DNA from: Paenibacillus sp. FSL M7-0420
Lineage (GTDB): Bacteria > Bacillota > Bacilli > Paenibacillales > Paenibacillaceae
Direction: 5' to 3'
DNA: 64,000 nt
NCBI RefSeq assembly: GCF_038002345.1
Contig: NZ_JBBOCJ010000001.1
Coordinates: forward strand, 434,001 to 498,000
The position numbers and the translations under genes are program-made. Shown here one piece after another: positions 1 to 64,000 of this stretch. The notes beneath the pieces were generated by a model. The model did no database searches and was not told where the DNA came from. It worked only from the letters and a program-made list of their open reading frames with translations. Position 1 is the stretch's first letter. Every line of letters begins with the position of its first letter.

Positions 1-716
1 CGATGGTAGATGAGGCAGTGAGCCATCTCACGCTCAGGGAGGAGCTGCCGGTGGCAGTGGCTTTCCTTGAGCTGGTAGAAGGACGATTGATACAAGATGG
101 AATTGATAAGCTGGAACATGCAGGGGTCACAGATATTATTGTGATCCCCTTGTTTGTGTCTTCCGGCAGCACGCATGTCGATGAGATAGAATATGCGCTG
201 GGTGCGAAGCCGGTTCCTGAACGGGAGACCGATCTTGAGCCGTTCAGAGTTGCTGCGAAGATTCATTACGGCTATCCGGTCGATGACGATCCCGATATTG
301 CACAGATGCTGTGGGATAAGCTCCGGGGACTGTCGAAGCATCCCGGCAGAGAGATGGTGCTGCTGGTCGGACACGGCAGCAGGCATGACGGCTTCCGGCA
401 GCGCTGGGAGCAGGGCATCTATTCGCTTGCGGCGCGGGTACGGGAGATAAGCGGGCTGGCCGCGGCTGATTACGGGCTGTTGAACCCGGATAGTGTAAGA
501 AGCCGGGTGGTGCATTGGCAGGAGCAGGGCTATGATGTGCTGGTGGCTCCGCTCTTTTTGAGTGAGGGGTACTTCACCAAGGTGGTTATTCCGCAGCGGC
601 TGGAGGGGCTGAATTATGCTTACTCCGGCCAGACGCTGCTGCCGCATCCGCTGCTGCCGCGCTGGATTCAGCGGCAGGTGGAAGCAGCGCTCCAGCGCCT
701 GGAGGGTCAGCGTTAA
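1..716 (+). CDS. CbiX-like sirohydrochlorin chelatase, 5' end cut by window
   Basis: This is a cytosolic chelatase-like protein of the CbiX/SirB family, which inserts cobalt or iron into sirohydrochlorin for cobalamin or siroheme. The reading frame is open from the first base and ends with TAA at 714-716. The visible part is about 237 residues with two halves: an N-terminal half containing VIPLFVSSGSTHVDEI and a C-terminal half with LLVGHGSRHDGF and VAPLFLSEGYF. The two halves repeat the same fold, as in long-form CbiX. The usual MKxGIL-xSHGSR start with the first metal-binding His is missing, so roughly 20-25 residues lie before the window. The next gene follows after a 104-base gap with its own promoter. 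The family is fairly sure; the metal is not. Confidence 0.8.
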   Translation, partial: MVDEAVSHLTLREELPVAVAFLELVEGRLIQDGIDKLEHAGVTDIIVIPLFVSSGSTHVDEIEYALGAKPVPERETDLEPFRVAAKIHYGYPVDDDPDIAQMLWDKLRGLSKHPGREMVLLVGHGSRHDGFRQRWEQGIYSLAARVREISGLAAADYGLLNPDSVRSRVVHWQEQGYDVLVAPLFLSEGYFTKVVIPQRLEGLNYAYSGQTLLPHPLLPRWIQRQVEAALQRLEGQR

Positions 717-749
717 ATCGTAGGCGGGTAATGTAGCTGGCCCCTGACA

Positions 750-779
750 TTGCTTGTGGGGTACAGAATTGGGTATAAT
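750..779 (+). promoter_or_regulatory. Sigma-A-type promoter before the diacylglycerol kinase gene
   Basis: A -35-like TTGCTT at 750-755 and a perfect TATAAT at 774-779 are separated by 18 bases. The start codon of the next gene is 41 bases downstream. Confidence 0.6.
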
Positions 780-820
780 CAGTAAAGTTATCCATTATAT
801 AAACAGGTGGCGTTCCGGTA

Positions 821-1711
821 ATGAAAACTGCGAGATTGATTTATAATCCCACTTCTGGTCGGGAAGAAATGAAAAGACGACTCGCCGATATTCTAGACCG
901 GCTGGATATGGGCGGTATCGAAGCTACCTGCCATGCAACAACGGGAGAGGGCGATGCTACTGCGGCTGCAGCCCAGGCTGTGGAACGCGGTACTTATGAT
1001 CTGATCATAGCTGCCGGAGGCGACGGTACGCTCAATGAAGTGATTAACGGGATGGCGGAGAAGCCGAACCTTCCCCCGCTCGGCATCTTGCCGCTGGGCA
1101 CGACGAATGATTTCGCGCGGGCTATGGGCATTCCGAAGAATTGGGAGGAAGCCTGCGACCTGATTCTGCGCCAGGAAGCGCGCCTGATCGATCTCGGCAA
1201 AGCCAATGACCGTTACTTCATTAATATAGCAGGCGGCGGACAGCTGACGGAGCTGACCTATGAGGTCCCCAGCAAGCTGAAGACCATGATGGGCCAGCTC
1301 GCCTATTACCTGAAGGGGATCGAGAAGATGGCCAGCCTTGCTCCGCAAGAGCTGTACATCCGCGCGAACGGCCAGGAGATGATCCATGACGAGTTCATGC
1401 TCTTCCTGATCGCCAACACGAATTCGGTCGGCGGCTTCGAGAAGCTGGCTCCGGGTGCGCGCATCGATGACGGCCTGCTCGATGTTATTGCCGTTAAGAA
1501 ATGCAACCTGGCCGAGTTCATCCGGCTGGTGCGTCTAACCATTCGGGGCGAGCACCTGAATGACAAGAAGGTTGTCTATTTCCGCACCGATGCCATGGAG
1601 GTTACCTCTCCAGGCTACGTTCAGCTGAACCTGGACGGTGAGCTGGGCGGCACCCTGCCGGGCAACTTCAGCATTTTGCCGCAGCATCTGCAGATTTTTG
1701 CGCAGAATTAA
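821..1711 (+). CDS. dgkB: Diacylglycerol/lipid kinase (DgkB/YerQ type)
   Basis: The protein is a soluble 296-residue lipid kinase that phosphorylates diacylglycerol to phosphatidate and so recycles lipid head-group by-products. The start MKTARLIYNPTSGRE is the family's usual first strand. The nucleotide-binding signature AAGGDGTLNEVINGM lies near residue 65, followed by LGILPLGTTNDFARA near 90. The length is typical. The ATG at 821 has AGGTGG upstream and is preceded by a good promoter. The next gene, an rRNA methyltransferase, starts 34 bases after the stop, and dgkB-rlmD is a common pairing in Bacillales. The family assignment is firm; substrate preference is inferred from the family. Confidence 0.9.
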   Translation: MKTARLIYNPTSGREEMKRRLADILDRLDMGGIEATCHATTGEGDATAAAAQAVERGTYDLIIAAGGDGTLNEVINGMAEKPNLPPLGILPLGTTNDFARAMGIPKNWEEACDLILRQEARLIDLGKANDRYFINIAGGGQLTELTYEVPSKLKTMMGQLAYYLKGIEKMASLAPQELYIRANGQEMIHDEFMLFLIANTNSVGGFEKLAPGARIDDGLLDVIAVKKCNLAEFIRLVRLTIRGEHLNDKKVVYFRTDAMEVTSPGYVQLNLDGELGGTLPGNFSILPQHLQIFAQN

Positions 1712-1745
1712 TTGTGAAGAACATGAAAGAAGTGAACCTATACAC

Positions 1746-3224
1746 ATGAATAAACAACGCAGCAGGCGCAGCGCAAGCCGCCGGGAGCAAGGGGCGGCCC
1801 CTGTCGCCGGACTGCCGGTGAATAAGAATGATGAGGTCCTGCTCGATATTATCGGCATGACCCATGAAGGTGAAGGGGTAGGCCGCGTAGAGGGCTTTAC
1901 CCTATTTGTGCAGGGCGCTCTTCCCGGTGAGAGAGTCCGGGCCAGAGTGCTCAAGACCAAAAAACAGTACGGCTACGCCAAGCTGCTGGAGCTGGTGCAG
2001 GCCAGCCCCGACCGCATCGCGCCGCCCTGCCCGATCTATGATCAGTGTGGCGGCTGCCAGCTGCAGCATATGGACTATACCGCGCAGCTCGCGTGGAAGC
2101 GCCAGCTGGTGGTGGATAACCTCCAGCGGATCGGGAAGCTGGAGGTGGCCGGTGCGGCGGGGGCTGATGCGGCAAGTGCATCAGGGGCTCAAGGCGAAGG
2201 CATCCGCGTGCTGCCTACCCTTGGCATGGACGAGCCATGGCGTTACCGTAACAAGGCCCAGGTGCCTATCGGGGTGACCGAAGGCGGTCTGGTCGGCGGC
2301 TTCTATGCACGGGGCAGTCACCGGATCATCGACATGGAGACCTGCCTGATCCAGCATGAGGACAACGACAAGGTCGTTGCTGCTGTCAAAAGCCTCGGCC
2401 GTGAGCTGGGCATCACCGCCTATGACGAAGAGACCGCCCGTGGACTGCTCCGCCACGTGGTGGTGAAGAAGGCGTTCCGCACCGGCCAGATGATGCTGGT
2501 GCTGGTCACGAACGGCCGGGATATCCCGCACCTGGACGCCTGGCTCGGCAGTATCCGCGAGCAGCTTCCGGCAGTGGTCAGCATCTGCCAGAACATCAAC
2601 ACCCAGCGCACCAATGTCATCTTCGGCAACGATACCCGCGTCCTCTGGGGCAGCGAGGTCATCTACGACTACATTGGCGAGGTGCAGTTCGCCATCTCGG
2701 CGCGCTCCTTCTACCAGGTGAACCCTGCACAGACTGAGGTGCTATACGGCAGAACGCTGGAGTATGCTGCGCTAACCGGCAAGGAGACTGTAATCGATGC
2801 CTACTGCGGCATCGGCACCATCTCCCTGTTCCTGGCCCAGCATGCGGATCAGGTGTATGGTGTGGAAATCGTGCCCGAAGCCATCGAGGACGCCCGCGCC
2901 AACGCGAAGCTGAACGGAATGAACAACGTGAAGTTCGAAGTCGGCGCTTCGGAGGATGTCATCCCGGCCTGGAAAGAACAGGGCATCACCCCGGACGTCA
3001 TCGTCGTCGATCCCCCGCGCAAGGGCTGCGACCCGCGCCTGCTGGAGACCATCCTGCTGATGCAGCCGGAGCGTGTCGTGTACGTGTCATGCAACCCATC
3101 TACCCTGGCCCGCGACCTGCGGGTGCTGGAGGATGGGGGCTACCGGACGGTGGAGGTTACGCCGGTGGATATGTTCCCGCATACGACACATATCGAATCA
3201 GTCGCTCTACTGGAGCTGAAATAG
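1746..3224 (+). CDS. rlmD: 23S rRNA (uracil-5)-methyltransferase RlmD/RlmCD
   Basis: A 492-residue SAM-dependent methyltransferase that makes 5-methyluridine in 23S rRNA. A TRAM domain lies near residues 25-85 (IGMTHEGEGVGR). An iron-sulfur Cys cluster follows (CPIYDQCGGCQ), then the SAM site VIDAYCGIGTISLF, the DPPRKGCD motif and the catalytic Cys in VYVSCNPSTLARDL. The ATG at 1746 is preferred to an upstream in-frame one because it gives the normal N-terminus. The last ~15 codons (from about 3181) appear to be supplied by the integrated element: the displaced original end, encoding PHTVHVESVAVLELK, sits at 19587-19634 next to the normal terminator. The gene is intact despite the insertion. 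Confidence 0.92.
   Translation: MNKQRSRRSASRREQGAAPVAGLPVNKNDEVLLDIIGMTHEGEGVGRVEGFTLFVQGALPGERVRARVLKTKKQYGYAKLLELVQASPDRIAPPCPIYDQCGGCQLQHMDYTAQLAWKRQLVVDNLQRIGKLEVAGAAGADAASASGAQGEGIRVLPTLGMDEPWRYRNKAQVPIGVTEGGLVGGFYARGSHRIIDMETCLIQHEDNDKVVAAVKSLGRELGITAYDEETARGLLRHVVVKKAFRTGQMMLVLVTNGRDIPHLDAWLGSIREQLPAVVSICQNINTQRTNVIFGNDTRVLWGSEVIYDYIGEVQFAISARSFYQVNPAQTEVLYGRTLEYAALTGKETVIDAYCGIGTISLFLAQHADQVYGVEIVPEAIEDARANAKLNGMNNVKFEVGASEDVIPAWKEQGITPDVIVVDPPRKGCDPRLLETILLMQPERVVYVSCNPSTLARDLRVLEDGGYRTVEVTPVDMFPHTTHIESVALLELK
3177..3224 (+). other. attL: left junction of the integrated element in rlmD
   Basis: The bases CCCGCATACG and TACTGGAGCTGAA in the last 50 bases of rlmD recur in the same order and frame at 19586-19634. 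Between them the copies differ only at mostly silent positions (HTTHIESVALLELK against HTVHVESVAVLELK). The simplest reading is that crossover took place in CCCGCATACG and the element brought a replacement 3' end. The exact core could instead be the second shared block. Confidence 0.65.
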
Positions 3225-3227
3225 TAC

Positions 3228-3345
3228 AGTGGTGGGAAGCCTTATGTATCAAGGGTTTTTGCGGTGATACAGATGCGTGGAAGTTGGTAGGACAGTGAGT
3301 GGAATTGTTCATTGATGTGAAATTGATGTGAAAAGCCTAAATAAT
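3228..3345. promoter_or_regulatory. Left arm: inverted end sequence and integrase arm-site repeats
   Basis: AGTGGTGGGAA at 3228-3238 is repeated in inverted orientation at 19545-19555 near the other end. TTGATGTGAA occurs in two tandem copies around 3313-3335, and the right end has two similar copies plus a third partial one around 19451-19483. Short direct repeats near both ends of an element next to a tyrosine integrase are the expected look of arm-type binding sites. Function is inferred. Confidence 0.5.
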
Positions 3346-3380
3346 CGCCAGTAAATAAATATAATTCGACATAAAAGAAA

Positions 3381-3425
3381 GCAAGAAGGCGCTCGGGAAT
3401 TACTCCTGAAGCGTCTTTATTTTTG
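3381..3425 (+). terminator. Terminator after rlmD, overlapping the integrase 3' end
   Basis: An imperfect hairpin (AAGGCGCTCGGGA paired with TCCTGAAGCGTCTT) is followed by TATTTTTG on the plus strand. The surrounding ~65 bases closely match the original rlmD terminator at 19635-19702, so the element carries a copy of the gene end and also of its terminator. The last codons of the integrase, on the other strand, run into it. Confidence 0.6.
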
Positions 3426-4641
3426 TGTTTTTTCCTTTTTTGGAAAACAGGGAGTCCAGCTTATCTGCTGCAGCCTGGTCCGCAGACTGGAGCGCATGGC
3501 CGTAAATATTCATCGTTGTGGTGATATTCCCGTGACCCAGCCGCTCCGAAATGATCTTGGCATGAACGCCCTGGTTAATGAGCAGTGTGGCCGAGGTGTG
3601 CCGTAAATCGTGGAAGCGGATATAGCGCAGGTTGTTATTCTTGATGAATTGCCGGAACCACAGGTAAGGGCGTTCATGATGGAATGGGGATCCGTCCGCA
3701 TGGCAAAACATGAAATGCCACTCCCGGCCTTCCCGATCCCTCCCGTTCCAGGCATCACCCAGTTTGTCCCGCTCCTTCACCCTATAGGCGTAATAATCCC
3801 GCAGTTCCTCCAGCACAGAGGCCGGCAGCGTAACCTTGCGTTTGGAGTTCTTGGTCTTCGGTTCCTTGACGATGATCTCACCCTTGAGGGCTTGAACAAG
3901 CGTTTGAGAAACATCAATTACCCCCGTCTTCCAGTCCACATGCCGCCATTCCAGTCCTAGCAGCTCCCCGCGCCGCATGCCAGTAGTCAGGGCCAGCGTA
4001 ATCAGCATACGCCAGTGGATCGGTTCCTTCTCAATCGCCTGAAGCAGCAGCTCTACCTCATGCTCATCATAAGGGACGATTTCCTTACTGGTAACCTTCG
4101 GCTTCTGGACCGCAGCTACAGGGTTGCTCTTAATGATCTTCCATTCCACAGCCCGCGAGAAGATGTTTTTCAGAATACGGTGGTTGATCTGGACTGTCCC
4201 TGATGAGAGACCGCCGCTTTTCTTATCGCCCCGGCCGCCGTCCTGGCTGAGCAATTCAAGGAAGTCGACAATATGGAGCGGCTTCATATCTTCCAGCTTC
4301 ATGTGGCCGAATGTTGGCAAGATCCGTGTCTTCAGGTGGGACTCATACGCGGTGAGCGTCTTATGCTCCAACTGCTTCGCGGCGTATTTCGTCCGCCACT
4401 CCTCCACAAAATCCGTAATGGTCATTTTCTGTGGAGCGATGTACTCTCCGGCCTGAACCTCTTCACGGAATTTGTTGTATTCCATGTCCAGGTGATCCTG
4501 CAGCCGCTTCTTGGTCTTCAGTAAGGATTCATCGGTTATTGTTACTGTCTTGGTGCGGCGGCCGTATTTTCCGTTAGCCTGGACGCCAGTGTAGACAGTG
4601 AAGCACCAGCTATTATCCCCGCGTTTTTGAATGTTTGCCAT
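3400..4641 (-). CDS. int: Tyrosine site-specific integrase
   Basis: A 413-residue phage-type integrase that should catalyse insertion and excision of the element between 3177 and 19594. It has an N-terminal arm-binding AP2-like region (MANIQKRGDNSWCF), a core-binding SAM-like domain near residues 75-175 and the catalytic domain. The catalytic residues visible are Arg223 in TTGMRRGELL, His344 and Arg347 in HDLRHTSATLL, His370 in GHGN and the nucleophile Tyr380 in MNIYGH. The start at 4641 has AAAGGAG six bases upstream; the frame extends further upstream, but there it overlaps the repressor gene. All key residues are present, so the enzyme may still be active. Confidence 0.93.
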   Translation of the reverse strand: MANIQKRGDNSWCFTVYTGVQANGKYGRRTKTVTITDESLLKTKKRLQDHLDMEYNKFREEVQAGEYIAPQKMTITDFVEEWRTKYAAKQLEHKTLTAYESHLKTRILPTFGHMKLEDMKPLHIVDFLELLSQDGGRGDKKSGGLSSGTVQINHRILKNIFSRAVEWKIIKSNPVAAVQKPKVTSKEIVPYDEHEVELLLQAIEKEPIHWRMLITLALTTGMRRGELLGLEWRHVDWKTGVIDVSQTLVQALKGEIIVKEPKTKNSKRKVTLPASVLEELRDYYAYRVKERDKLGDAWNGRDREGREWHFMFCHADGSPFHHERPYLWFRQFIKNNNLRYIRFHDLRHTSATLLINQGVHAKIISERLGHGNITTTMNIYGHALQSADQAAADKLDSLFSKKGKNTKIKTLQE

Positions 4642-4706
4642 TGTGTTTGCTCCTTTCGATAGATAAAGGGGGTGGCTTAAACCCACATGCTTAATGCCTA
4701 CTGACC

Positions 4707-5222
4707 TTATTGATATTGAGGAAATATAGCTTGAAGAACGCCTAGAATCTGCTGACATTCTTGCCTTGAAAGTTTATGTCCGTTGTATATAGGGAACGGG
4801 GAGGTTTCTCGGGTTAGTAATTTTCTTAAATCCACGATCTCAGCAATATTTTCTGAATCAGTGAGGTCCGCATCACCAAAAATCTCTTGTGCTTCCCGTA
4901 GCCTTACCCCTTTAGCTAGGTCATCATATCCTGCGAGCTGAAGCAGATCTGAATACCCGACATTAAGAGCCGGAGCAAGTTTCTCCAAATACTCAGGAGC
5001 AGGTAAGTACTTTTTCTTTCCAGTCTCGACCTGTGAAAGGTGGGAAGTGGAGTAACCTGTTAATTCACCTAAAGCGGCCAAAGTTAAGCCTCGTTCTTCT
5101 CTAAGCGCCTTTAACCATTCCCCGTAAGTCTTAACGTCTAAAGGTCCACTATCAACATGTGCTCGTGCTGATGCTGGCACATGTTCAGGTTTTAAGTCTA
5201 ATGAATCGTAACCATCTTCCAT
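4707..5222 (-). CDS. CI-like phage repressor (XRE family)
   Basis: A 171-residue DNA-binding protein with one helix-turn-helix near residues 34-75 (LREERGLTLAALGELTGYS, then LSQVETGKK). A short acidic N-terminal extension precedes it and a C-terminal helical part follows, without a visible Ser/Lys LexA-type protease site. It is transcribed in the same direction as the integrase and away from the Cro-like gene, which is the usual lysogeny switch or the stl-like position in satellites. The start has AAAGGGAG at a good distance. It probably keeps the rightward operon silent; whether it responds to SOS or to a helper-phage protein cannot be read from the sequence. Confidence 0.85.
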   Translation of the reverse strand: MEDGYDSLDLKPEHVPASARAHVDSGPLDVKTYGEWLKALREERGLTLAALGELTGYSTSHLSQVETGKKKYLPAPEYLEKLAPALNVGYSDLLQLAGYDDLAKGVRLREAQEIFGDADLTDSENIAEIVDLRKLLTRETSPFPIYNGHKLSRQECQQILGVLQAIFPQYQ

Positions 5223-5279
5223 ATTAGTTCGCTCCCTTTAAGTTAAAGTATATATTAATTCTACAATTACATTCCCTAA

Positions 5280-5385
5280 AAGTAAATATTTTATTCTTAG
5301 TACTTGAAAAAAGTGTTGAGCAATGTTATTCTCATACCGTAAACAATTTATTTACTTACTGAGAGTGTAAAAGGAGGCGCAATTA
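5280..5385. promoter_or_regulatory. Divergent switch region with promoter and operators
   Basis: A promoter for the rightward genes reads TTGAAA at 5304-5309 and TATTCT at 5327-5332 with a 17-base spacer. The inverted pair GTAAA/TTTAC (5339-5355) lies just downstream, and AGTAAAT at 5281 is the inverse of ATTTACT at 5350, so these are candidate repressor and Cro sites. An AAAGGAGG ribosome site precedes 5386. Confidence 0.55.
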
Positions 5386-5619
5386 ATGAAAGCTGTTGTT
5401 AAAACGGAAAGGCTGGCGGAGTTAATGTTCCGTCGCGGTTGGTCCCGTAGACAACTGGCTAAAAATGCGGGAATCGGTGAAGTGACCGCTCAGCAGATAT
5501 GCAGCGGCGCTCGAAATCCGAGCCCCCCGGTGGCTAAGAAGTTGACGGATGTTTTTGGGGTAGACTTCTCGGAATTATTCGAGTTGGAGACTGCCAACAA
5601 ATCTGAGCAGGGAGCGTAG
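5386..5619 (+). CDS. Cro-like XRE regulator
   Basis: A 77-residue protein that is almost entirely one helix-turn-helix domain (FRRGWSRRQLAKNAGIGE, then VTAQQICSGARNPS). It is the first gene of the rightward operon and lies 163 bases from the divergent repressor, so it likely acts as the Cro or str-like partner. The start is set by AAAGGAGG eight bases upstream. Confidence 0.8.
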   Translation: MKAVVKTERLAELMFRRGWSRRQLAKNAGIGEVTAQQICSGARNPSPPVAKKLTDVFGVDFSELFELETANKSEQGA

Positions 5620-5622
5620 GTG

Positions 5623-5742
5623 ATGAGATTCTTCGGAACTTATCAGAATGGTCGGCTTTGGGTCCGTACAGTGCGAGGCAATCTGATCGCATTAGAGTTG
5701 TCGGCCCAGACTTATCCAGTATGCAGCTTTGACAGGAAATGA
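5623..5742 (+). CDS. Small hypothetical protein, 39 residues
   Basis: A short frame (MRFFGTYQNGRLWVRTVRG, ending in SFDRK) begins directly after the Cro-like gene, with CAGGGAG upstream. It is in operon position between two supported genes. I recognise no family. The aromatic/basic start and tight spacing make expression plausible but unproven. Confidence 0.45.
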   Translation: MRFFGTYQNGRLWVRTVRGNLIALELSAQTYPVCSFDRK

Positions 5743-5773
5743 ATAACTCAAACCTGAGAGGAGGTCAATAGCT

Positions 5774-6103
5774 TTGAATGATCTAGAATACACGGCCGCA
5801 CAGCGGCGCCGGGAGCTGGAACAGAAACATTTTCCTCAGGGGATGGAGCCTGGCATGATCGCATTGCTGGATGAGGTAGAGCAGCTTCTGATTAAAACCT
5901 ACCACGCAGGCCAGCAAGAGTCAGATCAGTTATCAGTGCAGGGGTGGAGTAATCAGTCAGCCGCAGGTTATACCATCATGGCTGCGGAGAGTGTGGGGTT
6001 CACAGAAGGACAGATTCAAGCCCTGGTGAACAGACTTCATAACCGCTTCGACATGGTCACCCTGGAAGAGGCAGCGGCTCTTTATTGTAATTCTCCATAT
6101 TGA
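5774..6103 (+). CDS. Hypothetical phage protein, 109 residues
   Basis: A soluble acidic protein of the early operon that begins with TTG at 5774 behind AGGAGG nine bases upstream. No ATG gives a better start. It contains a charged helix (QRRRELEQKHFPQ) and a C-terminal part rich in helical residues (EGQIQALVNRLHNRF). I recognise no domain. It sits between the switch genes and the primase, where satellites and phages carry small host-control or excision proteins. Confidence 0.6.
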   Translation: MNDLEYTAAQRRRELEQKHFPQGMEPGMIALLDEVEQLLIKTYHAGQQESDQLSVQGWSNQSAAGYTIMAAESVGFTEGQIQALVNRLHNRFDMVTLEEAAALYCNSPY

Positions 6104-6156
6104 AGGGCGTTTATAGGAGGCGTTGTTGATGGATGTGCGGACAGAAGAAAATACAA

Positions 6157-6202
6157 ATCGCCTTTAACGAAGTGTCCTTGGCGGGGTCTCGTTAAAGGCG
6201 AT
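6157..6202. repeat. Perfect 14-bp inverted repeat with 18-base loop
   Basis: ATCGCCTTTAACGA at 6157-6170 pairs exactly with TCGTTAAAGGCGAT at 6189-6202. No T-run follows, so it is not a normal terminator. A 12-codon frame starting at 6129 behind AGGAGG ends inside the left arm. Confidence 0.7.
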
Positions 6203-6293
6203 CAACATTAAATCTATGGGTGCTCTTTCTGCAATTATATCGTTCTTGGTATGAGGCGGTCAAGAGTGGAGCCCGATCTCAGGAGGAATTACC

Positions 6294-6932
6294 ATGTCAA
6301 CTATCTCACCTAAAACAGAATCAAAGGCGGAGTTTCTGGCTTCCAGCTTCACAAGAATTATTGAAAATGGAAAGCTGCCTGCACTGTTCAACCTTGTTAT
6401 GGCTGAAGGCCGGCGAATTCTGGATGATGACAATTATGAGTCTGCTGATGAGAAGCGCAATCTTCTGAATACCACATTGGGTGAAACGAAACAGGCTTTG
6501 GCCATTGCTGTCAAACGCAAGATCCGCTGCTGTGGCTTTCCGCTGGAGGTCAGGGGTGGTTATGACCGCAAGACTGGTCATCATTCGTTGCTGGTCCGCT
6601 GCAATCATTGTGGCTACTCATTGTATATGGAAGAGGAGGGGGAGACAAGATACGTTCCGGGGAAGTTGAACAGCCTAGCTGCATTTGCGCCGAAGAGAGC
6701 AGCGAGAGTTGCTATCACGCTGCGCATGGCGCGGGATCGGGCCGGATACACCGAAGTGGCAGCGGCAAAACTGTTGGGGATCAAAACCAAGAGGCTGAGG
6801 GAGTTGGAACTGGACTGCAGTAAGACACGCCTCAATCTGGCAGAGAGATTTTGTGAGCTCTACCGCTGCTTCTCGCTGGATCAGATTCATTGGGGCCGGG
6901 AGGACGCATACAAACAGGGAGAGGGGGCTTAA
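6294..6932 (+). CDS. Zinc-ribbon plus helix-turn-helix phage protein
   Basis: A 212-residue protein, start set by AGGAGG seven bases upstream. The middle part has metal-binding-type cysteines (IRCCGFPLEVRGG, then VRCNHCGYSLYM), and the C-terminal ~65 residues look like an XRE-type helix-turn-helix (RMARDRAGYTEVAAAKLLGI). It may be a transcription regulator of the early operon. No exact family is recognised. The next gene starts two bases after its stop. Confidence 0.6.
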   Translation: MSTISPKTESKAEFLASSFTRIIENGKLPALFNLVMAEGRRILDDDNYESADEKRNLLNTTLGETKQALAIAVKRKIRCCGFPLEVRGGYDRKTGHHSLLVRCNHCGYSLYMEEEGETRYVPGKLNSLAAFAPKRAARVAITLRMARDRAGYTEVAAAKLLGIKTKRLRELELDCSKTRLNLAERFCELYRCFSLDQIHWGREDAYKQGEGA

Positions 6933-6934
6933 GC

Positions 6935-7135
6935 ATGAATGAATCACAACAGGCCACAGTACAGCGTCAGACCTTGGATGTGAAGCAAGCTGCTGCGCTG
7001 ATCGGCGTATCCACGACATCCATCTATCAACTCTGCCGCGAACAGAAAATTCCTCATATTCGGGTTCGGGCCCGTATTTTATTTCATAGGACAGTGCTTG
7101 AAGAATGGTTACGGAGTGGTGGGGTGACAGTATGA
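6935..7135 (+). CDS. Excisionase-like helix-turn-helix protein
   Basis: A 66-residue MerR/Xis-type DNA-binding protein (LDVKQAAALIGVSTTSIYQL, then KIPHIRVRARILFHR). This is the pattern of HTH_17 excisionases that bind near the att sites. The ATG at 6935 has GAGGGGG upstream, and an earlier in-frame start would overlap the previous gene. It ends in a TGA that overlaps the next start by four bases, showing translational coupling. It could equally be a local regulator. Confidence 0.7.
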   Translation: MNESQQATVQRQTLDVKQAAALIGVSTTSIYQLCREQKIPHIRVRARILFHRTVLEEWLRSGGVTV

Positions 7136-7347
7136 ACCAACAACAAGTTAAAGTCCTGAGCGAGCTGGCGCTGCTGACCGGATGGAAGTATTCGATTTTA
7201 AACGAAGCGATGGCCCTCTTGAATGATCAGAGCTATACGCGTGAACAAGCAGCGCTGAAGCTGCTGGAAGTCGTAGCTGATATGGGGGACAGTGAGCAGG
7301 CTTACTTGTCCGCTGTGGTTGAAGCCAGGTTTGTGAAAGATCATTAA
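7132..7347 (+). CDS. Small hypothetical protein, 71 residues
   Basis: A helical acidic protein starting in the ATGA overlap with the preceding excisionase-like gene (MNQQQVKVLSELALLTGWK). I see no motif. The tight overlap and the good ribosome site of the neighbouring frame support that it is translated. Confidence 0.55.
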   Translation: MNQQQVKVLSELALLTGWKYSILNEAMALLNDQSYTREQAALKLLEVVADMGDSEQAYLSAVVEARFVKDH

Positions 7348-7369
7348 ATAATGAGAGGAGCTGAAGCGA

Positions 7370-7720
7370 TTGAAAACGGTGAGATTTTCACTTATAAGCC
7401 TTCAGGGGGAAATCATAAATAACTGGTCGGTTCCCTACGCCCGCCGTCATGCTGCACTTGATGTAGCAATTGACCGGGCAGAGGATGAAGGGCATGCGGG
7501 AGTACTATGGGCAGTCTTCAACAACGGAAAGACTCGGGATTTCGCATTTGATTCGCATGACCCACGTGCAATTTCGATATTCGCTGCTCAACTGCAGCCA
7601 TTCATGACCAAGCGGGGGACGTTTGATATTGATCGCTTCTTGCAGCAGCAGAAGAAAGAAGGTGCGGCGAATGCAGATGCGGGACGCGGCCGGGCAAGGT
7701 ATCAAGCCAGTCATTCATGA
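7370..7720 (+). CDS. Hypothetical protein, 116 residues, TTG start
   Basis: The frame begins with TTG at 7370 behind AGGAG eight to nine bases upstream. It has a beta-rich N-terminus (VRFSLISLQGEIINNW), a middle helix and a C-terminal tail rich in Arg and Gln that overlaps the primase gene by 50 bases. No family is recognised. Its position next to the replication gene suggests an accessory role in replication or its control. Confidence 0.5.
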   Translation: MKTVRFSLISLQGEIINNWSVPYARRHAALDVAIDRAEDEGHAGVLWAVFNNGKTRDFAFDSHDPRAISIFAAQLQPFMTKRGTFDIDRFLQQQKKEGAANADAGRGRARYQASHS

Positions 7721-10502
7721 GGCGGAGCTGCCGATAAGCTTTGGAAGAAATGCTACAGATGCCAACTGGAAAGTGGAGTATCTGAAATGGCCGGATTTTG
7801 TAGATCGGTTGCGGATCGCTCGGCGCACGAATGAAACAATGAAGCAGTACGACAAGTTGAGCCGTGAGGAGAAAGGGGCCGTTAAAAACGGTCCGGCTTT
7901 TGTTGGCGGCTTGGTCAAGAGTGGCCGCCGCCGTAAGGAAAACGTGGATGTACGGAGCCTGATTACTCTGGATATAGATGCTCCGGACGAACATTTCCTT
8001 TTGACGGTGGATCTGATGATTGGTGGCTATGCGTATGTGATCTACTCCACACACAGCCACCGTCACGGAAAGCCAAAATATCGACTAATCATTTTAATGG
8101 ATCGGGAAATGACACCAGATGAATGCTCGGCAACATCGCGGAAAATTGCGTTTCTGATCGGGATGGAGCAATTTGATAAAACTACATTTGATGTCAATCG
8201 GCTGATGTACTTGCCGTCTTGTTCCAAAGACGCTACTCCCTTCTTCATAGAATCGGAGGGGGCTGCATTTGGAGTGGAGTACGTGCTGAAAATGTACCAG
8301 GCGGATTGGGCAGATCCGGCGAACTGGCCAAAGCACCCAGGAGAGGCGTTCTCCCGCTTCACAGGCAGGAAACCGCAGGATCCCAGGGATAAGCGTAACA
8401 TCGTAGGGCAGTTCTGCCGGGTGTATACCATCGAATCTACAATTAACGAGTTTCTGCCTGAAATCTATGTGCCGGGCACTATGGCAAACCGCTTCACCTA
8501 CACGCAGGGCAGTAGCGGAAACGGCTTAGAGGTATTTCCGGATCAAGAGTTGGCGTATTCACACCAGGACAGCGATCCTATTGCCGATGGTCACAGTCAC
8601 AATGCTTTTGATCTTGTCCGGATCCATCTCTTTGGCCATTTGGACGAGGATGTCCCCGAAGAACAGGAAGTGGATCAGAAGCCCAGCTATTTAGAAATGG
8701 TTAAGTTTGCGCATGGTCTTGATGATGTTCAGCGGTTAATCCAAGAAGAGGCGACAGCTGAGATTCAGGAAGCCTTTGGTAATGATCCTGATTTTGAGAC
8801 TGACGCAGGCCCAGGTGCAGAGGATGCAATAGATTTAGCCGGCATTAGGATTCCGCTAGGCTTTGAGGTCATTGCTGGCAAGCTATTTGAAGTCAAGGCC
8901 CTGAAAAGCGGTGAGGTGCGGAAGGCTGGTGTTTGTGAATGCCTGGTTGCTGTCACTGGTCGCTACACGAATCTGACAGATCATACGCAGGGGCTAGAGG
9001 TCTCATGGGTAAGCAACAGGGGGACAAAATCCGTTTCTGATACACGCAGCACCTTTGCCGATTCTAAGAAGCTTATTAATTTGTCGGACTATGGGCTGCC
9101 GGTTCATTCGGAGAACGCCCGGAAGCTGGCAGCCTATATCAGCCGCTTTGAATCGGAGAATGCAGATTGGTTGGTTACAAGGAAGGTCAGTAATCAGCTC
9201 GGGTGGATCGGTGGTGGGTTCTTGCTTGGTGAACAGTTTATTGGCGAAGGCAACATTCAGTTCATGCCGAAGGATGCAGGGGATGGGCAAACAGCACGGG
9301 GCTTTCATACCAAGGGGGAGCTGCAGGGAACGCTGCTGGTTTTGGAGCGAATCAAGCCTTTCCCCGCGGTTAAAATGGCAGTCTATGCCGCGCTGTCGGC
9401 TCCACTGCTGAGCCTTTGGGGAGAGAGCCCTTATATATTCGAGCTGGCAGGCAGCACATCTAGAGGGAAAACCACGGCGCTGAGAATCGCGGCCAGCCTT
9501 TTCGGAAGTCCGGATGAAACCAAGCCGGGAATCTTCCGGCAGTGGAACATGACGAAGGTAGCCATTGAGCGATACGCGTCAACTATGAATCACCTGCCAC
9601 TCTTCCTGGACGATACGAAGAAGACGGACGAACGGACAGCGCGGCCAATCGTCTACCAATTCAGCAGTGGGCAGGGGAAGGGCAGAGGATCGCTGAAAGG
9701 CACTCAGGTCAGCGCTGGCTGGCAGACGGTAATGCTCTCAACCGGTGAGCAGAGAGTTACGAGCTTCGCCAAAGACGGAGGCAGCGTGGGCCGTGTGCTG
9801 TCACTGGAGGGATCGCCATTTATTACAGCGGATATTGAAGCGGCCCGGCTGGTCCAAGAGCTGAACAAGCTGGTGGGTGAGAACTACGGCCATATGGCGG
9901 AGCCGTGGATCCGCTTCTTGCAGACTGCTGATATGACCCACTGGAAGAAGCAGTTCAGCGCCGCTTGCGAACGGTATTTGCAGATCAGCCGAACTGCCGG
10001 AGAAGTGGCCATGCGGTTGTCACGGATCATGGCGCTGGTTGATGTGACTGGGCAGATGTTTGATGCCTGCTTTGACCAGAGGTTATATGCTGCTGCTGAT
10101 CTGGAAAAATCTTGGATAGATGTTACCGAGGGCTCCCCGGAGCTGGACCGGGCAGAGGAGGCCCTTGAGTCTGTAATGAGCTGGGTGACCACGAATAATA
10201 GGCAGTTCATCATTAACGGGGGCGGGCAACCATTCCAGGGGCGATTGTTCGGTGAGATCAAGGAAGATGAACTTTTTGTAATTGATAATTTGCTTGATGA
10301 GCATTTGCAGTCTCGCGGATATGAGCCCCAATCTATAGCCAAAGCTTGGAAGGGTAAGGGATGGACCAAGACTGCGCTCCAGCGGACAAAGCTGCGCCGC
10401 AGATTAGGGGGAGGAAATCCCTGGACCTATTGCTTTGACCTTACCAAGCTTGGATGGTCTTTTGATGTAAAAGATAGATTCGCTGAATTTGGAGATTCAT
10501 AG
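7671..10502 (+). CDS. Primase/helicase fusion (PrimPol-like plus DUF927)
   Basis: A 943-residue replication protein. The N-terminal third resembles the primase-polymerase part of phage and plasmid replicases (VIYSTHSHRHGKPKYRLIIL, then FDVNRLMYLPSCS). The C-terminal half is a DUF927-type helicase with Walker A GSTSRGKT near residue 595 and Walker B PLFLDDTKK near 645. The ATG at 7671 has GAAGG in range; frame extends 48 bases upstream without a better site. It should melt and prime the element's own origin, most likely the iteron region just downstream. The gene is intact, unlike several genes to its right. Confidence 0.8.
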   Translation: MQMRDAAGQGIKPVIHEAELPISFGRNATDANWKVEYLKWPDFVDRLRIARRTNETMKQYDKLSREEKGAVKNGPAFVGGLVKSGRRRKENVDVRSLITLDIDAPDEHFLLTVDLMIGGYAYVIYSTHSHRHGKPKYRLIILMDREMTPDECSATSRKIAFLIGMEQFDKTTFDVNRLMYLPSCSKDATPFFIESEGAAFGVEYVLKMYQADWADPANWPKHPGEAFSRFTGRKPQDPRDKRNIVGQFCRVYTIESTINEFLPEIYVPGTMANRFTYTQGSSGNGLEVFPDQELAYSHQDSDPIADGHSHNAFDLVRIHLFGHLDEDVPEEQEVDQKPSYLEMVKFAHGLDDVQRLIQEEATAEIQEAFGNDPDFETDAGPGAEDAIDLAGIRIPLGFEVIAGKLFEVKALKSGEVRKAGVCECLVAVTGRYTNLTDHTQGLEVSWVSNRGTKSVSDTRSTFADSKKLINLSDYGLPVHSENARKLAAYISRFESENADWLVTRKVSNQLGWIGGGFLLGEQFIGEGNIQFMPKDAGDGQTARGFHTKGELQGTLLVLERIKPFPAVKMAVYAALSAPLLSLWGESPYIFELAGSTSRGKTTALRIAASLFGSPDETKPGIFRQWNMTKVAIERYASTMNHLPLFLDDTKKTDERTARPIVYQFSSGQGKGRGSLKGTQVSAGWQTVMLSTGEQRVTSFAKDGGSVGRVLSLEGSPFITADIEAARLVQELNKLVGENYGHMAEPWIRFLQTADMTHWKKQFSAACERYLQISRTAGEVAMRLSRIMALVDVTGQMFDACFDQRLYAAADLEKSWIDVTEGSPELDRAEEALESVMSWVTTNNRQFIINGGGQPFQGRLFGEIKEDELFVIDNLLDEHLQSRGYEPQSIAKAWKGKGWTKTALQRTKLRRRLGGGNPWTYCFDLTKLGWSFDVKDRFAEFGDS

Positions 10503-10765
10503 TTCTCAGTGTTCTCAATACTCGATAAGGCACTGAGAACATAGAAACCCTTGCTGCAAAAGGGAATTTGAAATCTTGTTCTCAGTGTTCTCAGTGTTCT
10601 CAGTATAAATACAATATGTACACATAAGAGAAATCAGCTTACTCTAATCCCTCTTTTTTCATATAGGTGTATATGTCTTTCTGACTGAGAACATGAGAAC
10701 AAACATGGAAAATTCTTATGCCACAAGGGTTTTCACTGAGAACAGGCAGGTGAGCCTCTGAGAAC
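10502..10765. repeat. Iteron-like GTTCTCAGT array, candidate replication origin
   Basis: GTTCTCAGT occurs at 10502-10510, 10578-10586, 10587-10595 and 10596-10604 (three in direct tandem), with a near copy at 10511-10519. The inverse ACTGAGAAC lies at 10532-10540, 10684-10692 and 10735-10743, with near copies at 10693 and 10757. The array begins in the stop codon of the primase/helicase gene, and the stretch 10605-10680 is AT-rich. This arrangement is typical of replication origins bound by an initiator. Confidence 0.65.
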
Positions 10766-10843
10766 AACCGGGAACAATTCCATTTAGCATGGTGGGGTTA
10801 CTGCAAGTAAGGTCAATGCTGGAAAGGGGGTGAACAGTAAATT

Positions 10844-11017
10844 ATGAGCAAACGACTGAATCAGGAAGTGAAACAGACGATTGATGAGCTCTGGGAGCGT
10901 GGTATGGATGCCTCCCTGCTGAGCCGTGAGATCGAGAACATCATTGATGACCGCTGGCCGTATTATGAAGCGGAACGTGACTGGCGGGATGTAGCGGAGC
11001 GGCTGGGGCTGATGTAG
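10844..11017 (+). CDS. Small hypothetical protein, 57 residues
   Basis: A highly charged small frame (MSKRLNQEVKQTIDELWERG, ending EAERDWRDVAERLGLM) lies just after the iteron region with GGAAAGGGGG upstream, a little distant from the start. Codon use looks normal for the region. No family is recognised. Confidence 0.5.
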   Translation: MSKRLNQEVKQTIDELWERGMDASLLSREIENIIDDRWPYYEAERDWRDVAERLGLM

Positions 11018-11513
11018 TACAGCAACCTAAGAAAACCTAGTGTTTTTTGTTTGTTGGAATTTCAAACAATCGGCGTTTCCGGCGGCCATAAAAAAGGGGA
11101 CAAAGAAGCAGTTTCCGCAGTTTCAGCAGGCCTAAAAGGAAGGGGACTATGATGTTAAGTATTGTTAAGGTTTAGTAGGCGCATTCGGACATTTCAGACA
11201 CCCTAAAAAGGAAGAGCGCACCTCACAAAACCTCACTTGTATAACGGTTGGTTACTATTCAGAACCTGATAAAACCTGATATGGGAATCAATGTTCCGGC
11301 AATGTGACCGCAGAGTTTCCGGAATATTCGGAAGCCCTAAAAGACGCTGCACAATGCCATGCATTACTAAGGAAAACTAGGGGGAAAGTGTACTGATTAG
11401 TTTCATCAGCACTTAGCAAAACTTAGTCTCCAAGAGGCTTTGAGTGGATCTGACATCGTTACATTTGTGACACCCTAAAAAGGCAAAGCCAATGATCGGA
11501 GCTGAAGCAGGAG
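11018..11513. repeat. Non-coding stretch with two alternating repeat boxes
   Basis: Box A has the form X-AAA-X, where X is a 6-7 base word like ACCTNAG: 11024-11040, 11152-11170, 11220-11236, 11263-11280, 11366-11381, 11411-11426. Box B is a doubled TTNCGG-like word followed by CCTAAAAAGG: 11075-11099, 11111-11140, 11182-11212, 11315-11343, 11458-11483. Further A boxes lie at 14767-14782 and 15066-15082 and a B box at 15007-15038. No gene is visible in this stretch. Confidence 0.55.
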
Positions 11514-11963
11514 ATGGATAGTATACGAGATGTCCGCCGGCAGTTAATGGCGTACAACGGGCTGCGGGCAGATCGTGACGAGTTGCTGCGCATTTTGAAG
11601 AAGCGTGACCAGGATATCCGTCTGGGAAGTTCTTTTACGGACGGCATGCCCAGACATCAGGGCGGGCTCCCACGCTCCAGTGTAGAAGGTGCTGCAATCC
11701 GGCGGGAGGAAGAAGCGGAAGAGTTGAACATGCAACTGGTCCCCATTGAGCGGTCGCTGGCGGCGCTGCACTGGCGTGAACGACAAATCATACGTCTGTC
11801 CTTCTTCAATATAGACGAAGACGACAAGAGCAATGCGGCAATGCTAGGCCTACCTGAGAGGGAGTTTAACCACATTAAGCTCCAGGCATTACGGAATTTT
11901 AATAGCCTATTGAAGTATGAGAGACGGCCTACTCGCCAGCATGAACAATTCGCAAGGAGCTGA
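11514..11963 (+). CDS. ArpU/RinA-like phage transcription activator
   Basis: A 149-residue protein whose C-terminal part resembles the sigma-region-4-type helix-turn-helix of late activators (ALHWRERQIIRLSFFNIDE, then PEREFNHIKLQALRNF). The N-terminal part is charged and helical (DSIRDVRRQLMAYNGLRADR). In Gram-positive phages such proteins switch on late or packaging genes. Here the late genes are largely missing, so its target may be the cargo or a helper phage. The start at 11514 has GGAGCTGAAG upstream and is moderately sure. Confidence 0.65.
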   Translation: MDSIRDVRRQLMAYNGLRADRDELLRILKKRDQDIRLGSSFTDGMPRHQGGLPRSSVEGAAIRREEEAEELNMQLVPIERSLAALHWRERQIIRLSFFNIDEDDKSNAAMLGLPEREFNHIKLQALRNFNSLLKYERRPTRQHEQFARS

Positions 11964-11967
11964 TCAA

Positions 11968-12324
11968 ATGTCAATATGGAGTGATTCACCGCGTATCCAA
12001 GGACCGCCATCAGATCCGGCACAACTGCTGGTCTACGTGAAAGACCTGGCCAATACCACGGCGAAGATGGCGAAGGATCTGGAATTTATCCTGAATGGCA
12101 ACATTGCTTTCGATAACATCCGGGCGGAGAGCATTGAGACGCAGAACCTGAAAGCCGGAGCCGTCACGGCTGAGAAGATCACAGTGGATGAGCTTTCCGC
12201 AATCAGCGCGAACCTGGGGCATATCACGGCGGGGCTGGTAGAAGCTGTTCAGGTTTTTGGGTCAAATATTGCAGTTGTGAATGAGAGCATTTCAAGGATT
12301 GATATATTCGGAGAGGAGACATAG
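11968..12324 (+). CDS. Phage tail-fibre-like fragment, first copy
   Basis: A 118-residue protein starting behind AAGGAGCTGATCAA. Its C-terminal half carries the collagen-like/coiled fibre repeat of phage minor structural proteins (NLKAGAVTAEKITVDELSAI, then ITAGLVEAVQVFG). In larger phage homologues, as I know them, this region continues into a SYIAT-type stretch, which is absent here. The following gene repeats the same C-terminal sequence, so the two are paralogues made by local duplication. It may be a truncated fibre or an adaptor. Confidence 0.6.
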   Translation: MSIWSDSPRIQGPPSDPAQLLVYVKDLANTTAKMAKDLEFILNGNIAFDNIRAESIETQNLKAGAVTAEKITVDELSAISANLGHITAGLVEAVQVFGSNIAVVNESISRIDIFGEET

Positions 12325-12325
12325 C

Positions 12326-12727
12326 ATGCCGGTTCCCACACTTAATGGACTTCCCCCGTTCTCCACAATGGAAGATGTGAAGAATAAGATCAACAGTGTT
12401 ATTCGAGAATTAAATCATTTTTTAGTCAGTCTCGATACATTGAATATTTTGGAGCTGAACGCCAAAGTCATTACAGCCGAATCCATCACTGGAGATAAAA
12501 TCTCAGCCGGAGCGATTACAGCAGAGAAGATCGAGGCTGGAGCGGTCACTGCAGAGAAGATCACAGTTGATGAATTATCGGCGATCAGTGCTGACCTTGG
12601 CCATATTACAGCGGGGATTGTAGAGGCAGTTCAAGTCTTTGGTTTTCGGGCTATCACCGGTCAGCCTACAATTTTAAAAATAGAAGGGATGATAAATTAT
12701 GAGTCTTTGCATTTGCTTACAAAATAG
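12326..12727 (+). CDS. Phage tail-fibre-like fragment, second copy
   Basis: A 133-residue paralogue of the preceding protein starting one base after its stop, with GGAGAGGAG upstream. It has an N-terminal helix of its own, then GAITAEKIEAGAVTAEKIT, and the shared VDELSAIS...HITAGIVEAVQVFG. After VFG the sequence diverges into about 28 unrelated residues and overlaps the next gene by 29 bases. The expected continuation of the fibre (YGSYIATKE...) is found instead at the C-terminal part of the next gene. Confidence 0.6.
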   Translation: MPVPTLNGLPPFSTMEDVKNKINSVIRELNHFLVSLDTLNILELNAKVITAESITGDKISAGAITAEKIEAGAVTAEKITVDELSAISADLGHITAGIVEAVQVFGFRAITGQPTILKIEGMINYESLHLLTK

Positions 12728-13769
12728 TGACGGGTTAATGATAGCTGCTGATACGGCAGCTACAATTACCCACGGTGGAAAACAATACCGGTTACGTGAA
12801 CCACTTCAGAAGCTTGTTCAGTTTGGGAATTTCCTAATCTTCATGAGTGGTAGCGCGGGTGCTGCTGTGATGGTGTTTGAGAAGTTTAAACAAGCAGCAA
12901 CACATAGCGCTGAAACGTTTCAGGCAGCACTAATTGAAGGGTGTGCTGAATTTGCTGAATTGTATCCGGAAAGATATGCTTCTCTGGAACCCGAGACACG
13001 TGATGCGGGGGCACTGGTTGCTGAATGGACGCCGCGGGGCGTATTGGTCCATACGTTCCAACCAGCAGATGGATTTCAGCCGCATACATGCAAGGCCTCT
13101 CCTACGGAAACAATCCCCCATGCAGGAGGCTACCATGCGGATGAGGCTCTGGATCGGATATGCAAATGGCTGAAATCGGGTGGCAGATCGCCTTCTATGT
13201 CGGTAGCCATTCGTGAAACATTTGAGATATTGGCAGGTGATAGAATCGGCGGGATTATGACCTTAGCAACAATAAATAATCATGGTATTTCCTTCGGGCC
13301 ACACCAACCAATCAAAGAGCAAATTAGGTTGCCATTTTATGATGATTTTGTTCAGCAGCAGATATTAAAGAAACACATGACGTTGTATGGTTCGTACATC
13401 GCTACGAAGGAGGATGCGTTCCCGCGCTGCGAAATGTCCAGTAATGGTAATATCTTTGCAGCATATACCAATGCGGGCAACAAAATAGCCATTGATCCCA
13501 ATTATGCAGGCGTCCCTTCACTGGATTTCTACATGAACGGAACAGTAAAAGGGAAGCTGGATACGATCTCATCAATTATGGAGTTGGTTGGTAATGGCGG
13601 CCTGCTGCTGTATGCGAATGGCGGAGACCTGGAGTTGAATCCTTCCACTGGATTTGTGACAGTGCCTACATGGTACAAATTTTTAAATGGTAATACCGAT
13701 AGGACCTTAGGAGAAGAGCTATCTGAGATATACGACAGATTGGAAGCATTGGAAGAAGGCGGAGCTTAA
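12699..13769 (+). CDS. Ntn-hydrolase (HslV/proteasome-fold) domain joined to a fibre-like domain
   Basis: A 356-residue protein. Residues 1-205 follow the fold pattern of HslV and proteasome beta subunits: Ser2 would become the N-terminal nucleophile after Met removal, and Asp18 in MIAADTAAT matches HslV Asp17 in AGDGQAT. A Lys at 38 lies near the position of Lys33, and FMSGSAGAAVMVFEKF matches FAGGTADAFTLFELF. Residues ~225-356 look like phage fibre (LYGSYIATKEDAFPRCEMS) and end in a coiled-coil tail (LSEIYDRLEALEEGG). AGAAGGG precedes the start. Activity and target are unknown; it may cut a partner in the fibre or itself. Confidence 0.65.
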   Translation: MSLCICLQNSDGLMIAADTAATITHGGKQYRLREPLQKLVQFGNFLIFMSGSAGAAVMVFEKFKQAATHSAETFQAALIEGCAEFAELYPERYASLEPETRDAGALVAEWTPRGVLVHTFQPADGFQPHTCKASPTETIPHAGGYHADEALDRICKWLKSGGRSPSMSVAIRETFEILAGDRIGGIMTLATINNHGISFGPHQPIKEQIRLPFYDDFVQQQILKKHMTLYGSYIATKEDAFPRCEMSSNGNIFAAYTNAGNKIAIDPNYAGVPSLDFYMNGTVKGKLDTISSIMELVGNGGLLLYANGGDLELNPSTGFVTVPTWYKFLNGNTDRTLGEELSEIYDRLEALEEGGA

Positions 13770-13823
13770 CGGATTGAGGATGCTGTGGTATATTGGTGAA
13801 AATTGGATGAGAAGGGGATTGCT

Positions 13824-14342
13824 TTGAAAAAATACATTGTCGGATTCCTTGTCGGAGCTATTTTCACTGTTTCTACCACGGCCTTTGCAGATGATATTAA
13901 GAGCCTTGTCGGAAAGGCTATCCAAGGAGAAGCGCCGGTTATTGTAGACGGCCAGCAGCTGGACACGGCTATAATCGTTGACGGAAAGAGCTATGCACCG
14001 GTCCGGGTAATCGGCGAGGCTGCCGGTTACTCTGTATCGGTTGATGGGAAGAAGGTCATTTTAAAATCGGAGGTAAAAGACACGATGAAAACAACCAGCG
14101 AGAATTTGGATAAGCCTCGAACTCTTGAGGATGTAATGACTGTTATTACAAGAACTCAAGAGAAAATCGAACGATACAAGGAAGCAATTCAACTCTATGA
14201 GCTGAACGTCTCAGCCTCCAAGACGGAAGAGGCCAGGGCGAACAATCAGCAAATGCTTGATTCGTATAAAAAGCAGCTCGCCGAAGCTGAACAGAAATTG
14301 GTCGACCTGGAGAAACAAAAGGCAGAGCTGGAAAGTAGATAA
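13824..14342 (+). CDS. Secreted protein with copper-amine-oxidase-like stalk domain and coiled coil
   Basis: A 172-residue protein from a TTG start with GAGAAGGGG seven bases upstream. The signal peptide is clear (KKYIVGFLVGAIFTVSTTAFA). A short stalk domain near residues 45-85 (VDGKSYAPVRVIGEAAGYSV) is the unit seen often in Paenibacillus cell-surface proteins. Residues 100-172 form a heptad-rich coiled coil (QMLDSYKKQLAEAEQKLVDL). It is probably exported and wall-associated. In a phage element such a gene could be a surface-altering moron. A terminator follows. Confidence 0.7.
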   Translation: MKKYIVGFLVGAIFTVSTTAFADDIKSLVGKAIQGEAPVIVDGQQLDTAIIVDGKSYAPVRVIGEAAGYSVSVDGKKVILKSEVKDTMKTTSENLDKPRTLEDVMTVITRTQEKIERYKEAIQLYELNVSASKTEEARANNQQMLDSYKKQLAEAEQKLVDLEKQKAELESR

Positions 14343-14355
14343 TATGTAAGCTGAT

Positions 14356-14388
14356 GGGCCCTCTTCGGAGGGCTCTTATTTATTTTTA
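14356..14388 (+). terminator. Rho-independent terminator
   Basis: The stem GAGCCCTC/GAGGGCTC type pairing in GGGCCCTCTTCGGAGGGCTC is followed by TTATTTATTTTTA. Confidence 0.8.
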
Positions 14389-14411
14389 TACTGAGAGAAG
14401 GGATGCGGATT

Positions 14412-14723
14412 ATGACCACCAATGAGTTTATCAATGAAATTAAAGAACGCATTGCAGCTGAGCTGCTACCGGCTACACAGGAAGTTGTGAATCAGAGATA
14501 TGCGGATCGGCTGAAGCGGGCCACGTTGTCGGCTGAAGAAGCAGCTGAGTACATCGGCATTTCCAAGACACTCCTGTATGCAATGGCCAAGGCCAGGAGT
14601 ATCCCGTGGTTTTCTATTGGAGCCCCGGGGTCGCAGAAGCCTCAGATGCGGTTCAGGCTGTCTTCACTGGATCGCTGGATGGATGAGCAGGAAAGGCTAA
14701 ATTATGACGCGCCGAGCGGCTGA
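14412..14723 (+). CDS. Helix-turn-helix DNA-binding protein (HTH_17)
   Basis: A 103-residue protein with an N-terminal helix (FINEIKERIAAELLPAT) and an excisionase-type helix-turn-helix near residue 45 (SAEEAAEYIGISKTLLYAMA). The second ATG (14412) is preferred because GAGAAGGG lies nine bases before it. It resembles the two other HTH proteins at 15128 and 15803, which form a set of small DNA-binding genes in this part of the element. Role unknown. Confidence 0.65.
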   Translation: MTTNEFINEIKERIAAELLPATQEVVNQRYADRLKRATLSAEEAAEYIGISKTLLYAMAKARSIPWFSIGAPGSQKPQMRFRLSSLDRWMDEQERLNYDAPSG

Positions 14724-14868
14724 TAGAGTGCCCGTGACTACCGGGTCATGGTTGTATACCGGGCTGCTTCAGAAAACCTCAGTTTTGGGTGCCTATCTTC
14801 GAGGTCTGAAATCTATCACTTTTGACAATAATAGATAGTGTGAATTGAACATAGATAGGTGTGGTTTG

Positions 14869-15054
14869 ATGAAGAAGGCAGTAATCAATGTGACCGTAAA
14901 GTTTGTCCCGCATCCAGATCCGCAGCGGCTCATCGACGTTTGGGCCCACTTGATACTGAAAGAGATTTTACGCCAGGAGGCAGACGCGGCTAAAGGTACC
15001 GTTGCAGTTTCCGGCTTTTCTGGCTGCCCTAAAAAGGGAATAGCCGATTCATGA
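14869..15054 (+). CDS. Small hypothetical protein, 61 residues
   Basis: A short frame (MKKAVINVTVKFVPHPDPQR, then AHLILKEILRQEADAAKG). The ribosome site is weak (TAGGTGTGG). The last 15 codons are formed by one copy of the CCTAAAAAGG repeat box that also occurs in the non-coding stretch 11018-11513. This suggests the C-terminus was added or altered by repeat insertion. No family is recognised. Confidence 0.45.
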   Translation: MKKAVINVTVKFVPHPDPQRLIDVWAHLILKEILRQEADAAKGTVAVSGFSGCPKKGIADS

Positions 15055-15127
15055 TTAATTTAGGGATGTTAGCAAATGTTAGTATCCAAAGAGCCGGATA
15101 ATACACGAGAAAGTGAGGTGAGACAAA

Positions 15128-15367
15128 ATGATTGTAAAAACTATGCACCTCCCGCCGCATCTTACAGCTAAGCAGATATCAGAATTCACTAGCTTATCGA
15201 AACGCAAGGTATATGTCCTAATGAGTATTAATCCTGAAATTGGCGGCATTCCAAGCTTTAAAGTCGGACCCAAGTCCGTGCTGGCTGACAGAGGCGAATT
15301 TCTTGCGTGGTGGGAAAAGACAAAAATTGAGGGGCGGACGTTTCCTATTGAAGGAGCGACTCTATGA
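15128..15367 (+). CDS. Helix-turn-helix protein, 79 residues
   Basis: A small DNA-binding protein (LTAKQISEFTSLSKRKVYVL, then PSFKVGPKSVLADRGEFLAW) of the excisionase/MerR-like type. GAGGTGAG precedes the ATG. Its stop overlaps an ATG at 15364 that belongs to no intact gene and lies at the start of the dead terminase. It is the usual type of gene just before a small terminase in Bacillus-group phages. Confidence 0.6.
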   Translation: MIVKTMHLPPHLTAKQISEFTSLSKRKVYVLMSINPEIGGIPSFKVGPKSVLADRGEFLAWWEKTKIEGRTFPIEGATL

Positions 15368-15406
15368 CCAACCTCATTCTGAATATGGAGCCTAACCTGT
15401 ACGCCC

Positions 15407-15752
15407 GTGACGGCCAAACAGAAGCTATTTGTGAAAGAACCTGTTCGATCTGAACGCCACGCAGGCGGCCATCCGGGCAGGCTACAGCATGAAGACGGCT
15501 GAGGCGATTGGATTCGAGAACCTAAGAAAACCTAAGATCGCCGAAGCTATCGAAAAGGCTCAGAATAGGCGCGCTGAAAAAGTGGAGATTACGGCCGAGA
15601 TGGTCATGCAGCGCTGGTGGGACATCGCCACCGCTAACCCCAATGACCTGATCCACACGCGCCGTCTGGCCTGCCGGTACTGTCACGGCACTGATCATCG
15701 GGGGAAATGGGTTACAAGCATGGTACCGGATAGCAGAAGGGCCTTCACATAA
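15407..15752 (+). pseudogene. Small terminase subunit remnant, frameshifted and truncated
   Basis: The first segment reads TAKQKLFVKE, then the frame shifts near 15440 (two bases missing in AAAGAACCTG) into LFDLNATQAAIRAGYSMKTA and FENLRKPKIAEAIEKAQ, a clear TerS DNA-binding domain. The domain continues through ITAEMVMQRWWDIATANPND and ends early after CRYCHGTDHRGKW. A full TerS would be longer and would be followed by a large terminase, which is absent. TerS normally selects DNA for packaging, so the element cannot direct its own packaging with this gene. Confidence 0.75.
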
Positions 15753-15802
15753 TGAATACCTCTGGAGTTTTAAATGTTGGAGCTTAATTATGGAGTGATG
15801 CA

Positions 15803-16246
15803 ATGGAGTACAAGACTCTGGATCTGATAGAGGCGCTCCGGGCGGACATCAAGCAGGGGCTGCGTGAGGAGATTCTTGCTGAGCTCCAGCCTGAGATACA
15901 GCGGCAGCTTCGGGCAAATATTTTTGACCTCCGGGAAGCGGCTGCTTATTTGAAAGTTTCCACTCAGACTGTTCGGCGCATGATTAAAGGTGATGGGATA
16001 CCGCACTTTAGATTACGCGGACAGATCTATTTACGACAAATTGCACTAAACGGATGGGTTAAAAGAAAAGAGAAACGAATGAACGAGTTGATTCTTGATG
16101 AGCTAGCTCTTTCATCTGATCTCAAGGTCATTACGGCAGAAATCAATAGCTTTAAGCAGATCGCTGGTCAGTCCATTTTTGAAATTGGTAAACGGCTCAA
16201 ACATGTTAAGGAAAGTGACCTTGCGAATGGGCAGTGGGAGACCTGA
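15803..16246 (+). CDS. HTH protein fused in frame to a DUF3102 start, ending at a premature stop
   Basis: The first ~92 residues are an HTH_17 protein ([20 protein letters not shown], then [15 protein letters not shown]). From [15 protein letters not shown] the frame continues as the N-terminus of a DUF3102-type phage protein and stops at TGA 16244-16246 within QWET. A Trp codon is expected here (TGG to TGA). Two genes thus appear joined by loss of the first gene's stop region. GGAGTGATG precedes the ATG. The HTH half could still be functional. Confidence 0.55.
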
Positions 16247-16606
16247 CTCATCTCAATTGACCTTGTACCTCAGACAGCGCGTAAGTTTATCCAAGCGTTT
16301 GAACAGTTCGGAAATCGCGCGATGTCGAGCGATTTGCCCACTGGGAAAATATTTGAAATGCTTGCCCTGCCTGAATCGATTGACCGTTCTGAATTTGTAG
16401 AGCTGGAGCACATCGTGCCTTCTACTGGAGAATCGAAGTCAGTCAACGATATGGGGGCAAAAGAACTTAGGGAAGTCCGGAAAGCAGCGAGAGCCTATGG
16501 GGCCGGAGGAGCTGAAGGCTGGACGGCTGGAAGACGGTGCGGAGTGGGCGAAGCGGAAGGTACCGGTGCGGAGCAGGAACAGACCAGGACGCGGCGCGGG
16601 AGCTAG
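16079..16606 (+). pseudogene. DUF3102 phage protein, inactivated by an in-frame stop
   Basis: Reading through the TGA at 16244-16246 gives an uninterrupted family sequence: [20 protein letters not shown], then LISIDLVPQTARKFIQAFEQ and LPTGKIFEMLALPESID. After about 16490 the frame becomes Gly/Ala/Arg-rich and no longer looks like the family, so the 3' part is also damaged. DUF3102 proteins are common phage genes of unknown function. Confidence 0.65.
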
Positions 16607-16800
16607 CACAGCGCACTGCTGTGTGCGACGCAGCACTGGCTGCGTGAGAATGTGGCGATCAAGGCTGCGGGCGTGCCCGTCACCCCGTACCGAAAGGTCT
16701 GCAGCCTGGAGCTTACCGGCGCAGCCAGTGCTGGAGGCCGCCACAGGGGGCTATGACGGCAAGGGACAAGCCGTCATCGCAATCCGGAGGAGATTCAGTG
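16607..16800 (+). pseudogene. PurK-like (5-carboxyaminoimidazole ribonucleotide synthase) fragment
   Basis: One frame gives ALLCATQHWLRENVAIKAAG and VPVTPYRKVCSLEL; after a shift near 16735 another frame gives EAATGGYDGKGQAVIAIRR. In order, these resemble the ATP-grasp part of PurK (xQxRxREKxxI, GxPxAPYRxV, GGYDGKGQ). Part of the domain between them is missing and both frames end soon. A piece of a purine gene in a phage-type element is unexpected and is probably a scar of recombination with host DNA. Confidence 0.5.
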
Positions 16801-16856
16801 GCGGGCCTGCGAGCTTGAAGAGAGCTTGGTGACAGGACCCAGAAAGGAGTCAGGCC

Positions 16857-17045
16857 ATGAAACACTTCTACACAACCAAAGAAGTGCAGCAGATGTTAAG
16901 CCTTGGAACTGAAAGAACAGCGCTAAACAGAATCCAATCTATGAATGCTGTACTGCATGCTAAAGGGTTATTGAGTAGAGCGGGGGGAAGGTTCTGGTAT
17001 CATTTTTTCATGAGAAATACCCCTAAATCAAGTAAGGAGATATGA
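16857..17045 (+). pseudogene. Small phage HTH protein with a frameshifted C-terminus
   Basis: The N-terminal 45 residues (MKHFYTTKEVQQMLSLGTER, then TALNRIQSMNAVLHAKGLL) match a well-known small phage DNA-binding family. After the six-G run at 16981-16986 the reading frame goes wrong. One of the other frames continues KVLVSFFHEKYP followed by TAA, which is the usual family ending. Two extra G, or one missing base, explain this. GAAAGGAG precedes the ATG. The truncated protein may be inactive. Confidence 0.55.
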
Positions 17046-17155
17046 AGCCTTGAAAATAAACTGGTAGTGCGACACTGACACGAGCCAACGGCAACTTGAA
17101 TCATATCTAAAGAAAATGTATTGTAGAATAGAAACTGTTGCAGGGGGAGATGTTG

Positions 17156-17449
17156 ATGGAAGAAAAAAATCTAAATTATTATGATGGGGTTGCCGCTGCC
17201 ATTAATAGCTTAACAGAGTCTAAGAAAGCAATTCTAAAGCTCCTTGAAGATAAAGATCACAATAAGAAATTTAGAAAGAAGCTTTTTGAACATGTTATTG
17301 AAATTGATCGCGATTTAGCAGGTTACATGCAAGTAATGACTAAGAAAAAGTTTCAAAAGAAGGTTGCAGATGTTCTGCGATCTGAATTGGAAAAACGTGA
17401 TATCCTTGATGAAGATAACAATAATAATACAGATTCAGCACCCCATTGA
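17156..17449 (+). CDS. Hypothetical protein, 97 residues, Lys-rich
   Basis: A basic helical protein (NYYDGVAAAINSLTESKKAI, then KKKFQKKVADVLRSELEKRD) with an Asn/Asp-rich tail. GGGGGAG lies seven bases before the ATG at 17156. It is AT-richer than the genes to its left, and a strong terminator follows directly. No family is recognised. Confidence 0.55.
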   Translation: MEEKNLNYYDGVAAAINSLTESKKAILKLLEDKDHNKKFRKKLFEHVIEIDRDLAGYMQVMTKKKFQKKVADVLRSELEKRDILDEDNNNNTDSAPH

Positions 17450-17468
17450 GAGGTGCTTTTTCTTTTAT
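17437..17468 (+). terminator. Rho-independent terminator
   Basis: AGCACC at 17437-17442 pairs with GGTGCT at 17452-17457 and is followed by TTTTCTTTTAT. It overlaps the end of the preceding gene. Confidence 0.8.
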
Positions 17469-17705
17469 TAGAAGAAGCAACCTTGATGGATTAAGGTAAA
17501 TATTACGCCTAATGAACTGTTGAAGTATGGACCCGCCACTATCTGCCAGACGAGCCAATTGTAGAACGCATGGTTATGACGGCCGATCTCCATATCTAAA
17601 AGATATAGTGCATTTAATTGAGAAAAATTTACATCACCTATATTCTGTTGACTGATAAGATGTGTTAAAATGATCAGAGTTAATTATGCTTAAGGGAGGG
17701 TAGGA

Positions 17706-18278
17706 ATGAAGACACGTGATATTGACATTAGAACACACCTCCATACTCTCTTGAAATATGAACACAGTGACCCGGACACAATTGTATTAGATGAATTGGG
17801 ATTGTGCCAAGGCGAAGCTCGTATTGATGTGGCCGTAATAAATGGATCTATGAATGGCTATGAAATAAAGAGTGAGAGCGATACACTTGAGCGACTTCCA
17901 AAACAATCGGAAATATATAGTAAAGTGTTTGATACTGTCACTATTGTGACTGCATCTAAATTTGTTGATGGAATAGATGACATCATACCAAAATGGTGGG
18001 GAATAAAAATCGCTGAGTTGGACTGTGATGGCGGTATGATGTTATTTGATATTCGAAAAGCAAGGAAAAACAGGAAAATTGATGCATATTCTTTAGCACA
18101 GTTGTTATGGAGAGATGAGGCTATTGATTTATTAAAGAAAAAAGGTTTGCAAAAGGGGTACCTTAGCAAACCTAGAGAGATTTTATGGAGAGTATTGTCA
18201 GAAAATATTCCCACTATAGAATTAAAAGATGAGGTTCGGGCAATTCTCAAGTCCAGAGAAAATTGGCGAGTTCATTAG
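17706..18278 (+). CDS. sce7726-family protein with PD-(D/E)XK nuclease-like motif
   Basis: A 190-residue protein with GGGAGG upstream of the ATG. Residues 29-75 show the spaced pattern of a PD-(D/E)XK nuclease: Glu30, Asp41 in EARIDVAVI, Glu53 and Lys55 in GYEIKSESD, and Gln67. This agrees with the family known as sce7726, which is often found in phages and mobile islands. The C-terminal half is basic and helical. It ends 32 bases inside the 3' end of the convergent beta-family gene. It is AT-rich compared with the core of the element and lies next to the right end, where cargo is usually carried. A defence role is inferred. Confidence 0.65.
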   Translation: MKTRDIDIRTHLHTLLKYEHSDPDTIVLDELGLCQGEARIDVAVINGSMNGYEIKSESDTLERLPKQSEIYSKVFDTVTIVTASKFVDGIDDIIPKWWGIKIAELDCDGGMMLFDIRKARKNRKIDAYSLAQLLWRDEAIDLLKKKGLQKGYLSKPREILWRVLSENIPTIELKDEVRAILKSRENWRVH

Positions 18279-19341
18279 TGATAAAAGTAAGATGATGATT
18301 AGTTCCTACTCTTCTCCAAGTTTCTGCTGTTCCGGTTGAAGCGGTACCTTTGGCACAATCATTAATATACTCGTCCCCCCAACTAAAGGTGGGCCCACAG
18401 TAACAAGGGTGTTTGATAATCTCTTGGCATAAAGCTTTTGCTTGACCCCAGCCACCAGAATTGGCTTTTCTAATAGAAATACCGCGAAATATATAATAAT
18501 TATCTATTGAAGTATAACGAATTCCAGCAGCCATTTGCATTTTACGTGGATCCATCTCGATCAAATCAGGGCTATTAATCGTGTAATCTCCGAATGTTGG
18601 GATTCTAAGTAATTTATCTTTAATTTTATATATGGATTTCCAAACTAGCCATTCATATCTCGGGACTGATCCTGTGGTCCCGGTGGAAACTTGAGTTGAT
18701 AAATTTTGCGGGAAGCCTGATCCTACTACGGTTAGGCTTCTATATTTATTTATTGTACTTATAGAGTTAATTACAGCGGTGGCAGTAATAACTGAAGAAG
18801 ATTGATTTTCTTTTGTGATGCTTCCGAGGTCAATTATAATATCTACCTCTTCTTTATTTACATTTAGCTCAAAAAGTAGATCATCCAGTATTTGAGCAGT
18901 TCCAATAAAGTCTTCATCCTCTAAACGTATACAAACACCATTTTTGTCAATGGAATTTAACTTTTTAACATTTTCTTGATAGTCTAGGCCTCTTCCATTC
19001 CCTGTAACAGGTATACCATTTAAGCCCTCGGTGCGTACTTGATCGAATAGAAACTCTAAAGGATGACTTCCATCCTGCATTGTTTCAGATTCGTCAAGGT
19101 AAGCGAGGTCAATAAATACAGGTTTTTCAGTTCCCCAGGATTTAGATAATTGCTGTCCAAAATCTGAAAGATGCTCGTCAATTGTTTCTTTAGGACAATC
19201 ATTTTTGTAGTCATAGGTAACTGGGACAATTTCAATTAATGGAGTCAGGGCGGCCTTTAGTGGAAGGGGGAGCTTTTCTAATGCAACTTGCTCACCTCTT
19301 TTCCATTTAAGAATAGGTACATAGTGCCGTTCATTAAACAT
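18247..19341 (-). CDS. Beta-family protein (phage T4 beta-protein-like)
   Basis: A 364-residue soluble protein of the Beta_protein family (start MFNERHYVPILKWKRGEQVA, then LTPLIEIVPV; later GSGFPQNLSTQVSTG, YEWLVWKSI and GDYTINSPDLIEMDPRKMQM). Its biochemical role is not established. AGGAGG precedes the start. In known genomes this family is often seen beside sce7726 proteins; here the two genes are convergent and overlap by 32 bases. It is the last gene before the right end of the element. Confidence 0.7.
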   Translation of the reverse strand: MFNERHYVPILKWKRGEQVALEKLPLPLKAALTPLIEIVPVTYDYKNDCPKETIDEHLSDFGQQLSKSWGTEKPVFIDLAYLDESETMQDGSHPLEFLFDQVRTEGLNGIPVTGNGRGLDYQENVKKLNSIDKNGVCIRLEDEDFIGTAQILDDLLFELNVNKEEVDIIIDLGSITKENQSSSVITATAVINSISTINKYRSLTVVGSGFPQNLSTQVSTGTTGSVPRYEWLVWKSIYKIKDKLLRIPTFGDYTINSPDLIEMDPRKMQMAAGIRYTSIDNYYIFRGISIRKANSGGWGQAKALCQEIIKHPCYCGPTFSWGDEYINDCAKGTASTGTAETWRRVGTNHHLTFITNELANFLWT

Positions 19342-19594
19342 TATTATCCTCCTATTGCCCCATCGGCTGAGGTGTGTCTAGTAATTTCTGCCTCTTTATT
19401 TTATTATCTATGTATTATTTTGTCTATAATTGGAAAGGTAATAATTAGGATTGATGTGAATCTGATGTGAAACTTGATGTTAAACCGCCCTAAAAGCTGC
19501 TATCACAGCACATGACATACATAAAGGCCCTTATTCCACGCGGTTTCCCACCACTATAACAGAAGCCCCAATAACGGGATGGTTGCCCGCATAC
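19342..19594. other. Right end of the element: arm repeats and inverted end
   Basis: Tandem TTGATGTGAA/CTGATGTGAA/TTGATGTTAA words lie around 19451-19483 and mirror those at the left end. TTCCCACCACT at 19545-19555 is the inverse of 3228-3238. No gene is visible between the beta-family gene and the junction. Confidence 0.5.
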
Positions 19595-19634
19595 GGTGCA
19601 TGTGGAAAGTGTGGCTGTACTGGAGCTGAAGTAG
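19586..19634 (+). other. attR: displaced original 3' end of rlmD
   Basis: In frame it reads PHTVHVESVAVLELK and a TAG stop, the same as the end of rlmD at 3177-3224 but for conservative changes. An in-frame stop at 19572-19574 shows nothing upstream belongs to it. The normal rlmD terminator follows. Confidence 0.7.
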
Positions 19635-19661
19635 GTGATAATTCGACATAAATGAAAGCAA

Positions 19662-19702
19662 GAAGGCGCTCGGGAATGACTTCCCGCAGCGTCTTTATTT
19701 TT
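19662..19702 (+). terminator. Original rlmD terminator
   Basis: AAGGCGCTCGGGAA pairs with TTCCCGCAGCGTCTT and is followed by TATTTTTG. It belongs to a repeated terminator type also seen at 3381, 44056 and 62325. From 19703 to 19835 nothing else is recognised. Confidence 0.8.
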
Positions 19703-19835
19703 GCGCTTTTGCTTGCTATTCTGTGATGATTTTGTTCAGCAGCCTCCCTTCTCTGTATAAAGCTGCTGCAGAAATCTGCCCTTAATGTGGGATTACCCGC
19801 CTTATCCGGATGCGCCTATCAAACTATAATCAGGT

Positions 19836-19849
19836 TGTAAGCGAATACA
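19836..19849 (+). promoter_or_regulatory. cre-like site before the beta-helix hydrolase
   Basis: TGTAAGCGAATACA matches the CcpA cre consensus TGWNANCGNTNWCA except at one position. It lies 51 bases before the start codon at 19900, where binding would repress the gene during growth on good sugars. Confidence 0.45.
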
Positions 19850-19899
19850 AAAGAGATGGCAGAGTCTTTTCTAAAAAAATATGAAAGAGGTGTTTATTT

Positions 19900-21861
19900 A
19901 TGTTAAGGAAGTTAAAGTTATTAAGTGCATTATTGATTTTTTGTATGGCCAATCTGTTACCTGTCTTTCCTTTGACAGCAAGCGCGGCGGGTACAATTGT
20001 AAGCTATCCGTTACCGTCGGTCTATACCACGACCAGTCAATACACGGTAACAGCAGACTCTACCAATATACCGGTAATCGACACTTCAGAGGTATTTGTA
20101 AACTATAACTATTGTAATTTCTCTTTTTCAGGTACGACTACAATCACAATCACAGCAAGCGAGCCCATCAATACCTATAATATTTCTCCCAAAGCTTTGG
20201 GAATCACTGCAACTAAGAGCGGAAATACGCTGACCTTTACCCTTTCATCGCCAACCTATCTTATCGTTAAAATCAATAATCTCAAAGATCTGGTCATTGC
20301 GGCAGATGCGCTTGAAACCAATGTTCCGGCCTCATCCGGTACAGGGATTTACAATGTTAAAACCCAGTACGGTGCTGACAGTACCGGTGCCACTTTGGCG
20401 ACAACTGCCATACAGAATGCCATCAATGCGGCTAACGCAGCAGGCGGCGGTATCGTATACGTTCCAGCCGGAGTTTATAAGAGCGGTAACATTGTTCTAA
20501 AAAGCAATGTTTCGGTTTATCTGGCGGGTGGTTCTGTGATCAGGGGTTCAGGAAATCCAAGCGATTACACTACCCATTTTCATAAGAATTCTCTAAATAA
20601 GGATGGAACGTGGTTTATCTATACCGAAACCAATGCAAACAATATTAAGATATACGGCAGGGGAACGATTGACGGCAATGGCCATTATATGAGAAATACA
20701 AACAATTATTTGAACAATATTCTTGTCCCCTTGCAGTGCAGCAACTTCACAGTTGACGGCATAACCATCAGAGACAGCGGTGGCTGGGCTACAATCGTTA
20801 CCAGATCCAATAACGTAACCTTCCAGAATACTAAGCACTTTAACAATAATGAACTTGATTATGAAAATGATGCAATAGACATCCAGGAGAGCCAGAATGT
20901 ACTCATAAAGCACACTGTCGCCGTATCGGAGGATGACACGTACTCCTTTAAGACCTGGGATGTAGCTACTACGGATATAGCTGCAAACTGGCCTGGAAGT
21001 CCTGAACAGCAGTCAAATGTAGTGGTGGATGATGCTTTGGCCTGGAGCAGATGCGGAGCCTTCAAGGTTGGAGATGGAGTGAAACAGCTTCAGGATGGCA
21101 TCGTGGTTAAAAACTCTTTTGTATACAGATGCTGGCGTGCTTTAGCGGTAGGTCATCTCTATGGGACTCCGGCAGCACAGAACATCGTATTCGACAATAT
21201 AGATGTAGAAGGCTTCTGGCCAAGATCCGGTGTTCACTCCAGATGGTTTGATCTTTCTGCAAAAACCGGTCCGATCAAAAATGTGGTCTATAATAATATC
21301 AATTTACGCGCTCTGGGCGAGGTTTCAATAATGAAGGGTTGGAGTGACACCTCTACGGTCTCCGGAGTGACATTGAACAATGTCCGCGTCGGTGGAGTTG
21401 CGGTGAATAATTTGACAGATTTGAAAATAACAGATACGAACAGCTATGCGGCAGAGCCAAAATTCAACACATTGAAATTCGAAGCAGAAGGCTATAACCT
21501 TAGTTCCGGTGTTCTTTCCTATGAGTCAAGCACTGACGGCGGGCTGAATGTGGGTGCCGGGAGTAATGGCGACTATATCGCATTTAAAAATGTAGACTTT
21601 GGCAGTACAGCTAAAACAAGTATTGATATGAAGGTTGCCTCCGCTAATTCCGGCGGAAAGATCGAATTCCACTTGGATAGCCCTACAGGCCCTATGCTGG
21701 GTTCTTGGACGGCCGAAAGCACAGGCGGATGGCAGACATGGTCCCTCAAAAATATCCCGCTTACTGCCGGGACAGCGGTAGGAACCCATACGGTATATGT
21801 TACTTTTGTGAAGTCAGATTCAACCACAGTTGCCAATTTAACCTGGTTCCAGTTCAAATAA
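19900..21861 (+). CDS. Secreted right-handed beta-helix glycoside hydrolase (GH28-like) with C-terminal CBM6-like domain
   Basis: A 653-residue secreted enzyme with a signal peptide ending near ASA at residue 28. An N-terminal beta domain (30-135) is followed by a parallel beta-helix from about 145 (YNVKTQYGADSTGATLATTA, then PAGVYKSGNIVLKSNVSVYL) to 520. Catalytic-type acids occur in ENDAIDI and SEDDTYSF, with AVGHLYG further on, as in polygalacturonase-type GH28 and related families. Residues 525-653 resemble CBM6 (FEAEGYNLSSGVLSYESSTD, then GDYIAFKNVDFG). AAAGAGGTG precedes the ATG. The target is probably a plant or microbial polysaccharide; the exact family (28, 49 or 87) is not settled. 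Confidence 0.75.
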   Translation: MLRKLKLLSALLIFCMANLLPVFPLTASAAGTIVSYPLPSVYTTTSQYTVTADSTNIPVIDTSEVFVNYNYCNFSFSGTTTITITASEPINTYNISPKALGITATKSGNTLTFTLSSPTYLIVKINNLKDLVIAADALETNVPASSGTGIYNVKTQYGADSTGATLATTAIQNAINAANAAGGGIVYVPAGVYKSGNIVLKSNVSVYLAGGSVIRGSGNPSDYTTHFHKNSLNKDGTWFIYTETNANNIKIYGRGTIDGNGHYMRNTNNYLNNILVPLQCSNFTVDGITIRDSGGWATIVTRSNNVTFQNTKHFNNNELDYENDAIDIQESQNVLIKHTVAVSEDDTYSFKTWDVATTDIAANWPGSPEQQSNVVVDDALAWSRCGAFKVGDGVKQLQDGIVVKNSFVYRCWRALAVGHLYGTPAAQNIVFDNIDVEGFWPRSGVHSRWFDLSAKTGPIKNVVYNNINLRALGEVSIMKGWSDTSTVSGVTLNNVRVGGVAVNNLTDLKITDTNSYAAEPKFNTLKFEAEGYNLSSGVLSYESSTDGGLNVGAGSNGDYIAFKNVDFGSTAKTSIDMKVASANSGGKIEFHLDSPTGPMLGSWTAESTGGWQTWSLKNIPLTAGTAVGTHTVYVTFVKSDSTTVANLTWFQFK

Positions 21862-21900
21862 AATGGAAACGGCTTAATTGGATTGTAATAAGATGGATAA

Positions 21901-21930
21901 AGGGGTATATCAACTGATATACCTCTTTAT
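21901..21930 (+). terminator. Rho-independent terminator
   Basis: GGTATATC at 21904-21911 pairs with GATATACC at 21916-21923 and is followed by TCTTTATT. Confidence 0.75.
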
Positions 21931-21976
21931 TCAGCTAAAGGACGTACTCACTAGTGTTGCATAAAATTTTAAATTG

Positions 21977-22006
21977 TTGACAATTGGTATATTTGCAATT
22001 TATACT
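21977..22006 (+). promoter_or_regulatory. Strong sigma-A promoter of the biosynthetic operon
   Basis: TTGACA at 21977-21982 and TATACT at 22001-22006 are separated by 18 bases. The first gene starts ~290 bases later, leaving a long leader. Confidence 0.75.
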
Positions 22007-22048
22007 AAACATATCCATTTACGGGTGTCATTCACCGTAGTGAAGTAG

Positions 22049-22092
22049 AGCATTTTCAGCAGGGCTTTATCGCTTGGGAAAATGCTTTTTTC
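22049..22092 (+). terminator. Leader terminator, possible attenuator of the biosynthetic operon
   Basis: AGCATTTTC at 22049-22057 pairs with GAAAATGCT at 22078-22086 and runs into TTTTTCT. It lies ~40 bases after the likely transcription start and 210 bases before the first gene. A small stem (ACGGGTG...CACCGT, 22021-22037) precedes it. Between 22093 and 22302 I see no gene and no clear second promoter. Confidence 0.6.
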
Positions 22093-22302
22093 TGCTTTTC
22101 ATTCCTGCACCGAGTCCTATTCCGCCTCCAGTATTAATTGCAGCATCTCTGCAAACAACTCTCTTAGTGCGAATGCACATTGTCCATCGTTTTGAGATTA
22201 TTCTCCTTCACACTCACTTTCACTTACTCATTACTGAATATCATCATGTATGCTATCCTCTCTAATCAGCCTTTCTAAAGATTATCTAACGGAGGAAACA
22301 GG

Positions 22303-22542
22303 ATGTCTAAATCAATAGAATCTATCTTGAGAGATGAAGTTTTTGCTGAGCTGGACATCGAGTATCCGGAAGATCCCGATACCCGTTTGCTGGACCTGGG
22401 GATCGATTCGGCAGGCTTCATCAAGCTTATTGTTTCAATGGAATCGAAGTTTAATATCTCGATCCCTGATGAGGATCTGTTGTTTGAGAAGTTCTCCACG
22501 GCTGGATTAATCCTTAATTATTTGGCCGGGAAAACGATATGA
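22303..22542 (+). CDS. Acyl carrier protein, first copy
   Basis: A 79-residue carrier protein. The phosphopantetheine attachment serine is in LLDLGIDSAGFIKLI, near residue 37. It is acidic, with the four-helix pattern and normal length. AACGGAGG precedes the ATG. Its stop overlaps the start of the adenylating ligase by four bases, so the ligase probably loads this protein. It is a small discrete carrier as in butirosin-type or NRPS-side-chain pathways, not a fatty acid ACP, judging by context. Confidence 0.88.
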   Translation: MSKSIESILRDEVFAELDIEYPEDPDTRLLDLGIDSAGFIKLIVSMESKFNISIPDEDLLFEKFSTAGLILNYLAGKTI

Positions 22543-24029
22543 TGACTATCATTCAGCGTTTATTCATGGAAGCTTGTGATCGCAAGGATCATATTCTCCT
22601 TCAAGATCTAAAGCAGCAGTGGACTTATGCGGAAGTGATGACAGAAGCATACTTGATTGCTCTATATATCCAAAAGAACTTTGAGCTTGAGGCCGGTAGC
22701 CATATAGCAGTATACACAAATAATGAGCCCTTGTTCATTACTGCATCGCTTGGCATTCAGTTCAGCGGTCATGTACTAATACCTGTTCCTTACTCGGCAT
22801 CCAAAACAGAGATTGAAAATATTCTAAATGCCAGTGACGCCAAGCTGGTTATCAGCAAATATGTACAGCCTGCGGGTTTAAATTGCCATATTCATTGGGT
22901 TACCGCTCAGGATTTCTCGCAAGAACCGATGCCTTCGTTTGAATCGATCTCGCTCACGAATTCGTCCGATCCCCATCTATGTGCGATTCTCCTTCCTACA
23001 TCGGGCACAACCGGAAAATCTAAAATCGTTATGTTATCCCATGAGAATGTATTAACGAATGCGTTGGCACATGGCGAAAAGGTTGGGTATACGGATCAAG
23101 ATTCGTTTCTTGTAACGATGCCCGTTCATTTCAGTTCTACGATTGTCTCCCAATTGATTTCTTGCATGCTATTTGGAACCCGAATTAGGCTGATCAGCTT
23201 GCCCTTGCTCCCGCGCACAGCGTTTAGACTGTTTCAGGATAAGGCAGTCACGGCATTCTCAGCGGTGCCTACGCAATTGATGCACTTTGTTTCCGATTAT
23301 CATCAGACAACCCACTGGAGTGCCTTTGATTCCATTGAATTTATTGTTATAAGCGGTGCGCCGATTCCCGCGAGATTAGTAGACCATCTTCAGACTGTAT
23401 TTCCCCAAGCGGACATTATTCAAACCTACGGACTAACAGAAGCTTCTCCGCGGGTGAGTATGATGGAACGGGGAGAACGAAGCCTGTCCTGTGGAACACC
23501 CGTCAGTGGCGTGTCTGTCCGGCTTGTTGACGGAGAAGAGAATGAGGTTATAGGACCTGCTGCTTCAGGAGAAATTTGGGTCAAGGGCCCGAATGTGATG
23601 CTCGGTTATTACAGGAACCCGGAGTTAACGAACGTTACCATTGTTGAGGGTTGGTTAAAGACAGGAGATTTGGGATATTGGAATGAATCAGGGTGTCTCA
23701 TCATCACAGGCAGAAAGAAAAATATCATTATATCCGGCGGTATCAATATCTATCCGGAAGAAATTGAGGAGTTTTTATATGGCTTGAACGAAGTGGAGGA
23801 AGTCATGGTTGTTGGTGTGCCCGATGATCTATTAGGCGAAGTACCCGTCGCATTGCTGAAAGTTTGTGAAGAATGTCTGGTTGATATAGATGCGCTGACC
23901 AAACATTGCAACTTGCATTTATCCTCGTATAAAGTACCTAGACAATGGAGGATTATAGATGACATTCCAAAAACAAAAACAGGAAAACTGGACAGGGCAA
24001 GCACGAAGCGCTTATTGCTAAAGGAATAG
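22539..24029 (+). CDS. AMP-forming acyl/aryl acid ligase (stand-alone adenylation enzyme)
   Basis: A 496-residue enzyme of the ANL superfamily that activates a carboxylic acid with ATP and passes it to a thiol. Visible core motifs are LLPTSGTTGKSKIVMLSHEN near 150, IQTYGLTEASPR, GEIWVKGPNVMLGYYRN, WLKTGDLGYW, GRKKNIIISGGINIYPEEIE and the catalytic Lys motif PKTKTGKLDR at the end. Translational overlap with the upstream carrier protein indicates the pair works together. The substrate cannot be read. The gene is AT-richer than the genes from 25228 on. Confidence 0.88.
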   Translation: MMTIIQRLFMEACDRKDHILLQDLKQQWTYAEVMTEAYLIALYIQKNFELEAGSHIAVYTNNEPLFITASLGIQFSGHVLIPVPYSASKTEIENILNASDAKLVISKYVQPAGLNCHIHWVTAQDFSQEPMPSFESISLTNSSDPHLCAILLPTSGTTGKSKIVMLSHENVLTNALAHGEKVGYTDQDSFLVTMPVHFSSTIVSQLISCMLFGTRIRLISLPLLPRTAFRLFQDKAVTAFSAVPTQLMHFVSDYHQTTHWSAFDSIEFIVISGAPIPARLVDHLQTVFPQADIIQTYGLTEASPRVSMMERGERSLSCGTPVSGVSVRLVDGEENEVIGPAASGEIWVKGPNVMLGYYRNPELTNVTIVEGWLKTGDLGYWNESGCLIITGRKKNIIISGGINIYPEEIEEFLYGLNEVEEVMVVGVPDDLLGEVPVALLKVCEECLVDIDALTKHCNLHLSSYKVPRQWRIIDDIPKTKTGKLDRASTKRLLLKE

Positions 24030-24042
24030 GGGGGACGAAAAG

Positions 24043-25113
24043 TTGAAGAATACAACTCAAACATTGCGCAGCGAAAGATTGCCGGTCCGTTATCCGATGA
24101 TTACAACCTATACGCAGCATGCCCATCTCTTGTCCATACTTACCCACTACGAGTGCGCACACCCATGGATATTCAGCAATTATATTCAATTATTTATTAA
24201 CAAAGATTATAAACATCATTGGGGAGATTTCTATTTCCCTCTGGCGTATGAGCTGCGGCCTTCGGAAGGTTGCAAATGGATTTCGACTCAGAAGATACAT
24301 AGAGATACTGTAACGACTAAATGGGACTCTGTTATTCATTTTATTATAGAAAATGTTAATGCCAATAACTATATCCATACCATGATCAATTATTTCTACG
24401 TGCCCCTAAGCGACCGATATCATAGACTCCAATTGCATCATGACATATTTGTGTATGGCTATGATTTAGATCGGGAGATATTGTATGTTTCCGATTTCTT
24501 TAAGAACGGCGTGTACAGTCAGGCTGAGATCTCATTTGCCGATTTCAATCTTGCGTTCAACACTAATCATCTAACAACCAATCATGATTATCTGAGAGAA
24601 ATGGTGTATCTGTATAAATTCAATGGCCAACATCAGGATAAATTCAGTGCAGATACCCTAGTGAATTCTATAAGAAATTATTTCACTAAGAGAACGCCGG
24701 AATATTGGGAGATGTTCAACTATGGGGGCGACAGGGATCATCTTGACTTCGGCATGCAAATATACACCACTCTATTTAATTATGTGAAAGAGACAGCGGA
24801 ACATAAGGCTATGCTTGATATAAGACCCTTTCATTTACTTTATGATCATAAGAAGATAATGACGCTGAGATTCAAGTATTTGTACGATCATCGGCATCTT
24901 ATTCATTTAAATCAAGAGCATATTGATGAATTCGCAGCTATTGAAGTGAAGGCGAAGATCCTTGTGAATGTAGCGTTTAAATATAATTTGACAAGGGATG
25001 TGAGTATTATAGACAGCTTACATACACTGATAACGAAGATAGAAAATGAAGAAGCCATCTTCCTTGAACGATGGCTGAAGAAGGTGAGCATTCCGGAGCC
25101 CATGGTGTTCTAG
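24043..25113 (+). CDS. BtrH-like/papain-fold family protein, first copy
   Basis: A 356-residue protein resembling the BtrH N-terminal family, whose founding member transfers an acyl group from a carrier protein to an aminoglycoside. The segment TTYTQHAHLLSILTHYECAH near residue 22 takes the position of the first catalytic helix, but there is no Cys at its start. HHDIFVYGYDLDREILYVSD near 145 has the His and Asp pattern of the fold. The C-terminal half is helical. GGGGGG precedes the start, which may be the TTG at 24043. The gene at 33491 is a distant paralogue that has a Cys in the matching place. Function is inferred from family and context. Confidence 0.55.
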   Translation: MKNTTQTLRSERLPVRYPMITTYTQHAHLLSILTHYECAHPWIFSNYIQLFINKDYKHHWGDFYFPLAYELRPSEGCKWISTQKIHRDTVTTKWDSVIHFIIENVNANNYIHTMINYFYVPLSDRYHRLQLHHDIFVYGYDLDREILYVSDFFKNGVYSQAEISFADFNLAFNTNHLTTNHDYLREMVYLYKFNGQHQDKFSADTLVNSIRNYFTKRTPEYWEMFNYGGDRDHLDFGMQIYTTLFNYVKETAEHKAMLDIRPFHLLYDHKKIMTLRFKYLYDHRHLIHLNQEHIDEFAAIEVKAKILVNVAFKYNLTRDVSIIDSLHTLITKIENEEAIFLERWLKKVSIPEPMVF

Positions 25114-25227
25114 ATATTACATATGGAGGGAGTGATGCTGGGATTATAATCGTTGCGATACAGCGTATTGAATAAGCTCTGCACAGTTCCTGCTGTTTAA
25201 CCAACCGTAAGCAATGGGGGGATCTTT

Positions 25228-26163
25228 ATATTCATTGTATTAACAGGAGTCGCAGGCTTCATCGGTTCCAACCTTGCCGAGAGGCTGCTGCGGGAAGGAC
25301 ATACCGTTATCGGGGTCGATAATTTTCTGACCGGGTCCCCTGTCAACATGGACAATCTCTTGCGGTCGCCAAATTTCAAGTTTATCGAGCATGATGTCAT
25401 TTATCCGCTTGCCATTGAAGACCCTGTCGATTGGGTGATGCATTTCGCAAGTCCTGCCAGCCCGCCCAAATATTTGTCCTATCCGATCGAAACGATGAGG
25501 GTCAACAGCGAAGGAACGATGCATCTGCTGCAACTGGCCAAAGAAAAGCAGGCTGCGTTCTTCTTGGCTTCAACAAGCGAGATCTACGGTAACCCAACCG
25601 TTCACCCTCAGCCGGAGAGCTATTATGGCAACGTGAATTCGATCGGATCAAGAAGCTGCTATAACGAAGCGAAGCGGTATGCAGAGGCGATCACCTACTG
25701 GATGAACAGAAAATACGGCATACCGGTAAGGGTCATTCGAATCTTCAATACATTCGGCCCGAAGATGGATTTATATGATGGTCGTGTCATTACCAATTTC
25801 ATTAATCAAATCATGTCCAAGAACAACCTTACGATTTATGGCGACGGCAGACAGACGAGAAGCTTTCAGTATATTGACGATTTGCTGGAAGGGATTATAA
25901 GACTGCTGGGCACCACATATGAACAGCCAGTCAATTTGGGGAATCCGCAGGAAGTCACCATCCTTGAAGTCGCCCAAGTATTGAAGGAGCTCATGAAGTC
26001 CAACGCGCAGATCGAGTTTCTCCCGCTGCCGGAAGACGATCCCAGGAGAAGGAAGCCGGATATTACCATTTCAAGGACGATTATGGACTGGGAACCGGCG
26101 ATCGGTTTGCATGATGCACTTGCTAGAACGATCCATTATTACCAGGGTCAATATATCCATTAA
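25228..26163 (+). CDS. UDP-glucuronate decarboxylase/epimerase-like SDR, no ordinary start codon
   Basis: A ~311-residue extended SDR close to UDP-xylose synthase. The Rossmann motif TGVAGFIGSNLAERLLREGH is at the N-terminus; TSEIYGNPTVHPQPESYYGN and the catalytic YNEAK (SRSCYNEAKRYAEA) follow, with FNTFGPKMDLYDGRVITNF and DGRQTRSFQYIDDL further on. A stop is at 25198-25200, and from there to the Rossmann motif no ATG, GTG, TTG or CTG is in frame. Candidates are ATA at 25228 (six bases after GGGGGG) or ATT at 25234. The first ATG in frame, at 25348, would delete the NAD-binding motif. It may supply UDP-pentose to the glycosyltransferase. Confidence 0.7.
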   Translation: MFIVLTGVAGFIGSNLAERLLREGHTVIGVDNFLTGSPVNMDNLLRSPNFKFIEHDVIYPLAIEDPVDWVMHFASPASPPKYLSYPIETMRVNSEGTMHLLQLAKEKQAAFFLASTSEIYGNPTVHPQPESYYGNVNSIGSRSCYNEAKRYAEAITYWMNRKYGIPVRVIRIFNTFGPKMDLYDGRVITNFINQIMSKNNLTIYGDGRQTRSFQYIDDLLEGIIRLLGTTYEQPVNLGNPQEVTILEVAQVLKELMKSNAQIEFLPLPEDDPRRRKPDITISRTIMDWEPAIGLHDALARTIHYYQGQYIH

Positions 26164-26176
26164 ACGGGAGGTACCT

Positions 26177-26428
26177 ATGCAAGAACAGATCATAGCGATG
26201 ATAAGCGAAATCAAGGACGACGCCCAGCTGGCAAACCGCTTGAACGAGCATTCCAGCATCATGGAAGACGGGGGGCTCGACTCGTTACAGCTAATTACTT
26301 TCCTATTAAAGGTGGAAGAGCGTTTCGGTATTGAAATCGATTTTGAACAATTTGACTTCGATTTTTTGGAGTCGGTCACGGCCTTTTGCAATTATATCTC
26401 GGAGCTGCAGAAGACAGCATCTGCATGA
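26177..26428 (+). CDS. Acyl carrier protein, second copy
   Basis: An 83-residue carrier protein with Ser in MEDGGLDSLQLITFLLKVEE, near residue 37. CGGGAGG precedes the ATG at 26177. It is only distantly similar to the first carrier protein (different helix 2 and 3 sequences), so the two probably carry different groups or serve different partners. Its stop overlaps a possible ATG of the next gene. Confidence 0.85.
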   Translation: MQEQIIAMISEIKDDAQLANRLNEHSSIMEDGGLDSLQLITFLLKVEERFGIEIDFEQFDFDFLESVTAFCNYISELQKTASA

Positions 26429-26475
26429 ACGATAGACGGGAAGCGCTTGATACCATGGATGGAGGAAGAGAATTT

Positions 26476-27591
26476 ATGGGTAAGCGGCAAGTAACGATTC
26501 TATGCTCGGGTTTCGGTCTGGGTTTCTATATTCCCGGCCTATTAGCTGCAAGCGTTTTCAAGGAAAGGGATATCGCGACGGAAGTGCTCGTGTTCGAAAG
26601 CTATTTGGAGCAAGACAAAAGGGATCATATTGCAGACAGCAGGACGGCGTACCACAATAATTTCGCACTTGCCAATTTTTCGGCGCGAATGCCGATGGAT
26701 ATCCGGAGCAGCATGGATTACGCCCAGGTTGAGCTATTGCTGGAGGCGTGGGCAGCGGAAGAGCGCTGCGAATTCATATCGCTATCCGGACACTGGGTCT
26801 ATATTCTGGATTTGTACAGGGAGAAGATGCTGCCGAGTCCAATTCATGTAGACCTGCTCTATGTCGATTCCGATCTGGCCCCGTCCTGGAAGAGCCTGAA
26901 GAAGTTTCATCCCCGCTATGACGAGCATTATTACAATGCTTGTCTCTATGACACCGGTAAGATGGCGATTCGATACGAAATCCCGGTTCTTCCGGGTGCG
27001 CCGCTGCCCTTCGAATCAAGGAAGCGGCGGCTTGTTGTTCATGGCGGCGGCTGGGGGATGGGCACTTATCAAAGTACAATTCCGGAGCTTGCCGGCCATA
27101 ACTATGGGCTGGATATCGTAGCTTACGACTGGAAGGAAGCGAAGCCCGATCCCGATTACCGGTATTGGATGAACGATCCTGAATGGTGTTCATGGGTGAA
27201 GAGCGGAAGCGGCCTGCACGAGTTCCCGCCATATATTGAAATAGCGGGAGAAGCTACGAATTCATACGCCGCTGAGGCGGATCATCATTGGTTATTTGAC
27301 GTCGCTTCGCAGGCAATGGCTATCGTGGCCAAGCCGGGAGCGGGCACATTGATCGACTCGCTTGCATCCGAAACCCCTCTTATTCTGCTGGAGCCGTTCG
27401 GCAGTCATGAGCTTAGCAATCTGGAATTGTGGGAGTCGCTTGGGTTCGGAATACGCTACGAGAAATGGCGGGAGATGGATTTTTCCGTAGATGTTCTTAA
27501 GGAGATGCATCAAGCGATCAAGAACAGACCCGGAGAACGGACGAATTATGTGGATCATTATTGTTCGAGAGTCGCGTTAATGAAGAGGTAA
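26476..27591 (+). CDS. GT-B-type glycosyltransferase-like protein
   Basis: A 371-residue protein that resembles UDP-sugar glycosyltransferases of the MurG/UGT fold. The N-terminal MGKRQVTILCSGFGLGFYIP is an unusual glycine-rich first loop. The C-terminal donor-binding region has VAKPGAGTLIDSLASETPLI and LEPFGSHELSNLELW. The start at 26476 is chosen for its GGAGGAAGAG site; an ATG at 26425 overlapping the carrier-protein stop is possible. It lies with a UDP-sugar enzyme and probably attaches a sugar to the product. The acceptor is unknown. Confidence 0.65.
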   Translation: MGKRQVTILCSGFGLGFYIPGLLAASVFKERDIATEVLVFESYLEQDKRDHIADSRTAYHNNFALANFSARMPMDIRSSMDYAQVELLLEAWAAEERCEFISLSGHWVYILDLYREKMLPSPIHVDLLYVDSDLAPSWKSLKKFHPRYDEHYYNACLYDTGKMAIRYEIPVLPGAPLPFESRKRRLVVHGGGWGMGTYQSTIPELAGHNYGLDIVAYDWKEAKPDPDYRYWMNDPEWCSWVKSGSGLHEFPPYIEIAGEATNSYAAEADHHWLFDVASQAMAIVAKPGAGTLIDSLASETPLILLEPFGSHELSNLELWESLGFGIRYEKWREMDFSVDVLKEMHQAIKNRPGERTNYVDHYCSRVALMKR

Positions 27592-27618
27592 GATTTCAAT
27601 GGCAGAAGGGGTTATGCG

Positions 27619-28707
27619 ATGAGTGTTAACAAATTGAGTGTCGCCCGGGATACGACAAGCTATCCGAGATGGATCGTCTTGCAGCTGCTCGAGGAGTGCA
27701 ATTTGCGATGCAAGATGTGCTATGAGTGGGGACTCGAAGGGCCCTACAAAAGCAAAAAAACATTAGCGCAGCTGGACCCCGATCTGATCAAAAAGATCAT
27801 CGCCGAGTGCAGCCCCGGCAAGCCGTATTACGATTTTTTCGGCGGCGAGCCGCTGATGTACCCTTGGCTGAGTGATATTCTCGCCATGATCAATCATTAT
27901 GGAAGCGTAGCGGACTTCCCCACGAACGGCACATTGCTCGAGCAGCATGCCGAGATGCTTGCCGAGAATGCGCCCAATAAAATTTGGGTGTCGCTCGACG
28001 GCCCTGAGACAATCAACGACAGGCAGAGGGGCAGAGGCGTATTCAAGAAAGTAATCAAGGGAATCGAGAAGCTCTATGAGCTCCGGCAAAGCAAAGGCAA
28101 GCAATTTCCGAAGCTGGGTGTATCCTTTATCATTACGCCCCTGAACTATATGTACGTCGAGGAATTTTTCTTCAAGCATATCGACTTGTCGATGCTGGAC
28201 CATATCAGCATGGAAGTGCAGCTCTATGCCACGGAAGAGCAGTATGACCAATATGTGGAGGTTCTTAGCGGGGAATTCGGCGTGCATGAAGCTCCTTATG
28301 CCAAGGGGATGGTGTGGCGGGACATCGGTTCGTTTAGCCAGATCGATATTCCGGAATTAACGAGACAGCTCAACAAGGTTAAGGCATATTGCTTGAGAAA
28401 CAGCATCCATGTGATCACCTATCCGAAGACGATAGATGAGGTGAATTTGCGCAACTATTTCTCGGGGCAATTCCATCAGATGGCGGATAAACGAAATCAG
28501 TGCTCCCTTCCATGGGTGTATGCGGAGATTACGGCAAGGGGCGATGTTTCGCCCTGCCATGCGTTCTATGATTTGACCTTCGGCAATGTGAATGAAGAGA
28601 ATTTGCTGGACATCTGGCGCAGTGACAAGTACAAAGAGTATCGCACGTATATGAAAAAAAATATGCTTCCGATTTGTACGGCTTGTTCAAGGTATTATAT
28701 CTACTGA
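27619..28707 (+). CDS. Radical SAM enzyme with twitch-type auxiliary cluster, first copy
   Basis: A 362-residue radical SAM protein. The cluster-binding CNLRCKMC is near residue 31 and the GGEP motif (FFGGEPLMYP) near 75. The C-terminal part has CSLPWVYAEITARGDVSPC, then about 40 residues to CTAC, i.e. four cysteines in the pattern of one auxiliary iron-sulfur cluster, as in BtrN or MoaA-type enzymes rather than the seven of a full SPASM domain. AGAAGGGG precedes the ATG. No RiPP precursor is seen nearby, so the substrate is probably a sugar or a carrier-bound acid. Confidence 0.85.
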   Translation: MSVNKLSVARDTTSYPRWIVLQLLEECNLRCKMCYEWGLEGPYKSKKTLAQLDPDLIKKIIAECSPGKPYYDFFGGEPLMYPWLSDILAMINHYGSVADFPTNGTLLEQHAEMLAENAPNKIWVSLDGPETINDRQRGRGVFKKVIKGIEKLYELRQSKGKQFPKLGVSFIITPLNYMYVEEFFFKHIDLSMLDHISMEVQLYATEEQYDQYVEVLSGEFGVHEAPYAKGMVWRDIGSFSQIDIPELTRQLNKVKAYCLRNSIHVITYPKTIDEVNLRNYFSGQFHQMADKRNQCSLPWVYAEITARGDVSPCHAFYDLTFGNVNEENLLDIWRSDKYKEYRTYMKKNMLPICTACSRYYIY

Positions 28708-28749
28708 TTCATGTGAATAACCTATTACGTTTAAGAAGGGTGTGTTGAT

Positions 28750-29928
28750 ATGAATCCGAAATCTGAGATTAAACATTCCGCAAAGGATTTGCAAATATTG
28801 AAACGTACCATCAGGAACACGATGGAAACCAAGCGGAATATGGAGAAAATAGCGGGTTACGCGACACCGTTGCCGGAGTCGGTCGGGATTAAACTGACGA
28901 ACCAATGCAACTTGCGCTGCAAGCATTGCTATCAATGGAACGATACCGGCTACCATCACTTCATGACACTGGAGCAGCAGCGGGAACAGCTCGACTACGG
29001 ACTGCTGGAGAAGCTGATCCTTGAGACGGAACCCGCCAAGTCGAGACTCTATATCTGGGGCGGCGAGCCGCTTGTATACAGCCATTTCGACCGTTTGGCC
29101 GATTTGCTTGAAGCCCATCCCCGGGAGACGACGATCTGCACGAATGCGTTGCTGATTGAGCGCAAGCTGGACGCCCTGCAGAGAATCTCCGACAACCTGG
29201 AGCTGCTCATCGCGCTTGATGGATTCGAAGAAGAGAATGATGCGCTTCGCGGCAAAGGGGTATTCAGCAGGGCGATAGATGCGATCCGGATGCTGGTCGA
29301 GCTGCGCAAGGAGAACAAATTCAGAGGCAAAATTTCGATCCATACTGTCGTTAACGATGGTATGACCGGCAAGCTGTATGATCTGCTGGACTTTCTGGAG
29401 GGCGTCGGCGTAGATCTGGTCATCGTCTGCTTCCCGTGGTACATCTCGGACGAATGCTCGCAGGGGATGGACGATTACTTCGACCAGAAGTTCGACTTCC
29501 TTCCGGCGAGCGGGCACAGGGGCGAACGAAGCTGGCACGCCTTTAACTACAAGCTCGATCCGGAACGTATCCCTGCTCTTATGAATGAGTTGGACCGGGT
29601 GAATCAACGGGTCTGGAAAATGCGCTTGCGCTACCAGCCGAATCTGGATCATGACCAGATCGAGGATTTCGTGCTCGGCAAAGAGGTGGAGGGCAAAGGG
29701 ACGATGAACAAGAAGTGCCTGGCGCTCTCGAACCGGATGGACATTACGCCCGATGGAACCATTATCGCGTGCAAATTCTTCAAGGAGTTCGAGATCGGCA
29801 AATTACATGAAGCTTCTGTACAGGAATTATGGCATAGCATGAACTATAGAAGAATAAGGGAAATGATGGACGAACGACTGACACCGGCATGTTCCAAGTG
29901 CAGTGTGTTGCATTTGCACGGTGTATAA
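28750..29928 (+). CDS. Radical SAM enzyme with twitch-type auxiliary cluster, second copy
   Basis: A 392-residue paralogue-like enzyme with CNLRCKHC near residue 53, IWGGEPLVYS near 100 and a C-terminal MDITPDGTIIACKFF region ending in CSKC. Again four auxiliary cysteines are visible (CLAL, CKFF, CSKC). An N-terminal 45-residue helical extension is absent from the other enzyme. AGAAGGG precedes the ATG. Two such enzymes in one operon suggest two successive radical steps or two sites on one scaffold. Confidence 0.85.
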   Translation: MNPKSEIKHSAKDLQILKRTIRNTMETKRNMEKIAGYATPLPESVGIKLTNQCNLRCKHCYQWNDTGYHHFMTLEQQREQLDYGLLEKLILETEPAKSRLYIWGGEPLVYSHFDRLADLLEAHPRETTICTNALLIERKLDALQRISDNLELLIALDGFEEENDALRGKGVFSRAIDAIRMLVELRKENKFRGKISIHTVVNDGMTGKLYDLLDFLEGVGVDLVIVCFPWYISDECSQGMDDYFDQKFDFLPASGHRGERSWHAFNYKLDPERIPALMNELDRVNQRVWKMRLRYQPNLDHDQIEDFVLGKEVEGKGTMNKKCLALSNRMDITPDGTIIACKFFKEFEIGKLHEASVQELWHSMNYRRIREMMDERLTPACSKCSVLHLHGV

Positions 29929-29960
29929 CGATTCTAAATTCACATAAATGAGGTGCGCAA

Positions 29961-30965
29961 GTGAGTATCATCCAGATGGAGGGTTTATCCAAAAGCTTCA
30001 AGTATTACGAAAAAGAGCTGGGGCTCAAAAAATCGCTCAAAAATCTAGTGAAGCGCAAATCCCTGATCAAAGAAGCGGTTAGCGATATATCGCTTGTGAT
30101 CGAGCAAGGCGAGATGGTCGGATTCTTGGGCCCGAACGGCTCCGGCAAAACGACTACGCTTAAGATGCTGTCCGGCATCTTGTATCCGACAAGCGGGCAA
30201 GCGACGGTATTAGGCTATGTCCCTTGGGAACGAAAGAAAGAATTCAAGATGCAGTTCTCGATCGTGATGGGGCAGAAATCGCAGTTGTGGTGGGATCTGC
30301 CGGCGAATGAATCGTTGTACCTGAACAAATGCATCTATGAGGTCGAGGATAAGCCCTACAACCTTGTCCTGGATGAGCTTACGGAGATGCTGGACGTTAA
30401 AGACCTGCTCAACATTCAGGTGCGGAGGCTTTCGCTGGGGGAACGGATGAAGATGGAGCTTATTGCGTCGCTTATCCACCGGCCCAAGGTGATATTCCTG
30501 GATGAGCCTACAATCGGACTCGATCTGATTTCGCAGAAGCGCATTCGGGAGTTCCTGAAGTATTATAACCAGCAGACGAAGGCGACGGTCATTCTGACAA
30601 GCCACTACATGGCGGATATTGAGGATCTGTGCAAACGGACGATCATCATCAATCAAGGGAAGATCGTATACGACGGCGATCTCCGGCGTGTGAACGAGCT
30701 GTTCCATGCCAAGAAGATCATCAAGCTGCAATTTACGGACGAAGTACCGAGGCAAGCACTAAGCGACTATGGCGCTATTACGCAACATGACGGCCTGAAT
30801 GCCGTCATGGAGATCGATAAGCATGATCTTCAGCGGCTCTCTAAGATGATGCTGGACCGGTTCCCGATCCTTGATTTCACAGTTGAAGATATACCTGTCG
30901 AGCGGGGCATCGAAAGCTTATATCAGAAAGATGGGGGCAGACATGAAAGCCTTGCAAAAGTATAA
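29961..30965 (+). CDS. ABC transporter ATP-binding subunit (DrrA/NatA-like)
   Basis: A 334-residue ATPase, GTG start with GAGGTG upstream. Walker A GPNGSGKTTTLK is near residue 57, the signature LSLGERMKMEL near 158 and Walker B VIFLDEPTIGLD near 180. The C-terminal extension is of the type seen in self-resistance exporters. It overlaps the first permease gene by 23 bases. It probably powers export of the operon's product. Confidence 0.92.
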   Translation: MSIIQMEGLSKSFKYYEKELGLKKSLKNLVKRKSLIKEAVSDISLVIEQGEMVGFLGPNGSGKTTTLKMLSGILYPTSGQATVLGYVPWERKKEFKMQFSIVMGQKSQLWWDLPANESLYLNKCIYEVEDKPYNLVLDELTEMLDVKDLLNIQVRRLSLGERMKMELIASLIHRPKVIFLDEPTIGLDLISQKRIREFLKYYNQQTKATVILTSHYMADIEDLCKRTIIINQGKIVYDGDLRRVNELFHAKKIIKLQFTDEVPRQALSDYGAITQHDGLNAVMEIDKHDLQRLSKMMLDRFPILDFTVEDIPVERGIESLYQKDGGRHESLAKV

Positions 30966-31752
30966 AAGGACGTATATCCTTGCGCTTCAGAATGCGATGG
31001 AATACCGGACCGATTTCCTGATGAGTATTATCAGCGGCGGCTTTATCATACTTGTCCAATGCTTCCTCTGGACAGCCGTGTTCCGCAGTTCGCCGCAAGA
31101 GATTATTAACGGCTATACGTATTCGCAGATCATCATATATTCCGTGTTGTCCGGCGTCGTCTCCAAGCTGGTATCTGCCGGCTTCGAAGGGGAGATCGCG
31201 AATGATATCAAGACGGGTGGGCTAAGCAAATTTATCGCTCAGCCCATTCATTATTTCAGCTATCGGATATGCAACTTCTTCGGCGGGAAAACGGTTCAGA
31301 CCGGGGTCGTCCTTGTCTTATTCGTCATCCTGATGACCGTGTTTATTCAGATTTGGGAGTTTCAGCTTAGAGCGGGGCAGATCGTGATGTTCCTGGTCAG
31401 TATTCTGTTCGGACTGCTCATCAACTTTCTGCTTTTTTACTCGATTAGTGCGCTTGCGTTCATCATTACTGAGGTTTGGGGCGTTTTTATTGCGTTCAAC
31501 CAAGGCGTCTATCTGCTCAGCGGAGCCATCTTTCCGCTTAATATTTTCGGAGATACGTTTGCCAGAATCTCCAGCTATTTACCGTTTCAATATGTCGTAT
31601 ACTTCCCGGTTAAGATCATCAATGGGAGCTTGGCGGTTCATGAGATCGTTATCGGGCTCCTCTTACAGGCGGTTTGGGTCATTGTGCTTATGATCATTGC
31701 CAAGTTGTCTTGGGATTCCGGGATGAAGAAATATGTAGCCGTTGGAGGTTAG
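30943..31752 (+). CDS. ABC-2 type permease, first (DUF990-like)
   Basis: A 269-residue membrane protein with six predicted hydrophobic segments (for instance DFLMSIISGGFIILVQCFLW and TGVVLVLFVILMTVF). GGGGGCAG precedes the ATG at 30943 inside the end of the ATPase gene. It forms a heterodimeric permease with the next gene. The product resembles exporter subunits of the YjjP/DUF990 type seen in antibiotic operons. Confidence 0.85.
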   Translation: MKALQKYKRTYILALQNAMEYRTDFLMSIISGGFIILVQCFLWTAVFRSSPQEIINGYTYSQIIIYSVLSGVVSKLVSAGFEGEIANDIKTGGLSKFIAQPIHYFSYRICNFFGGKTVQTGVVLVLFVILMTVFIQIWEFQLRAGQIVMFLVSILFGLLINFLLFYSISALAFIITEVWGVFIAFNQGVYLLSGAIFPLNIFGDTFARISSYLPFQYVVYFPVKIINGSLAVHEIVIGLLLQAVWVIVLMIIAKLSWDSGMKKYVAVGG

Positions 31753-31756
31753 ATCT

Positions 31757-32569
31757 GTGAGTATCCGCTTGAGTGAGATTCGAAAGCATGTACGTATGTT
31801 TTTTATTTTTGCAAAGAACAGCCTGGTCGGTTACATGGAATACAAAGCGAATTTCTACTCCGGTTTGATCATGGAGACCGTATTTCTGTTCACCAAGCTG
31901 ATCTATATCATCTTCGTTTACCAGCTGGGGATCGAAATTAATGGAATTTCTCCTGACCAGATGATGATCTTCACCGGGACCTATACGATTATGATCGCCA
32001 TCTATACAGGATTGTTTATGGATAACTTTTATAGATTCGCGGGCCATATCCGCAACGGGACGCTGGACTTGTATATGACGAAGCCGCTATCGCTGCAGTT
32101 CATGATTTCATTCCGGAACGTGAACTTCGCGTTTCCGATTCCGAACCTGATCGCCGGGATTACGATGATCGTAATAGCCTGGCAGCGGCTTGGCATCGAA
32201 CCAAGCTTCATCCACTTGGCCGGATATATCGGCGTGATCTTGAGCAGCACGATCGTGACCTACTCGGTGCTTCTGCTTCCGCAGATTCTCGCCTTCTGGA
32301 CGGTGAAGTCCGGTGCGATCTTCGACATACTGGATAAATGCTGGGATTTGAATAATATGCCGATGTACATATACCCCAAATGGCTGCGGAGAATAGGGCT
32401 GTATGTCGTGCCTATCCTGTTTATCACCAACATGCCGTCGGTTTATTTGATCGACCGCTTGGACTTGTTCCTTGGGATATGGATTTTTGTAGCTCCAGTT
32501 CTATCGCTTCTAGTGGTCAGGCTGTTCTGGAAGCTGGCCGTCAGACACTATGAGAGCGCCAGCAGTTAG
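31757..32569 (+). CDS. ABC-2 type permease, second
   Basis: A 270-residue membrane protein with six hydrophobic segments (KANFYSGLIMETVFLFTKLI, then IWIFVAPVLSLLVVRLFW near the end). The GTG at 31757 has GGAGG eight bases upstream; it starts four bases after the stop of the first permease gene. The two permeases differ in sequence, so the channel is a heterodimer. Confidence 0.85.
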   Translation: MSIRLSEIRKHVRMFFIFAKNSLVGYMEYKANFYSGLIMETVFLFTKLIYIIFVYQLGIEINGISPDQMMIFTGTYTIMIAIYTGLFMDNFYRFAGHIRNGTLDLYMTKPLSLQFMISFRNVNFAFPIPNLIAGITMIVIAWQRLGIEPSFIHLAGYIGVILSSTIVTYSVLLLPQILAFWTVKSGAIFDILDKCWDLNNMPMYIYPKWLRRIGLYVVPILFITNMPSVYLIDRLDLFLGIWIFVAPVLSLLVVRLFWKLAVRHYESASS

Positions 32570-32609
32570 AGAAATGCCAAAAGAACAAATTGGAGAGAAG
32601 GTGAAGCGG

Positions 32610-33449
32610 GTGAGCAGGATGGAGCGCAAGAGCTTTTCGCCGCAGACAGACACTACCAAGAAGCAGCTGCACAACGGGATCGAAATCTATCAGAACAACG
32701 AAGGCGAGACTGAGTTCCTTTACAACGAGATTTTCCGTAAGGAAATGTATTTCAAGCATGGGATTATGCTCCCGGATCATGGCACGGTCATGGATGTCGG
32801 GGCTAATATCGGCATGTTCACCCTGTATGTCAGCAGCAAGAGCAACTGCAGGGTATATGCCTTCGAGCCGCTGCCGCCGACGTTTGAGCTCTTGAAGATG
32901 AATACGGGCTCACTGCCTCGCGTAACAACGGTTAACGCCGGGCTGTCCAATGAGATCAAGGAAGCGGAGTTTGCCTATTTCCCTACGATGTCCACGGATT
33001 CAGTCCAGATCAAATACCGGGAGAACCACGATCAGGATCTCCGGTACGGGTTAATCAACCATTACAGAGATGACTTCGCCGACCCGGGAATGCTAAACCG
33101 GTTTGTCGATCATCTGATGTCGCCGAGGCTTCTGAATGAACAAATCTATCGGTGCAAGCTAACTACAATCTCTGAAATGATCCGCCATTACGCTCTGAAC
33201 CAAATTGATCTGCTCAAAATCGACGTGGAAAAAAGTGAATTTGAGGTACTGGAAGGCATCCTTCCGGAGGATTGGGGCAAAATCAGGCAAATTGTAATGG
33301 AGGTACACGGACTGGACGGAGAACAGATCAGCAGGCTTAAGAACATCTTCCGGACCAACGGCTTCAAGGTCTCGATCGATTACTACGAAGACTTGAATAT
33401 CCCAAATTACTATAATGTGTACGCGTTGAATCAAATGCAGGTAATATAG
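32610..33449 (+). CDS. FkbM-family methyltransferase
   Basis: A SAM-dependent methyltransferase of the FkbM type, about 279 residues, usually acting on hydroxyls of sugars or natural products. The SAM site VMDVGANIGMFTLYVSSKSN is near residue 72, followed by VYAFEPLPPTFELLK, and the late motif IDLLKIDVEKSEFEVLEG is typical of the family. GGAGAGAAGG lies eight bases before GTG 32610; ATG at 32550 or 32574 would add a short tail overlapping or abutting the permease gene. It is probably a tailoring step on the glycosylated product. Confidence 0.8.
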   Translation: MSRMERKSFSPQTDTTKKQLHNGIEIYQNNEGETEFLYNEIFRKEMYFKHGIMLPDHGTVMDVGANIGMFTLYVSSKSNCRVYAFEPLPPTFELLKMNTGSLPRVTTVNAGLSNEIKEAEFAYFPTMSTDSVQIKYRENHDQDLRYGLINHYRDDFADPGMLNRFVDHLMSPRLLNEQIYRCKLTTISEMIRHYALNQIDLLKIDVEKSEFEVLEGILPEDWGKIRQIVMEVHGLDGEQISRLKNIFRTNGFKVSIDYYEDLNIPNYYNVYALNQMQVI

Positions 33450-33490
33450 CCGTAATATTTCCAATAATTTTAGTATAGGAGAAATATTTT

Positions 33491-34534
33491 ATGGATGAAA
33501 TTGTTTCCCTGGACACCTTTCACCCCTTCGACGGCATGACCAAAATGTTTCCTCATCATAATTTTCCATACTTTAGTTGCGACTACAATTTGTTATTAAC
33601 GCTTGCCAATTATTTCGAAAAAGATGAGCTGCCGATTTTGAATAATGTCATTAGTATTTATAGATTTAATGAACAAAAAATACAAACAAGAGGATATTTC
33701 AAGTTAGAGGTGTTGGATCTTGAGGAGGGAGATCAGATCCTTAAGGAAATGGGCATCTCTACTCGCAGAAAATCTCCGGCATTAGATACGTTACAAGATG
33801 AAATCATAAACTCTATTTCTAATGGTCATCCGATTTCCATTTTTATTGATTTATTTTATCAACGCGGGAGAGACTTCTACTATAACAAAAAACATGGACT
33901 GCATCCTGTTTTTATCTATGGCTTCAATCTTACGAACGGGGAAATATACACGGTTGATGATATTACAGAATACAGACAATATTCTCTGCCATTTTCAGAA
34001 TTTAAATTATCATGCCTGACATCGGAACACGTAAAGATGCCAGACTACTTTTGGGAATATGCACTAGTGTCCCCCGCGGATCATGAGATCTTGAACTATA
34101 AGAAGTCAGCACACACAAACATCCATAAATATGTGGAGAATATGTTCAGGTATCAACATGAAATCACGAATGGTCTGAATAATATACTGTTGTTGGCAGA
34201 ACATTTCGAGCTCATTCTAACCAATGAAACGATTATAGAAACACTAAGCAGTACTATTTATAGAAAATGTTCTGAGAAATACAGGTTAAATACCCTCTAT
34301 AAATACAACCTTGATCATATCAGTGCAAAGGATACGCTTGACCTGTTATTGGACCAAATTATTAATGACTGGAAGGCAGTAAGGTTCTATTCGAATAAAG
34401 CCATCGTGTCCCAAACGTTCACTGGGGAAGTCATAGATAAGTGCATGGGTTTATTTACAAAAATATATAATAATGAAGTGCATTTTCATCATCAATTTTA
34501 TTTAATGTTAGAGGCTGCAAGATTGAAAAGCTGA
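33491..34534 (+). CDS. BtrH-like/papain-fold family protein, second copy
   Basis: A 347-residue relative of the protein at 24043 with TATAGGAGAA upstream of the ATG. Here FPYFSCDYNLLLTLANYFEK near residue 30 has a Cys at the start of the first helix, and HPVFIYGFNLTNGEIYTVDD near 142 gives His and Asp. So a Cys-His-Asp triad is possible, while the first copy lacks the Cys. The gene is markedly AT-richer than the block 25228-33449. It ends the operon before a terminator. It may release or transfer the acyl group held on a carrier protein. Confidence 0.5.
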   Translation: MDEIVSLDTFHPFDGMTKMFPHHNFPYFSCDYNLLLTLANYFEKDELPILNNVISIYRFNEQKIQTRGYFKLEVLDLEEGDQILKEMGISTRRKSPALDTLQDEIINSISNGHPISIFIDLFYQRGRDFYYNKKHGLHPVFIYGFNLTNGEIYTVDDITEYRQYSLPFSEFKLSCLTSEHVKMPDYFWEYALVSPADHEILNYKKSAHTNIHKYVENMFRYQHEITNGLNNILLLAEHFELILTNETIIETLSSTIYRKCSEKYRLNTLYKYNLDHISAKDTLDLLLDQIINDWKAVRFYSNKAIVSQTFTGEVIDKCMGLFTKIYNNEVHFHHQFYLMLEAARLKS

Positions 34535-34574
34535 ACCAACAATGTGAGTCAGTTAACCGGGTAGAGTATCAGAT

Positions 34575-34610
34575 AGACCGCATACCTTTGCGAGAGGGGC
34601 GGTCTTTTTG
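34575..34610 (+). terminator. Terminator of the biosynthetic operon
   Basis: AGACCG pairs with CGGTCT and TTTTTG follows. The same loop sequence (CATACCTTTGC) recurs in the terminator at 39125. Between 34611 and 34749 nothing is recognised. Confidence 0.75.
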
Positions 34611-34749
34611 CTTTTGCCCTATATTCCATTCCCACACCATATTCTCCTTTTTTCTGGCAGCCTCAGCTGAGAAGTGTGTCTATTTTCGTAATATATTAAA
34701 ATCATTCGTGCATTTCCCGTATTTAGACTTTCCCTTCCAGTTGCTAATA

Positions 34750-34796
34750 TGAAAGCTGTTACAGCCTAATCATCCGCTTTCGTGAATGCGTTTACA
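34750..34796 (+). promoter_or_regulatory. Two cre-like sites before the xylanase
   Basis: TGAAAGCTGTTACA (34750-34763) and TGAATGCGTTTACA (34783-34796) each differ from the CcpA consensus TGWNANCGNTNWCA at one position. Their spacing is 33 bases, about three helical turns, so two bound CcpA dimers would face the same side. Confidence 0.5.
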
Positions 34797-34902
34797 AACA
34801 TTGTCTGCCATTAGGTTCAGAGGGAGGTGCGGGATTGACTGTCAAGCCAGACTTGGCGTAACCAAGGGTAAGAATCTCCATAAGAAAAGGAGTCAAACTT
34901 AG

Positions 34903-37900
34903 ATGAACAGTAGAAAATATGTAGTCAGCATCTCCCGCCTTCTCGTACTCATCATGTTGTTCTCCATCTTCACGTATACTCCCGTCCCGGCTGCTGCGGC
35001 TGGAGAGGAACCGTCCGTTGAACTGAGCGACCTCATTGCGCAAGCCGAAGCTCTAAAAACCGGCAATGCGGAGTTCCCGCTCCAAGTCAGCCAGTCTGTC
35101 TATGGTTCCGTCTACGGTTCTGATGTGAACCGGGCTTTGCCCTGGGTGCATGTAGACGAACTCCAAGCTCTTAATGATGCGCTTGAGCTTGCGCGTAATG
35201 CGAACACTCCGGCGGGCGAAGCTATTGCAACGCTGAAAGAAGCCATAATGAATTTCACTGCAAATATCAAATCAGACGGCTCTGATCCCTATTTCCGGCT
35301 TGATCCGGGTCCGGGTAAGGTTCCTGTAAAAGTTACCGCGCCTACGAATGCCTGGAAGGCAAGAACTCCGCTGGATAACCGTGTCCCGGCCGACTTTGCC
35401 GGTGGGACATTCAAGACGATCGCATATCCTTTTGCAGATGCCCAAGGGAAAGCGGAAGTGCTTCAGATTAATTACGCCCATAACGGCAAAAGCACCTTCG
35501 GCGGCATCAGTCTGGAATCCCCGTTGTCCCCTGCCGTCAATGTCACAGCGGGATCAACGATTGAATTCGATGTCTACTATCCGAAGAGTGCGCAAGGCAA
35601 ATTCATGAGATGGAGAGTCAGAAATGCCAGCGATAACCTCGACAGCTACCTCAGGGAATACCAGTACAACAACTTGAATCCTGACTGGGTGGGCAGCTAC
35701 AACGGCGAATCCTGGTTGAAGGCGCATCACAGTATTACCGCCTCAACGGGCAATTCCTCGAATTTCATTCTTGAGCTTCATGGGGAGAATGCCCGTCCTG
35801 AAGAAACCGGTATGCTGCTAGTCTCTAACATTGAGATTACCGCACCTGATCCGAAGGGTGTTGCGCTTCCGAGCGTAGTCAATAAGGAACACCAGAGTGT
35901 CGTAGCGCCTCTAAAGAGTCTTTACAATAAGCAGAATGGCCTGTTCATGGTCGGCGCGATCGGCACCGGACCCGTAAACGGAACCAGAGCCAATCACTAT
36001 GAGATCTTCGTTGACGGCAACAATCTGAAGGCCGATGGCACGCATCCCCGTGGTCCGGAATGGCTGAAGAATGTGAACGGCGAGGCCATGAACGGCGCAA
36101 CCACTGCCCCTGGACTAGCAGAATACAGCTTCCCGACTAACTCTTATCAGGCGATTAGGGATTCTGGAACTCCCGGACAGTACAAGTCGCACGGCCATGT
36201 TCTGGCATGGTACAACCAGGCTCCGGGATGGATGACACAGATTATTCCTGCGAACCTGTCCTCCGGGTATACCGGGGGGGCCGATTTCTACGGACTTGGC
36301 AATGGTGTCACAACCACGGTTAAGGTAGACAAAGAAATGGCGAGAAGAGTGCAGTTCAACCATACGATGTATGTGATGCGGCACTTCCTGACCACAGATA
36401 CGAAGTACGGCTCCAGCGAATCCCGTGGCGTCATTCCCTTCAATTCCTGGGATGTACTCAACGAAGAGGTACACGAGAGCCGCCACAGCGAGCTTATCCT
36501 TGAGGATCCGAACAGCTGGAGAACGAGCCTGAAGCATACCAACTGGCTTGTTGCCATGTCAGATGATGAGATTGGCGGCGACATCACCGATCATTACGTA
36601 TACCTGCTGTTCAAAAACGCGCACATCGCGGCCCCCAACGCCAAGATGGCGGAAGCTTACAAAGCCAATTACGCTAACCTTCCAGAGTACATGAAGCTGG
36701 ATGGACACGATACTAAAGGCAGCATTGACAGTTACATCGTTGACAATCCTCCGAAGCTGACCTACAACGATTACGGGGTTGCCACCCGCAGTAAAGCTAG
36801 AACCGTATACAACATGGTTCTCGAATTAAATACCGCATGGCGCTCTGATCCGCTGTATGACGGAAGACCCCTGATCGAAGATATCGGGATTCAGGGACAT
36901 GACGCGGTGGGTAAGACCCTTGCCAGTGACAACCAATATGCGATGGCCCTTTATGCCTCACTCGTTGACCGTGGTCTGTTGTCGGGTATTACCTACTCAG
37001 AGCTTGACCTTAAGGTGCCGACCGATGCTCCAGGAGGAGGCGCAACCGCTCCAGCAGTGCTTAATGTCAGACAGTCGGACGCCCTTGGTTATCAGTACGC
37101 ACTGCTCTACAAAATGTTTAACAAGTTCGCCCCGTATATTGATCACATCATCAGCTGGGGCGTAACCGGTTCCGGATGGCAGGGAAGCTATGTCCTGTTT
37201 GACGGTCAGAGTAATGCAAATGCCGGTTACTATGGTGCTATGAAGCCGGACCGGTTCATTCTGGGACATTCGTATCTGGATGATTACTTTGCAGGCGAAT
37301 ATCAGACTATTCAGAATAATAAAATCGACCTTGGCGATCTTGGAGTCTATACGCCTAATAGCGTGAATGCAGACCTCAGCAGCCTGACACTAAGTGCGGG
37401 AACACTCGAGCCTGTATTCAACGCAGCAACCACAGAATACGAGGTGTCCCTGAAGGATGCCGGCAGCATTACTGTGACAGCAGCAGCGGCAGACAGCAGG
37501 TCAACCCTTAAAGTGAACGATAAGGCGGTTACCAGCGGTACAGCTTCCGAAGCTATAGCGTTGACACCTGGCATCAAAACAGATATAAAGATTGAGGTCA
37601 CAGGGGCAGACGGCAGGGTCAAGACGTATACCCTGAAAGTCACCAACAGCAAGACGGAGACTCCGTCCACTCCGGAACCAGGAACACCAACGCCAACGCC
37701 AACACCTGAACCAGCAACACCTGCGCCTGCAACGTCTGCACCTGGTGGAACCTATTCAACGTCTGCACCTGTTGCATCTGCAACGCCTGCCCCTTCCGCT
37801 CCAGTGGTACAGGGTCAGACAATAACCATGCAGGCGACAGCGAACAATGGAACCGCAATGGTTAAGGTAGCAGATCTGGCACAAGCCAAGGAATTCATTG

Positions 37901-38946
37901 GGAAAAATGTGACGCTGGACATCCCTGCCGTGCAAGGAGTGAAATCATACTCGGTAGGCTTGCCTGCTGCAGCACTGACCGGCGGAACCAAGGATAACAA
38001 ACTGACCATTTCGACCGAATTCGGTCAGGTCGTTATTTCCGCTAATATGCTGACAGGCACACCTGAAAGCAGTGGCAAGGAAGTATCACTGGAGATTGGA
38101 AAAGGCGACAAGTCGGGGCTCCCGGCGGAAGTAAAGGCGGCTCTAGGCGATAGACCGATCATTCAGCTTAGCCTTAAGACGGACGGAAAAGAAACGGCCT
38201 GGAGCAATCCTGGTGCACCTGTAACCGTATCCGTGCCTTACCAGCCAACTGCGGATGAATTGAAGAATCCTGAAATGATCGTTATCCGGTACATTGACGG
38301 CAACGGAAAGGTTATGACCGTACCGAGCGGACGTTATGATTCCAAGACCGGTAAGGTAACCTTCACAACTACTCATCTCGGCGATTTCGCAGTAGCTTAT
38401 GTATCCAAGACATTCACAGATCTCGGAAAGGCAGCATGGGCGAAGAACGCGGTCGAAGTCCTTGCATCCAAGGATATTCTCAAGACTGAGGGCGGTGAAT
38501 TCCATCCGTCAACCGAGATCACCAGAGCAGATTTCCTGTACTCCCTCGTCAGGGCACTTGGCTTGACTGCGAAGGTCAATGGAAACTTCAGCGATGTACA
38601 GGAGAATGCTTACTACTATAATGAGATTGGAATGGCCAAAGCGCTTGGGATTACGAATGGCCTGGACAACGGCAGCTTCGGCAGCGCTCTTAAGATCACC
38701 AGACAAGACATGATGGTGTTGACCGAGAGAGCCCTGAAGCTGGAGAAGAAGCTGAATAGCCAGGGGACGGCTGCGGATCTGGAGAAATTCTCCGACAAGT
38801 CCAAGGTGGCTTCCTATGCGGTGAACAGCGTAGCCGCCATGGTCAAGGAAGGACTTATCCAAGGCAGCGGTAACAAGATCAATCCGGCTGGCAACACCAC
38901 TAGAGCAGAAGCTGCTGTATTCCTCTACAGGTTGTATAATAAGTAA
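34903..38946 (+). CDS. Cell-surface endo-1,4-beta-xylanase, GH10, with SLH domains
   Basis: A 1347-residue modular secreted enzyme. Signal peptide to about residue 33; a carbohydrate-binding-like beta domain near 130-310; GH10 catalytic domain near 325-815 with acid/base Glu521 in WDVLNEE and nucleophile Glu700 in TYSELDL. A cadherin-like beta-sandwich (NADLSSLTLSAGTLEPVFN) lies near 825-910, then a Thr/Pro linker (TPTPTPEPATPAPAT), a beta-rich spacer and three SLH repeats from about 1165 to the end (FTDLGKAAWAKNAVEVLAS, FSDVQENAYYYNEIGMAKAL, FSDKSKVASYAVNSVAAMV). AAAAGGAG precedes the ATG. It should degrade xylan while held on the cell wall. Confidence 0.9.
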   Translation: MNSRKYVVSISRLLVLIMLFSIFTYTPVPAAAAGEEPSVELSDLIAQAEALKTGNAEFPLQVSQSVYGSVYGSDVNRALPWVHVDELQALNDALELARNANTPAGEAIATLKEAIMNFTANIKSDGSDPYFRLDPGPGKVPVKVTAPTNAWKARTPLDNRVPADFAGGTFKTIAYPFADAQGKAEVLQINYAHNGKSTFGGISLESPLSPAVNVTAGSTIEFDVYYPKSAQGKFMRWRVRNASDNLDSYLREYQYNNLNPDWVGSYNGESWLKAHHSITASTGNSSNFILELHGENARPEETGMLLVSNIEITAPDPKGVALPSVVNKEHQSVVAPLKSLYNKQNGLFMVGAIGTGPVNGTRANHYEIFVDGNNLKADGTHPRGPEWLKNVNGEAMNGATTAPGLAEYSFPTNSYQAIRDSGTPGQYKSHGHVLAWYNQAPGWMTQIIPANLSSGYTGGADFYGLGNGVTTTVKVDKEMARRVQFNHTMYVMRHFLTTDTKYGSSESRGVIPFNSWDVLNEEVHESRHSELILEDPNSWRTSLKHTNWLVAMSDDEIGGDITDHYVYLLFKNAHIAAPNAKMAEAYKANYANLPEYMKLDGHDTKGSIDSYIVDNPPKLTYNDYGVATRSKARTVYNMVLELNTAWRSDPLYDGRPLIEDIGIQGHDAVGKTLASDNQYAMALYASLVDRGLLSGITYSELDLKVPTDAPGGGATAPAVLNVRQSDALGYQYALLYKMFNKFAPYIDHIISWGVTGSGWQGSYVLFDGQSNANAGYYGAMKPDRFILGHSYLDDYFAGEYQTIQNNKIDLGDLGVYTPNSVNADLSSLTLSAGTLEPVFNAATTEYEVSLKDAGSITVTAAAADSRSTLKVNDKAVTSGTASEAIALTPGIKTDIKIEVTGADGRVKTYTLKVTNSKTETPSTPEPGTPTPTPTPEPATPAPATSAPGGTYSTSAPVASATPAPSAPVVQGQTITMQATANNGTAMVKVADLAQAKEFIGKNVTLDIPAVQGVKSYSVGLPAAALTGGTKDNKLTISTEFGQVVISANMLTGTPESSGKEVSLEIGKGDKSGLPAEVKAALGDRPIIQLSLKTDGKETAWSNPGAPVTVSVPYQPTADELKNPEMIVIRYIDGNGKVMTVPSGRYDSKTGKVTFTTTHLGDFAVAYVSKTFTDLGKAAWAKNAVEVLASKDILKTEGGEFHPSTEITRADFLYSLVRALGLTAKVNGNFSDVQENAYYYNEIGMAKALGITNGLDNGSFGSALKITRQDMMVLTERALKLEKKLNSQGTAADLEKFSDKSKVASYAVNSVAAMVKEGLIQGSGNKINPAGNTTRAEAAVFLYRLYNK

Positions 38947-38963
38947 GAGATTCGCTACGTGAA

Positions 38964-39010
38964 AAGGTGTTAAAATTTGTTAACCACTGTTAACATGCGT
39001 TAACACCTGT
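38964..39010 (+). promoter_or_regulatory. Nested GTTAAC repeat operator
   Basis: AGGTGTTAA at 38965-38973 is the exact inverse of TTAACACCT at 39000-39008. Inside lie three GTTAAC palindromes spaced exactly ten bases apart, one of them overlapping the -35 TTAACA (38990-38995) of the antitoxin RNA promoter; the -10 TATAGT follows at 39013-39018 after 17 bases. Confidence 0.55.
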
Positions 39011-39023
39011 GGTATAGTATAAG

Positions 39024-39162
39024 CAGAACGGGCGTACAATGCTAAGAGAGCCGTGCTCCAACACGACTCTCTAGAGCAATAGCCGCTTTTAAGGGCGGTA
39101 GGCCTCAGGCAAATAGGATACGACAAATAGACCGCATACCTTTGCAGGGGGGCGGTCTATTT
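39024..39162 (+). ncRNA. Candidate antisense antitoxin RNA of a type I toxin-antitoxin pair
   Basis: A promoter (TTAACA-17-TATAGT) predicts a transcript of ~140 bases from about 39024 to the terminator at 39125-39162. It has no coding frame of note. A near-perfect stem AGAGAGCCGTG/CACGACTCTCT lies at 39045-39072. Its 3' end overlaps the 3' end of the convergent toxin message through the shared terminator, as in txpA/ratA-type loci. The RNA is predicted, not observed. Confidence 0.55.
39125..39162. terminator. Bidirectional terminator shared by toxin and antitoxin
   Basis: AAATAGACCG (39125-39134) and CGGTCTATTT (39153-39162) form a perfect ten-base stem with U-runs on both strands. Confidence 0.8.
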
Positions 39163-39237
39163 GTGTGTATTGGACAGCAGCGCTACGATAAGCAAACCAA
39201 AGGTTAGCATCAGCATGATTGCTTCAAACACTGTCAC
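39157..39237 (-). CDS. Small membrane toxin (holin-like, TxpA/BsrG-type)
   Basis: A 26-residue peptide, MTVFEAIMLMLTFGLLIVAL followed by LSNTHK, with GTG start at 39237 and GGGAGGG seven bases upstream. The pattern short acidic start, MLMLTFG, one membrane segment and a basic end is that of the putative holin-like toxins of type I systems. An extended -10 promoter (TGTTATACT, 39304-39312 on the minus strand) lies 65 bases before the start codon. The stop is inside the bidirectional terminator. Overproduction would be expected to depolarise the membrane; the antisense RNA on the other strand probably blocks this. Confidence 0.75.
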   Translation of the reverse strand: MTVFEAIMLMLTFGLLIVALLSNTHK

Positions 39238-39450
39238 AAGGCATCCCTCCCTTCTGAGAGAGGTAGCCGACCGGCCCTTTTAAGCCTATTCTATTGCTCA
39301 ATCAGTATAACATATCAAACGTTCTGTAATTACCTTATTTTGGAGATATTTTGACGTAAATACGTATTTACAATGTGTAAAGAGCAGCCCCCATTACGGG
39401 AGCTGCTCTTATTTACGCTTGTCCTTTCAGATAGCCATCAGAACGCAGGA

Positions 39451-40509
39451 TTACAGCTTCTCGATCAGCTCAGTATAATAGCCGTTGCCATTCCGCTTAT
39501 CCAGCTTCTCCGCTGTGGCGAGAGCCAGTTGCGTGAAGTACTTCGCAAGCGAAGCGACGTCTTCGGACTGGCGCTCACACGGGTGCCCGGCTGGAAGCTT
39601 GACCTGGAAGCGGATGGATTCTTCCGCCAGACGGCGGAACATTTTGGCGGAGTAGGCATTGAAGATCATCTGATCGGCCGGGTTCTCATGATCGAGTGAG
39701 GAGGCGATATATTCTTCGAAGACCTCCAGCGCTTTGATTGGATCGGTCAGGGTCAGGTAACCAATATGCTCTCCCTGATGATGCAGGAAGTCGCGGTTTC
39801 CTTTGACCAGCTTATAGCCTTTCTTCTGAAGCTTATCCGCTTCCGCTTGGCGGCCCAGCCGCAGGAGAGGGAACAGCACCTTCGTAATGGTCACATGCGG
39901 GACCTCACCGCAGGTCATCCGGCCCTTGAGAATCGGCTCGGCTGCCTTTACGGTTGCTTCGTCGTCTCCCTGCTTCGACAGGAACTCTACCAGCCCATGC
40001 TGCTCACAAGCCTCACAATCGCTCATCTCGTCCCGGTCCATGGTCTGGACAATCGCCCATTCGGCCTGTGAAGCGTCCAGCTCCCCGAAATCTTCGAGAA
40101 TATTCGCCCGGTAATAGTGATAGGTACGGCTGCTGTAGCCTTCGGCTTCGTAGCGGGTCTTCATATCCTCCAGCAGGTTCTCAATCTGAGTGCGGCTAAT
40201 ATCTGCAAAAGCAGTAATGCGGTCCAGCACCCACTTGTACGACCACATCAGACTGTAATCATCGAACCGGCCGGGGTTCTTGTCATACTGTCCCAGCTGC
40301 CACGAGAAGGCGACCAGCGCCTTCATCGGATACCCGTGGAAGCTGCCCAGCTCTACGATTTCGCTGCGGGCCTCATAGCCCTGGTCGATATCTCCTGCGG
40401 CGTCGGCCACCCGTACCGCCTGCTCCAGCAATTCCAGCTTGGCCTTGCCTCCCGGCAGGCCATAGGCTTCTTCCATCAAATCGTCGAAATCCATCTCGGT
40501 AAGGTTCAT
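39451..40509 (-). CDS. TPR-like helical repeat protein, hypothetical
   Basis: A 352-residue cytosolic protein made of helical pairs resembling TPR units (LELLEQAVRVADAAGDIDQG, IVQTMDRDEMSDCEACEQHG, EADKLQKKGYKLVKGNRD, DPIKALEVFEEYIASSLDHE). AGGAGGAG precedes the start. The start codon follows the stop of the HSP90-family gene directly, with no base between, so the two are co-translated. It may be a partner or client adaptor of that chaperone. I recognise no named family. Confidence 0.65.
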   Translation of the reverse strand: MNLTEMDFDDLMEEAYGLPGGKAKLELLEQAVRVADAAGDIDQGYEARSEIVELGSFHGYPMKALVAFSWQLGQYDKNPGRFDDYSLMWSYKWVLDRITAFADISRTQIENLLEDMKTRYEAEGYSSRTYHYYRANILEDFGELDASQAEWAIVQTMDRDEMSDCEACEQHGLVEFLSKQGDDEATVKAAEPILKGRMTCGEVPHVTITKVLFPLLRLGRQAEADKLQKKGYKLVKGNRDFLHHQGEHIGYLTLTDPIKALEVFEEYIASSLDHENPADQMIFNAYSAKMFRRLAEESIRFQVKLPAGHPCERQSEDVASLAKYFTQLALATAEKLDKRNGNGYYTELIEKL

Positions 40510-42348
40510 CTATTTCTCTCCTCCTGTGGCCTGATTGGCGGTCAATCCCCAATCAATAAATTGAATAATGCCCTGGTTCAGGAGCGCCATCTCCTGGCGG
40601 TTCATCGGATAATGTCCCATTAATAGCGCATTGCAGTACAGCATCTCGACAATGGAGGGCAGCGTGGCTTGATTCCCCTGATGGAATACCTTCTCAATGA
40701 CAGGGTTATTCAGGTTGAAGTAGAGTGTGGCGTATGCCGTCTCCTTAAGCGAAGCGCCCAGGCTGCCCAGCACGGAGGCCAGGGCATCGGTGCTCACTTC
40801 TTTGGTCGCTTCCATTACACGCCACTGGGCGGACTCCTCAGACAGCGTGTAGAGCACCGGAATCTCCTCAGGCTTGAAGCGGCGCAGCTGCACCTGGCAG
40901 CGGAATTTCTGCAGGACACTGTCTGCGAGTCTTACAGATTCATAGTAGTCCAGACGCTCTTGAGGGGTAATGTCTGTAAAGGATAACGATACCTCCTCCG
41001 GTAGCAGCCGTTCCGTCTGCACATCCGGGTCAATGAGCGGAAGCTGGGACAGCAGCTCGGCATCATAGATATACCCGCCGTTCACCACCAGCATGGATTG
41101 GGCCGAAGCCACGTGGGTAATCTGGCGGTATTCGTCCAGCGTGGCCGTGAAGTACAGAGGAGGCTGCTGCTTCAGCTCGCCAAGCGTCTTTCTGCCATAT
41201 GTGCTCTCAAACGGCAACCACTCGTGAATGATAGAATAGAAAGATGAATCTTCCACTGCCAGAGCCTTCATAGATAAGGCATGCAGTGAAATGATCGATT
41301 GCAGGCGGTCCGGGTCATACTCGGCCATCCGCATTAATTCCTGACGAATGGCATTCCCGAGCTCTTCCCGCACCTGCTCCAGCTGGGCATTCTCGTAGAA
41401 ATGCTCCCGGGAAGCAGTGGGCTGCAGCTCATCGGTCCAGATCATACATTTCACGAAGAACGCCCAGTCCGGCAGGATATTGCTGGCAGCTTCGGAGACC
41501 AGCATGTGCTTCAGGTATACCCGGTGATTGCGTTTGGCGTTCAGATTCACCGCATGCGGCAGAATGAAGGCGATGCCTCCCGTCCGGCCCGAGGCGGTGT
41601 GCAGGGGAATGAAATCGCGGAACGTCTCCCCCAGCACCTGCTTGCCGAAGGCCAGCACCTCGTCACGATGCTTCCGGGCCAGCTGCGGATCTTTGATCCA
41701 CGGCGGAGTCAGCGGGTTAATCAGACGGGTGTTGCGGTCCGACACCAGTTGGATAGGATAAGGCAGCAGAGCGCCGTAATGGAACAGCCCTTCCTGCAGA
41801 TTGCTTTCCTCGAAGTAAGCTTCAGAGCCTTCCTTACAACGCAAAAAAACCTTGGTGCCCGGAGCATGTTGCCCTTCGAGCTTGCGGATCGTATAAGTGC
41901 CGTCAGGCTTCCCGCGCCATTCCAGTGCAGGGCCGCCCTTGGCCGATTGGGTAACCATGACGATATCGTCACTCACCATGAAGCAGGACAACAGCCCGAT
42001 GCCAAACCGGCCGATAAAAGAGGTATTGGTGGAGAGGAAGTCCCCGCCCCGCTTGGAGGATTGTCCGATCATGGCCAGGAACTCATGAATCTCAGCCTCG
42101 TCTAACCCGATTCCGTTATCTTCGACCAATAAAGTCGCCCCGGTGGAAGTCCCGCTGACCTCGATATGAATCTTGCCCTCGTATCCTTCCGGCGAATAAG
42201 CCTGCCGTGCAGTAATTGCATCTATGCCGTTCTGGAGCAGCTCCCTTAAGAATACCTTGGGGCTGCTATACAAATGGTTAGACAAAATGTTGATCATACC
42301 GCTTAAATTCACCTGAAAGCGGTACGTATCCGGGTTTTGGTTCTCCAT
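40510..42348 (-). CDS. HSP90-family protein (HtpG-like)
   Basis: A 612-residue ATP-dependent chaperone. The GHKL ATP site is clear: FLRELLQNGIDAITARQ near 34, VEDNGIGLDEAEI near 76, IGRFGIGLLSCFMV near 112. The middle and C-terminal domains are less alike to HtpG, and this type is annotated as HSP90-like in Actinobacteria and Bacillales. It is transcribed with the TPR-like gene downstream. AGGAGAATT precedes the ATG. Whether it serves a specific partner is unknown. Confidence 0.85.
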   Translation of the reverse strand: MENQNPDTYRFQVNLSGMINILSNHLYSSPKVFLRELLQNGIDAITARQAYSPEGYEGKIHIEVSGTSTGATLLVEDNGIGLDEAEIHEFLAMIGQSSKRGGDFLSTNTSFIGRFGIGLLSCFMVSDDIVMVTQSAKGGPALEWRGKPDGTYTIRKLEGQHAPGTKVFLRCKEGSEAYFEESNLQEGLFHYGALLPYPIQLVSDRNTRLINPLTPPWIKDPQLARKHRDEVLAFGKQVLGETFRDFIPLHTASGRTGGIAFILPHAVNLNAKRNHRVYLKHMLVSEAASNILPDWAFFVKCMIWTDELQPTASREHFYENAQLEQVREELGNAIRQELMRMAEYDPDRLQSIISLHALSMKALAVEDSSFYSIIHEWLPFESTYGRKTLGELKQQPPLYFTATLDEYRQITHVASAQSMLVVNGGYIYDAELLSQLPLIDPDVQTERLLPEEVSLSFTDITPQERLDYYESVRLADSVLQKFRCQVQLRRFKPEEIPVLYTLSEESAQWRVMEATKEVSTDALASVLGSLGASLKETAYATLYFNLNNPVIEKVFHQGNQATLPSIVEMLYCNALLMGHYPMNRQEMALLNQGIIQFIDWGLTANQATGGEK

Positions 42349-42491
42349 CTTAATTCTCCTGTTCTGTAATCAATTGATATGTAGACAAACACAATTCTAG
42401 GTATTACCCAGAATCTTTATGATAAGAAACATATATTCCCAAACACTGGTATTAAAGCCGTCTCCAGCCTTCATTCGATTTCTTCGGAACA

Positions 42492-43574
42492 TTAATTATT
42501 AGATATAAGAACCCCATATTGTTTGAAAAAGTTGATGATTGCAGAGGCGTCCATTCGCGCATCAGGCAGATCTTCCGGATAATAAATGCCTGGAGCCAGT
42601 GGTTCATCTTCGGATGCCTGCAGTAGCTTTTCTGCCTGGACAGCAGCACCCAAGGCGGTAAGATGAGTCTGACCAAGCGGATCAGAAATCGCGATTCTCC
42701 GTTCAACCCAGTGCCCCTCATGATCACGGCCCTTTAGATGAATAAGGATGTGATGTGCGCTGCCAGTGCCCGGATTGTAGAGCAGACTTCGTCTAAGCGA
42801 ACGGAATCGCTCCCCGCTGGTCAGCTTCCATATTCCGCTTTTGACCAGTCCGACAAGCGCGTATGTGGATGCTTTACTATCGAAGGAGATGCGGAAGCTG
42901 GCTGAGTCAACTTGGTCAGCTTTTGGCAAGGTCACATGATCCGGGGTGTCAAGCCGATAACATTTTGCTGTATATCCGTCTGGAAATTGGACTTTGACAG
43001 GGTCGGTCATCGGGAATACAAGACGCAGCCCCTCCGGTTCCGTAATATGGAATGGTATGGTCATACGATCCATGTACGCCGCAGAATCGGGTCCTGCCTT
43101 GTCATTCAACGAGTATAACGCATGAAGATTGATGGAGACGTTCTGAAGAGAGGCCGAATGCAGCATGGCGAACAGTGAAGCAGTTCCCGCCATCCATCCC
43201 GAGGACAGCACGACAGGAGCAGACAGCTCTATGTTCTCCAATTTGCTGACCGATTGTTGGAATATCTCTGTCCAGCGAGTAAGGTCGATGAATGGGATTT
43301 TTCTTCTAACTGCAGACAGAAGCAGCCGATCCTGCAGATCGTTGACGGAGTTAATGATCAGCGATACATTGTCGTCTGTATTAAGCAGCGGATCATCCGC
43401 ATTATTATCAATTACGACTGTCTGGACTCGTTCGGACTCGAAAGGTGCCGCTTTCTCAGGTGACCTTCCTCCCAGCGCAATATCCAGATCGGGGTGCCGA
43501 TCAAGTAATATTTGCGCAATCTGTCTGCCTACGGCGCCGTATCCCCCTACAATAAGTACTTTTTTCCTGTTCAT
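42492..43574 (-). CDS. Saccharopine dehydrogenase-like NAD(P)-binding protein
   Basis: A 360-residue oxidoreductase-like protein with the N-terminal Rossmann motif KVLIVGGYGAVGRQIAQILL and a mixed C-terminal domain. It belongs to the saccharopine dehydrogenase NADP-binding group, with no lysine-pathway genes nearby, so its substrate is unknown. GGAGG lies before the ATG. The divergent-direction context (upstream TTTAAA-rich palindromes and an ArsR gene on the same strand just upstream) suggests the ArsR protein controls it. From 42349 to 42491 nothing is recognised. Confidence 0.75.
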   Translation of the reverse strand: MNRKKVLIVGGYGAVGRQIAQILLDRHPDLDIALGGRSPEKAAPFESERVQTVVIDNNADDPLLNTDDNVSLIINSVNDLQDRLLLSAVRRKIPFIDLTRWTEIFQQSVSKLENIELSAPVVLSSGWMAGTASLFAMLHSASLQNVSINLHALYSLNDKAGPDSAAYMDRMTIPFHITEPEGLRLVFPMTDPVKVQFPDGYTAKCYRLDTPDHVTLPKADQVDSASFRISFDSKASTYALVGLVKSGIWKLTSGERFRSLRRSLLYNPGTGSAHHILIHLKGRDHEGHWVERRIAISDPLGQTHLTALGAAVQAEKLLQASEDEPLAPGIYYPEDLPDARMDASAIINFFKQYGVLISNN

Positions 43575-43590
43575 ATTATCAGCCTCCGGT

Positions 43591-43612
43591 TAAATGTTTA
43601 AATGTTTAATTT
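43591..43612. promoter_or_regulatory. Candidate ArsR-family operator before the dehydrogenase gene
   Basis: AAATGTTTAAATGTTTAA at ~43592-43609 resembles the CGTTTAAACG palindrome upstream of the ArsR gene itself. Confidence 0.4.
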
Positions 43613-43668
43613 ATTCGACATAATGTTTTAAAAAATTGGAATGACATGTGCTAGTCAGGTTAAGGGCA

Positions 43669-43989
43669 CTAGTACTGACATTCCTCTTCGACAAAATGGA
43701 CAAGCTGTTTCATAAGTGCTATCGCTTCGTTAAATTCAAGTCTGTAGAACATCTCCGTGCCCTTCTTCTGAACCGTAAGCAGCCCTGCTTGCCGTAATAT
43801 TTTGAGGTGATGAGAGACGGTAGGCCGTGACATCGGAATATGCTCTGCAATTTGTGTCACATTCATACTCTCTTTGTCGATCAGCAGCGCAACGATTTGC
43901 TGGCGAATCGGGTCTCCCAAGCCTTGAAAATAGGGGCTTAAATTCTCGAAAATATGAATTGCTTTCTGATTACCATTTAATTCGTTCAT
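43669..43989 (-). CDS. ArsR-family transcription repressor
   Basis: A 106-residue winged-helix regulator (PYFQGLGDPIRQQIVALLID, then MNVTQIAEHIPMSRPTVSHH and LRQAGLLTVQKKGTEMFYRL). GGAGAGAG precedes the ATG at 43989; the frame extends upstream without a better start. A C-terminal CQY is present but no classic metal-binding CxC in helix 3, so it may sense redox state or a ligand rather than metal. It lies upstream of the dehydrogenase gene on the same strand. Confidence 0.85.
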   Translation of the reverse strand: MNELNGNQKAIHIFENLSPYFQGLGDPIRQQIVALLIDKESMNVTQIAEHIPMSRPTVSHHLKILRQAGLLTVQKKGTEMFYRLEFNEAIALMKQLVHFVEEECQY

Positions 43990-44014
43990 AGCTCTCTCCG
44001 TTCTAATGCTTAAT

Positions 44015-44024
44015 CGTTTAAACG
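44015..44024. promoter_or_regulatory. Palindrome CGTTTAAACG before the ArsR gene
   Basis: A perfect ten-base palindrome flanked by TTAAT and TATTG lies 26 bases upstream of the ArsR start codon, fitting autoregulation. Confidence 0.45.
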
Positions 44025-44055
44025 TATTGTAATGTATCTGGCAAAAGAACGCAAG

Positions 44056-44090
44056 AAGACGCTCGGGCATTTGCTTCCCACAGCGTCATT
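44056..44090 (-). terminator. Terminator of the leucine-rich repeat gene
   Basis: The minus strand reads GACGCTGTGGGAAGCAAATG and CCCGAGCGTC, then CTTCTTGCGTTCTTTT. It belongs to the GACGCTCGGG family of terminators. Confidence 0.6.
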
Positions 44091-44109
44091 CTCGTGTCAT
44101 GCAGGGAAA

Positions 44110-45990
44110 TTAATACACCTGCACGCCCGCACCAAGCACGGATTTGTTCAGCACAGAATTGCCGGTCAAAAATATCTTTTGCAGATTAGGCAGCTTGCTC
44201 AAGGTTTCTATATCGGAAATCGCATTGTTCTCCAGATGAAGCGCCTCGATGGCCTGCCACTTGCTCATGAACGCAAGAGAAGCCAGGTTGTTGTCCTGCA
44301 GGGTGAAGGAACGCAGAGCAGTCAGGCCCGCGAAGTAAGGCATCACCTGGTCAACCTCATTAACGGAGTCGTTGTTCATGGAGAAGTAAGGCCGGTCCAA
44401 GGTCAGATGCTCAAGCACGCTGTTTGCCGCGCCTGCCTGTTGTCTGAAATCTAGTCTGCATTCCGAGCACACCAGCGTGTTCACCTGCTTCAGGCGGAAC
44501 AAGGCGTCGCTCTCTGAATAGAGCGACGAATCGTAGATACTTAGTGTCTTCAGCCGGGGCAAGCTGTCCAGCGCACGAAGCTGGATGATGTCGTCGCTCC
44601 CCCAGAGGGACAGCTGCGCAAGCTCCGGGAATTTCTTCAGCTCAGCCATATTAAGCTCCCCGCTTCCGCCCCGGAGTGTCAGGTCCGTTACCGCAGGGGC
44701 CTTCAGCCCGGAGAGGAAGGATGTTGGGATCTCCGCCCGCTTGACGCCCGGTAAGGCCAGTGCCTCTGGCTTCTCGTAGTAACCGGACAATGTGATTTCC
44801 CGCAGAGAAGACAGGTAGTTCACGGCCGCTACTGAGCCGAGCTTGCTTAAGGAAGCCAGGCGCAGGGTGGTAATGGAGGCCTTGCCGGCCAGAGGCTTCA
44901 GGCTGGTGAAATTCAGATTCTCGATATCCAGCGTTTGCAGAGCAGGCATGTTCTGCAAGAAGTCGATGGATTTTACATTGGTTAAATATGAAAGCTTAAG
45001 CTCCTGAAGCTGGGTTAAGGCATACAGCGGCTGCAAGTCTGTCGCCTCACTATAATGAATCGCCAGAGAGGACAGCCCGGTCATAGACGATAACCACCCC
45101 AGGTCATTGACGAAGGTAAGGGACAGGGACTTCAGCGGCAGCTTATTGAGCAGATGCAAATCCGTCACGGACTCATCCACATAAGTAATGGACAAAGAGC
45201 TTAGGTTAGGGAATTCGAGCAGTGTGGCCACTTCCTGATTACTGCGCAGTTGAGTGGACAGCTCCGTGATTTTGGACTTGTCACCGAAATAACCGGAGAA
45301 TCTGCTGAAGGATTCGTTGAAGGCGCCGCCATAACTTTTTAATCCGGGTATATGGGCAAGACTGGTATGCTCCGTCTGGTCAATTTCGTAGGTTCCATTC
45401 AGGTCCAGGGCCATCAGTCCCTTAAAGGCTTCGAAGTCCCGCTGATCAATTCGCTGGTCATTCAGCCGCTTGTCCTGGGTAATATAAGTGATCTTCTCGG
45501 CCCGCTCATTGCTGAAGGGATCGGTGAGACTGTAAGTGAATTTCCACTGGTTATTCTCCGAACGCTCCACGGTTAAATAGCGCAGACGGGCGATCTCCTC
45601 CTCTGTCGGCAAGGCATTTCCTTTACCCAGGATCTCCCGCAGGAAGGAGAGCAGGACCTCGCTTTCGGGCATCGTCCGTACAGACAGATTAGCCTTGGTT
45701 GCCTGCTGCGGGGAACTGAGGCCGTAATAAAGATAAGTACCGATGGCCCCTCCCAGCACCAGCAACATAATTAGCACCAGCCTGACGGGAAAGGAGACGG
45801 AGACGGGCGGTTTCGGCGCTGCCTTGGGAGGGGGTGTCCCGTGATAATGGTTAATGGTCTGATCCACATAGTAGACATTATTTTGCTTGAGCAGAAGCTC
45901 AGTCTGGCAATAAGGGCACTTGAGGATGGTGCCTTCCTTGTATTCAATTCTTCCGCTGCAATTGGGACAGTTCAACGGGATAAATGCCAC
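44110..45990 (-). CDS. Membrane-anchored leucine-rich repeat protein with N-terminal zinc ribbon
   Basis: A 626-residue protein. A zinc ribbon at the start (LNCPNCSGRIEYKEG and ILKCPYCQTELLL), a Pro-rich link and one membrane segment near residues 70-92 (RLVLIMLLVLGGAIGTYLYY) are followed by a region of its own and then about fifteen leucine-rich repeats from 240 to the end (LPLKSLSLTFVNDLGWLSSM, LDIENLNFTSLKPLAG). The ribbon is cytosolic and the repeats are outside, so it may bind an extracellular ligand or wall component. Function unknown. Confidence 0.75.
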   Translation of the reverse strand: MAFIPLNCPNCSGRIEYKEGTILKCPYCQTELLLKQNNVYYVDQTINHYHGTPPPKAAPKPPVSVSFPVRLVLIMLLVLGGAIGTYLYYGLSSPQQATKANLSVRTMPESEVLLSFLREILGKGNALPTEEEIARLRYLTVERSENNQWKFTYSLTDPFSNERAEKITYITQDKRLNDQRIDQRDFEAFKGLMALDLNGTYEIDQTEHTSLAHIPGLKSYGGAFNESFSRFSGYFGDKSKITELSTQLRSNQEVATLLEFPNLSSLSITYVDESVTDLHLLNKLPLKSLSLTFVNDLGWLSSMTGLSSLAIHYSEATDLQPLYALTQLQELKLSYLTNVKSIDFLQNMPALQTLDIENLNFTSLKPLAGKASITTLRLASLSKLGSVAAVNYLSSLREITLSGYYEKPEALALPGVKRAEIPTSFLSGLKAPAVTDLTLRGGSGELNMAELKKFPELAQLSLWGSDDIIQLRALDSLPRLKTLSIYDSSLYSESDALFRLKQVNTLVCSECRLDFRQQAGAANSVLEHLTLDRPYFSMNNDSVNEVDQVMPYFAGLTALRSFTLQDNNLASLAFMSKWQAIEALHLENNAISDIETLSKLPNLQKIFLTGNSVLNKSVLGAGVQVY

Positions 45991-46183
45991 GGGCTGCCGC
46001 CTCCTTCATGATGTGATGATGAAATTGCGCCGGTATCACTTGAATTAACTTATCGGAATTTACGTGAGTTTCGCTGATTTGTTCCATTATTCTCTGGAGT
46101 GAAGCTCATAACTTGATTCTATATGAACAAATGCTCAGAACACAACAGTTGTCAAAAAGGAGAATCAAGCCGTTAAGATTAGG

Positions 46184-46220
46184 TTGACACCTGGGACGGT
46201 TTATATATCATATGATATAT
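46184..46220 (+). promoter_or_regulatory. Promoter and 18-bp palindrome before the TetR gene
   Basis: TTGACA at 46184-46189 is followed by the perfect palindrome ATATATCATATGATATAT at 46203-46220, which covers the -10 area. A TetR dimer bound there would block its own operon. Confidence 0.55.
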
Positions 46221-46263
46221 ATCATTAGTTATGTATTTAATGCTCTATTTCAGGAGGAAGCCC

Positions 46264-46836
46264 GTGGCACCCAAAAAAAAGTTCAGCAAAGAACAAATCA
46301 TCAATGCGGCGTTCGAGATTGCGAGGACCGAAGGAGTGGATGCCGTGACCATCCGTAAGGTGGCCGAGAAGCTGGGAGGCTCTATCGCCCCCATCTATGT
46401 CAATTTCAAAGAGGCTGGCGAGCTGGTGGAGGAGGTATACCAGAGAACGCTTACGGTGAGCAGACAGATTCTGCTGGAGCAGAACTCCGGGCATCCGTTC
46501 CATGATATCGGGGCGGCCAGCATCCGTTTTGCCAGAGAGTATCCGGTGCTGTTCCGGGATCTGGTGATGAAGAAGAACGGTCAGGCGAAGTACAATGAGG
46601 CAGAGACGCAGGGATTCATTCAGATGATGCGAACGGACCCGGATCTGAATGGATTAACCGATGATGAACTGGGGATGATTTTGCTCAAGATGAAGATGTT
46701 CCAGGTCGGGATGAGTGTAATGGTTGCGAACGAATTGCTGCCGGACCATTATACGGAGGAGCAGATGATTCAGCTATTGAACAGCGCGGCAGAGGATGTC
46801 ATCAGCACGGCGAAGCGCAGAACGGAGCAATCCTGA
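46264..46836 (+). CDS. TetR/AcrR-family repressor
   Basis: A 190-residue regulator. The N-terminal helix-turn-helix reads INAAFEIARTEGVDAVTIRK, then VAEKLGGSIAPIYVNFK, and the rest is the helical ligand-binding domain. The GTG at 46264 has AGGAGG upstream and gives the normal N-terminus. The next gene starts 20 bases after its stop, so it likely regulates itself and the CPBP protease. The ligand cannot be inferred. Confidence 0.88.
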   Translation: MAPKKKFSKEQIINAAFEIARTEGVDAVTIRKVAEKLGGSIAPIYVNFKEAGELVEEVYQRTLTVSRQILLEQNSGHPFHDIGAASIRFAREYPVLFRDLVMKKNGQAKYNEAETQGFIQMMRTDPDLNGLTDDELGMILLKMKMFQVGMSVMVANELLPDHYTEEQMIQLLNSAAEDVISTAKRRTEQS

Positions 46837-46855
46837 ACCCGGAGGGGATGATCAT

Positions 46856-47674
46856 ATGACAGCAGGCAGAACAAGGCTTAGTCTTCTATTGTTCATCGTT
46901 ATTGTGCTGGCGTGCGGCTGGATTGGGGTATGGGTGGATACGAAGCTGCCGGATCAGCCGGAAGGGAATTCACCGGGAATGGGCTTATGGCTGATTTTGC
47001 CGGTGATCGCCATGCTAGTACTACGGCTGGTGAACCGCGATTGGAAGGATATGGGCGTAAGGTTCAATTTGAGAGAAAATAAGAAGTGGTACGTTGCAGC
47101 CATTGCAGTCTATCCGTTAATTATGTTTATTGTGGTGGGGCTTGCTCTGCTGTTCAATAGCGCCAGCGCTTCAGAGGCCGAACTACATACGATTCTATCC
47201 CTCGTTGGGGTATCGCTCGCCGGCAGCTTCATTAAGAACATCTTCGAGGAATTCGCTTGGCGCGGCTATCTGACTCCGAAGCTGATTGAGCTGAAGCTGA
47301 ATGACTGGATAATCTATCTCGTGTCCGGTCTGGTCTGGGCGCTGTGGCATACGGCTTATTATCTGGTTTTTCTGCCGGATACTTATTTCGGGACAACCAC
47401 GAGGTGGGGCTATGTCCTCATCGGCTGTGTGCTTATGGTTGCCTGGTCCATCATGTACGTTGAGCTCTATCGTCTTACGCAATCGGTGTGGCCGTGTGTA
47501 CTCATGCATGCTGTGGAGGATGGGGTGCCTACCTTGCTGGTATCGGTTGCCGGGATCATTACATTCACGCCGGTAGGCGAGCTGTGGTTCAGCCCGACCA
47601 CCGGCGTGCTGACGACGGTTCTGTTCATCGGATTCGGATTATGGCTCAGAGCTAGACGATTGAAGCGTGTATGA
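46856..47674 (+). CDS. CPBP-family intramembrane protease
   Basis: A 272-residue membrane protein of the CaaX protease/bacteriocin-processing group, with about eight hydrophobic segments. The catalytic motifs EEFAWRGYLTP (EExxxR) and WALWHTAYYLVF (His) are present, plus a third conserved His in LMHAVEDG. GGAGGGGATG precedes the ATG at 46856. Co-transcription with a TetR gene suggests inducible expression. Such proteases have been linked to bacteriocin immunity or membrane stress; the target here is unknown. Confidence 0.85.
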   Translation: MTAGRTRLSLLLFIVIVLACGWIGVWVDTKLPDQPEGNSPGMGLWLILPVIAMLVLRLVNRDWKDMGVRFNLRENKKWYVAAIAVYPLIMFIVVGLALLFNSASASEAELHTILSLVGVSLAGSFIKNIFEEFAWRGYLTPKLIELKLNDWIIYLVSGLVWALWHTAYYLVFLPDTYFGTTTRWGYVLIGCVLMVAWSIMYVELYRLTQSVWPCVLMHAVEDGVPTLLVSVAGIITFTPVGELWFSPTTGVLTTVLFIGFGLWLRARRLKRV

Positions 47675-47703
47675 GGATAGGATCTGGGCGAGAGATGGGC
47701 AGA

Positions 47704-48291
47704 TTATTTTGTCTCATGCCCGATCATATCGCGCAGAACATCATAGGCAATAGGTAAAGTAGTAAAGCCGTCACTATCCAGAAAGTGTCCGCCGTGCTCC
47801 ACCTCGTAGAAATCGGCATGAATGACTTGTGCCAATTCCTTGCTGAGCGCGACTGGAACAATGGCATCATCCCTGGAGGCAATCACTGCACGTTTGGGGG
47901 CCAGTGCTGCGGCCTCGCTGTAGTCGGTCTGATCCTGCGTGAACTCATCAAGCATTGGCAGGCCGGGCAGCGGCTTCGTGAAGCCGGATACCAGAACCAG
48001 CCCGCCGAGTGGTTCCTGCAGCTTCGCCTTAAGAAGATATTTGAGAAGCGAGACGCAGCCCAAGCTGTGAGCAACGAAATAGGTGTCCCGTTTCAGCACC
48101 TTGGCCTTACTGGACAGATGCTCCAGCCATTCCTGCAGGTTAGGCGATAAGGGTGCCGGCATTTCCAGAATATCCGCCGTGATCCCGTCTGCCGCGAGCT
48201 GCTCCTGTAACCAGCCAAACCAATGATTCGCCGGGGTGGCCCCGTAACCATGAACAATATACACATGCTTGCTGCTTGTTGGATCAGCCAT
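47704..48291 (-). CDS. RBBP9/YdeN-like alpha/beta hydrolase
   Basis: A 195-residue serine hydrolase of the RBBP9 family. The oxyanion part HVYIVHGYGATPANHWFG is near residue 10; the nucleophile is Ser in FVAHSLGCVSLLK near 76, with Asp in ASRDDAIVPV near 137 and His in EHGGHF near 165. The start at 48291 has GGAAGGAG. Substrate unknown. Confidence 0.82.
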   Translation of the reverse strand: MADPTSSKHVYIVHGYGATPANHWFGWLQEQLAADGITADILEMPAPLSPNLQEWLEHLSSKAKVLKRDTYFVAHSLGCVSLLKYLLKAKLQEPLGGLVLVSGFTKPLPGLPMLDEFTQDQTDYSEAAALAPKRAVIASRDDAIVPVALSKELAQVIHADFYEVEHGGHFLDSDGFTTLPIAYDVLRDMIGHETK

Positions 48292-48376
48292 ATCGTAAGC
48301 TCCTTCCATTAAGTAAAAATAAATATTCCCAGATGCGTATATTATAGATTCTTCCATCTGGCAGGCACAACCCCTA

Positions 48377-48412
48377 AAAGACCGCCTTCCCACTTACGGG
48401 AGGACGGTCTAT
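48377..48412 (-). terminator. Terminator after the MFS gene
   Basis: An ATAGACCGTCCTCCC/GGGAAGGCGGTCTTTT stem on the minus strand; of the AGACCG terminator family. Confidence 0.7.
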
Positions 48413-48437
48413 TTAGCTTCATGTACTTACTAGCAGG

Positions 48438-49643
48438 TTACTCGTCTGTACCTTTCCCCGCGAATCTGACAAATACGAATAATCCAATCAGGACCACAAC
48501 GATCCCCGACCAGAAGAACCAGAACGGAACGCCGAACCGGTCGGCCACTGGACCCGCAAGTGCAAGCCCGACCGGAGAAGACAAGAGTCCGATACTTGTC
48601 ACGAAGGAGAGTACGCGCCCTAACAGCTCAGGCTCATAAGACTTCTGGATCATCGCCATATATGGGCCGTTGAACAAGGGCGCTGCTGCGCCCATCAGGA
48701 AGGATAGGATGGTAAAAGCAAGGAACGCCTCGCGCCCGACTACCCCGCTCAGGACACAGGTGAGCCCGATCACAACCAGACTCAGACTCATGTAGGTGGT
48801 GTCCTTCCATCTGGACGCAAGCGCCGACAGCAGCGCACCGCCAAGGATCATTCCGATCCCGAATACGGCCTCAATCAGGCTGGCGCTGTAACCGCCGCGT
48901 CCGAAATGGGACAGCGTCATCAAGGGGAACAGCATCGCCAGCGGCATGAATACCACGCTGAAGACCGCCATGGCCACCGTTACCGTGACAATGGGCTTGT
49001 GCGACAGGAAGGCCCGCCAGCCGAGCATAAACTCCTTACGGAACGAGGGTGTCTCTACGATCTCCGGCTTCGGCTGATGAATATGAACGAACAGAAGCAT
49101 AAGGTTAGCGATTAAGGCACCTGCCACATCTAAAAGTAACACTGTTCCTAGTGAAGTAGCCGAGTATACCGCTATTCCAAGCGCAGGTCCAAGGACGCTG
49201 GAAGCGGAGAAGATGAGCTGGTTCCAGCCTGCCACCCGGGTGAGCTGATCTTCCGGCGCAATCAGAGGAATCGCAGCCTGGAACGAAGGCGCATGGAAGG
49301 ACGAGGCTGCCGAACGAATGAGCAGGATGGCATACACAATCCATAAGCTGGGCTCCCCCCATAGATAATAAGCACCCAGAATCAGACTGGTTAGTGCAAT
49401 GGCGCTGTCCGAGATGATCATGGTGAGCTTACGGTTCCACCGGTCCAGCCAGACACCAATGAACGGACCTAAGAGCGCTTGCGGCAGGAACCCGGCCAGA
49501 CCGGCAAGCATTAGCACGGCGGCTGACTCCGTCGTCGCGGTCAGATGCCAGATGATGGAGAATTGAACCATCGCAGAAGTTAGTATTGAGAAGATTTGCC
49601 CGCTGAAGATGAAAGCGAACGTCTTTTTCCATTGCGAATTCAT
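48438..49643 (-). CDS. MFS efflux protein (Mef/macrolide-efflux-like)
   Basis: A 401-residue transporter with twelve hydrophobic segments (KTFAFIFSGQIFSILTSAM at the start, IWHLTATTESAAVLMLAGL, and the loop GPFIGVWLDRWNRK between helices 2 and 3). It resembles the proton-driven macrolide efflux group. GGGAGG precedes the ATG. The upstream leader has a six-residue peptide and a terminator (see separate entries), so induction by a ribosome-targeting drug is likely. The actual substrate is not known. Confidence 0.8.
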   Translation of the reverse strand: MNSQWKKTFAFIFSGQIFSILTSAMVQFSIIWHLTATTESAAVLMLAGLAGFLPQALLGPFIGVWLDRWNRKLTMIISDSAIALTSLILGAYYLWGEPSLWIVYAILLIRSAASSFHAPSFQAAIPLIAPEDQLTRVAGWNQLIFSASSVLGPALGIAVYSATSLGTVLLLDVAGALIANLMLLFVHIHQPKPEIVETPSFRKEFMLGWRAFLSHKPIVTVTVAMAVFSVVFMPLAMLFPLMTLSHFGRGGYSASLIEAVFGIGMILGGALLSALASRWKDTTYMSLSLVVIGLTCVLSGVVGREAFLAFTILSFLMGAAAPLFNGPYMAMIQKSYEPELLGRVLSFVTSIGLLSSPVGLALAGPVADRFGVPFWFFWSGIVVVLIGLFVFVRFAGKGTDE

Positions 49644-49668
49644 AAGTTTCCAGCCTCCCTAATAAAGA

Positions 49669-49700
49669 CAGACCCAAATCCGTAAGTGGACTTGGGTCTG
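49669..49700 (-). promoter_or_regulatory. Stable hairpin just before the MFS ribosome site
   Basis: CAGACCCAAGTCC and GGATTTGGGTCTG form an 11-13 base stem with a six-base loop on the minus strand, 26 bases before the start codon. A weak U-run (TCTTTATT) follows, so it could be a second terminator or a translation block. Confidence 0.6.
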
Positions 49701-49795
49701 CAACAATTACATGACGGGACAGTGCGAAACCGGGCATAGTGAAATAAGCCGTAGCGGATCGCAATCGATGTCCTTATCGTAAATAGCAGCAGCTC

Positions 49796-49836
49796 AAAAA
49801 AGCCCACACTTGGTGAGAAATCAGCTTTTGTTGGGC
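49796..49836 (-). terminator. Attenuator terminator in the MFS leader
   Basis: On the minus strand GCCCAACA pairs with TGTGGGC (one bulge) and is followed by TTTTTTG. Its 5' arm starts five bases after the stop codon of the leader peptide, so a stalled ribosome would prevent it forming. Confidence 0.6.
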
Positions 49837-49840
49837 GTGC

Positions 49841-49861
49841 TTACCATATACGTGGAATCAT
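49841..49861 (-). CDS. Leader peptide MIPRIW
   Basis: A six-codon frame, ATG ATT CCA CGT ATA TGG TAA on the minus strand, preceded by AGGAGG ten bases upstream. An upstream -35 TTGACA (49918-49923) and an extended -10 TGGTAAGCT (49894-49902) would start the message just before it. It appears to be a regulatory leader for the drug-efflux gene; translation itself is the signal. Confidence 0.6.
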   Translation of the reverse strand: MIPRIW

Positions 49862-50000
49862 CGACTGCCATCCTCCTCAAATTTTATAGCCGAAGCTTAC
49901 CATTGAAGCTCTCCAGTTGTCAATAATACCGGGAGCATTCCGCATCTTCAGCCCCGTGTGCTATATTGGGAATAATGAAGCGGATACAGGGGGCTGGAGG

Positions 50001-51965
50001 ATGTTCTTTTTCATAGTAATGCTTGTATGTTTCGGTGTGTTCACAGCGCTTGCCTATATATTCAATGCGAAGCATAAGCTCGTGATGCCGCTGATCAGCG
50101 CGGTGGCGGTCAGTATGCTGGTGCAAGTGCTGGAGCAATTCTACATGAGCAGCATTATTGTCGTGGCGTTCATTCTCTATTTCATCATAAGCAGCATCAG
50201 GACCTTCAAGCATGAACAGTTTCAGTTGATGGTGGCTATCTTGTTCAGTACGTCCATTGTAACCCTGATCATAACCTCAACCTACTTCAAGCAGCCCGTG
50301 GTTCCCTCCGAAGCGGAGATGGTCAGGGTGATGTTCATCTATTACCCGCTGCTGATTCTATTTATCTCCTGCTATACCTACATGCTGCTTAGCGTGTTCA
50401 ATTTCAAGCTGCTGCAGTCCGGGAACCCGCTCGGGTATGTGATGGGTAAGATGCGCGGCTTCAGGCGTATGATCCGTCTGCTCTGGACCGCTTCACGCAA
50501 AGGGCTGAATCATCTGCTCCAGCAGGATCACGCGAAGCTGCCGCAGGTGATTGCTGCCATTCTGGATAACATGGGCGGAGTCTTCGTGAAGTTCGGGCAG
50601 GTGCTGTCGACCAAGAAGGATCTGCTGCCTGCGCAATATATTGAGGCGTTCTCCAGCCTGCATGACCAGGTTAAGCCGCTCAGCCAGAAGGAGCTGAAGG
50701 AGATCATTGACAGCCGGATCGGTGATCTGGAGGAGACGTATGAAGACTTCGGGATGGAGCCTATTGCAGCCGCTTCGATCGGTCAGGTGCATCTGGCACG
50801 GCTGAAGTCCACGGGAGAGAAGGTCGTTGTCAAAATCCTGCGGCCGGATGTGAAGCAGAAGATGAGCGTGGACCTGGATCTGTTAATTCAATTCGTGACC
50901 CGGCTATCCGAACGCTCCTCCAAAATCCGGAAACTTGGCTTAATTCAGCTCGCCGAAGGCTTCAAAACGAATCTGATCGAAGAGACGGACTTCGACATCG
51001 AAGCACTGAATACCAACCTGCTGCGCCAAGCGTTCCAGGAACACGATATTCCGATCCAAGTGCCGAAGATCTACGCCGAGTATTCAACCAAGCAGATTCT
51101 GACCATGGAATATATTGAAGGACAGCGGTTCACGCAGAAGGTGACCAGCGACGTATCGGAAATGATCATGCACGCCTTCCTGCAGCAGATTCTGATGATC
51201 GGCATCTTCCACGCCGACCCGCATCCCGGCAATCTGATGCTGACCCGGGCCGGGAAGGTCGCGCTAATTGACTTCGGTTCCGTGGGCTATCTGACGGAGG
51301 AGGAGCGGGCCGGGATGTTGAACTTCCTGATGGGCTACAGCCGGAAGGATACGAAGCAGATGGCCCAGGGCCTGGCCGGGGTCTGTGAAGAAGGAGAGCT
51401 GCTGGATGTGCGGATGATTGAGCGGCGCCTCAGCAGACTTTTGTCCGAAGCCTCGTTCTCGCCTGATCCTACCAGTGTCATGATGAGACGGCTGATGTCG
51501 ATGATTACCGAGCTGGGGATGTCCTTGAAGCCGACGGTGGCCGGGGCCTTCCGGGCGATTATTACCCTGGACGGGACCTTGTCCTCTGTGGATGAGTCGT
51601 ATTCCTTATCCGCAGCGAGCCAGTCGTTCGCTGTCCAGATGGATCAGGGAGAGATCGTCAAGGAACAGTTCAACAAGGTGAAAGGACGGCTGGAGGACTA
51701 TATCCCCAAGCTGCTGGAGCTGCCGCTGCTGAAGGAGAACCGGATCACGCTTGCGCGTGAGGACAATCATAGTCTGACGGATTTCATCGGGACGCTGACG
51801 GTCGGGATTTTCACCGTGATCTGTATGGTGGTCATGCTGACAAGCTTCTGGGTGCAGGGGGAGATCATGCGGTTCGTCCTGGCTCCCTTATCGATGTCAG
51901 GCTTCGGCACGGGGATGATTATCCTGATGATGTCTGTGATTAAGCAGTTGAAACCCAGAGGCTAG
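50001..51965 (+). CDS. AarF/UbiB-family (ABC1) atypical kinase, membrane protein
   Basis: A 654-residue protein. The N-terminal 130 residues hold about five membrane segments (FFFIVMLVCFGVFTALAYIF at the start), which is longer than in typical UbiB. The ABC1 kinase domain follows (PQVIAAILDNMGGVFVKFGQ, IAAASIGQVHLARLKSTGEK, FHADPHPGNLML, LIDFGSVG), with two C-terminal membrane helices. UbiB proteins act in quinone biosynthesis; in Firmicutes their role is unclear. The ATG at 50001 with GGGGGCTGGAGG is preferred over an upstream in-frame ATG. Confidence 0.8.
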   Translation: MFFFIVMLVCFGVFTALAYIFNAKHKLVMPLISAVAVSMLVQVLEQFYMSSIIVVAFILYFIISSIRTFKHEQFQLMVAILFSTSIVTLIITSTYFKQPVVPSEAEMVRVMFIYYPLLILFISCYTYMLLSVFNFKLLQSGNPLGYVMGKMRGFRRMIRLLWTASRKGLNHLLQQDHAKLPQVIAAILDNMGGVFVKFGQVLSTKKDLLPAQYIEAFSSLHDQVKPLSQKELKEIIDSRIGDLEETYEDFGMEPIAAASIGQVHLARLKSTGEKVVVKILRPDVKQKMSVDLDLLIQFVTRLSERSSKIRKLGLIQLAEGFKTNLIEETDFDIEALNTNLLRQAFQEHDIPIQVPKIYAEYSTKQILTMEYIEGQRFTQKVTSDVSEMIMHAFLQQILMIGIFHADPHPGNLMLTRAGKVALIDFGSVGYLTEEERAGMLNFLMGYSRKDTKQMAQGLAGVCEEGELLDVRMIERRLSRLLSEASFSPDPTSVMMRRLMSMITELGMSLKPTVAGAFRAIITLDGTLSSVDESYSLSAASQSFAVQMDQGEIVKEQFNKVKGRLEDYIPKLLELPLLKENRITLAREDNHSLTDFIGTLTVGIFTVICMVVMLTSFWVQGEIMRFVLAPLSMSGFGTGMIILMMSVIKQLKPRG

Positions 51966-51983
51966 AGGAGGGCAGAAGAGATT

Positions 51984-52505
51984 ATGGCAGGTGTATTCTC
52001 GAACAAGAAGAAGATACGCGGCTGGAAGCGCAGAGTGAAGCAGATTGACCAGTGGAAAAAAGGGTGCATGCATCTCGACCTGGAGGAGCTGCAAGCTACC
52101 CGGCGGGATTATGTGAAGCTGTGGATCGACCCCTTCTACAGGTTGAACAGGCGCAATCCGCCGGTGTGGTATTCCCGCCTGCTGCTGGAGGCGATGATTG
52201 AGGTGTACCATGCCTGGTCCCGGCAGATGGCCGGGTTCAATGAACCCTACTATTTGAGAATCTGGTTCTATCATCCGAACTTCATCCAGTCGCAGCTTGT
52301 GGTCGCCTTCCGGGAGGGGCTGCATTTCTACGATAATACCTTCGAAGCAGGAGGCGAGAGCCAGGTGTTCCCCTGGGAGCTATACGGAACAGTGCCCGGT
52401 CTAGAGGACTTCATCTGGGAGCCTGCCGCTGAACCGGAGCCCTATTGTCTGCCCGGACAGCCGGGGTCCCAAGCCGCACAGGTATGGTTAGGCAGGATTC
52501 AATAG
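51984..52505 (+). CDS. Hypothetical protein, 173 residues
   Basis: A basic-then-aromatic soluble protein (KIRGWKRRVKQIDQWKKG, WIDPFYRLNRRNPPVWYS, YYLRIWFYHPNFIQSQ). GAGGAGGG precedes the ATG 18 bases after the AarF-like gene, so it is in the same operon. I recognise no family. Confidence 0.6.
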   Translation: MAGVFSNKKKIRGWKRRVKQIDQWKKGCMHLDLEELQATRRDYVKLWIDPFYRLNRRNPPVWYSRLLLEAMIEVYHAWSRQMAGFNEPYYLRIWFYHPNFIQSQLVVAFREGLHFYDNTFEAGGESQVFPWELYGTVPGLEDFIWEPAAEPEPYCLPGQPGSQAAQVWLGRIQ

Positions 52506-52670
52506 CGATGAAGACACCAACGGCCTCAGAGACTCCTCTGGGGCTTATTGGCTGTAGAGGGGGGAAGCTCCTGGGCTCGGCAGCTACCAATCCCCCGGAG
52601 TTATGATATAATTTAGCTTTATTATGGCCGGATAAGGGATTATCCTGGCGCACATAGAGAGGTACTTCAT

Positions 52671-53660
52671 ATGATAAATAATTTCTGGCGTGAATTACCA
52701 CGCCCTTTCTTTATACTGGCTCCGATGGAGGATGTGACGGATGTGGTGTTTCGTCATGTGGTGAGTGCGGCGGGCCGGCCGGATGTGTTTTTTACGGAGT
52801 TTGCGAATTCTGAGAGCTATTGCCACCCGGAGGGGCACCATGCTGTGCGCGGGCGTCTGACGTTCACAGAGGATGAACAACCGATGGTGGCCCATATCTG
52901 GGGAGATAAACCGGAATACTTCCGCAAGATGAGCATCGGTATGGCCGAAGAAGGCTTCAAAGGCATCGATCTGAACATGGGTTGTCCTGTAGCAAATGTA
53001 GCCGAGAACGGGAAGGGCAGCGGCCTGATCTGCCGTCCCGGACTCGCAGCGGAGATCATCCAGGCGGCGAAGGCCGGAGGACTGCCCGTCAGCGTCAAGA
53101 CCCGGCTCGGATTCACTAATGTGGACGAATGGGGGGACTGGCTGACCCATATTTTGCAGCAGGACATTGTGAATCTGTCCATCCATCTGCGTACGCGGGA
53201 GGAGATGAGCAAGGTCCCGGCTCACTGGGAGCTGATCCCGGAGATCAAGAAGCTGCGCGATGAGATCGCGCCGGACACCCTGCTGACGATTAACGGGGAC
53301 ATTGCAGACCGGGAGACTGGCCTTAAGCTGGCCGCAGAGTATGGGGTGGACGGGATTATGATCGGGCGCGGGATTTTTCATAATCCGTATGCGTTCGAGC
53401 AGGAGCCAAGGGAGCACAGCAGCCAGGAGCTCTTGGATCTGCTGCGGCTGCATCTGGATCTCTATGATCAATACTCAGGACAGGCACCACGTTCGTTCAG
53501 CCCGTTGCAGCGATTCTTCAAAATCTACGTCCGCGGCTTCCGCGGCGCCAGTGAACTCAGAAATCATCTGATGAACACCAAGTCTACCCGTGAGGTGCGT
53601 GCGCTGCTGGATGAATTCGCAAGCAAAGAGCAGGACGGGGCGGAGGAGCTTAACGAATAA
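52671..53660 (+). CDS. tRNA-dihydrouridine synthase
   Basis: A 329-residue FMN enzyme that reduces uridines in t[21 protein letters not shown] is the N-terminal FMN site, [20 protein letters not shown] has the catalytic Cys near residue 105, VSVKTRLGF follows, and [16 protein letters not shown] is the phosphate-binding part. GAGAGG precedes the ATG. The next gene begins ten bases after its stop. Confidence 0.9.
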
Positions 53661-53670
53661 GGAGGATAAT

Positions 53671-54390
53671 ATGAGACGTTTCATTATTTTTGGCGCGAGT
53701 AAAGGCTTGGGAGAGGCCTTCGTCAAGGCGCTGCCGGTGCCGGGCGATCAGGTCTGGGTGGTCTCCAGAACATACCCGGACAGCATGAAGCTGGAGGATG
53801 GGGTGCAGCGGATCTGGATTGAGGCTGACTTGGCGAAGCCGGATGCTGCGGGGCGAATTGCAGAATCATTGAACGGCGTTACCCTGGACGTATTCATCTA
53901 TAATGTTGGCGTATGGGAGAGCAAGGGCTTCAGCGCTGACTATGATTTTGAACAGGATGACCCGGCTGAGATTTCCAGTATCATTAACATTAATGTGACT
54001 GCGGCGATTACGTGCATCCAGAAGCTTTTGCCGAATCTGAAGCAGTCTGCGCATGCCAACATTATCTTGATCGGTTCCACGGCAGGCCTGGATCATAATG
54101 ATTACACCCAGGTCTCGTTCGCCGCTTCCAAGTTCGGTCTGCGCGGGATCGCCAATGCGGTCAGGGAGCATGTGAAGCCTTATGGGATCGGTGTGACTAT
54201 CATCAATCCCGGGGAGATCGCTACCCAGATTCCGCTGGAGGCCGGGGTCGAGCCTGTCTTGTCCGCCTATAACGGCGCGCAGATCCCGCTTCAGGATATC
54301 GTGTCCCTGGTGCAATGCGTCATGAACCTGTCCAAGGCTTCCTGTGTGAAGGAAATCAATATTCCGGCGATGCTGGACTCGAATGCGTAG
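53671..54390 (+). CDS. Short-chain dehydrogenase-like protein, catalytic Tyr replaced
   Basis: A 239-residue SDR with the NAD(P) motif GASKGLGEAF at residues 8-17 and a YNVG variant of NNAG near 77. At the active site, Ser136 (GSTAG) and Lys154 are kept but the position of the catalytic Tyr is Phe150 (VSFAASKFGL). TTC against TAC is one base. The protein is otherwise complete. It may be a non-catalytic or altered SDR, e.g. a binding or regulatory protein. AAGGAGG precedes the ATG. Confidence 0.8.
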   Translation: MRRFIIFGASKGLGEAFVKALPVPGDQVWVVSRTYPDSMKLEDGVQRIWIEADLAKPDAAGRIAESLNGVTLDVFIYNVGVWESKGFSADYDFEQDDPAEISSIININVTAAITCIQKLLPNLKQSAHANIILIGSTAGLDHNDYTQVSFAASKFGLRGIANAVREHVKPYGIGVTIINPGEIATQIPLEAGVEPVLSAYNGAQIPLQDIVSLVQCVMNLSKASCVKEINIPAMLDSNA

Positions 54391-54420
54391 GGATGAATTC
54401 TTAATTTGGAGGAGAGTCTT

Positions 54421-54867
54421 ATGAAATTAAAATTTATAATACCGCTTCTCGTCTTCATCATGGTCTCAGTAGGCTGTATTTCAGTCTCCAGTGTGAGTGC
54501 AGCGACACCAACCACGTATGGCTCTGTTATTTTAGACGGGAAGCCACTTGGCTTCGATGCTAAGCCCATCATCATAAATGGAAACACGATGGTACCGTTT
54601 CGTAAAATATTTGAAGCCTTAAATATGAATGTTAAGTGGGATTCCAAAACTGGAAATGTTACGGCCCAAACCACAGGGATAACGATTAAAATGACAGTGG
54701 ATAGTCTTAAGGCCAATGTCAATGGAAAAGAATTCACTTTAACTCAAACGCCATTTAATACGCCTGAAGGAACAGTTTATGTGAATCTCCGTTTTATTAG
54801 TCAAGCTGTAGGGGCAACTATAAGCTGGGATAATGTAAAGAAAATTGCAATAATAGATACTAAATAA
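54421..54867 (+). CDS. Secreted stalk-domain protein (copper amine oxidase N-terminal-like)
   Basis: A 148-residue exported protein with a signal peptide (MKLKFIIPLLVFIMVSVGC) that contains a possible lipobox-like Cys. Two stalk-type beta units follow (MVPFRKIFEALNMNVKWDSK and VNLRFISQAVGATISWDN). GGAGGAG precedes the ATG at 54421. It is a surface protein of unknown partner. The gene is AT-richer than its neighbours. Confidence 0.75.
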   Translation: MKLKFIIPLLVFIMVSVGCISVSSVSAATPTTYGSVILDGKPLGFDAKPIIINGNTMVPFRKIFEALNMNVKWDSKTGNVTAQTTGITIKMTVDSLKANVNGKEFTLTQTPFNTPEGTVYVNLRFISQAVGATISWDNVKKIAIIDTK

Positions 54868-54911
54868 ACTTCCTGTAATCGTACTGAAAGAATATAATCT
54901 TGTGTGATAGT

Positions 54912-54944
54912 AAATAGGCCGTTTCCTTTACCGGGGCGGTCTAT
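54912..54944 (+). terminator. Rho-independent terminator
   Basis: AATAGGCCG pairs with CGGTCTATT, with a GGGG/CCTT-rich loop; of the AGACCG-type family. Confidence 0.6.
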
Positions 54945-55087
54945 TTAGGTTCCTGAATTCCGTTAACTTATATTACATTGTTAGATATCCCCAGTTCGTA
55001 ATACTTCCGCCATGTACCTTGTGCTCCAATTAAGCGAATATAGAGGCAGAAGTTCGGGTCATCCCGATCCACAGGAGGTTAAAAGAT

Positions 55088-56314
55088 ATGGTTTATCAGA
55101 ATATAGACGGCGTGCGGGTGTGGGGGAAGCCGGACGATGGCGCGCTGGTGCAGGCCCGTATGTGTGCGGAAACCGGGAATGTGGTGCAGACCCTGCTCAT
55201 GGCGGATCATCATAAAGGCTACAGCCAGCCGATCGGCGGCGTAGTCGTATACGATGGGCAAATCTCCCCGTCCGGTGTGGGTTACGATATTGGCTGCGGG
55301 AATAAGGCGGTACGGACCGGCTTGAAGATAGAGGAGCTGCGGCCGAGGCTCTCAGGAATCATGGACGAGATTGCCCGCAGAATCTCCTTCGGTGTCGGCC
55401 GGGTCAATAATGAACGGGTCGATCATGAGCTGTTCGACGATCCCGACTGGGCGGTGTTCAAGGCGGTTGGTAACGGAGTGCACGATAAGCTTAAGACTCT
55501 GGCGCAGAATCAGCTGGGTACCGTCGGCAGCGGCAACCACTTCGTAGACATATTAGAAGAAGACGCAACCGGCCGGGTGTGGATTGCCAATCATTTCGGC
55601 AGCAGAGGGTTCGGGCATAAGACAGCGAGCGGATTCCTTAACCTGGCCGCAGGCAGAGACTTCCTGGCGAATGCCCCCGGGGAAAAGATGGATCAGCCGC
55701 CCGTACTGCTCGACCTGAACAGTGAGCTAGGCGATATGTACTACAGAGCGATGAAGCTGGCCGGTCGCTATGCTTATGCAGGAAGAGACTACGTTATCCA
55801 GCAGGTGCTGGCTATTCTGGGAACGGAAGCGGACCTGGAGGTGCACAATCATCATAACTATGCTTGGAAAGAGACACATAACGGCAAGGAAGTCATCGTT
55901 GTCCGCAAAGGGGCTACTCCATCCGCACCCGGCCAGATGGGCTTCATCGGCGGCAGCATGGGAGACATCTCCGTAATCGTCCGGGGGAAGGACAGTGAGG
56001 AGAACCGGGAGGCTTATTACAGCACCGTTCATGGAGCGGGCCGAATCATGAGCCGGACCCAGGCTGCGGGCCGGATGAACTATAAAACCCGTACCCGCAG
56101 CGGCGGTCAAATTACGACAGCGCAAATGCTGGAGGCGGTCCGGCAGTTCGGCGTAGCGCTGCGCGGCGCGGGCACGGACGAGAGTCCTTTTGTCTACCGG
56201 AAGCTGCAAGAAGTGCTGGACGCACACGCCGGGACCATTGAGGTTATGCACGTGCTGAAGCCGGTGGGCGTATGTATGGCGGGTGCGGATGAGTTCGATC
56301 CGTATAAGGATTGA
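55088..56314 (+). CDS. rtcB: RtcB-family RNA ligase
   Basis: A 408-residue RNA ligase that joins 2',3'-cyclic phosphate (or 3'-phosphate) ends to 5'-OH ends with GTP. Metal-binding residues are in SGVGYDIGCGNKAVRTGL near 57 and GSGNHFVDI near 145; further metal histidines are in VHNHHNYAWKE, and the GMP-accepting His is in TVHGAGRIMSR. CAGGAGG precedes the ATG. No RtcR or archease gene is next to it. Length is in the normal range for short bacterial RtcB. Confidence 0.88.
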   Translation: MVYQNIDGVRVWGKPDDGALVQARMCAETGNVVQTLLMADHHKGYSQPIGGVVVYDGQISPSGVGYDIGCGNKAVRTGLKIEELRPRLSGIMDEIARRISFGVGRVNNERVDHELFDDPDWAVFKAVGNGVHDKLKTLAQNQLGTVGSGNHFVDILEEDATGRVWIANHFGSRGFGHKTASGFLNLAAGRDFLANAPGEKMDQPPVLLDLNSELGDMYYRAMKLAGRYAYAGRDYVIQQVLAILGTEADLEVHNHHNYAWKETHNGKEVIVVRKGATPSAPGQMGFIGGSMGDISVIVRGKDSEENREAYYSTVHGAGRIMSRTQAAGRMNYKTRTRSGGQITTAQMLEAVRQFGVALRGAGTDESPFVYRKLQEVLDAHAGTIEVMHVLKPVGVCMAGADEFDPYKD

Positions 56315-56437
56315 GGGGGGACTCATCCATCACGAGTTCTCCACAGGAGGGCAACAAGGACGGGAAGTATGGTAACATGGAGATATGTGCCGGATTATGG
56401 GAGACTAGATAGAGGCCAATTCTAATCTCAGAGGTGT

Positions 56438-57388
56438 ATGAACATGATAGAAAGAAATGACCCTTGTCCTTGCGGCAGCGGCAAAAAGTACAAGCGGTGC
56501 TGTATGCTTAAGCAGGCGGAAGAATTATCGTTGCAGGCGAAGGGGCGCCGTTTTTTTGACCGGAAATATAAGTTGACTACCGATCTGTATGACTTTGTCG
56601 CTCAGAAGCAGGCCGGAGAATGGAATTTCGAGCATCAGAAGTGTCAACGCTTCGATCCTGTGTTAGGATCATTAAGGAATGGCGCCGGTAACATGTGGGC
56701 GTACTTCTTCCAAGTCTATGAGAATGGGTTAAGCGGTATTGAGTGGTTCCTGGAGGAGAAGGGCCGGCGGTATTCCGGGGAAGAACGGAGGATGCTGGAC
56801 AACTGGACAGCCATGAGACCTTCCTGCTATCAGATGGTGGACCATTATGAGCAGGGCACGGTTATTGAAGATATTTGGACCAAGGAAAGATTCAAGATGC
56901 CTTATAATGAAACGATGATAAAGATGCCACCCTGGACAGTAGCAATCGCTATGCTTGAGCCGTTCGTGGAGGATTGGTGTATACATGGAGTGACGATGTG
57001 GGGACACCCTGATATAGCGCGGGAGATCATAGCACGAGTTGGGGCGTTGCAGGAGGAACAAGCTGCGGCTTCCGGGCAGGAGAGCTCACCTGCGGACATC
57101 TTGACCAGCCACTACCCCGAACTGCTCGAATTGTGCCAACGGATCAATGAGAAGTCACGCAGCCGGTATCCGGATCACGAAGCTGCTCAGGAGACTACGC
57201 CTCAGAGCAAGCTGCCTATGCTAATGGAATGGATACGTGAGGAACAAGCGCAGGACCCCGGAGAAAGCGCCGAAACTCTTATTCGGGCGAGAGAATATCA
57301 ACAATACCGGAGAAACCCGGAATCCTCAGCGTTGAATCTTCTGCGCATAGAACTCGGATTACCCGAAGCGCCGTTTGCGGATTATTAA
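56438..57388 (+). CDS. SEC-C motif protein
   Basis: A 316-residue protein with the zinc-binding SEC-C motif at the very N-terminus (NDPCPCGSGKKYKRCC). The rest is helical and acidic with no recognised enzyme domain. SEC-C occurs in SecA and in many proteins of unknown role, where it may bind SecB-like partners or ribosomes. The ribosome site CAGAGGTG lies before the ATG. Confidence 0.7.
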   Translation: MNMIERNDPCPCGSGKKYKRCCMLKQAEELSLQAKGRRFFDRKYKLTTDLYDFVAQKQAGEWNFEHQKCQRFDPVLGSLRNGAGNMWAYFFQVYENGLSGIEWFLEEKGRRYSGEERRMLDNWTAMRPSCYQMVDHYEQGTVIEDIWTKERFKMPYNETMIKMPPWTVAIAMLEPFVEDWCIHGVTMWGHPDIAREIIARVGALQEEQAAASGQESSPADILTSHYPELLELCQRINEKSRSRYPDHEAAQETTPQSKLPMLMEWIREEQAQDPGESAETLIRAREYQQYRRNPESSALNLLRIELGLPEAPFADY

Positions 57389-57395
57389 AATATTG

Positions 57396-57421
57396 GGGAA
57401 GAGGCCGGCAGGCCTTTTCCC
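57396..57421 (+). terminator. Rho-independent terminator
   Basis: GGGAAGAGGCC pairs with GGCCTTTTCCC around GGCA, with ten of eleven bases matched. Confidence 0.55.
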
Positions 57422-57441
57422 ATTTTCATGGAGGTGAAGAC

Positions 57442-58011
57442 ATGTCCTGGAGCAAACTCAAGCAACAACTGGAGGGCTTCCTCAGCCCATCCTTAGAGGG
57501 ACGGGTAGAGTACCGGGCGCCCGCTTACCGCTATTCGCCGGATAAATCAGGCACCTGTTATATTACGGTGGACAAGAAGAACATTCTCAGCATGACCGAC
57601 AAGTCCAGCCCCATCCGCTGGTATTCGTCCGAGCTGGAGGTCAAGAATGACCCGGAGCTGCATATACCCGTCACCAATGAAGATATTGAAGCGGTCAGAC
57701 AAACGGCCAAGGGGCCGATCCCCGAGGATCGCCTGATCGTCATGGCCCGAAGCCGCTTAACCACCGAACACGCCAAGGCATTAATGTTGGCCCAGGCTGG
57801 CCTGACGAAATCGAATTTCATTGTGGCGGCGAATAAGTTCCTGGTTACGCCTATTGAGGAGAGCCTGGAGAGCAGTGATATGGTACTGAATATTCTGGCT
57901 CTAATGGACCGGAGAGTCGGGCGGAAGCGGATCGAGGGGATGGCCGGGAAGATGCAGCGGAAGCATCCGGCGGTGGAGTATTTCTATGATCTGCGTCGCG
58001 GGGCATTATGA
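57442..58011 (+). CDS. SF0329-like hypothetical protein, 189 residues
   Basis: A small soluble protein with MSWSKLKQQLEGFLSPSLEG at the N-terminus, EYRAPAYRYSPDKSGTCYIT and a C-terminal GMAGKMQRKHPAVEYFYDLR. This matches my memory of the SF0329 family found in many Bacillales, of unknown function. GGAGGTG precedes the ATG. Confidence 0.65.
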   Translation: MSWSKLKQQLEGFLSPSLEGRVEYRAPAYRYSPDKSGTCYITVDKKNILSMTDKSSPIRWYSSELEVKNDPELHIPVTNEDIEAVRQTAKGPIPEDRLIVMARSRLTTEHAKALMLAQAGLTKSNFIVAANKFLVTPIEESLESSDMVLNILALMDRRVGRKRIEGMAGKMQRKHPAVEYFYDLRRGAL

Positions 58012-58037
58012 CTGTTACACATACAAGAATCAGCTGT

Positions 58038-58073
58038 AAAAGCTCCACTGGCTCCGCTGCCGTTGGAGCTATT
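58038..58073. terminator. Bidirectional terminator
   Basis: AAAGCTCCA and TGGAGCTATTT form a seven-base stem between two convergent genes. Confidence 0.6.
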
Positions 58074-58081
58074 TGCCATGC

Positions 58082-58771
58082 TCAGCGCTTGCCCGCAACC
58101 AGCATATAGCCGGCCCCCCGGACGGTAATGATCCGCTCGGGATGAACGGGATCGTCCTCGATTTTTTTGCGCAGATTACTGATGTGGACAGCGACCGTCC
58201 GCGTATCCTCCAGACTCTTCATCCCCCAGATGAGGTGAAACAGCGTATCGACCGTGACCACTTGATTCACGTTCTGTGCCATGTAGGAGAGCAGGCTGAA
58301 TTCTTTTTTGGACAGAAAAATCGTTCTGCTGCCCATATGGACAGACTGTGCATAGAAATCCAGCGTTAGTCCCGGCAGCTCCAGCAGCTGTTCCCTTCTG
58401 CCCGTGGACACTCTGCGAAGGTGAGCCTTGATCTTGGCCATGAGGACGCCCGGACTGAACGGCTTGGTCACATAATCATCCCCACCATACGATAAGGCGC
58501 TGATCTTCACCTCATCCTCCTCTTGACTGCTTAGGAACACAATCGGGGCATTCGTGTAATTGCGTGCGTTCTTGCACCAGTCAATGCCGTTCTCATTCGC
58601 CAGCAGCACATCCAGCACAATCAGGTCCGGGTTAAATGACGCAAGCAGCATCATAGCATCGGCTCCGCTGTGGCAAGATGAGGACTCGAAGCCTTCCCGC
58701 TGGCAGTATAGCTGAACAATCTCACAGATATGGGGATCGTCGTCGACGATCATAATTCGGTATATGTCCAT
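58082..58771 (-). CDS. OmpR/PhoB-type response regulator
   Basis: A 229-residue DNA-binding regulator with a receiver domain (IMIVDDDPHICEIVQLYC; phosphoacceptor Asp in LIVLDVLLANENGIDW near 54; Lys in YVTKPFSPGVLM near 104) and a winged helix near 130-228 (LSKKEFSLLSYMAQNVNQVV, RTVAVHISNLRKKIEDDP). It lies seven bases after the stop of the histidine kinase gene, so the two form one system. Confidence 0.93.
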   Translation of the reverse strand: MDIYRIMIVDDDPHICEIVQLYCQREGFESSSCHSGADAMMLLASFNPDLIVLDVLLANENGIDWCKNARNYTNAPIVFLSSQEEDEVKISALSYGGDDYVTKPFSPGVLMAKIKAHLRRVSTGRREQLLELPGLTLDFYAQSVHMGSRTIFLSKKEFSLLSYMAQNVNQVVTVDTLFHLIWGMKSLEDTRTVAVHISNLRKKIEDDPVHPERIITVRGAGYMLVAGKR

Positions 58772-58778
58772 TCTATTG

Positions 58779-60935
58779 TCACTCTCCTGCTTCCTGAATC
58801 AATGGCAATATGACCTGGAAAATCGACCCGGTCTTCCCGTCACTCTCCGCCCTCACACTCCCGCCATGCGCTTGTACAATTTCCCTGCATATCGCCAGCC
58901 CCAGCCCGCTGCCATCTACGCCCATGTCCAGCCCCGGCCGGTCCACCCGGTAATTACGGTCGAAAATCTGCTCCAGCTGCTCTGGAGGAATACCCATGCC
59001 GGAGTCCTGCACGCTGATGACCGCACAACGCTTATCGTTCATCTCATCCACAGCTAAGGCAAGACGCACCAACCCGCCGGCAGGAGTGAACTTCATCGCA
59101 TTCGACACCAGATTGAACAGCGCCTGCTCTAATCGTTGTGTATCGATCCGGGCAACGGGCAGGTTAGCGCTTGAAGCTGCTGTATCCCCGATGTCCAGAT
59201 CGAAATCCAGCCCCGCATCCCGCACCACCAGCTCATATTGTTCATAGAAGCCGCGCAGGAACTGAGTCACCTGAACAGGCTCCATCCGGTATTCCACCTG
59301 CCCTGTCTCCAGATGGGACAAGAAACTCAGCTCCCCGATCATCCGGTTGATCCTTATCGTGTTATCGCGGATATACTGCAAATACTGTTCATTGCGCTCC
59401 GGCTTCACCCTATCCATCACTGCCTCGACATAACCCAGCATACTGGACAGCGGCATGCGCAGATCATGCGTAATGTAGGCCAGCAGCTTCTTCCGGCCTT
59501 CCTCGGAGTGCAGTAACCGCTCATACGACAGGCGGAGATCCTCGTGGGCTGCGGATAAGGCATGGGTGCGCTCCAGCACGAGCTGCTCCAGATTGGCATT
59601 CATCCCGGTGAGCTTGAGATTGGCTTCCTGCAGCTCCCGGGCAATCCGTTCTTCATTCGTTGCTGCCCTTGTGAATCTGGAGGAGAGCAGCAGCATCTGG
59701 GCGACCGTGAAGATAAGCAGTCCGAATGGCGAGCTGTTCTCAATGGGCGACCATTCGTTGTAATACAGGAAATCGTTGGTCACCGTAGCCAGAGCCACCA
59801 CCGACACCAGCAGGAAGCTCAGCGCTCCCTCCATCCGCCGCAAGGCCGCATGAGCCAGCCCCACCATCAGATACACCATATGGAGCACCACGACCACACC
59901 GATCAGCAGCAGCATCCGGGAATAGACGAGGGCAGGGGTCACCACAACCACCAGACAGAGTGCGCCGGTGACGATCCGGCTGCCATAGCGGAACCAACGC
60001 GACACGTAATCCGGGAAAATGCATTCAAAATACATCGTGATCATCCACCCGCCAAGGCATAGGATCAGATACTCGAGCTTGAACTGCAATTCCCACGGAA
60101 AATGAGGCAGCCACTGGGTTAACATAAGCTCACCGTTCAGCAGGGAGCGGATAGAGAACATCACAGTGAACAGACCGAAGTATAGCGGTGCCCGGTCTTT
60201 ACGCCGCAGCATGAACAGCAGCAGATGATACACGCCGATCACCAGCAGGCTGGCCGTGATGAACATATCCGCAGCAATCCTCAGATGAGTCCGGACCGTT
60301 AACACATTACTGCCGCCCAGCTCAATATTCTTAGTGATGCCGCCCCGCTTATGATGGAAGTTCGCGACCTGCATCACCAGCTCCACCGTGTCGCCTTCAG
60401 GCTGGAAGAACACCAGCTTCGTCGCCAGATGCGGCGTCATGCCCTCCTTGTCCTGATCCACCACACCGACCTCAGCCAGCAGCTCTCCATTCACCCACAA
60501 TTTATACGCATTAAAAATAGTAGGCAGCCGCAGAGCCAGCCGCTCCTTACGATCCTGCTCGCTAAGCTGGATCACTAGCCGGAAGGTGGCATAGCCTTCG
60601 CTCTTCAGCGCTTGACCGTCCAGCGGGTAGCCCAGCCAGGAGCCGGGGATGTTGATATACCGGTCCCGGTCTGATTCCCCGCCTGCCATCCGGCTTCGTA
60701 TATCCTCGGGCGAGAGCAGCTTGTGCCAATAGAAGGCCCATTCTCCCTGTAACTTCAGCGGATTCATACGGATAGAGGTATGCGTTAGATCCAGAAGGCC
60801 TTCCTTGCTTCGGGGCTTGGGAGCATCCGGCGTTGTAGACAAGAGAGCATAGCTTGCGATCAGCCCGATAACCACAACCACAGCGATATGTAACCAGATT
60901 TTACGAGAACCGGACCTTAGTATACCCCTCATCAT
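58779..60935 (-). CDS. Sensor histidine kinase with 7TM-DISM-type sensor
   Basis: A 718-residue membrane kinase. One N-terminal membrane segment is followed by an extracellular galactose-binding-like domain (PLKLQGEWAFYWHKLLS, GSWLGYPLDGQALKSEGYA), then about seven membrane helices (ADMFITASLLVIGVYHLLLF on), a coiled coil and the kinase core: HisKA with His in LAYITHDLRMPLSSMLGYVE, and HATPase with LFNLVSNAMKFTPAG, DSGMGI and DGSGLGLAICREIVQAHG. The arrangement resembles 7TMR-DISM sensors, which are thought to bind carbohydrates or similar ligands. Ligand unknown. Confidence 0.9.
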   Translation of the reverse strand: MMRGILRSGSRKIWLHIAVVVVIGLIASYALLSTTPDAPKPRSKEGLLDLTHTSIRMNPLKLQGEWAFYWHKLLSPEDIRSRMAGGESDRDRYINIPGSWLGYPLDGQALKSEGYATFRLVIQLSEQDRKERLALRLPTIFNAYKLWVNGELLAEVGVVDQDKEGMTPHLATKLVFFQPEGDTVELVMQVANFHHKRGGITKNIELGGSNVLTVRTHLRIAADMFITASLLVIGVYHLLLFMLRRKDRAPLYFGLFTVMFSIRSLLNGELMLTQWLPHFPWELQFKLEYLILCLGGWMITMYFECIFPDYVSRWFRYGSRIVTGALCLVVVVTPALVYSRMLLLIGVVVVLHMVYLMVGLAHAALRRMEGALSFLLVSVVALATVTNDFLYYNEWSPIENSSPFGLLIFTVAQMLLLSSRFTRAATNEERIARELQEANLKLTGMNANLEQLVLERTHALSAAHEDLRLSYERLLHSEEGRKKLLAYITHDLRMPLSSMLGYVEAVMDRVKPERNEQYLQYIRDNTIRINRMIGELSFLSHLETGQVEYRMEPVQVTQFLRGFYEQYELVVRDAGLDFDLDIGDTAASSANLPVARIDTQRLEQALFNLVSNAMKFTPAGGLVRLALAVDEMNDKRCAVISVQDSGMGIPPEQLEQIFDRNYRVDRPGLDMGVDGSGLGLAICREIVQAHGGSVRAESDGKTGSIFQVILPLIQEAGE

Positions 60936-61275
60936 GAAGCCGACCCCAATCTACAAGATTCGTCATTCTTAAGCTCATTGCCTTAATGATAGCATCATTG
61001 CCGAAAATTGTGTGAAATTGCACGATGTAAAGTTCTCTTCTCTTTCATGAACAGGCTAAATTGCTGTGTAGAATGCCAAGCATGGAAGCGGATATGTCGA
61101 AAATTGTAAGCTACTACGGTTGATTCGAAAAATACAAAAATGCTGGAATGAATTAGAAAATCGGTAATAAAATATAGTACCCTGATAGTGGCCCCGTAAA
61201 GTAACTGAGTAAGCATCGAAGCCATAGCACTTTGTGGGGTTATTCTATGGGAAACGATCTAAGGAGGCTTGGCTA
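60936..61275. promoter_or_regulatory. Intergenic region with a long imperfect hairpin
   Basis: Most of this divergent region shows no gene. At 61192-61240 CCCCGTAAAGT can pair with ACTTTGTGGGG (9 of 11) around a ~27-base loop, ending just before the ribosome site of the next gene. It matches no riboswitch that I recognise. Confidence 0.35.
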
Positions 61276-62295
61276 TTGTATAAGAAAGTTTCAGTCAGAG
61301 CTGTATCCCTAATGGCCGTGATGGTAATGCTGTTGTCCGTGTTCTTCACCGCCTTACCGAATGCAAATGCAGCCGCGAGAGGAGCGTGGTCGCCGAACAC
61401 GGCCTATGCGGTGAATGACACCGTAACCTATGGCGGAGGTACATATACCTGTCTTCAGGCGCATACGTCCCTGACCGGCTGGGAGCCGCCGAATGTTCCT
61501 GCACTATGGAAAAGCGGCAGCACCACCACACCAACGCCCACGCCCACAACGCCACCAGCTACGAACGGAGCCATCTTCTATGCAGACAGGGACTATGGCG
61601 GCAAGGCCGTCACCCTGGGAACAGGCAATTATGTGCTGTCCCAGCTGAACAATGCGGGCATTCCGAATGACTGGATGTCCTCGCTCAAGGTGCCCAGCGG
61701 CTGGACGGTGGAGGTGTATGCGGACGATAATTTTGGCGGCACGAAGTGGACCTATACATCAAGCTCCTCCTGGGTCGGCGACAGTGTGAATGACAAGATG
61801 TCTTCGGTCAAAATCTACACCGGTTCACCGCCCGCAACCGGCGTCACCCGCCCCTCCGAGGTGCCCAGCCAGATCTGGACGTATGCCATGAATGTGGACA
61901 ATAAATTCGGAAAAGGCGGGGATTTCGCACTACTACTGAGCGCAGTCATCAAGAAGGAGAGTAGCTTCGGAGCAGGTCTGCCGGGCAGCCCATCCGCCGG
62001 TGACGGATTGATGCAGGTTGAACCGAATACACGTGCCGCGTATGCCTCCCAATTCAGCGCCAAATTCGGCCGCACGTATAATCACAGCAGCGAACAGGAT
62101 CAGGTAGCCTTAGGCGGACTGATTCTTGATGAGAAGATCGCAAGATTCGGCAACATCTACAACGGACTCTTACACTACAACGGGGGCGACAACTGGTATC
62201 CAGGCGCCACCGATTCCTACGGCCGCCCGATCCTGGCGGATCAATATGCCAATGCTGTATACGGGACGTATAAGGGGTATGGAGGGAAGAACTAA
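61276..62295 (+). CDS. Secreted chitin-binding, crystallin-like and transglycosylase protein
   Basis: A 339-residue exported protein from a TTG start eight bases after AAGGAGG. Signal peptide to NANAAA; a chitin-binding CBM5/12 module near 38-80 (WSPNTAYAVNDTVTYGG, TYTCLQAHTSLTGWEPP); a Thr/Pro linker; a beta/gamma-crystallin-like module near 95-185 (IFYADRDYGGKAVTLG, VEVYADDNFGGTKW). A lytic-transglycosylase-like domain follows, with the catalytic-type Glu in SAVIKKESSFGAGLPG, then GDGLMQVEPNTRAAY and GLLHYNGGDNWYPG. It should cleave or remodel peptidoglycan or chitin-like glycans outside the cell. Confidence 0.8.
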   Translation: MYKKVSVRAVSLMAVMVMLLSVFFTALPNANAAARGAWSPNTAYAVNDTVTYGGGTYTCLQAHTSLTGWEPPNVPALWKSGSTTTPTPTPTTPPATNGAIFYADRDYGGKAVTLGTGNYVLSQLNNAGIPNDWMSSLKVPSGWTVEVYADDNFGGTKWTYTSSSSWVGDSVNDKMSSVKIYTGSPPATGVTRPSEVPSQIWTYAMNVDNKFGKGGDFALLLSAVIKKESSFGAGLPGSPSAGDGLMQVEPNTRAAYASQFSAKFGRTYNHSSEQDQVALGGLILDEKIARFGNIYNGLLHYNGGDNWYPGATDSYGRPILADQYANAVYGTYKGYGGKN

Positions 62296-62324
62296 GGGAG
62301 TACCTCTCTTTTATAAAAAAGGAA

Positions 62325-62356
62325 AAAGACGCTCGGGGCTCCCGCAGCGTCTTTGT
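62325..62356 (+). terminator. Rho-independent terminator
   Basis: AAAGACGCTCGGG pairs with CCCGCAGCGTCTTT and TTATT follows; of the GACGCTCGGG family. Confidence 0.75.
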
Positions 62357-62402
62357 TATTGTAAGGAAATTGTGATTTTTTTCTGTTGTAACACTTTTAA
62401 AG

Positions 62403-62609
62403 AAATCCTGCAAAAATTGCAGCAATACTGCTCAATAGAAGGGGGCTTTGCTGAAATCCTGCACGAAATGCAACAAAGTCAGCGATAACCTGCTCTCTGC
62501 ACCGGAATTTATGCAAAACATGCAACAATGTACCCGCAGCTAGTGATAGCTATAGAAAAATCCTGCAAAATGTGCAACAATGCTTTTGCCCTTAGAAAGG
62601 AAATAAGAC
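62403..62609. repeat. Array of four repeats with 51-52 base period
   Basis: Words like AAATCCTGCAAAANNTGCA followed by ACAATG start at 62403, 62454, 62506 and 62558. The first halves (about 25 bases, with a TGCA-N5-TGCA core) are conserved and the second halves (~27 bases) differ. The array lies directly before the WYL regulator gene. No gene is visible in 62357-62687. Confidence 0.65.
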
Positions 62610-62687
62610 GCCCGAGGGATTCACCAGCTTATGATATACTTGGGGGTGAATGTCAGAACGATATCAAGATGAACGAGGACTTCCAAT

Positions 62688-63650
62688 ATGCCCAAAAAAG
62701 ATAATCTTTTAGCCATCCTATGGATGCTGAATACCGGCGCCAAGCTGACAGCGGGGCAGATCGCCGAACGGCTGGAGCTTAATATCCGCACCGTGTACCG
62801 CTATATCGATGCCCTCTGTGCCAGCGGGGTGCCGATTATCGCAGACTCCGGCCATAATGGCGGCTACCGCCTGCTGAACCATTTCATTAAAGCCCCGCTG
62901 TTGTTCGACCTGGAGGAGAAAAAAGCGCTGCTTCATGCCGCTGAGTTCGCCAAGGAAGCCGGATACCCGGGGAGTGAGGCTTTAGACCATGCTGCCTCGA
63001 AGTTGAGGCTGTATAACAACCCGGAGCAGGAGCGCACGCTCAGCCATCAGTTAGCGGGATTTGAGGTGGCCGGGCGCAAGGCACCGCCTGCGGTTCAATC
63101 TGTGCTCGCGGAATTAGAGCAAGCCATAGCAAGGGAATACCCGGTAGAGACCGACTACCGCACCGGGCGGGAGGAACAGGCCAAGCGCAGAACAATTGAC
63201 CCCTATGGCGTCGTGTACTGGAACAACAAATGGTACACCGTAGGCTTTTGCCATCTGAAGCAGGAGATCCGCAGCTTCCGGGCTGACCGGATGCTCACTA
63301 TCCAGCCGGCACCGGGACACTTCAAGCGCCCCGAAGCCTTCTCGGCCCGTGACTTCTTCCTGCAGAAGATGCTGCCTGATCTGCCAGGCAAGGGGACGTT
63401 AACCACCGTAGTCATCGCGGGCCGGGCGGAGGCCCTGGACGACCTCTGTCTTCATTGGTATTTCGCCCATCATCTGCAGAAGCGAACCCCCGGCCAAGCT
63501 ATTTTCATGCTCGAAGAATGGGCTATACAGCATTTTGTTCCGCACTTCCTTTTATCATATGGAAAGTCCATTCAAATCACCGGGCCGCAGAGCCTCAAAG
63601 ACAGGGCTGCTGCGGTTGCAGCGGACTTGGCGGAGTATTACCGGGGGTGA
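62688..63650 (+). CDS. YafY-type HTH/WYL-domain regulator
   Basis: A 320-residue transcription regulator. N-terminal helix-turn-helix of the DeoR-like kind (MLNTGAKLTAGQIAERLELN, then IRTVYRYIDALCASGVPIIA), and a WYL domain near 140-230 (VETDYRTGREEQAKRRTIDP, then YGVVYWNNKWYTVGFC). WYL domains bind nucleotides or other ligands, often in defence or DNA-damage responses, but this YafY type is also common as a metabolic regulator. The repeat array upstream may be its operator. Confidence 0.85.
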   Translation: MPKKDNLLAILWMLNTGAKLTAGQIAERLELNIRTVYRYIDALCASGVPIIADSGHNGGYRLLNHFIKAPLLFDLEEKKALLHAAEFAKEAGYPGSEALDHAASKLRLYNNPEQERTLSHQLAGFEVAGRKAPPAVQSVLAELEQAIAREYPVETDYRTGREEQAKRRTIDPYGVVYWNNKWYTVGFCHLKQEIRSFRADRMLTIQPAPGHFKRPEAFSARDFFLQKMLPDLPGKGTLTTVVIAGRAEALDDLCLHWYFAHHLQKRTPGQAIFMLEEWAIQHFVPHFLLSYGKSIQITGPQSLKDRAAAVAADLAEYYRG

Positions 63651-63676
63651 CGGTGTAAACAAGGAGGGTGACCTTT

Positions 63677-64000
63677 ATGCGTAACCGGAAGGTTTTTTTA
63701 ACACTGAGAATTCTATTAGCAGCCATTCCTATCTTCCTGTTGATCCAAAATTATGGTACCACCATTCGGATCTGGCTCAATCCTGTAACCACAACGTTAG
63801 GGCAGCTGGTTACTGCCTTACCTGACAAGGAGATTACTACACTGATATTCCTGCCCGGAAATGATGCGGAGAGCGAATTCAAGATTAAGGGTGATGATCA
63901 TCTTAGCGGCCTGCTGAACCGGCTCTCCAGCCTGCAAGTGAAGGAAAAAATAAAAAGTGACCCAAAAGGAACTGATCCGTTCGACTCGATATGGTTAGAC
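63677..64000 (+). CDS. Membrane-anchored hypothetical protein, 3' end cut by window
   Basis: The frame starts at ATG 63677 behind AAGGAGGGTGA and is open to the window edge (108 codons seen). One N-terminal hydrophobic helix (FLTLRILLAAIPIFLLI) may anchor it in the membrane, followed by a charged domain (LPDKEITTLIFLPGNDAESE). No family is recognised. It lies 26 bases after the WYL gene. Confidence 0.6.
   Translation, partial: MRNRKVFLTLRILLAAIPIFLLIQNYGTTIRIWLNPVTTTLGQLVTALPDKEITTLIFLPGNDAESEFKIKGDDHLSGLLNRLSSLQVKEKIKSDPKGTDPFDSIWLD

Follow-up and report, generated by a model that had tools for sequence, protein, structure and literature searches.

The side chain of butirosin is made by a pathway comprising BtrG, BtrH, BtrI, BtrJ, BtrK, BtrO and BtrV, and AziU2/U3 belong to the azinomycin pathway. 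The closthioamide system (cta) of Ruminiclostridium cellulolyticum is described, in the accessible parts of PMC6772006, with two carriers, two loaders and the transferase CtaG; its AMP-forming (acetyl-CoA-synthetase-type) acid ligase and its ATP-grasp amino-acid enzyme are the authors' predictions. We analyzed a 64,000-nt stretch of the soil bacterium Paenibacillus sp. FSL M7-0420 (NZ_JBBOCJ010000001.1, positions 434,001 to 498,000, forward strand; hereafter the window), in which an operon had been noted whose parts recall butirosin side-chain chemistry, though on a different scaffold, and for which no described product was known. Full-text literature searches on the gene set likewise returned no described product, MIBiG-type collections lying outside their scope.

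Organization of the operon

Thirteen genes at 22303 to 34534 run in a single direction with almost no gaps, between a promoter-like site and a terminator-like hairpin, and constitute a genuine operon. The features are as follows.

21977 to 22006, + strand: promoter-like TTGACA-18-TATACT (11 of 12 consensus matches, top of the scan)
22048 to 22096, + strand: leader hairpin with conserved loop and a U run behind it, resembling a terminator or attenuator (alignment and folding)
22303 to 22542, + strand: ACP1, discrete carrier protein (PF00550, E 7.7e-11)
22539 to 24029, + strand: LIG, AMP-forming acyl/aryl-acid ligase (PF00501, E 2.1e-65)
24043 to 25113, + strand: H1, transferase-like protein of the papain fold (BtrH/CcbD/CtaG/AziU3) that lacks the nucleophilic cysteine (profile and model)
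25228 to 26163, + strand: UDP-xylose synthase (UDP-glucuronate decarboxylase; best PDB matches), start probably AUA at 25228
26177 to 26428, + strand: ACP2, discrete carrier protein (PF00550, E 5e-08; longer frame 26111 to 26428)
26476 to 27591, + strand: GT, GT-B glycosyltransferase (model pLDDT 89.4)
27619 to 28707, + strand: RS1, twitch radical SAM enzyme (PF04055/PF13186)
28750 to 29928, + strand: RS2, twitch radical SAM enzyme (PF04055/PF13186)
29961 to 30965, + strand: ABC exporter ATPase (PF00005, E 1.2e-23)
30871 to 31752, + strand: ABC exporter permease 1 (PF06182, E 2.4e-23), true start perhaps further in
31742 to 32569, + strand: ABC exporter permease 2 (PF06182, E 4.7e-40)
32550 to 33449, + strand: FkbM-family O-methyltransferase (PF05050, E 5.6e-18; TIGR01444, E 1e-24)
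33491 to 34534, + strand: H2, BtrH-like acyltransferase with Cys30 and His138 (profile match)
34575 to 34609 (approximate), + strand: terminator-like hairpin GACCGC...GCGGTC and T run (found by inspection of the sequence)

All genes named in the original prediction were found on the same strand, and Pfam upheld most of their identities: PP-binding for the two carriers, AMP-binding for the ligase, NAD epimerase for the sugar gene, radical SAM/SPASM for RS1 and RS2, FkbM for the methyltransferase, and an ABC ATPase with two ABC2_membrane_6 permeases that make up the expected three-gene exporter. Also as predicted, none of the 13 genes encodes an NRPS/PKS megasynthase or, by Pfam, a 2-deoxystreptamine enzyme, and there is little room for a RiPP precursor gene inside the operon, its widest internal gap being 114 nt. 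Three starts were corrected, that of ACP2 to 26177, that of GT to 26476 and the frame start of the UDP-xylose synthase to ∼25228 (non-ATG). The dN/dS values against seven relatives were 0.02 to 0.37, with a single outlier of 0.86 (ACP1 versus L050). Glycan-active genes (GH28 and GH10-SLH) flank the operon.

The promoter scan returned 31 sites overall compared with 23.7 in shuffled sequences. When 25 upstream regions were aligned (window counted), 11 had the TTGACA element at this position and 14 did not. The leader hairpin is represented by 13 distinct sequences (window counted) with 90% mean column identity; four of these, when folded, gave z values of -2.25 to -3.48 relative to shuffles. The element is single copy in the genome, with no further copy (regulon) at up to 3 mismatches, and an Rfam search of the leader gave no score near a gathering threshold. 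Control by LoaP in the dfn system is described in the accessible parts of PMC12691694 with a UNCG-type hairpin. By comparison with that description, no UNCG-type loop was seen in the leader, so no LoaP link is claimed. Relatives differ by many leader insertions and deletions in the part of the alignment that was read, and thus no conserved short ORF is apparent. The conserved hairpin may offer a switch for waking the operon. The terminator-like hairpin is not in the list of the hairpin scan, for which the loop limit was 8.

A family of related clusters

The set had been presented as an unusual combination, but the genome comparison shows that it does not stand alone: judged by sequence, the operon belongs to an extensive family of clusters. 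Of 394 Paenibacillaceae genomes, 154 gave a GT match at E ≤ 0.001 (8 of these weak), and the 27 other genomes whose GT match ranks best all have an orthologous cluster. Across 113 loci (a count that includes L109, which has no listed match place and no cluster gene), the usual neighbors of GT are a carrier protein, an ATP-grasp ligase and twitch radical SAM enzymes; in 11 of these loci the stretch covered is free of radical SAM genes.

Because all 27 other loci keep GT, RS1, RS2, ACP2, FkbM and the exporter trio, and fewer keep the remaining genes, the gene set is not a product of chance. RS2 and the ABC ATPase gene are broken into pieces in L070. ACP1, LIG and H1 are inherited together and are absent from 3 of 28 loci, and the UDP-xylose synthase gene is absent or fragmentary in 6 of 28; these absences suggest that neither the sugar nor the acid is a fixed part of the family. 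In 11 of 27 relatives the rumA gene precedes ACP1 by 0.7 to 2.5 kb; it was not seen as a close upstream neighbor in the other 16 within the stretch covered, and in L065 a rumA match lies ∼16 kb downstream of ACP1. We considered a freely mobile operon, which the shared rumA neighbor makes unlikely for that part of the set.

Carrier proteins and their loading enzymes

The modifiable Ser36 of ACP1 is kept in all 24 relatives having the gene, and Ser36 of ACP2 in 27/27. The top NCBIfam match of ACP2 is DltC, below the cut-off (33.4 of 68 bits). The closest solved structures to LIG are a fatty-acyl-CoA synthase, feruloyl-CoA synthetase, and succinylbenzoyl-CoA and coumaroyl-CoA ligases; its Lys483 is kept in all relatives read, and the P-loop position Lys160 is lysine in 18 of 24.

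An ATP-grasp gene adjoins ACP2 in 22 of 28 loci (that of L087, missed by gene calling, was recovered by tblastn) and is absent from the window and five relatives. Relatives such as L064 have a complete two-loader set of AMP-ligase, ATP-grasp enzyme, carriers and papain-fold transferase, in contrast to the window. The nearest ATP-grasp proteins in the same genome show 42% and 40% identity and lie in two sister clusters, followed by a weak 28% match. A single loss of the gene is neither backed nor contradicted by the tree, in which the six loci without it form no single supported clade and nodes around the window have supports of 0.45 to 0.62. Each of the six genomes without the gene has one or more further GT matches, versus 7 of 22 with it; since the genomes are related, this excess is no more than a lead for trans-complementation by sister clusters. 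No PLP decarboxylase of the BtrK type is encoded among the 13 genes, and the family is present in 21 of 113 loci.

Two papain-fold proteins

Both proteins predicted to be BtrH-like match BtrH_N below its curated cut-off (E 0.0089 and 0.0079), and the assignment is supported by profile comparison (hhalign probabilities of 97.2 for H1 and 96.3 for H2) and, for H1, by the predicted fold as well. H2 has the Cys/His pair, and H1 has the fold but not the catalytic cysteine. Cys30 and His138 of H2 are present in 25/25 relatives with a match, and H2 is homologous to a family having one member above the BtrH_N cut-off. The gene is broken in L062, and the H2 match is absent in L075 and L076, both of which have a distant BtrH-like gene near the cluster end.

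The H1 model has a papain-like N-terminal fold with a helical C-terminal part. At the place expected for the nucleophile, where the first core helix begins, H1 has Thr21-Thr22-Tyr23 in 24/24 relatives; Tyr23 aligns with the BtrH-family cysteine by hhalign, with a possible offset of one residue, and precedes model helix 24-33. With the nucleophile absent, a transferase activity of H1 is suggested by fold and context. H1-like domains form the C-terminal end of three NRPS proteins, and a plasmid search with H1 gave only two distant matches.

Sugar genes, radical SAM enzymes and exporter

The predicted UDP-glucuronate-decarboxylase-like enzyme was borne out as a UDP-xylose synthase, with best PDB matches at E ∼1e-103 and the next kind of enzyme at 6e-34; it matches UDP-glucuronate decarboxylase 1 (4gll, 2b69) at E 5e-103 over residues 3-307 of 311. 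The Y-x3-K pair (Tyr145, Lys149) is present in 21 of 24 relatives matched, the other three being fragments outside these positions. Its start codon is probably AUA, AUU or AUC, as read from the sequences, a feature common to 22/22 loci. Pfam gave no match for GT, but its predicted model has a GT-B fold, in agreement with the glycosyltransferase expected, and its five best PDB matches include SnogD, YjiC and CalG3 (E 2e-9 to 3e-8, TM ∼0.5).

RS1 and RS2 contain seven cysteines (CxxxCxxC + C-x17-C ... CxxC) that are kept in 27/27 relatives and, for RS2, are invariant in a 22-member family alignment (22/22), confirming two twitch-type radical SAM enzymes. BtrN has the same twitch cysteine spacing, and the match of this family to BtrN is confined to profile positions 313-383, the twitch part. 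Their NCBIfam matches include many peptide maturases, all those shown falling below the cut-off.

Proposed pathway and alternatives

We propose, with roughly even confidence, that the operon makes an exported small metabolite of the amide/ester type, best read as a methylated, radical-SAM-tailored acyl-aminoacyl xyloside, built on free carriers and NRPS-free. Its substrates, linkages and order of steps are what we infer from the gene content. LIG would activate an acid, probably an aryl or acyl carboxylic acid, and load it on ACP1. ACP2 would carry an amino acid, its loader in most relatives being presumably the ATP-grasp ligase; as the operon has no such gene, ACP2 would be loaded from elsewhere (by an ATP-grasp paralogue of a sister cluster) or by LIG itself. 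H2 would move an acyl group by a covalent Cys-His route, as BtrH, CtaG and CcbD do, and the cysteine-free H1 may perform direct carrier-to-carrier transfer or act as an acceptor-binding partner. GT would attach a sugar, in the simplest case xylose supplied as UDP-xylose by the operon's own synthase. The sugar or the aminoacyl portion might then undergo radical oxidation or epimerization by RS1 and RS2 (twitch chemistry like that of BtrN), FkbM would O-methylate the molecule and the product would leave through the ABC exporter. More tentatively, and with confidence well short of even, we suggest thiotemplated glycoside assembly, in which a carrier-tethered amino acid or acyl-amino acid is glycosylated, remodelled by the twitch enzymes, and then released or joined to the acyl group of the second carrier by papain-fold transferases, one of them cysteine-free.

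In a butirosin-like alternative, H2 would transfer a carrier-bound acyl or aminoacyl group, formed as for butirosin, onto a separate glycoside made by GT, with radical SAM oxidation resembling that of BtrN. The Cys/His pair of H2, the seven conserved radical SAM/twitch cysteines, the BtrN match in the twitch part and the ATP-grasp and PLP decarboxylase genes of related loci are in keeping with such a route; nevertheless, the 13 genes include no aglycone gene (cyclitol synthase, aminotransferase), the ATP-grasp gene is missing from the operon and the BtrN match is limited to those profile positions, so we regard this route as rather doubtful. Envelope decoration would have the exporter, FkbM and GT act on a glycolipid or polymer, with the carriers providing an acyl or aminoacyl ester in the manner of DltC/DltA. 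We hold it to be unlikely: the DltC match of ACP2 and the flanking GH28 and GH10-SLH genes speak for it, but that match is under the cut-off, no membrane O-acyltransferase is encoded among the 13 genes, and we know of no DltC/DltA-like envelope system that uses twitch radical SAM enzymes.

The absence of the ATP-grasp gene from 6 and of a methyltransferase gene from 4 of the 28 loci, the broken genes of L070 and L062 and the non-ATG start of the UDP-xylose synthase might indicate a decaying operon that has lost ATP-grasp and methyltransferase genes and is partly dead. However, dN/dS is low in the remaining genes (0.05 to 0.25 for ACP2), the carrier serines, radical SAM/twitch cysteines, H2 Cys/His and LIG Lys483 are kept in all relatives read, and the unusual start codon is shared by all loci compared, which leaves decay distinctly improbable. 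Peptides are often the substrates of SPASM/twitch enzymes, and the sub-threshold maturase matches of RS1 and RS2 would suit a radical-SAM RiPP cluster with an overlooked precursor; yet the narrow internal gaps and the leader offer no evident place for one, and the carriers and ligase would be left unexplained, so that we give this reading very little credence.

If the thiotemplated glycoside assembly suggested above is correct, a carrier-based, NRPS-free route to glycosylated amides exists in Paenibacillus, Clostridia, cyanobacteria and at least one actinobacterium. Clusters of the family are common and undescribed in the literature searched in full text, which suggests an overlooked class of NRPS-free metabolites. 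They would also offer new enzymology, with GT and radical SAM chemistry beside carrier proteins and a CcbD/CtaG-fold protein that has no cysteine nucleophile and is found as a terminal domain of NRPS proteins too. The AUA/AUU/AUC start of the UDP-xylose synthase is, in addition, a probable case of a conserved unusual start codon in metabolism.

Comparison with known systems

The individual enzymes depart from their closest relatives in several respects. The UDP-xylose synthase differs from 4gll/2b69 in its non-ATG start and its place in a biosynthetic operon, and RS1 (362 aa) and RS2 (392 aa) are longer than the BtrN chains (269-270 aa). AziU2/U3 is the top Foldseek match of H1 (E 2.1e-9) but AziU3 serves a different pathway, and CcbD, a lincosamide amide synthase, shares the H1 fold at 9% identity; its entry titles name a C19S mutant, and the Thr-Thr-Tyr of H1 falls at the estimated place of the CcbD nucleophile.

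With butirosin the operon shares a carrier protein, a BtrH-like acyltransferase (H2) and the twitch cysteine pattern. It differs in having a second carrier with an AMP-forming ligase and, among its 13 genes, no ATP-grasp enzyme (BtrJ), decarboxylase, monooxygenase or cyclitol synthase. Of the likeness to butirosin, the carrier, ligase, BtrH-type and BtrN-type (twitch) parts are borne out; one of the BtrH-like proteins is cysteine-free, and the ATP-grasp gene of most relatives is missing. The operon also differs from closthioamide in having no ATP-grasp gene and, by Pfam, no thioamide enzyme; a GT, radical SAM enzymes, a UDP-xylose synthase and FkbM are not named among the cta parts in the accessible text of PMC6772006. 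As far as that text extends, the two systems are alike in their two free carriers and AMP-forming ligase and in the match of the CtaG fold to H1. For its assembly logic, the two-carrier scheme of closthioamide appears to fit better than that of butirosin and would be the closest precedent.

Borders and content of the operon

The original prediction placed a carrier-protein/BtrH/radical-SAM operon at 21977..34610, and this was confirmed: its borders coincide with a promoter-like site and a hairpin, and the 13 genes between them all run in the same direction.

21977, promoter-like site (11/12 matches)
22048-22096, leader hairpin followed by a U run
25228-26163, UDP-xylose synthase gene
end near 34609, hairpin with a T run, read directly in the sequence

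The gene order is ACP1 (a discrete carrier protein), LIG (an AMP-forming ligase), H1 (a BtrH-like protein), UDP-xylose synthase, ACP2 (the second carrier), GT (a GT-B glycosyltransferase), RS1 and RS2 (twitch radical SAM enzymes), three ABC exporter genes, FkbM, and H2 (also BtrH-like). Compared with seven relatives, dN/dS was low for nearly all operon genes, with values of 0.09-0.37 for the first 40 codons of the UDP-xylose synthase; the exception was ACP1 versus locus L050 (0.86). The leader hairpin occurs once in the genome, and its stem and loop are conserved in 13 distinct sequences, including that of the window; the four leader sequences that were folded scored better than most shuffles. 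This element looks like an attenuator of the operon. The upstream TTGACA element is common to only 11 of 25 aligned regions.

The window occupies C1:434001-498000 of a 7.67-Mb genome, to which the closest named genomes are those of Paenibacillus. A GH28-CBM6 gene (19900-21861) and a GH10-SLH gene (34903-38946) lie on either side of the operon; 4 of 27 relatives also have GH10-SLH downstream of the cluster. The region that separates dagK-rumA from the operon holds a phage-like or integrative element (3400-19341) containing an integrase, an HTH protein, a DUF927 protein, small ORFs, and a Beta_protein (PF14350); in 11 of 27 relatives, ACP1 is preceded by rumA at a distance of 0.7-2.5 kb. A BsrG-family small RNA (39048-39299, minus strand; 81.9 bits, E 1.8e-17) belongs to a type I toxin-antitoxin kind.

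Start codon of the xylose synthase

The window's frame for this UXS-type enzyme contains no ATG, GTG, or TTG from the upstream stop to codon 40. In all 22 full-length loci (21 relatives plus the window) the aligned first codon is ATA, ATT, or ATC, preceded by a G-rich stretch. Nine of these loci have no usable ATG, GTG, or TTG ahead of codon 32, and the upstream candidates in the other 13 are unconserved in position. From these alignments we infer that the enzyme probably begins at an AUA, AUU, or AUC codon. The exact codon was picked from spacing; most loci have a second isoleucine codon two codons upstream, so the start could be there instead. A Staphylococcus aureus study describes initiation at AUA and AUU, accompanied by extended Shine-Dalgarno motifs, with reporter output of ∼10% to 30% of that of AUG (PMC13009471).

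Enzymes and variable modules

The GT model (pLDDT 89.4) has a GT-B fold resembling SnogD, YjiC, and CalG3. Because the nearest matches of LIG are fatty-acyl-CoA, feruloyl-CoA, succinylbenzoyl-CoA, and coumaroyl-CoA ligases, its predicted substrate is more likely to be an aryl or an acyl acid than one of the amino acids usual in NRPS systems. The radical SAM family profile matched BtrN in the twitch part only. H1-like domains also occur at the C-terminal end of NRPS or PKS-NRPS proteins (L192:10510-19788, L193:808-10584, L194:1180-10980).

Modules were compared among 28 loci, comprising the window and 27 further genomes whose GT matched best (63-93% identity). ACP1-LIG-H1 occur together in 25 and are jointly missing in three. 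An ATP-grasp gene lies between ACP2 and GT in 22 and is absent from six (the window, L050, L051, L052, L059, and L061); a second methyltransferase is absent from four (the window, L052, L059, and L061). Six loci (L053-L057, L073) lack the xylose synthase or retain only fragments of it, and H2 had no match in two (L075, L076). ATP-grasp relatives in the window's genome are the proteins of two sister clusters, at 42% and 40% identity, plus a single weak match. Two cyanobacterial loci (L174, L183) and one from a rhodospirillales bin (L178) have a radical SAM gene and an AMP-ligase, with no ATP-grasp gene within the stretch examined, which suggests that an AMP-ligase can replace the ATP-grasp enzyme.

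Distribution of the cluster family

Searching GT against 394 Paenibacillaceae genomes (E<=0.001) gave matches in 154, eight of them weaker than 1e-10. We collected 60 stretches (59 around GT matches plus L109, without a listed match), the two sister clusters, and 78 named loci drawn from the best 80 of 209 relatives; removing 27 duplicates from these 140 left 113 loci, a set biased to GT loci because all except L109 were found through GT. Among the named hosts of those best 80 relatives are Paenibacillus, Cohnella, Gorillibacterium, Ruminiclostridium, Clostridium, Lachnospiraceae, Thermoflavimicrobium, Kibdelosporangium, Nostoc, Crocosphaera, and Chamaesiphon.

Genes within 10 kb in the 113 loci
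Radical SAM family: 102 (none in 11, within the stretch examined)
ATP-grasp family: 100 (101 counting L087)
Carrier, of two groups counted: 85
BtrH-like protein: 82
Exporter ATPase: 78
Gfo/Idh/MocA oxidoreductase: 50
PLP decarboxylase: 21
UDP-glucose dehydrogenase: 13
Radical SAM, ATP-grasp, carrier, and BtrH-like together: 55

The commonest order was carrier-ATP-grasp-GT-radical SAM (44 of 93 called GT genes). The sister clusters, at C1:4838000-4857000 (L044) and C1:2272000-2291000 (L045), contain carrier, ATP-grasp, GT, radical SAM, and Gfo/Idh genes.

Comparison with known systems

The operon parts belong to known families; full-text literature searches aimed at the gene set found no description of their combination or its spread. 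We file the cluster as a carrier-based NRPS-free assembly that is a member of neither the butirosin nor the closthioamide type, because some defining features of each are absent or incomplete here. In closthioamide biosynthesis, as described in PMC6772006, the predicted loaders of two carriers are the ATP-grasp CtaD and the acetyl-CoA-synthetase-type ligase CtaI; CtaG is proposed to transfer the acyl group from one carrier to the other. Most relatives of the window's cluster have the same three functions, together with a GT, twitch radical SAM enzymes, methyltransferases, and an exporter, and on this basis we favor NRPS-free carrier assembly. The window's cluster has no loader for its second carrier; ACP2 might be loaded by LIG or by the enzyme of a sister cluster. 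We read the product as a glycosylated, oxidized, methylated acyl-aminoacyl amide or ester, with the substrates and order of steps as we infer them.
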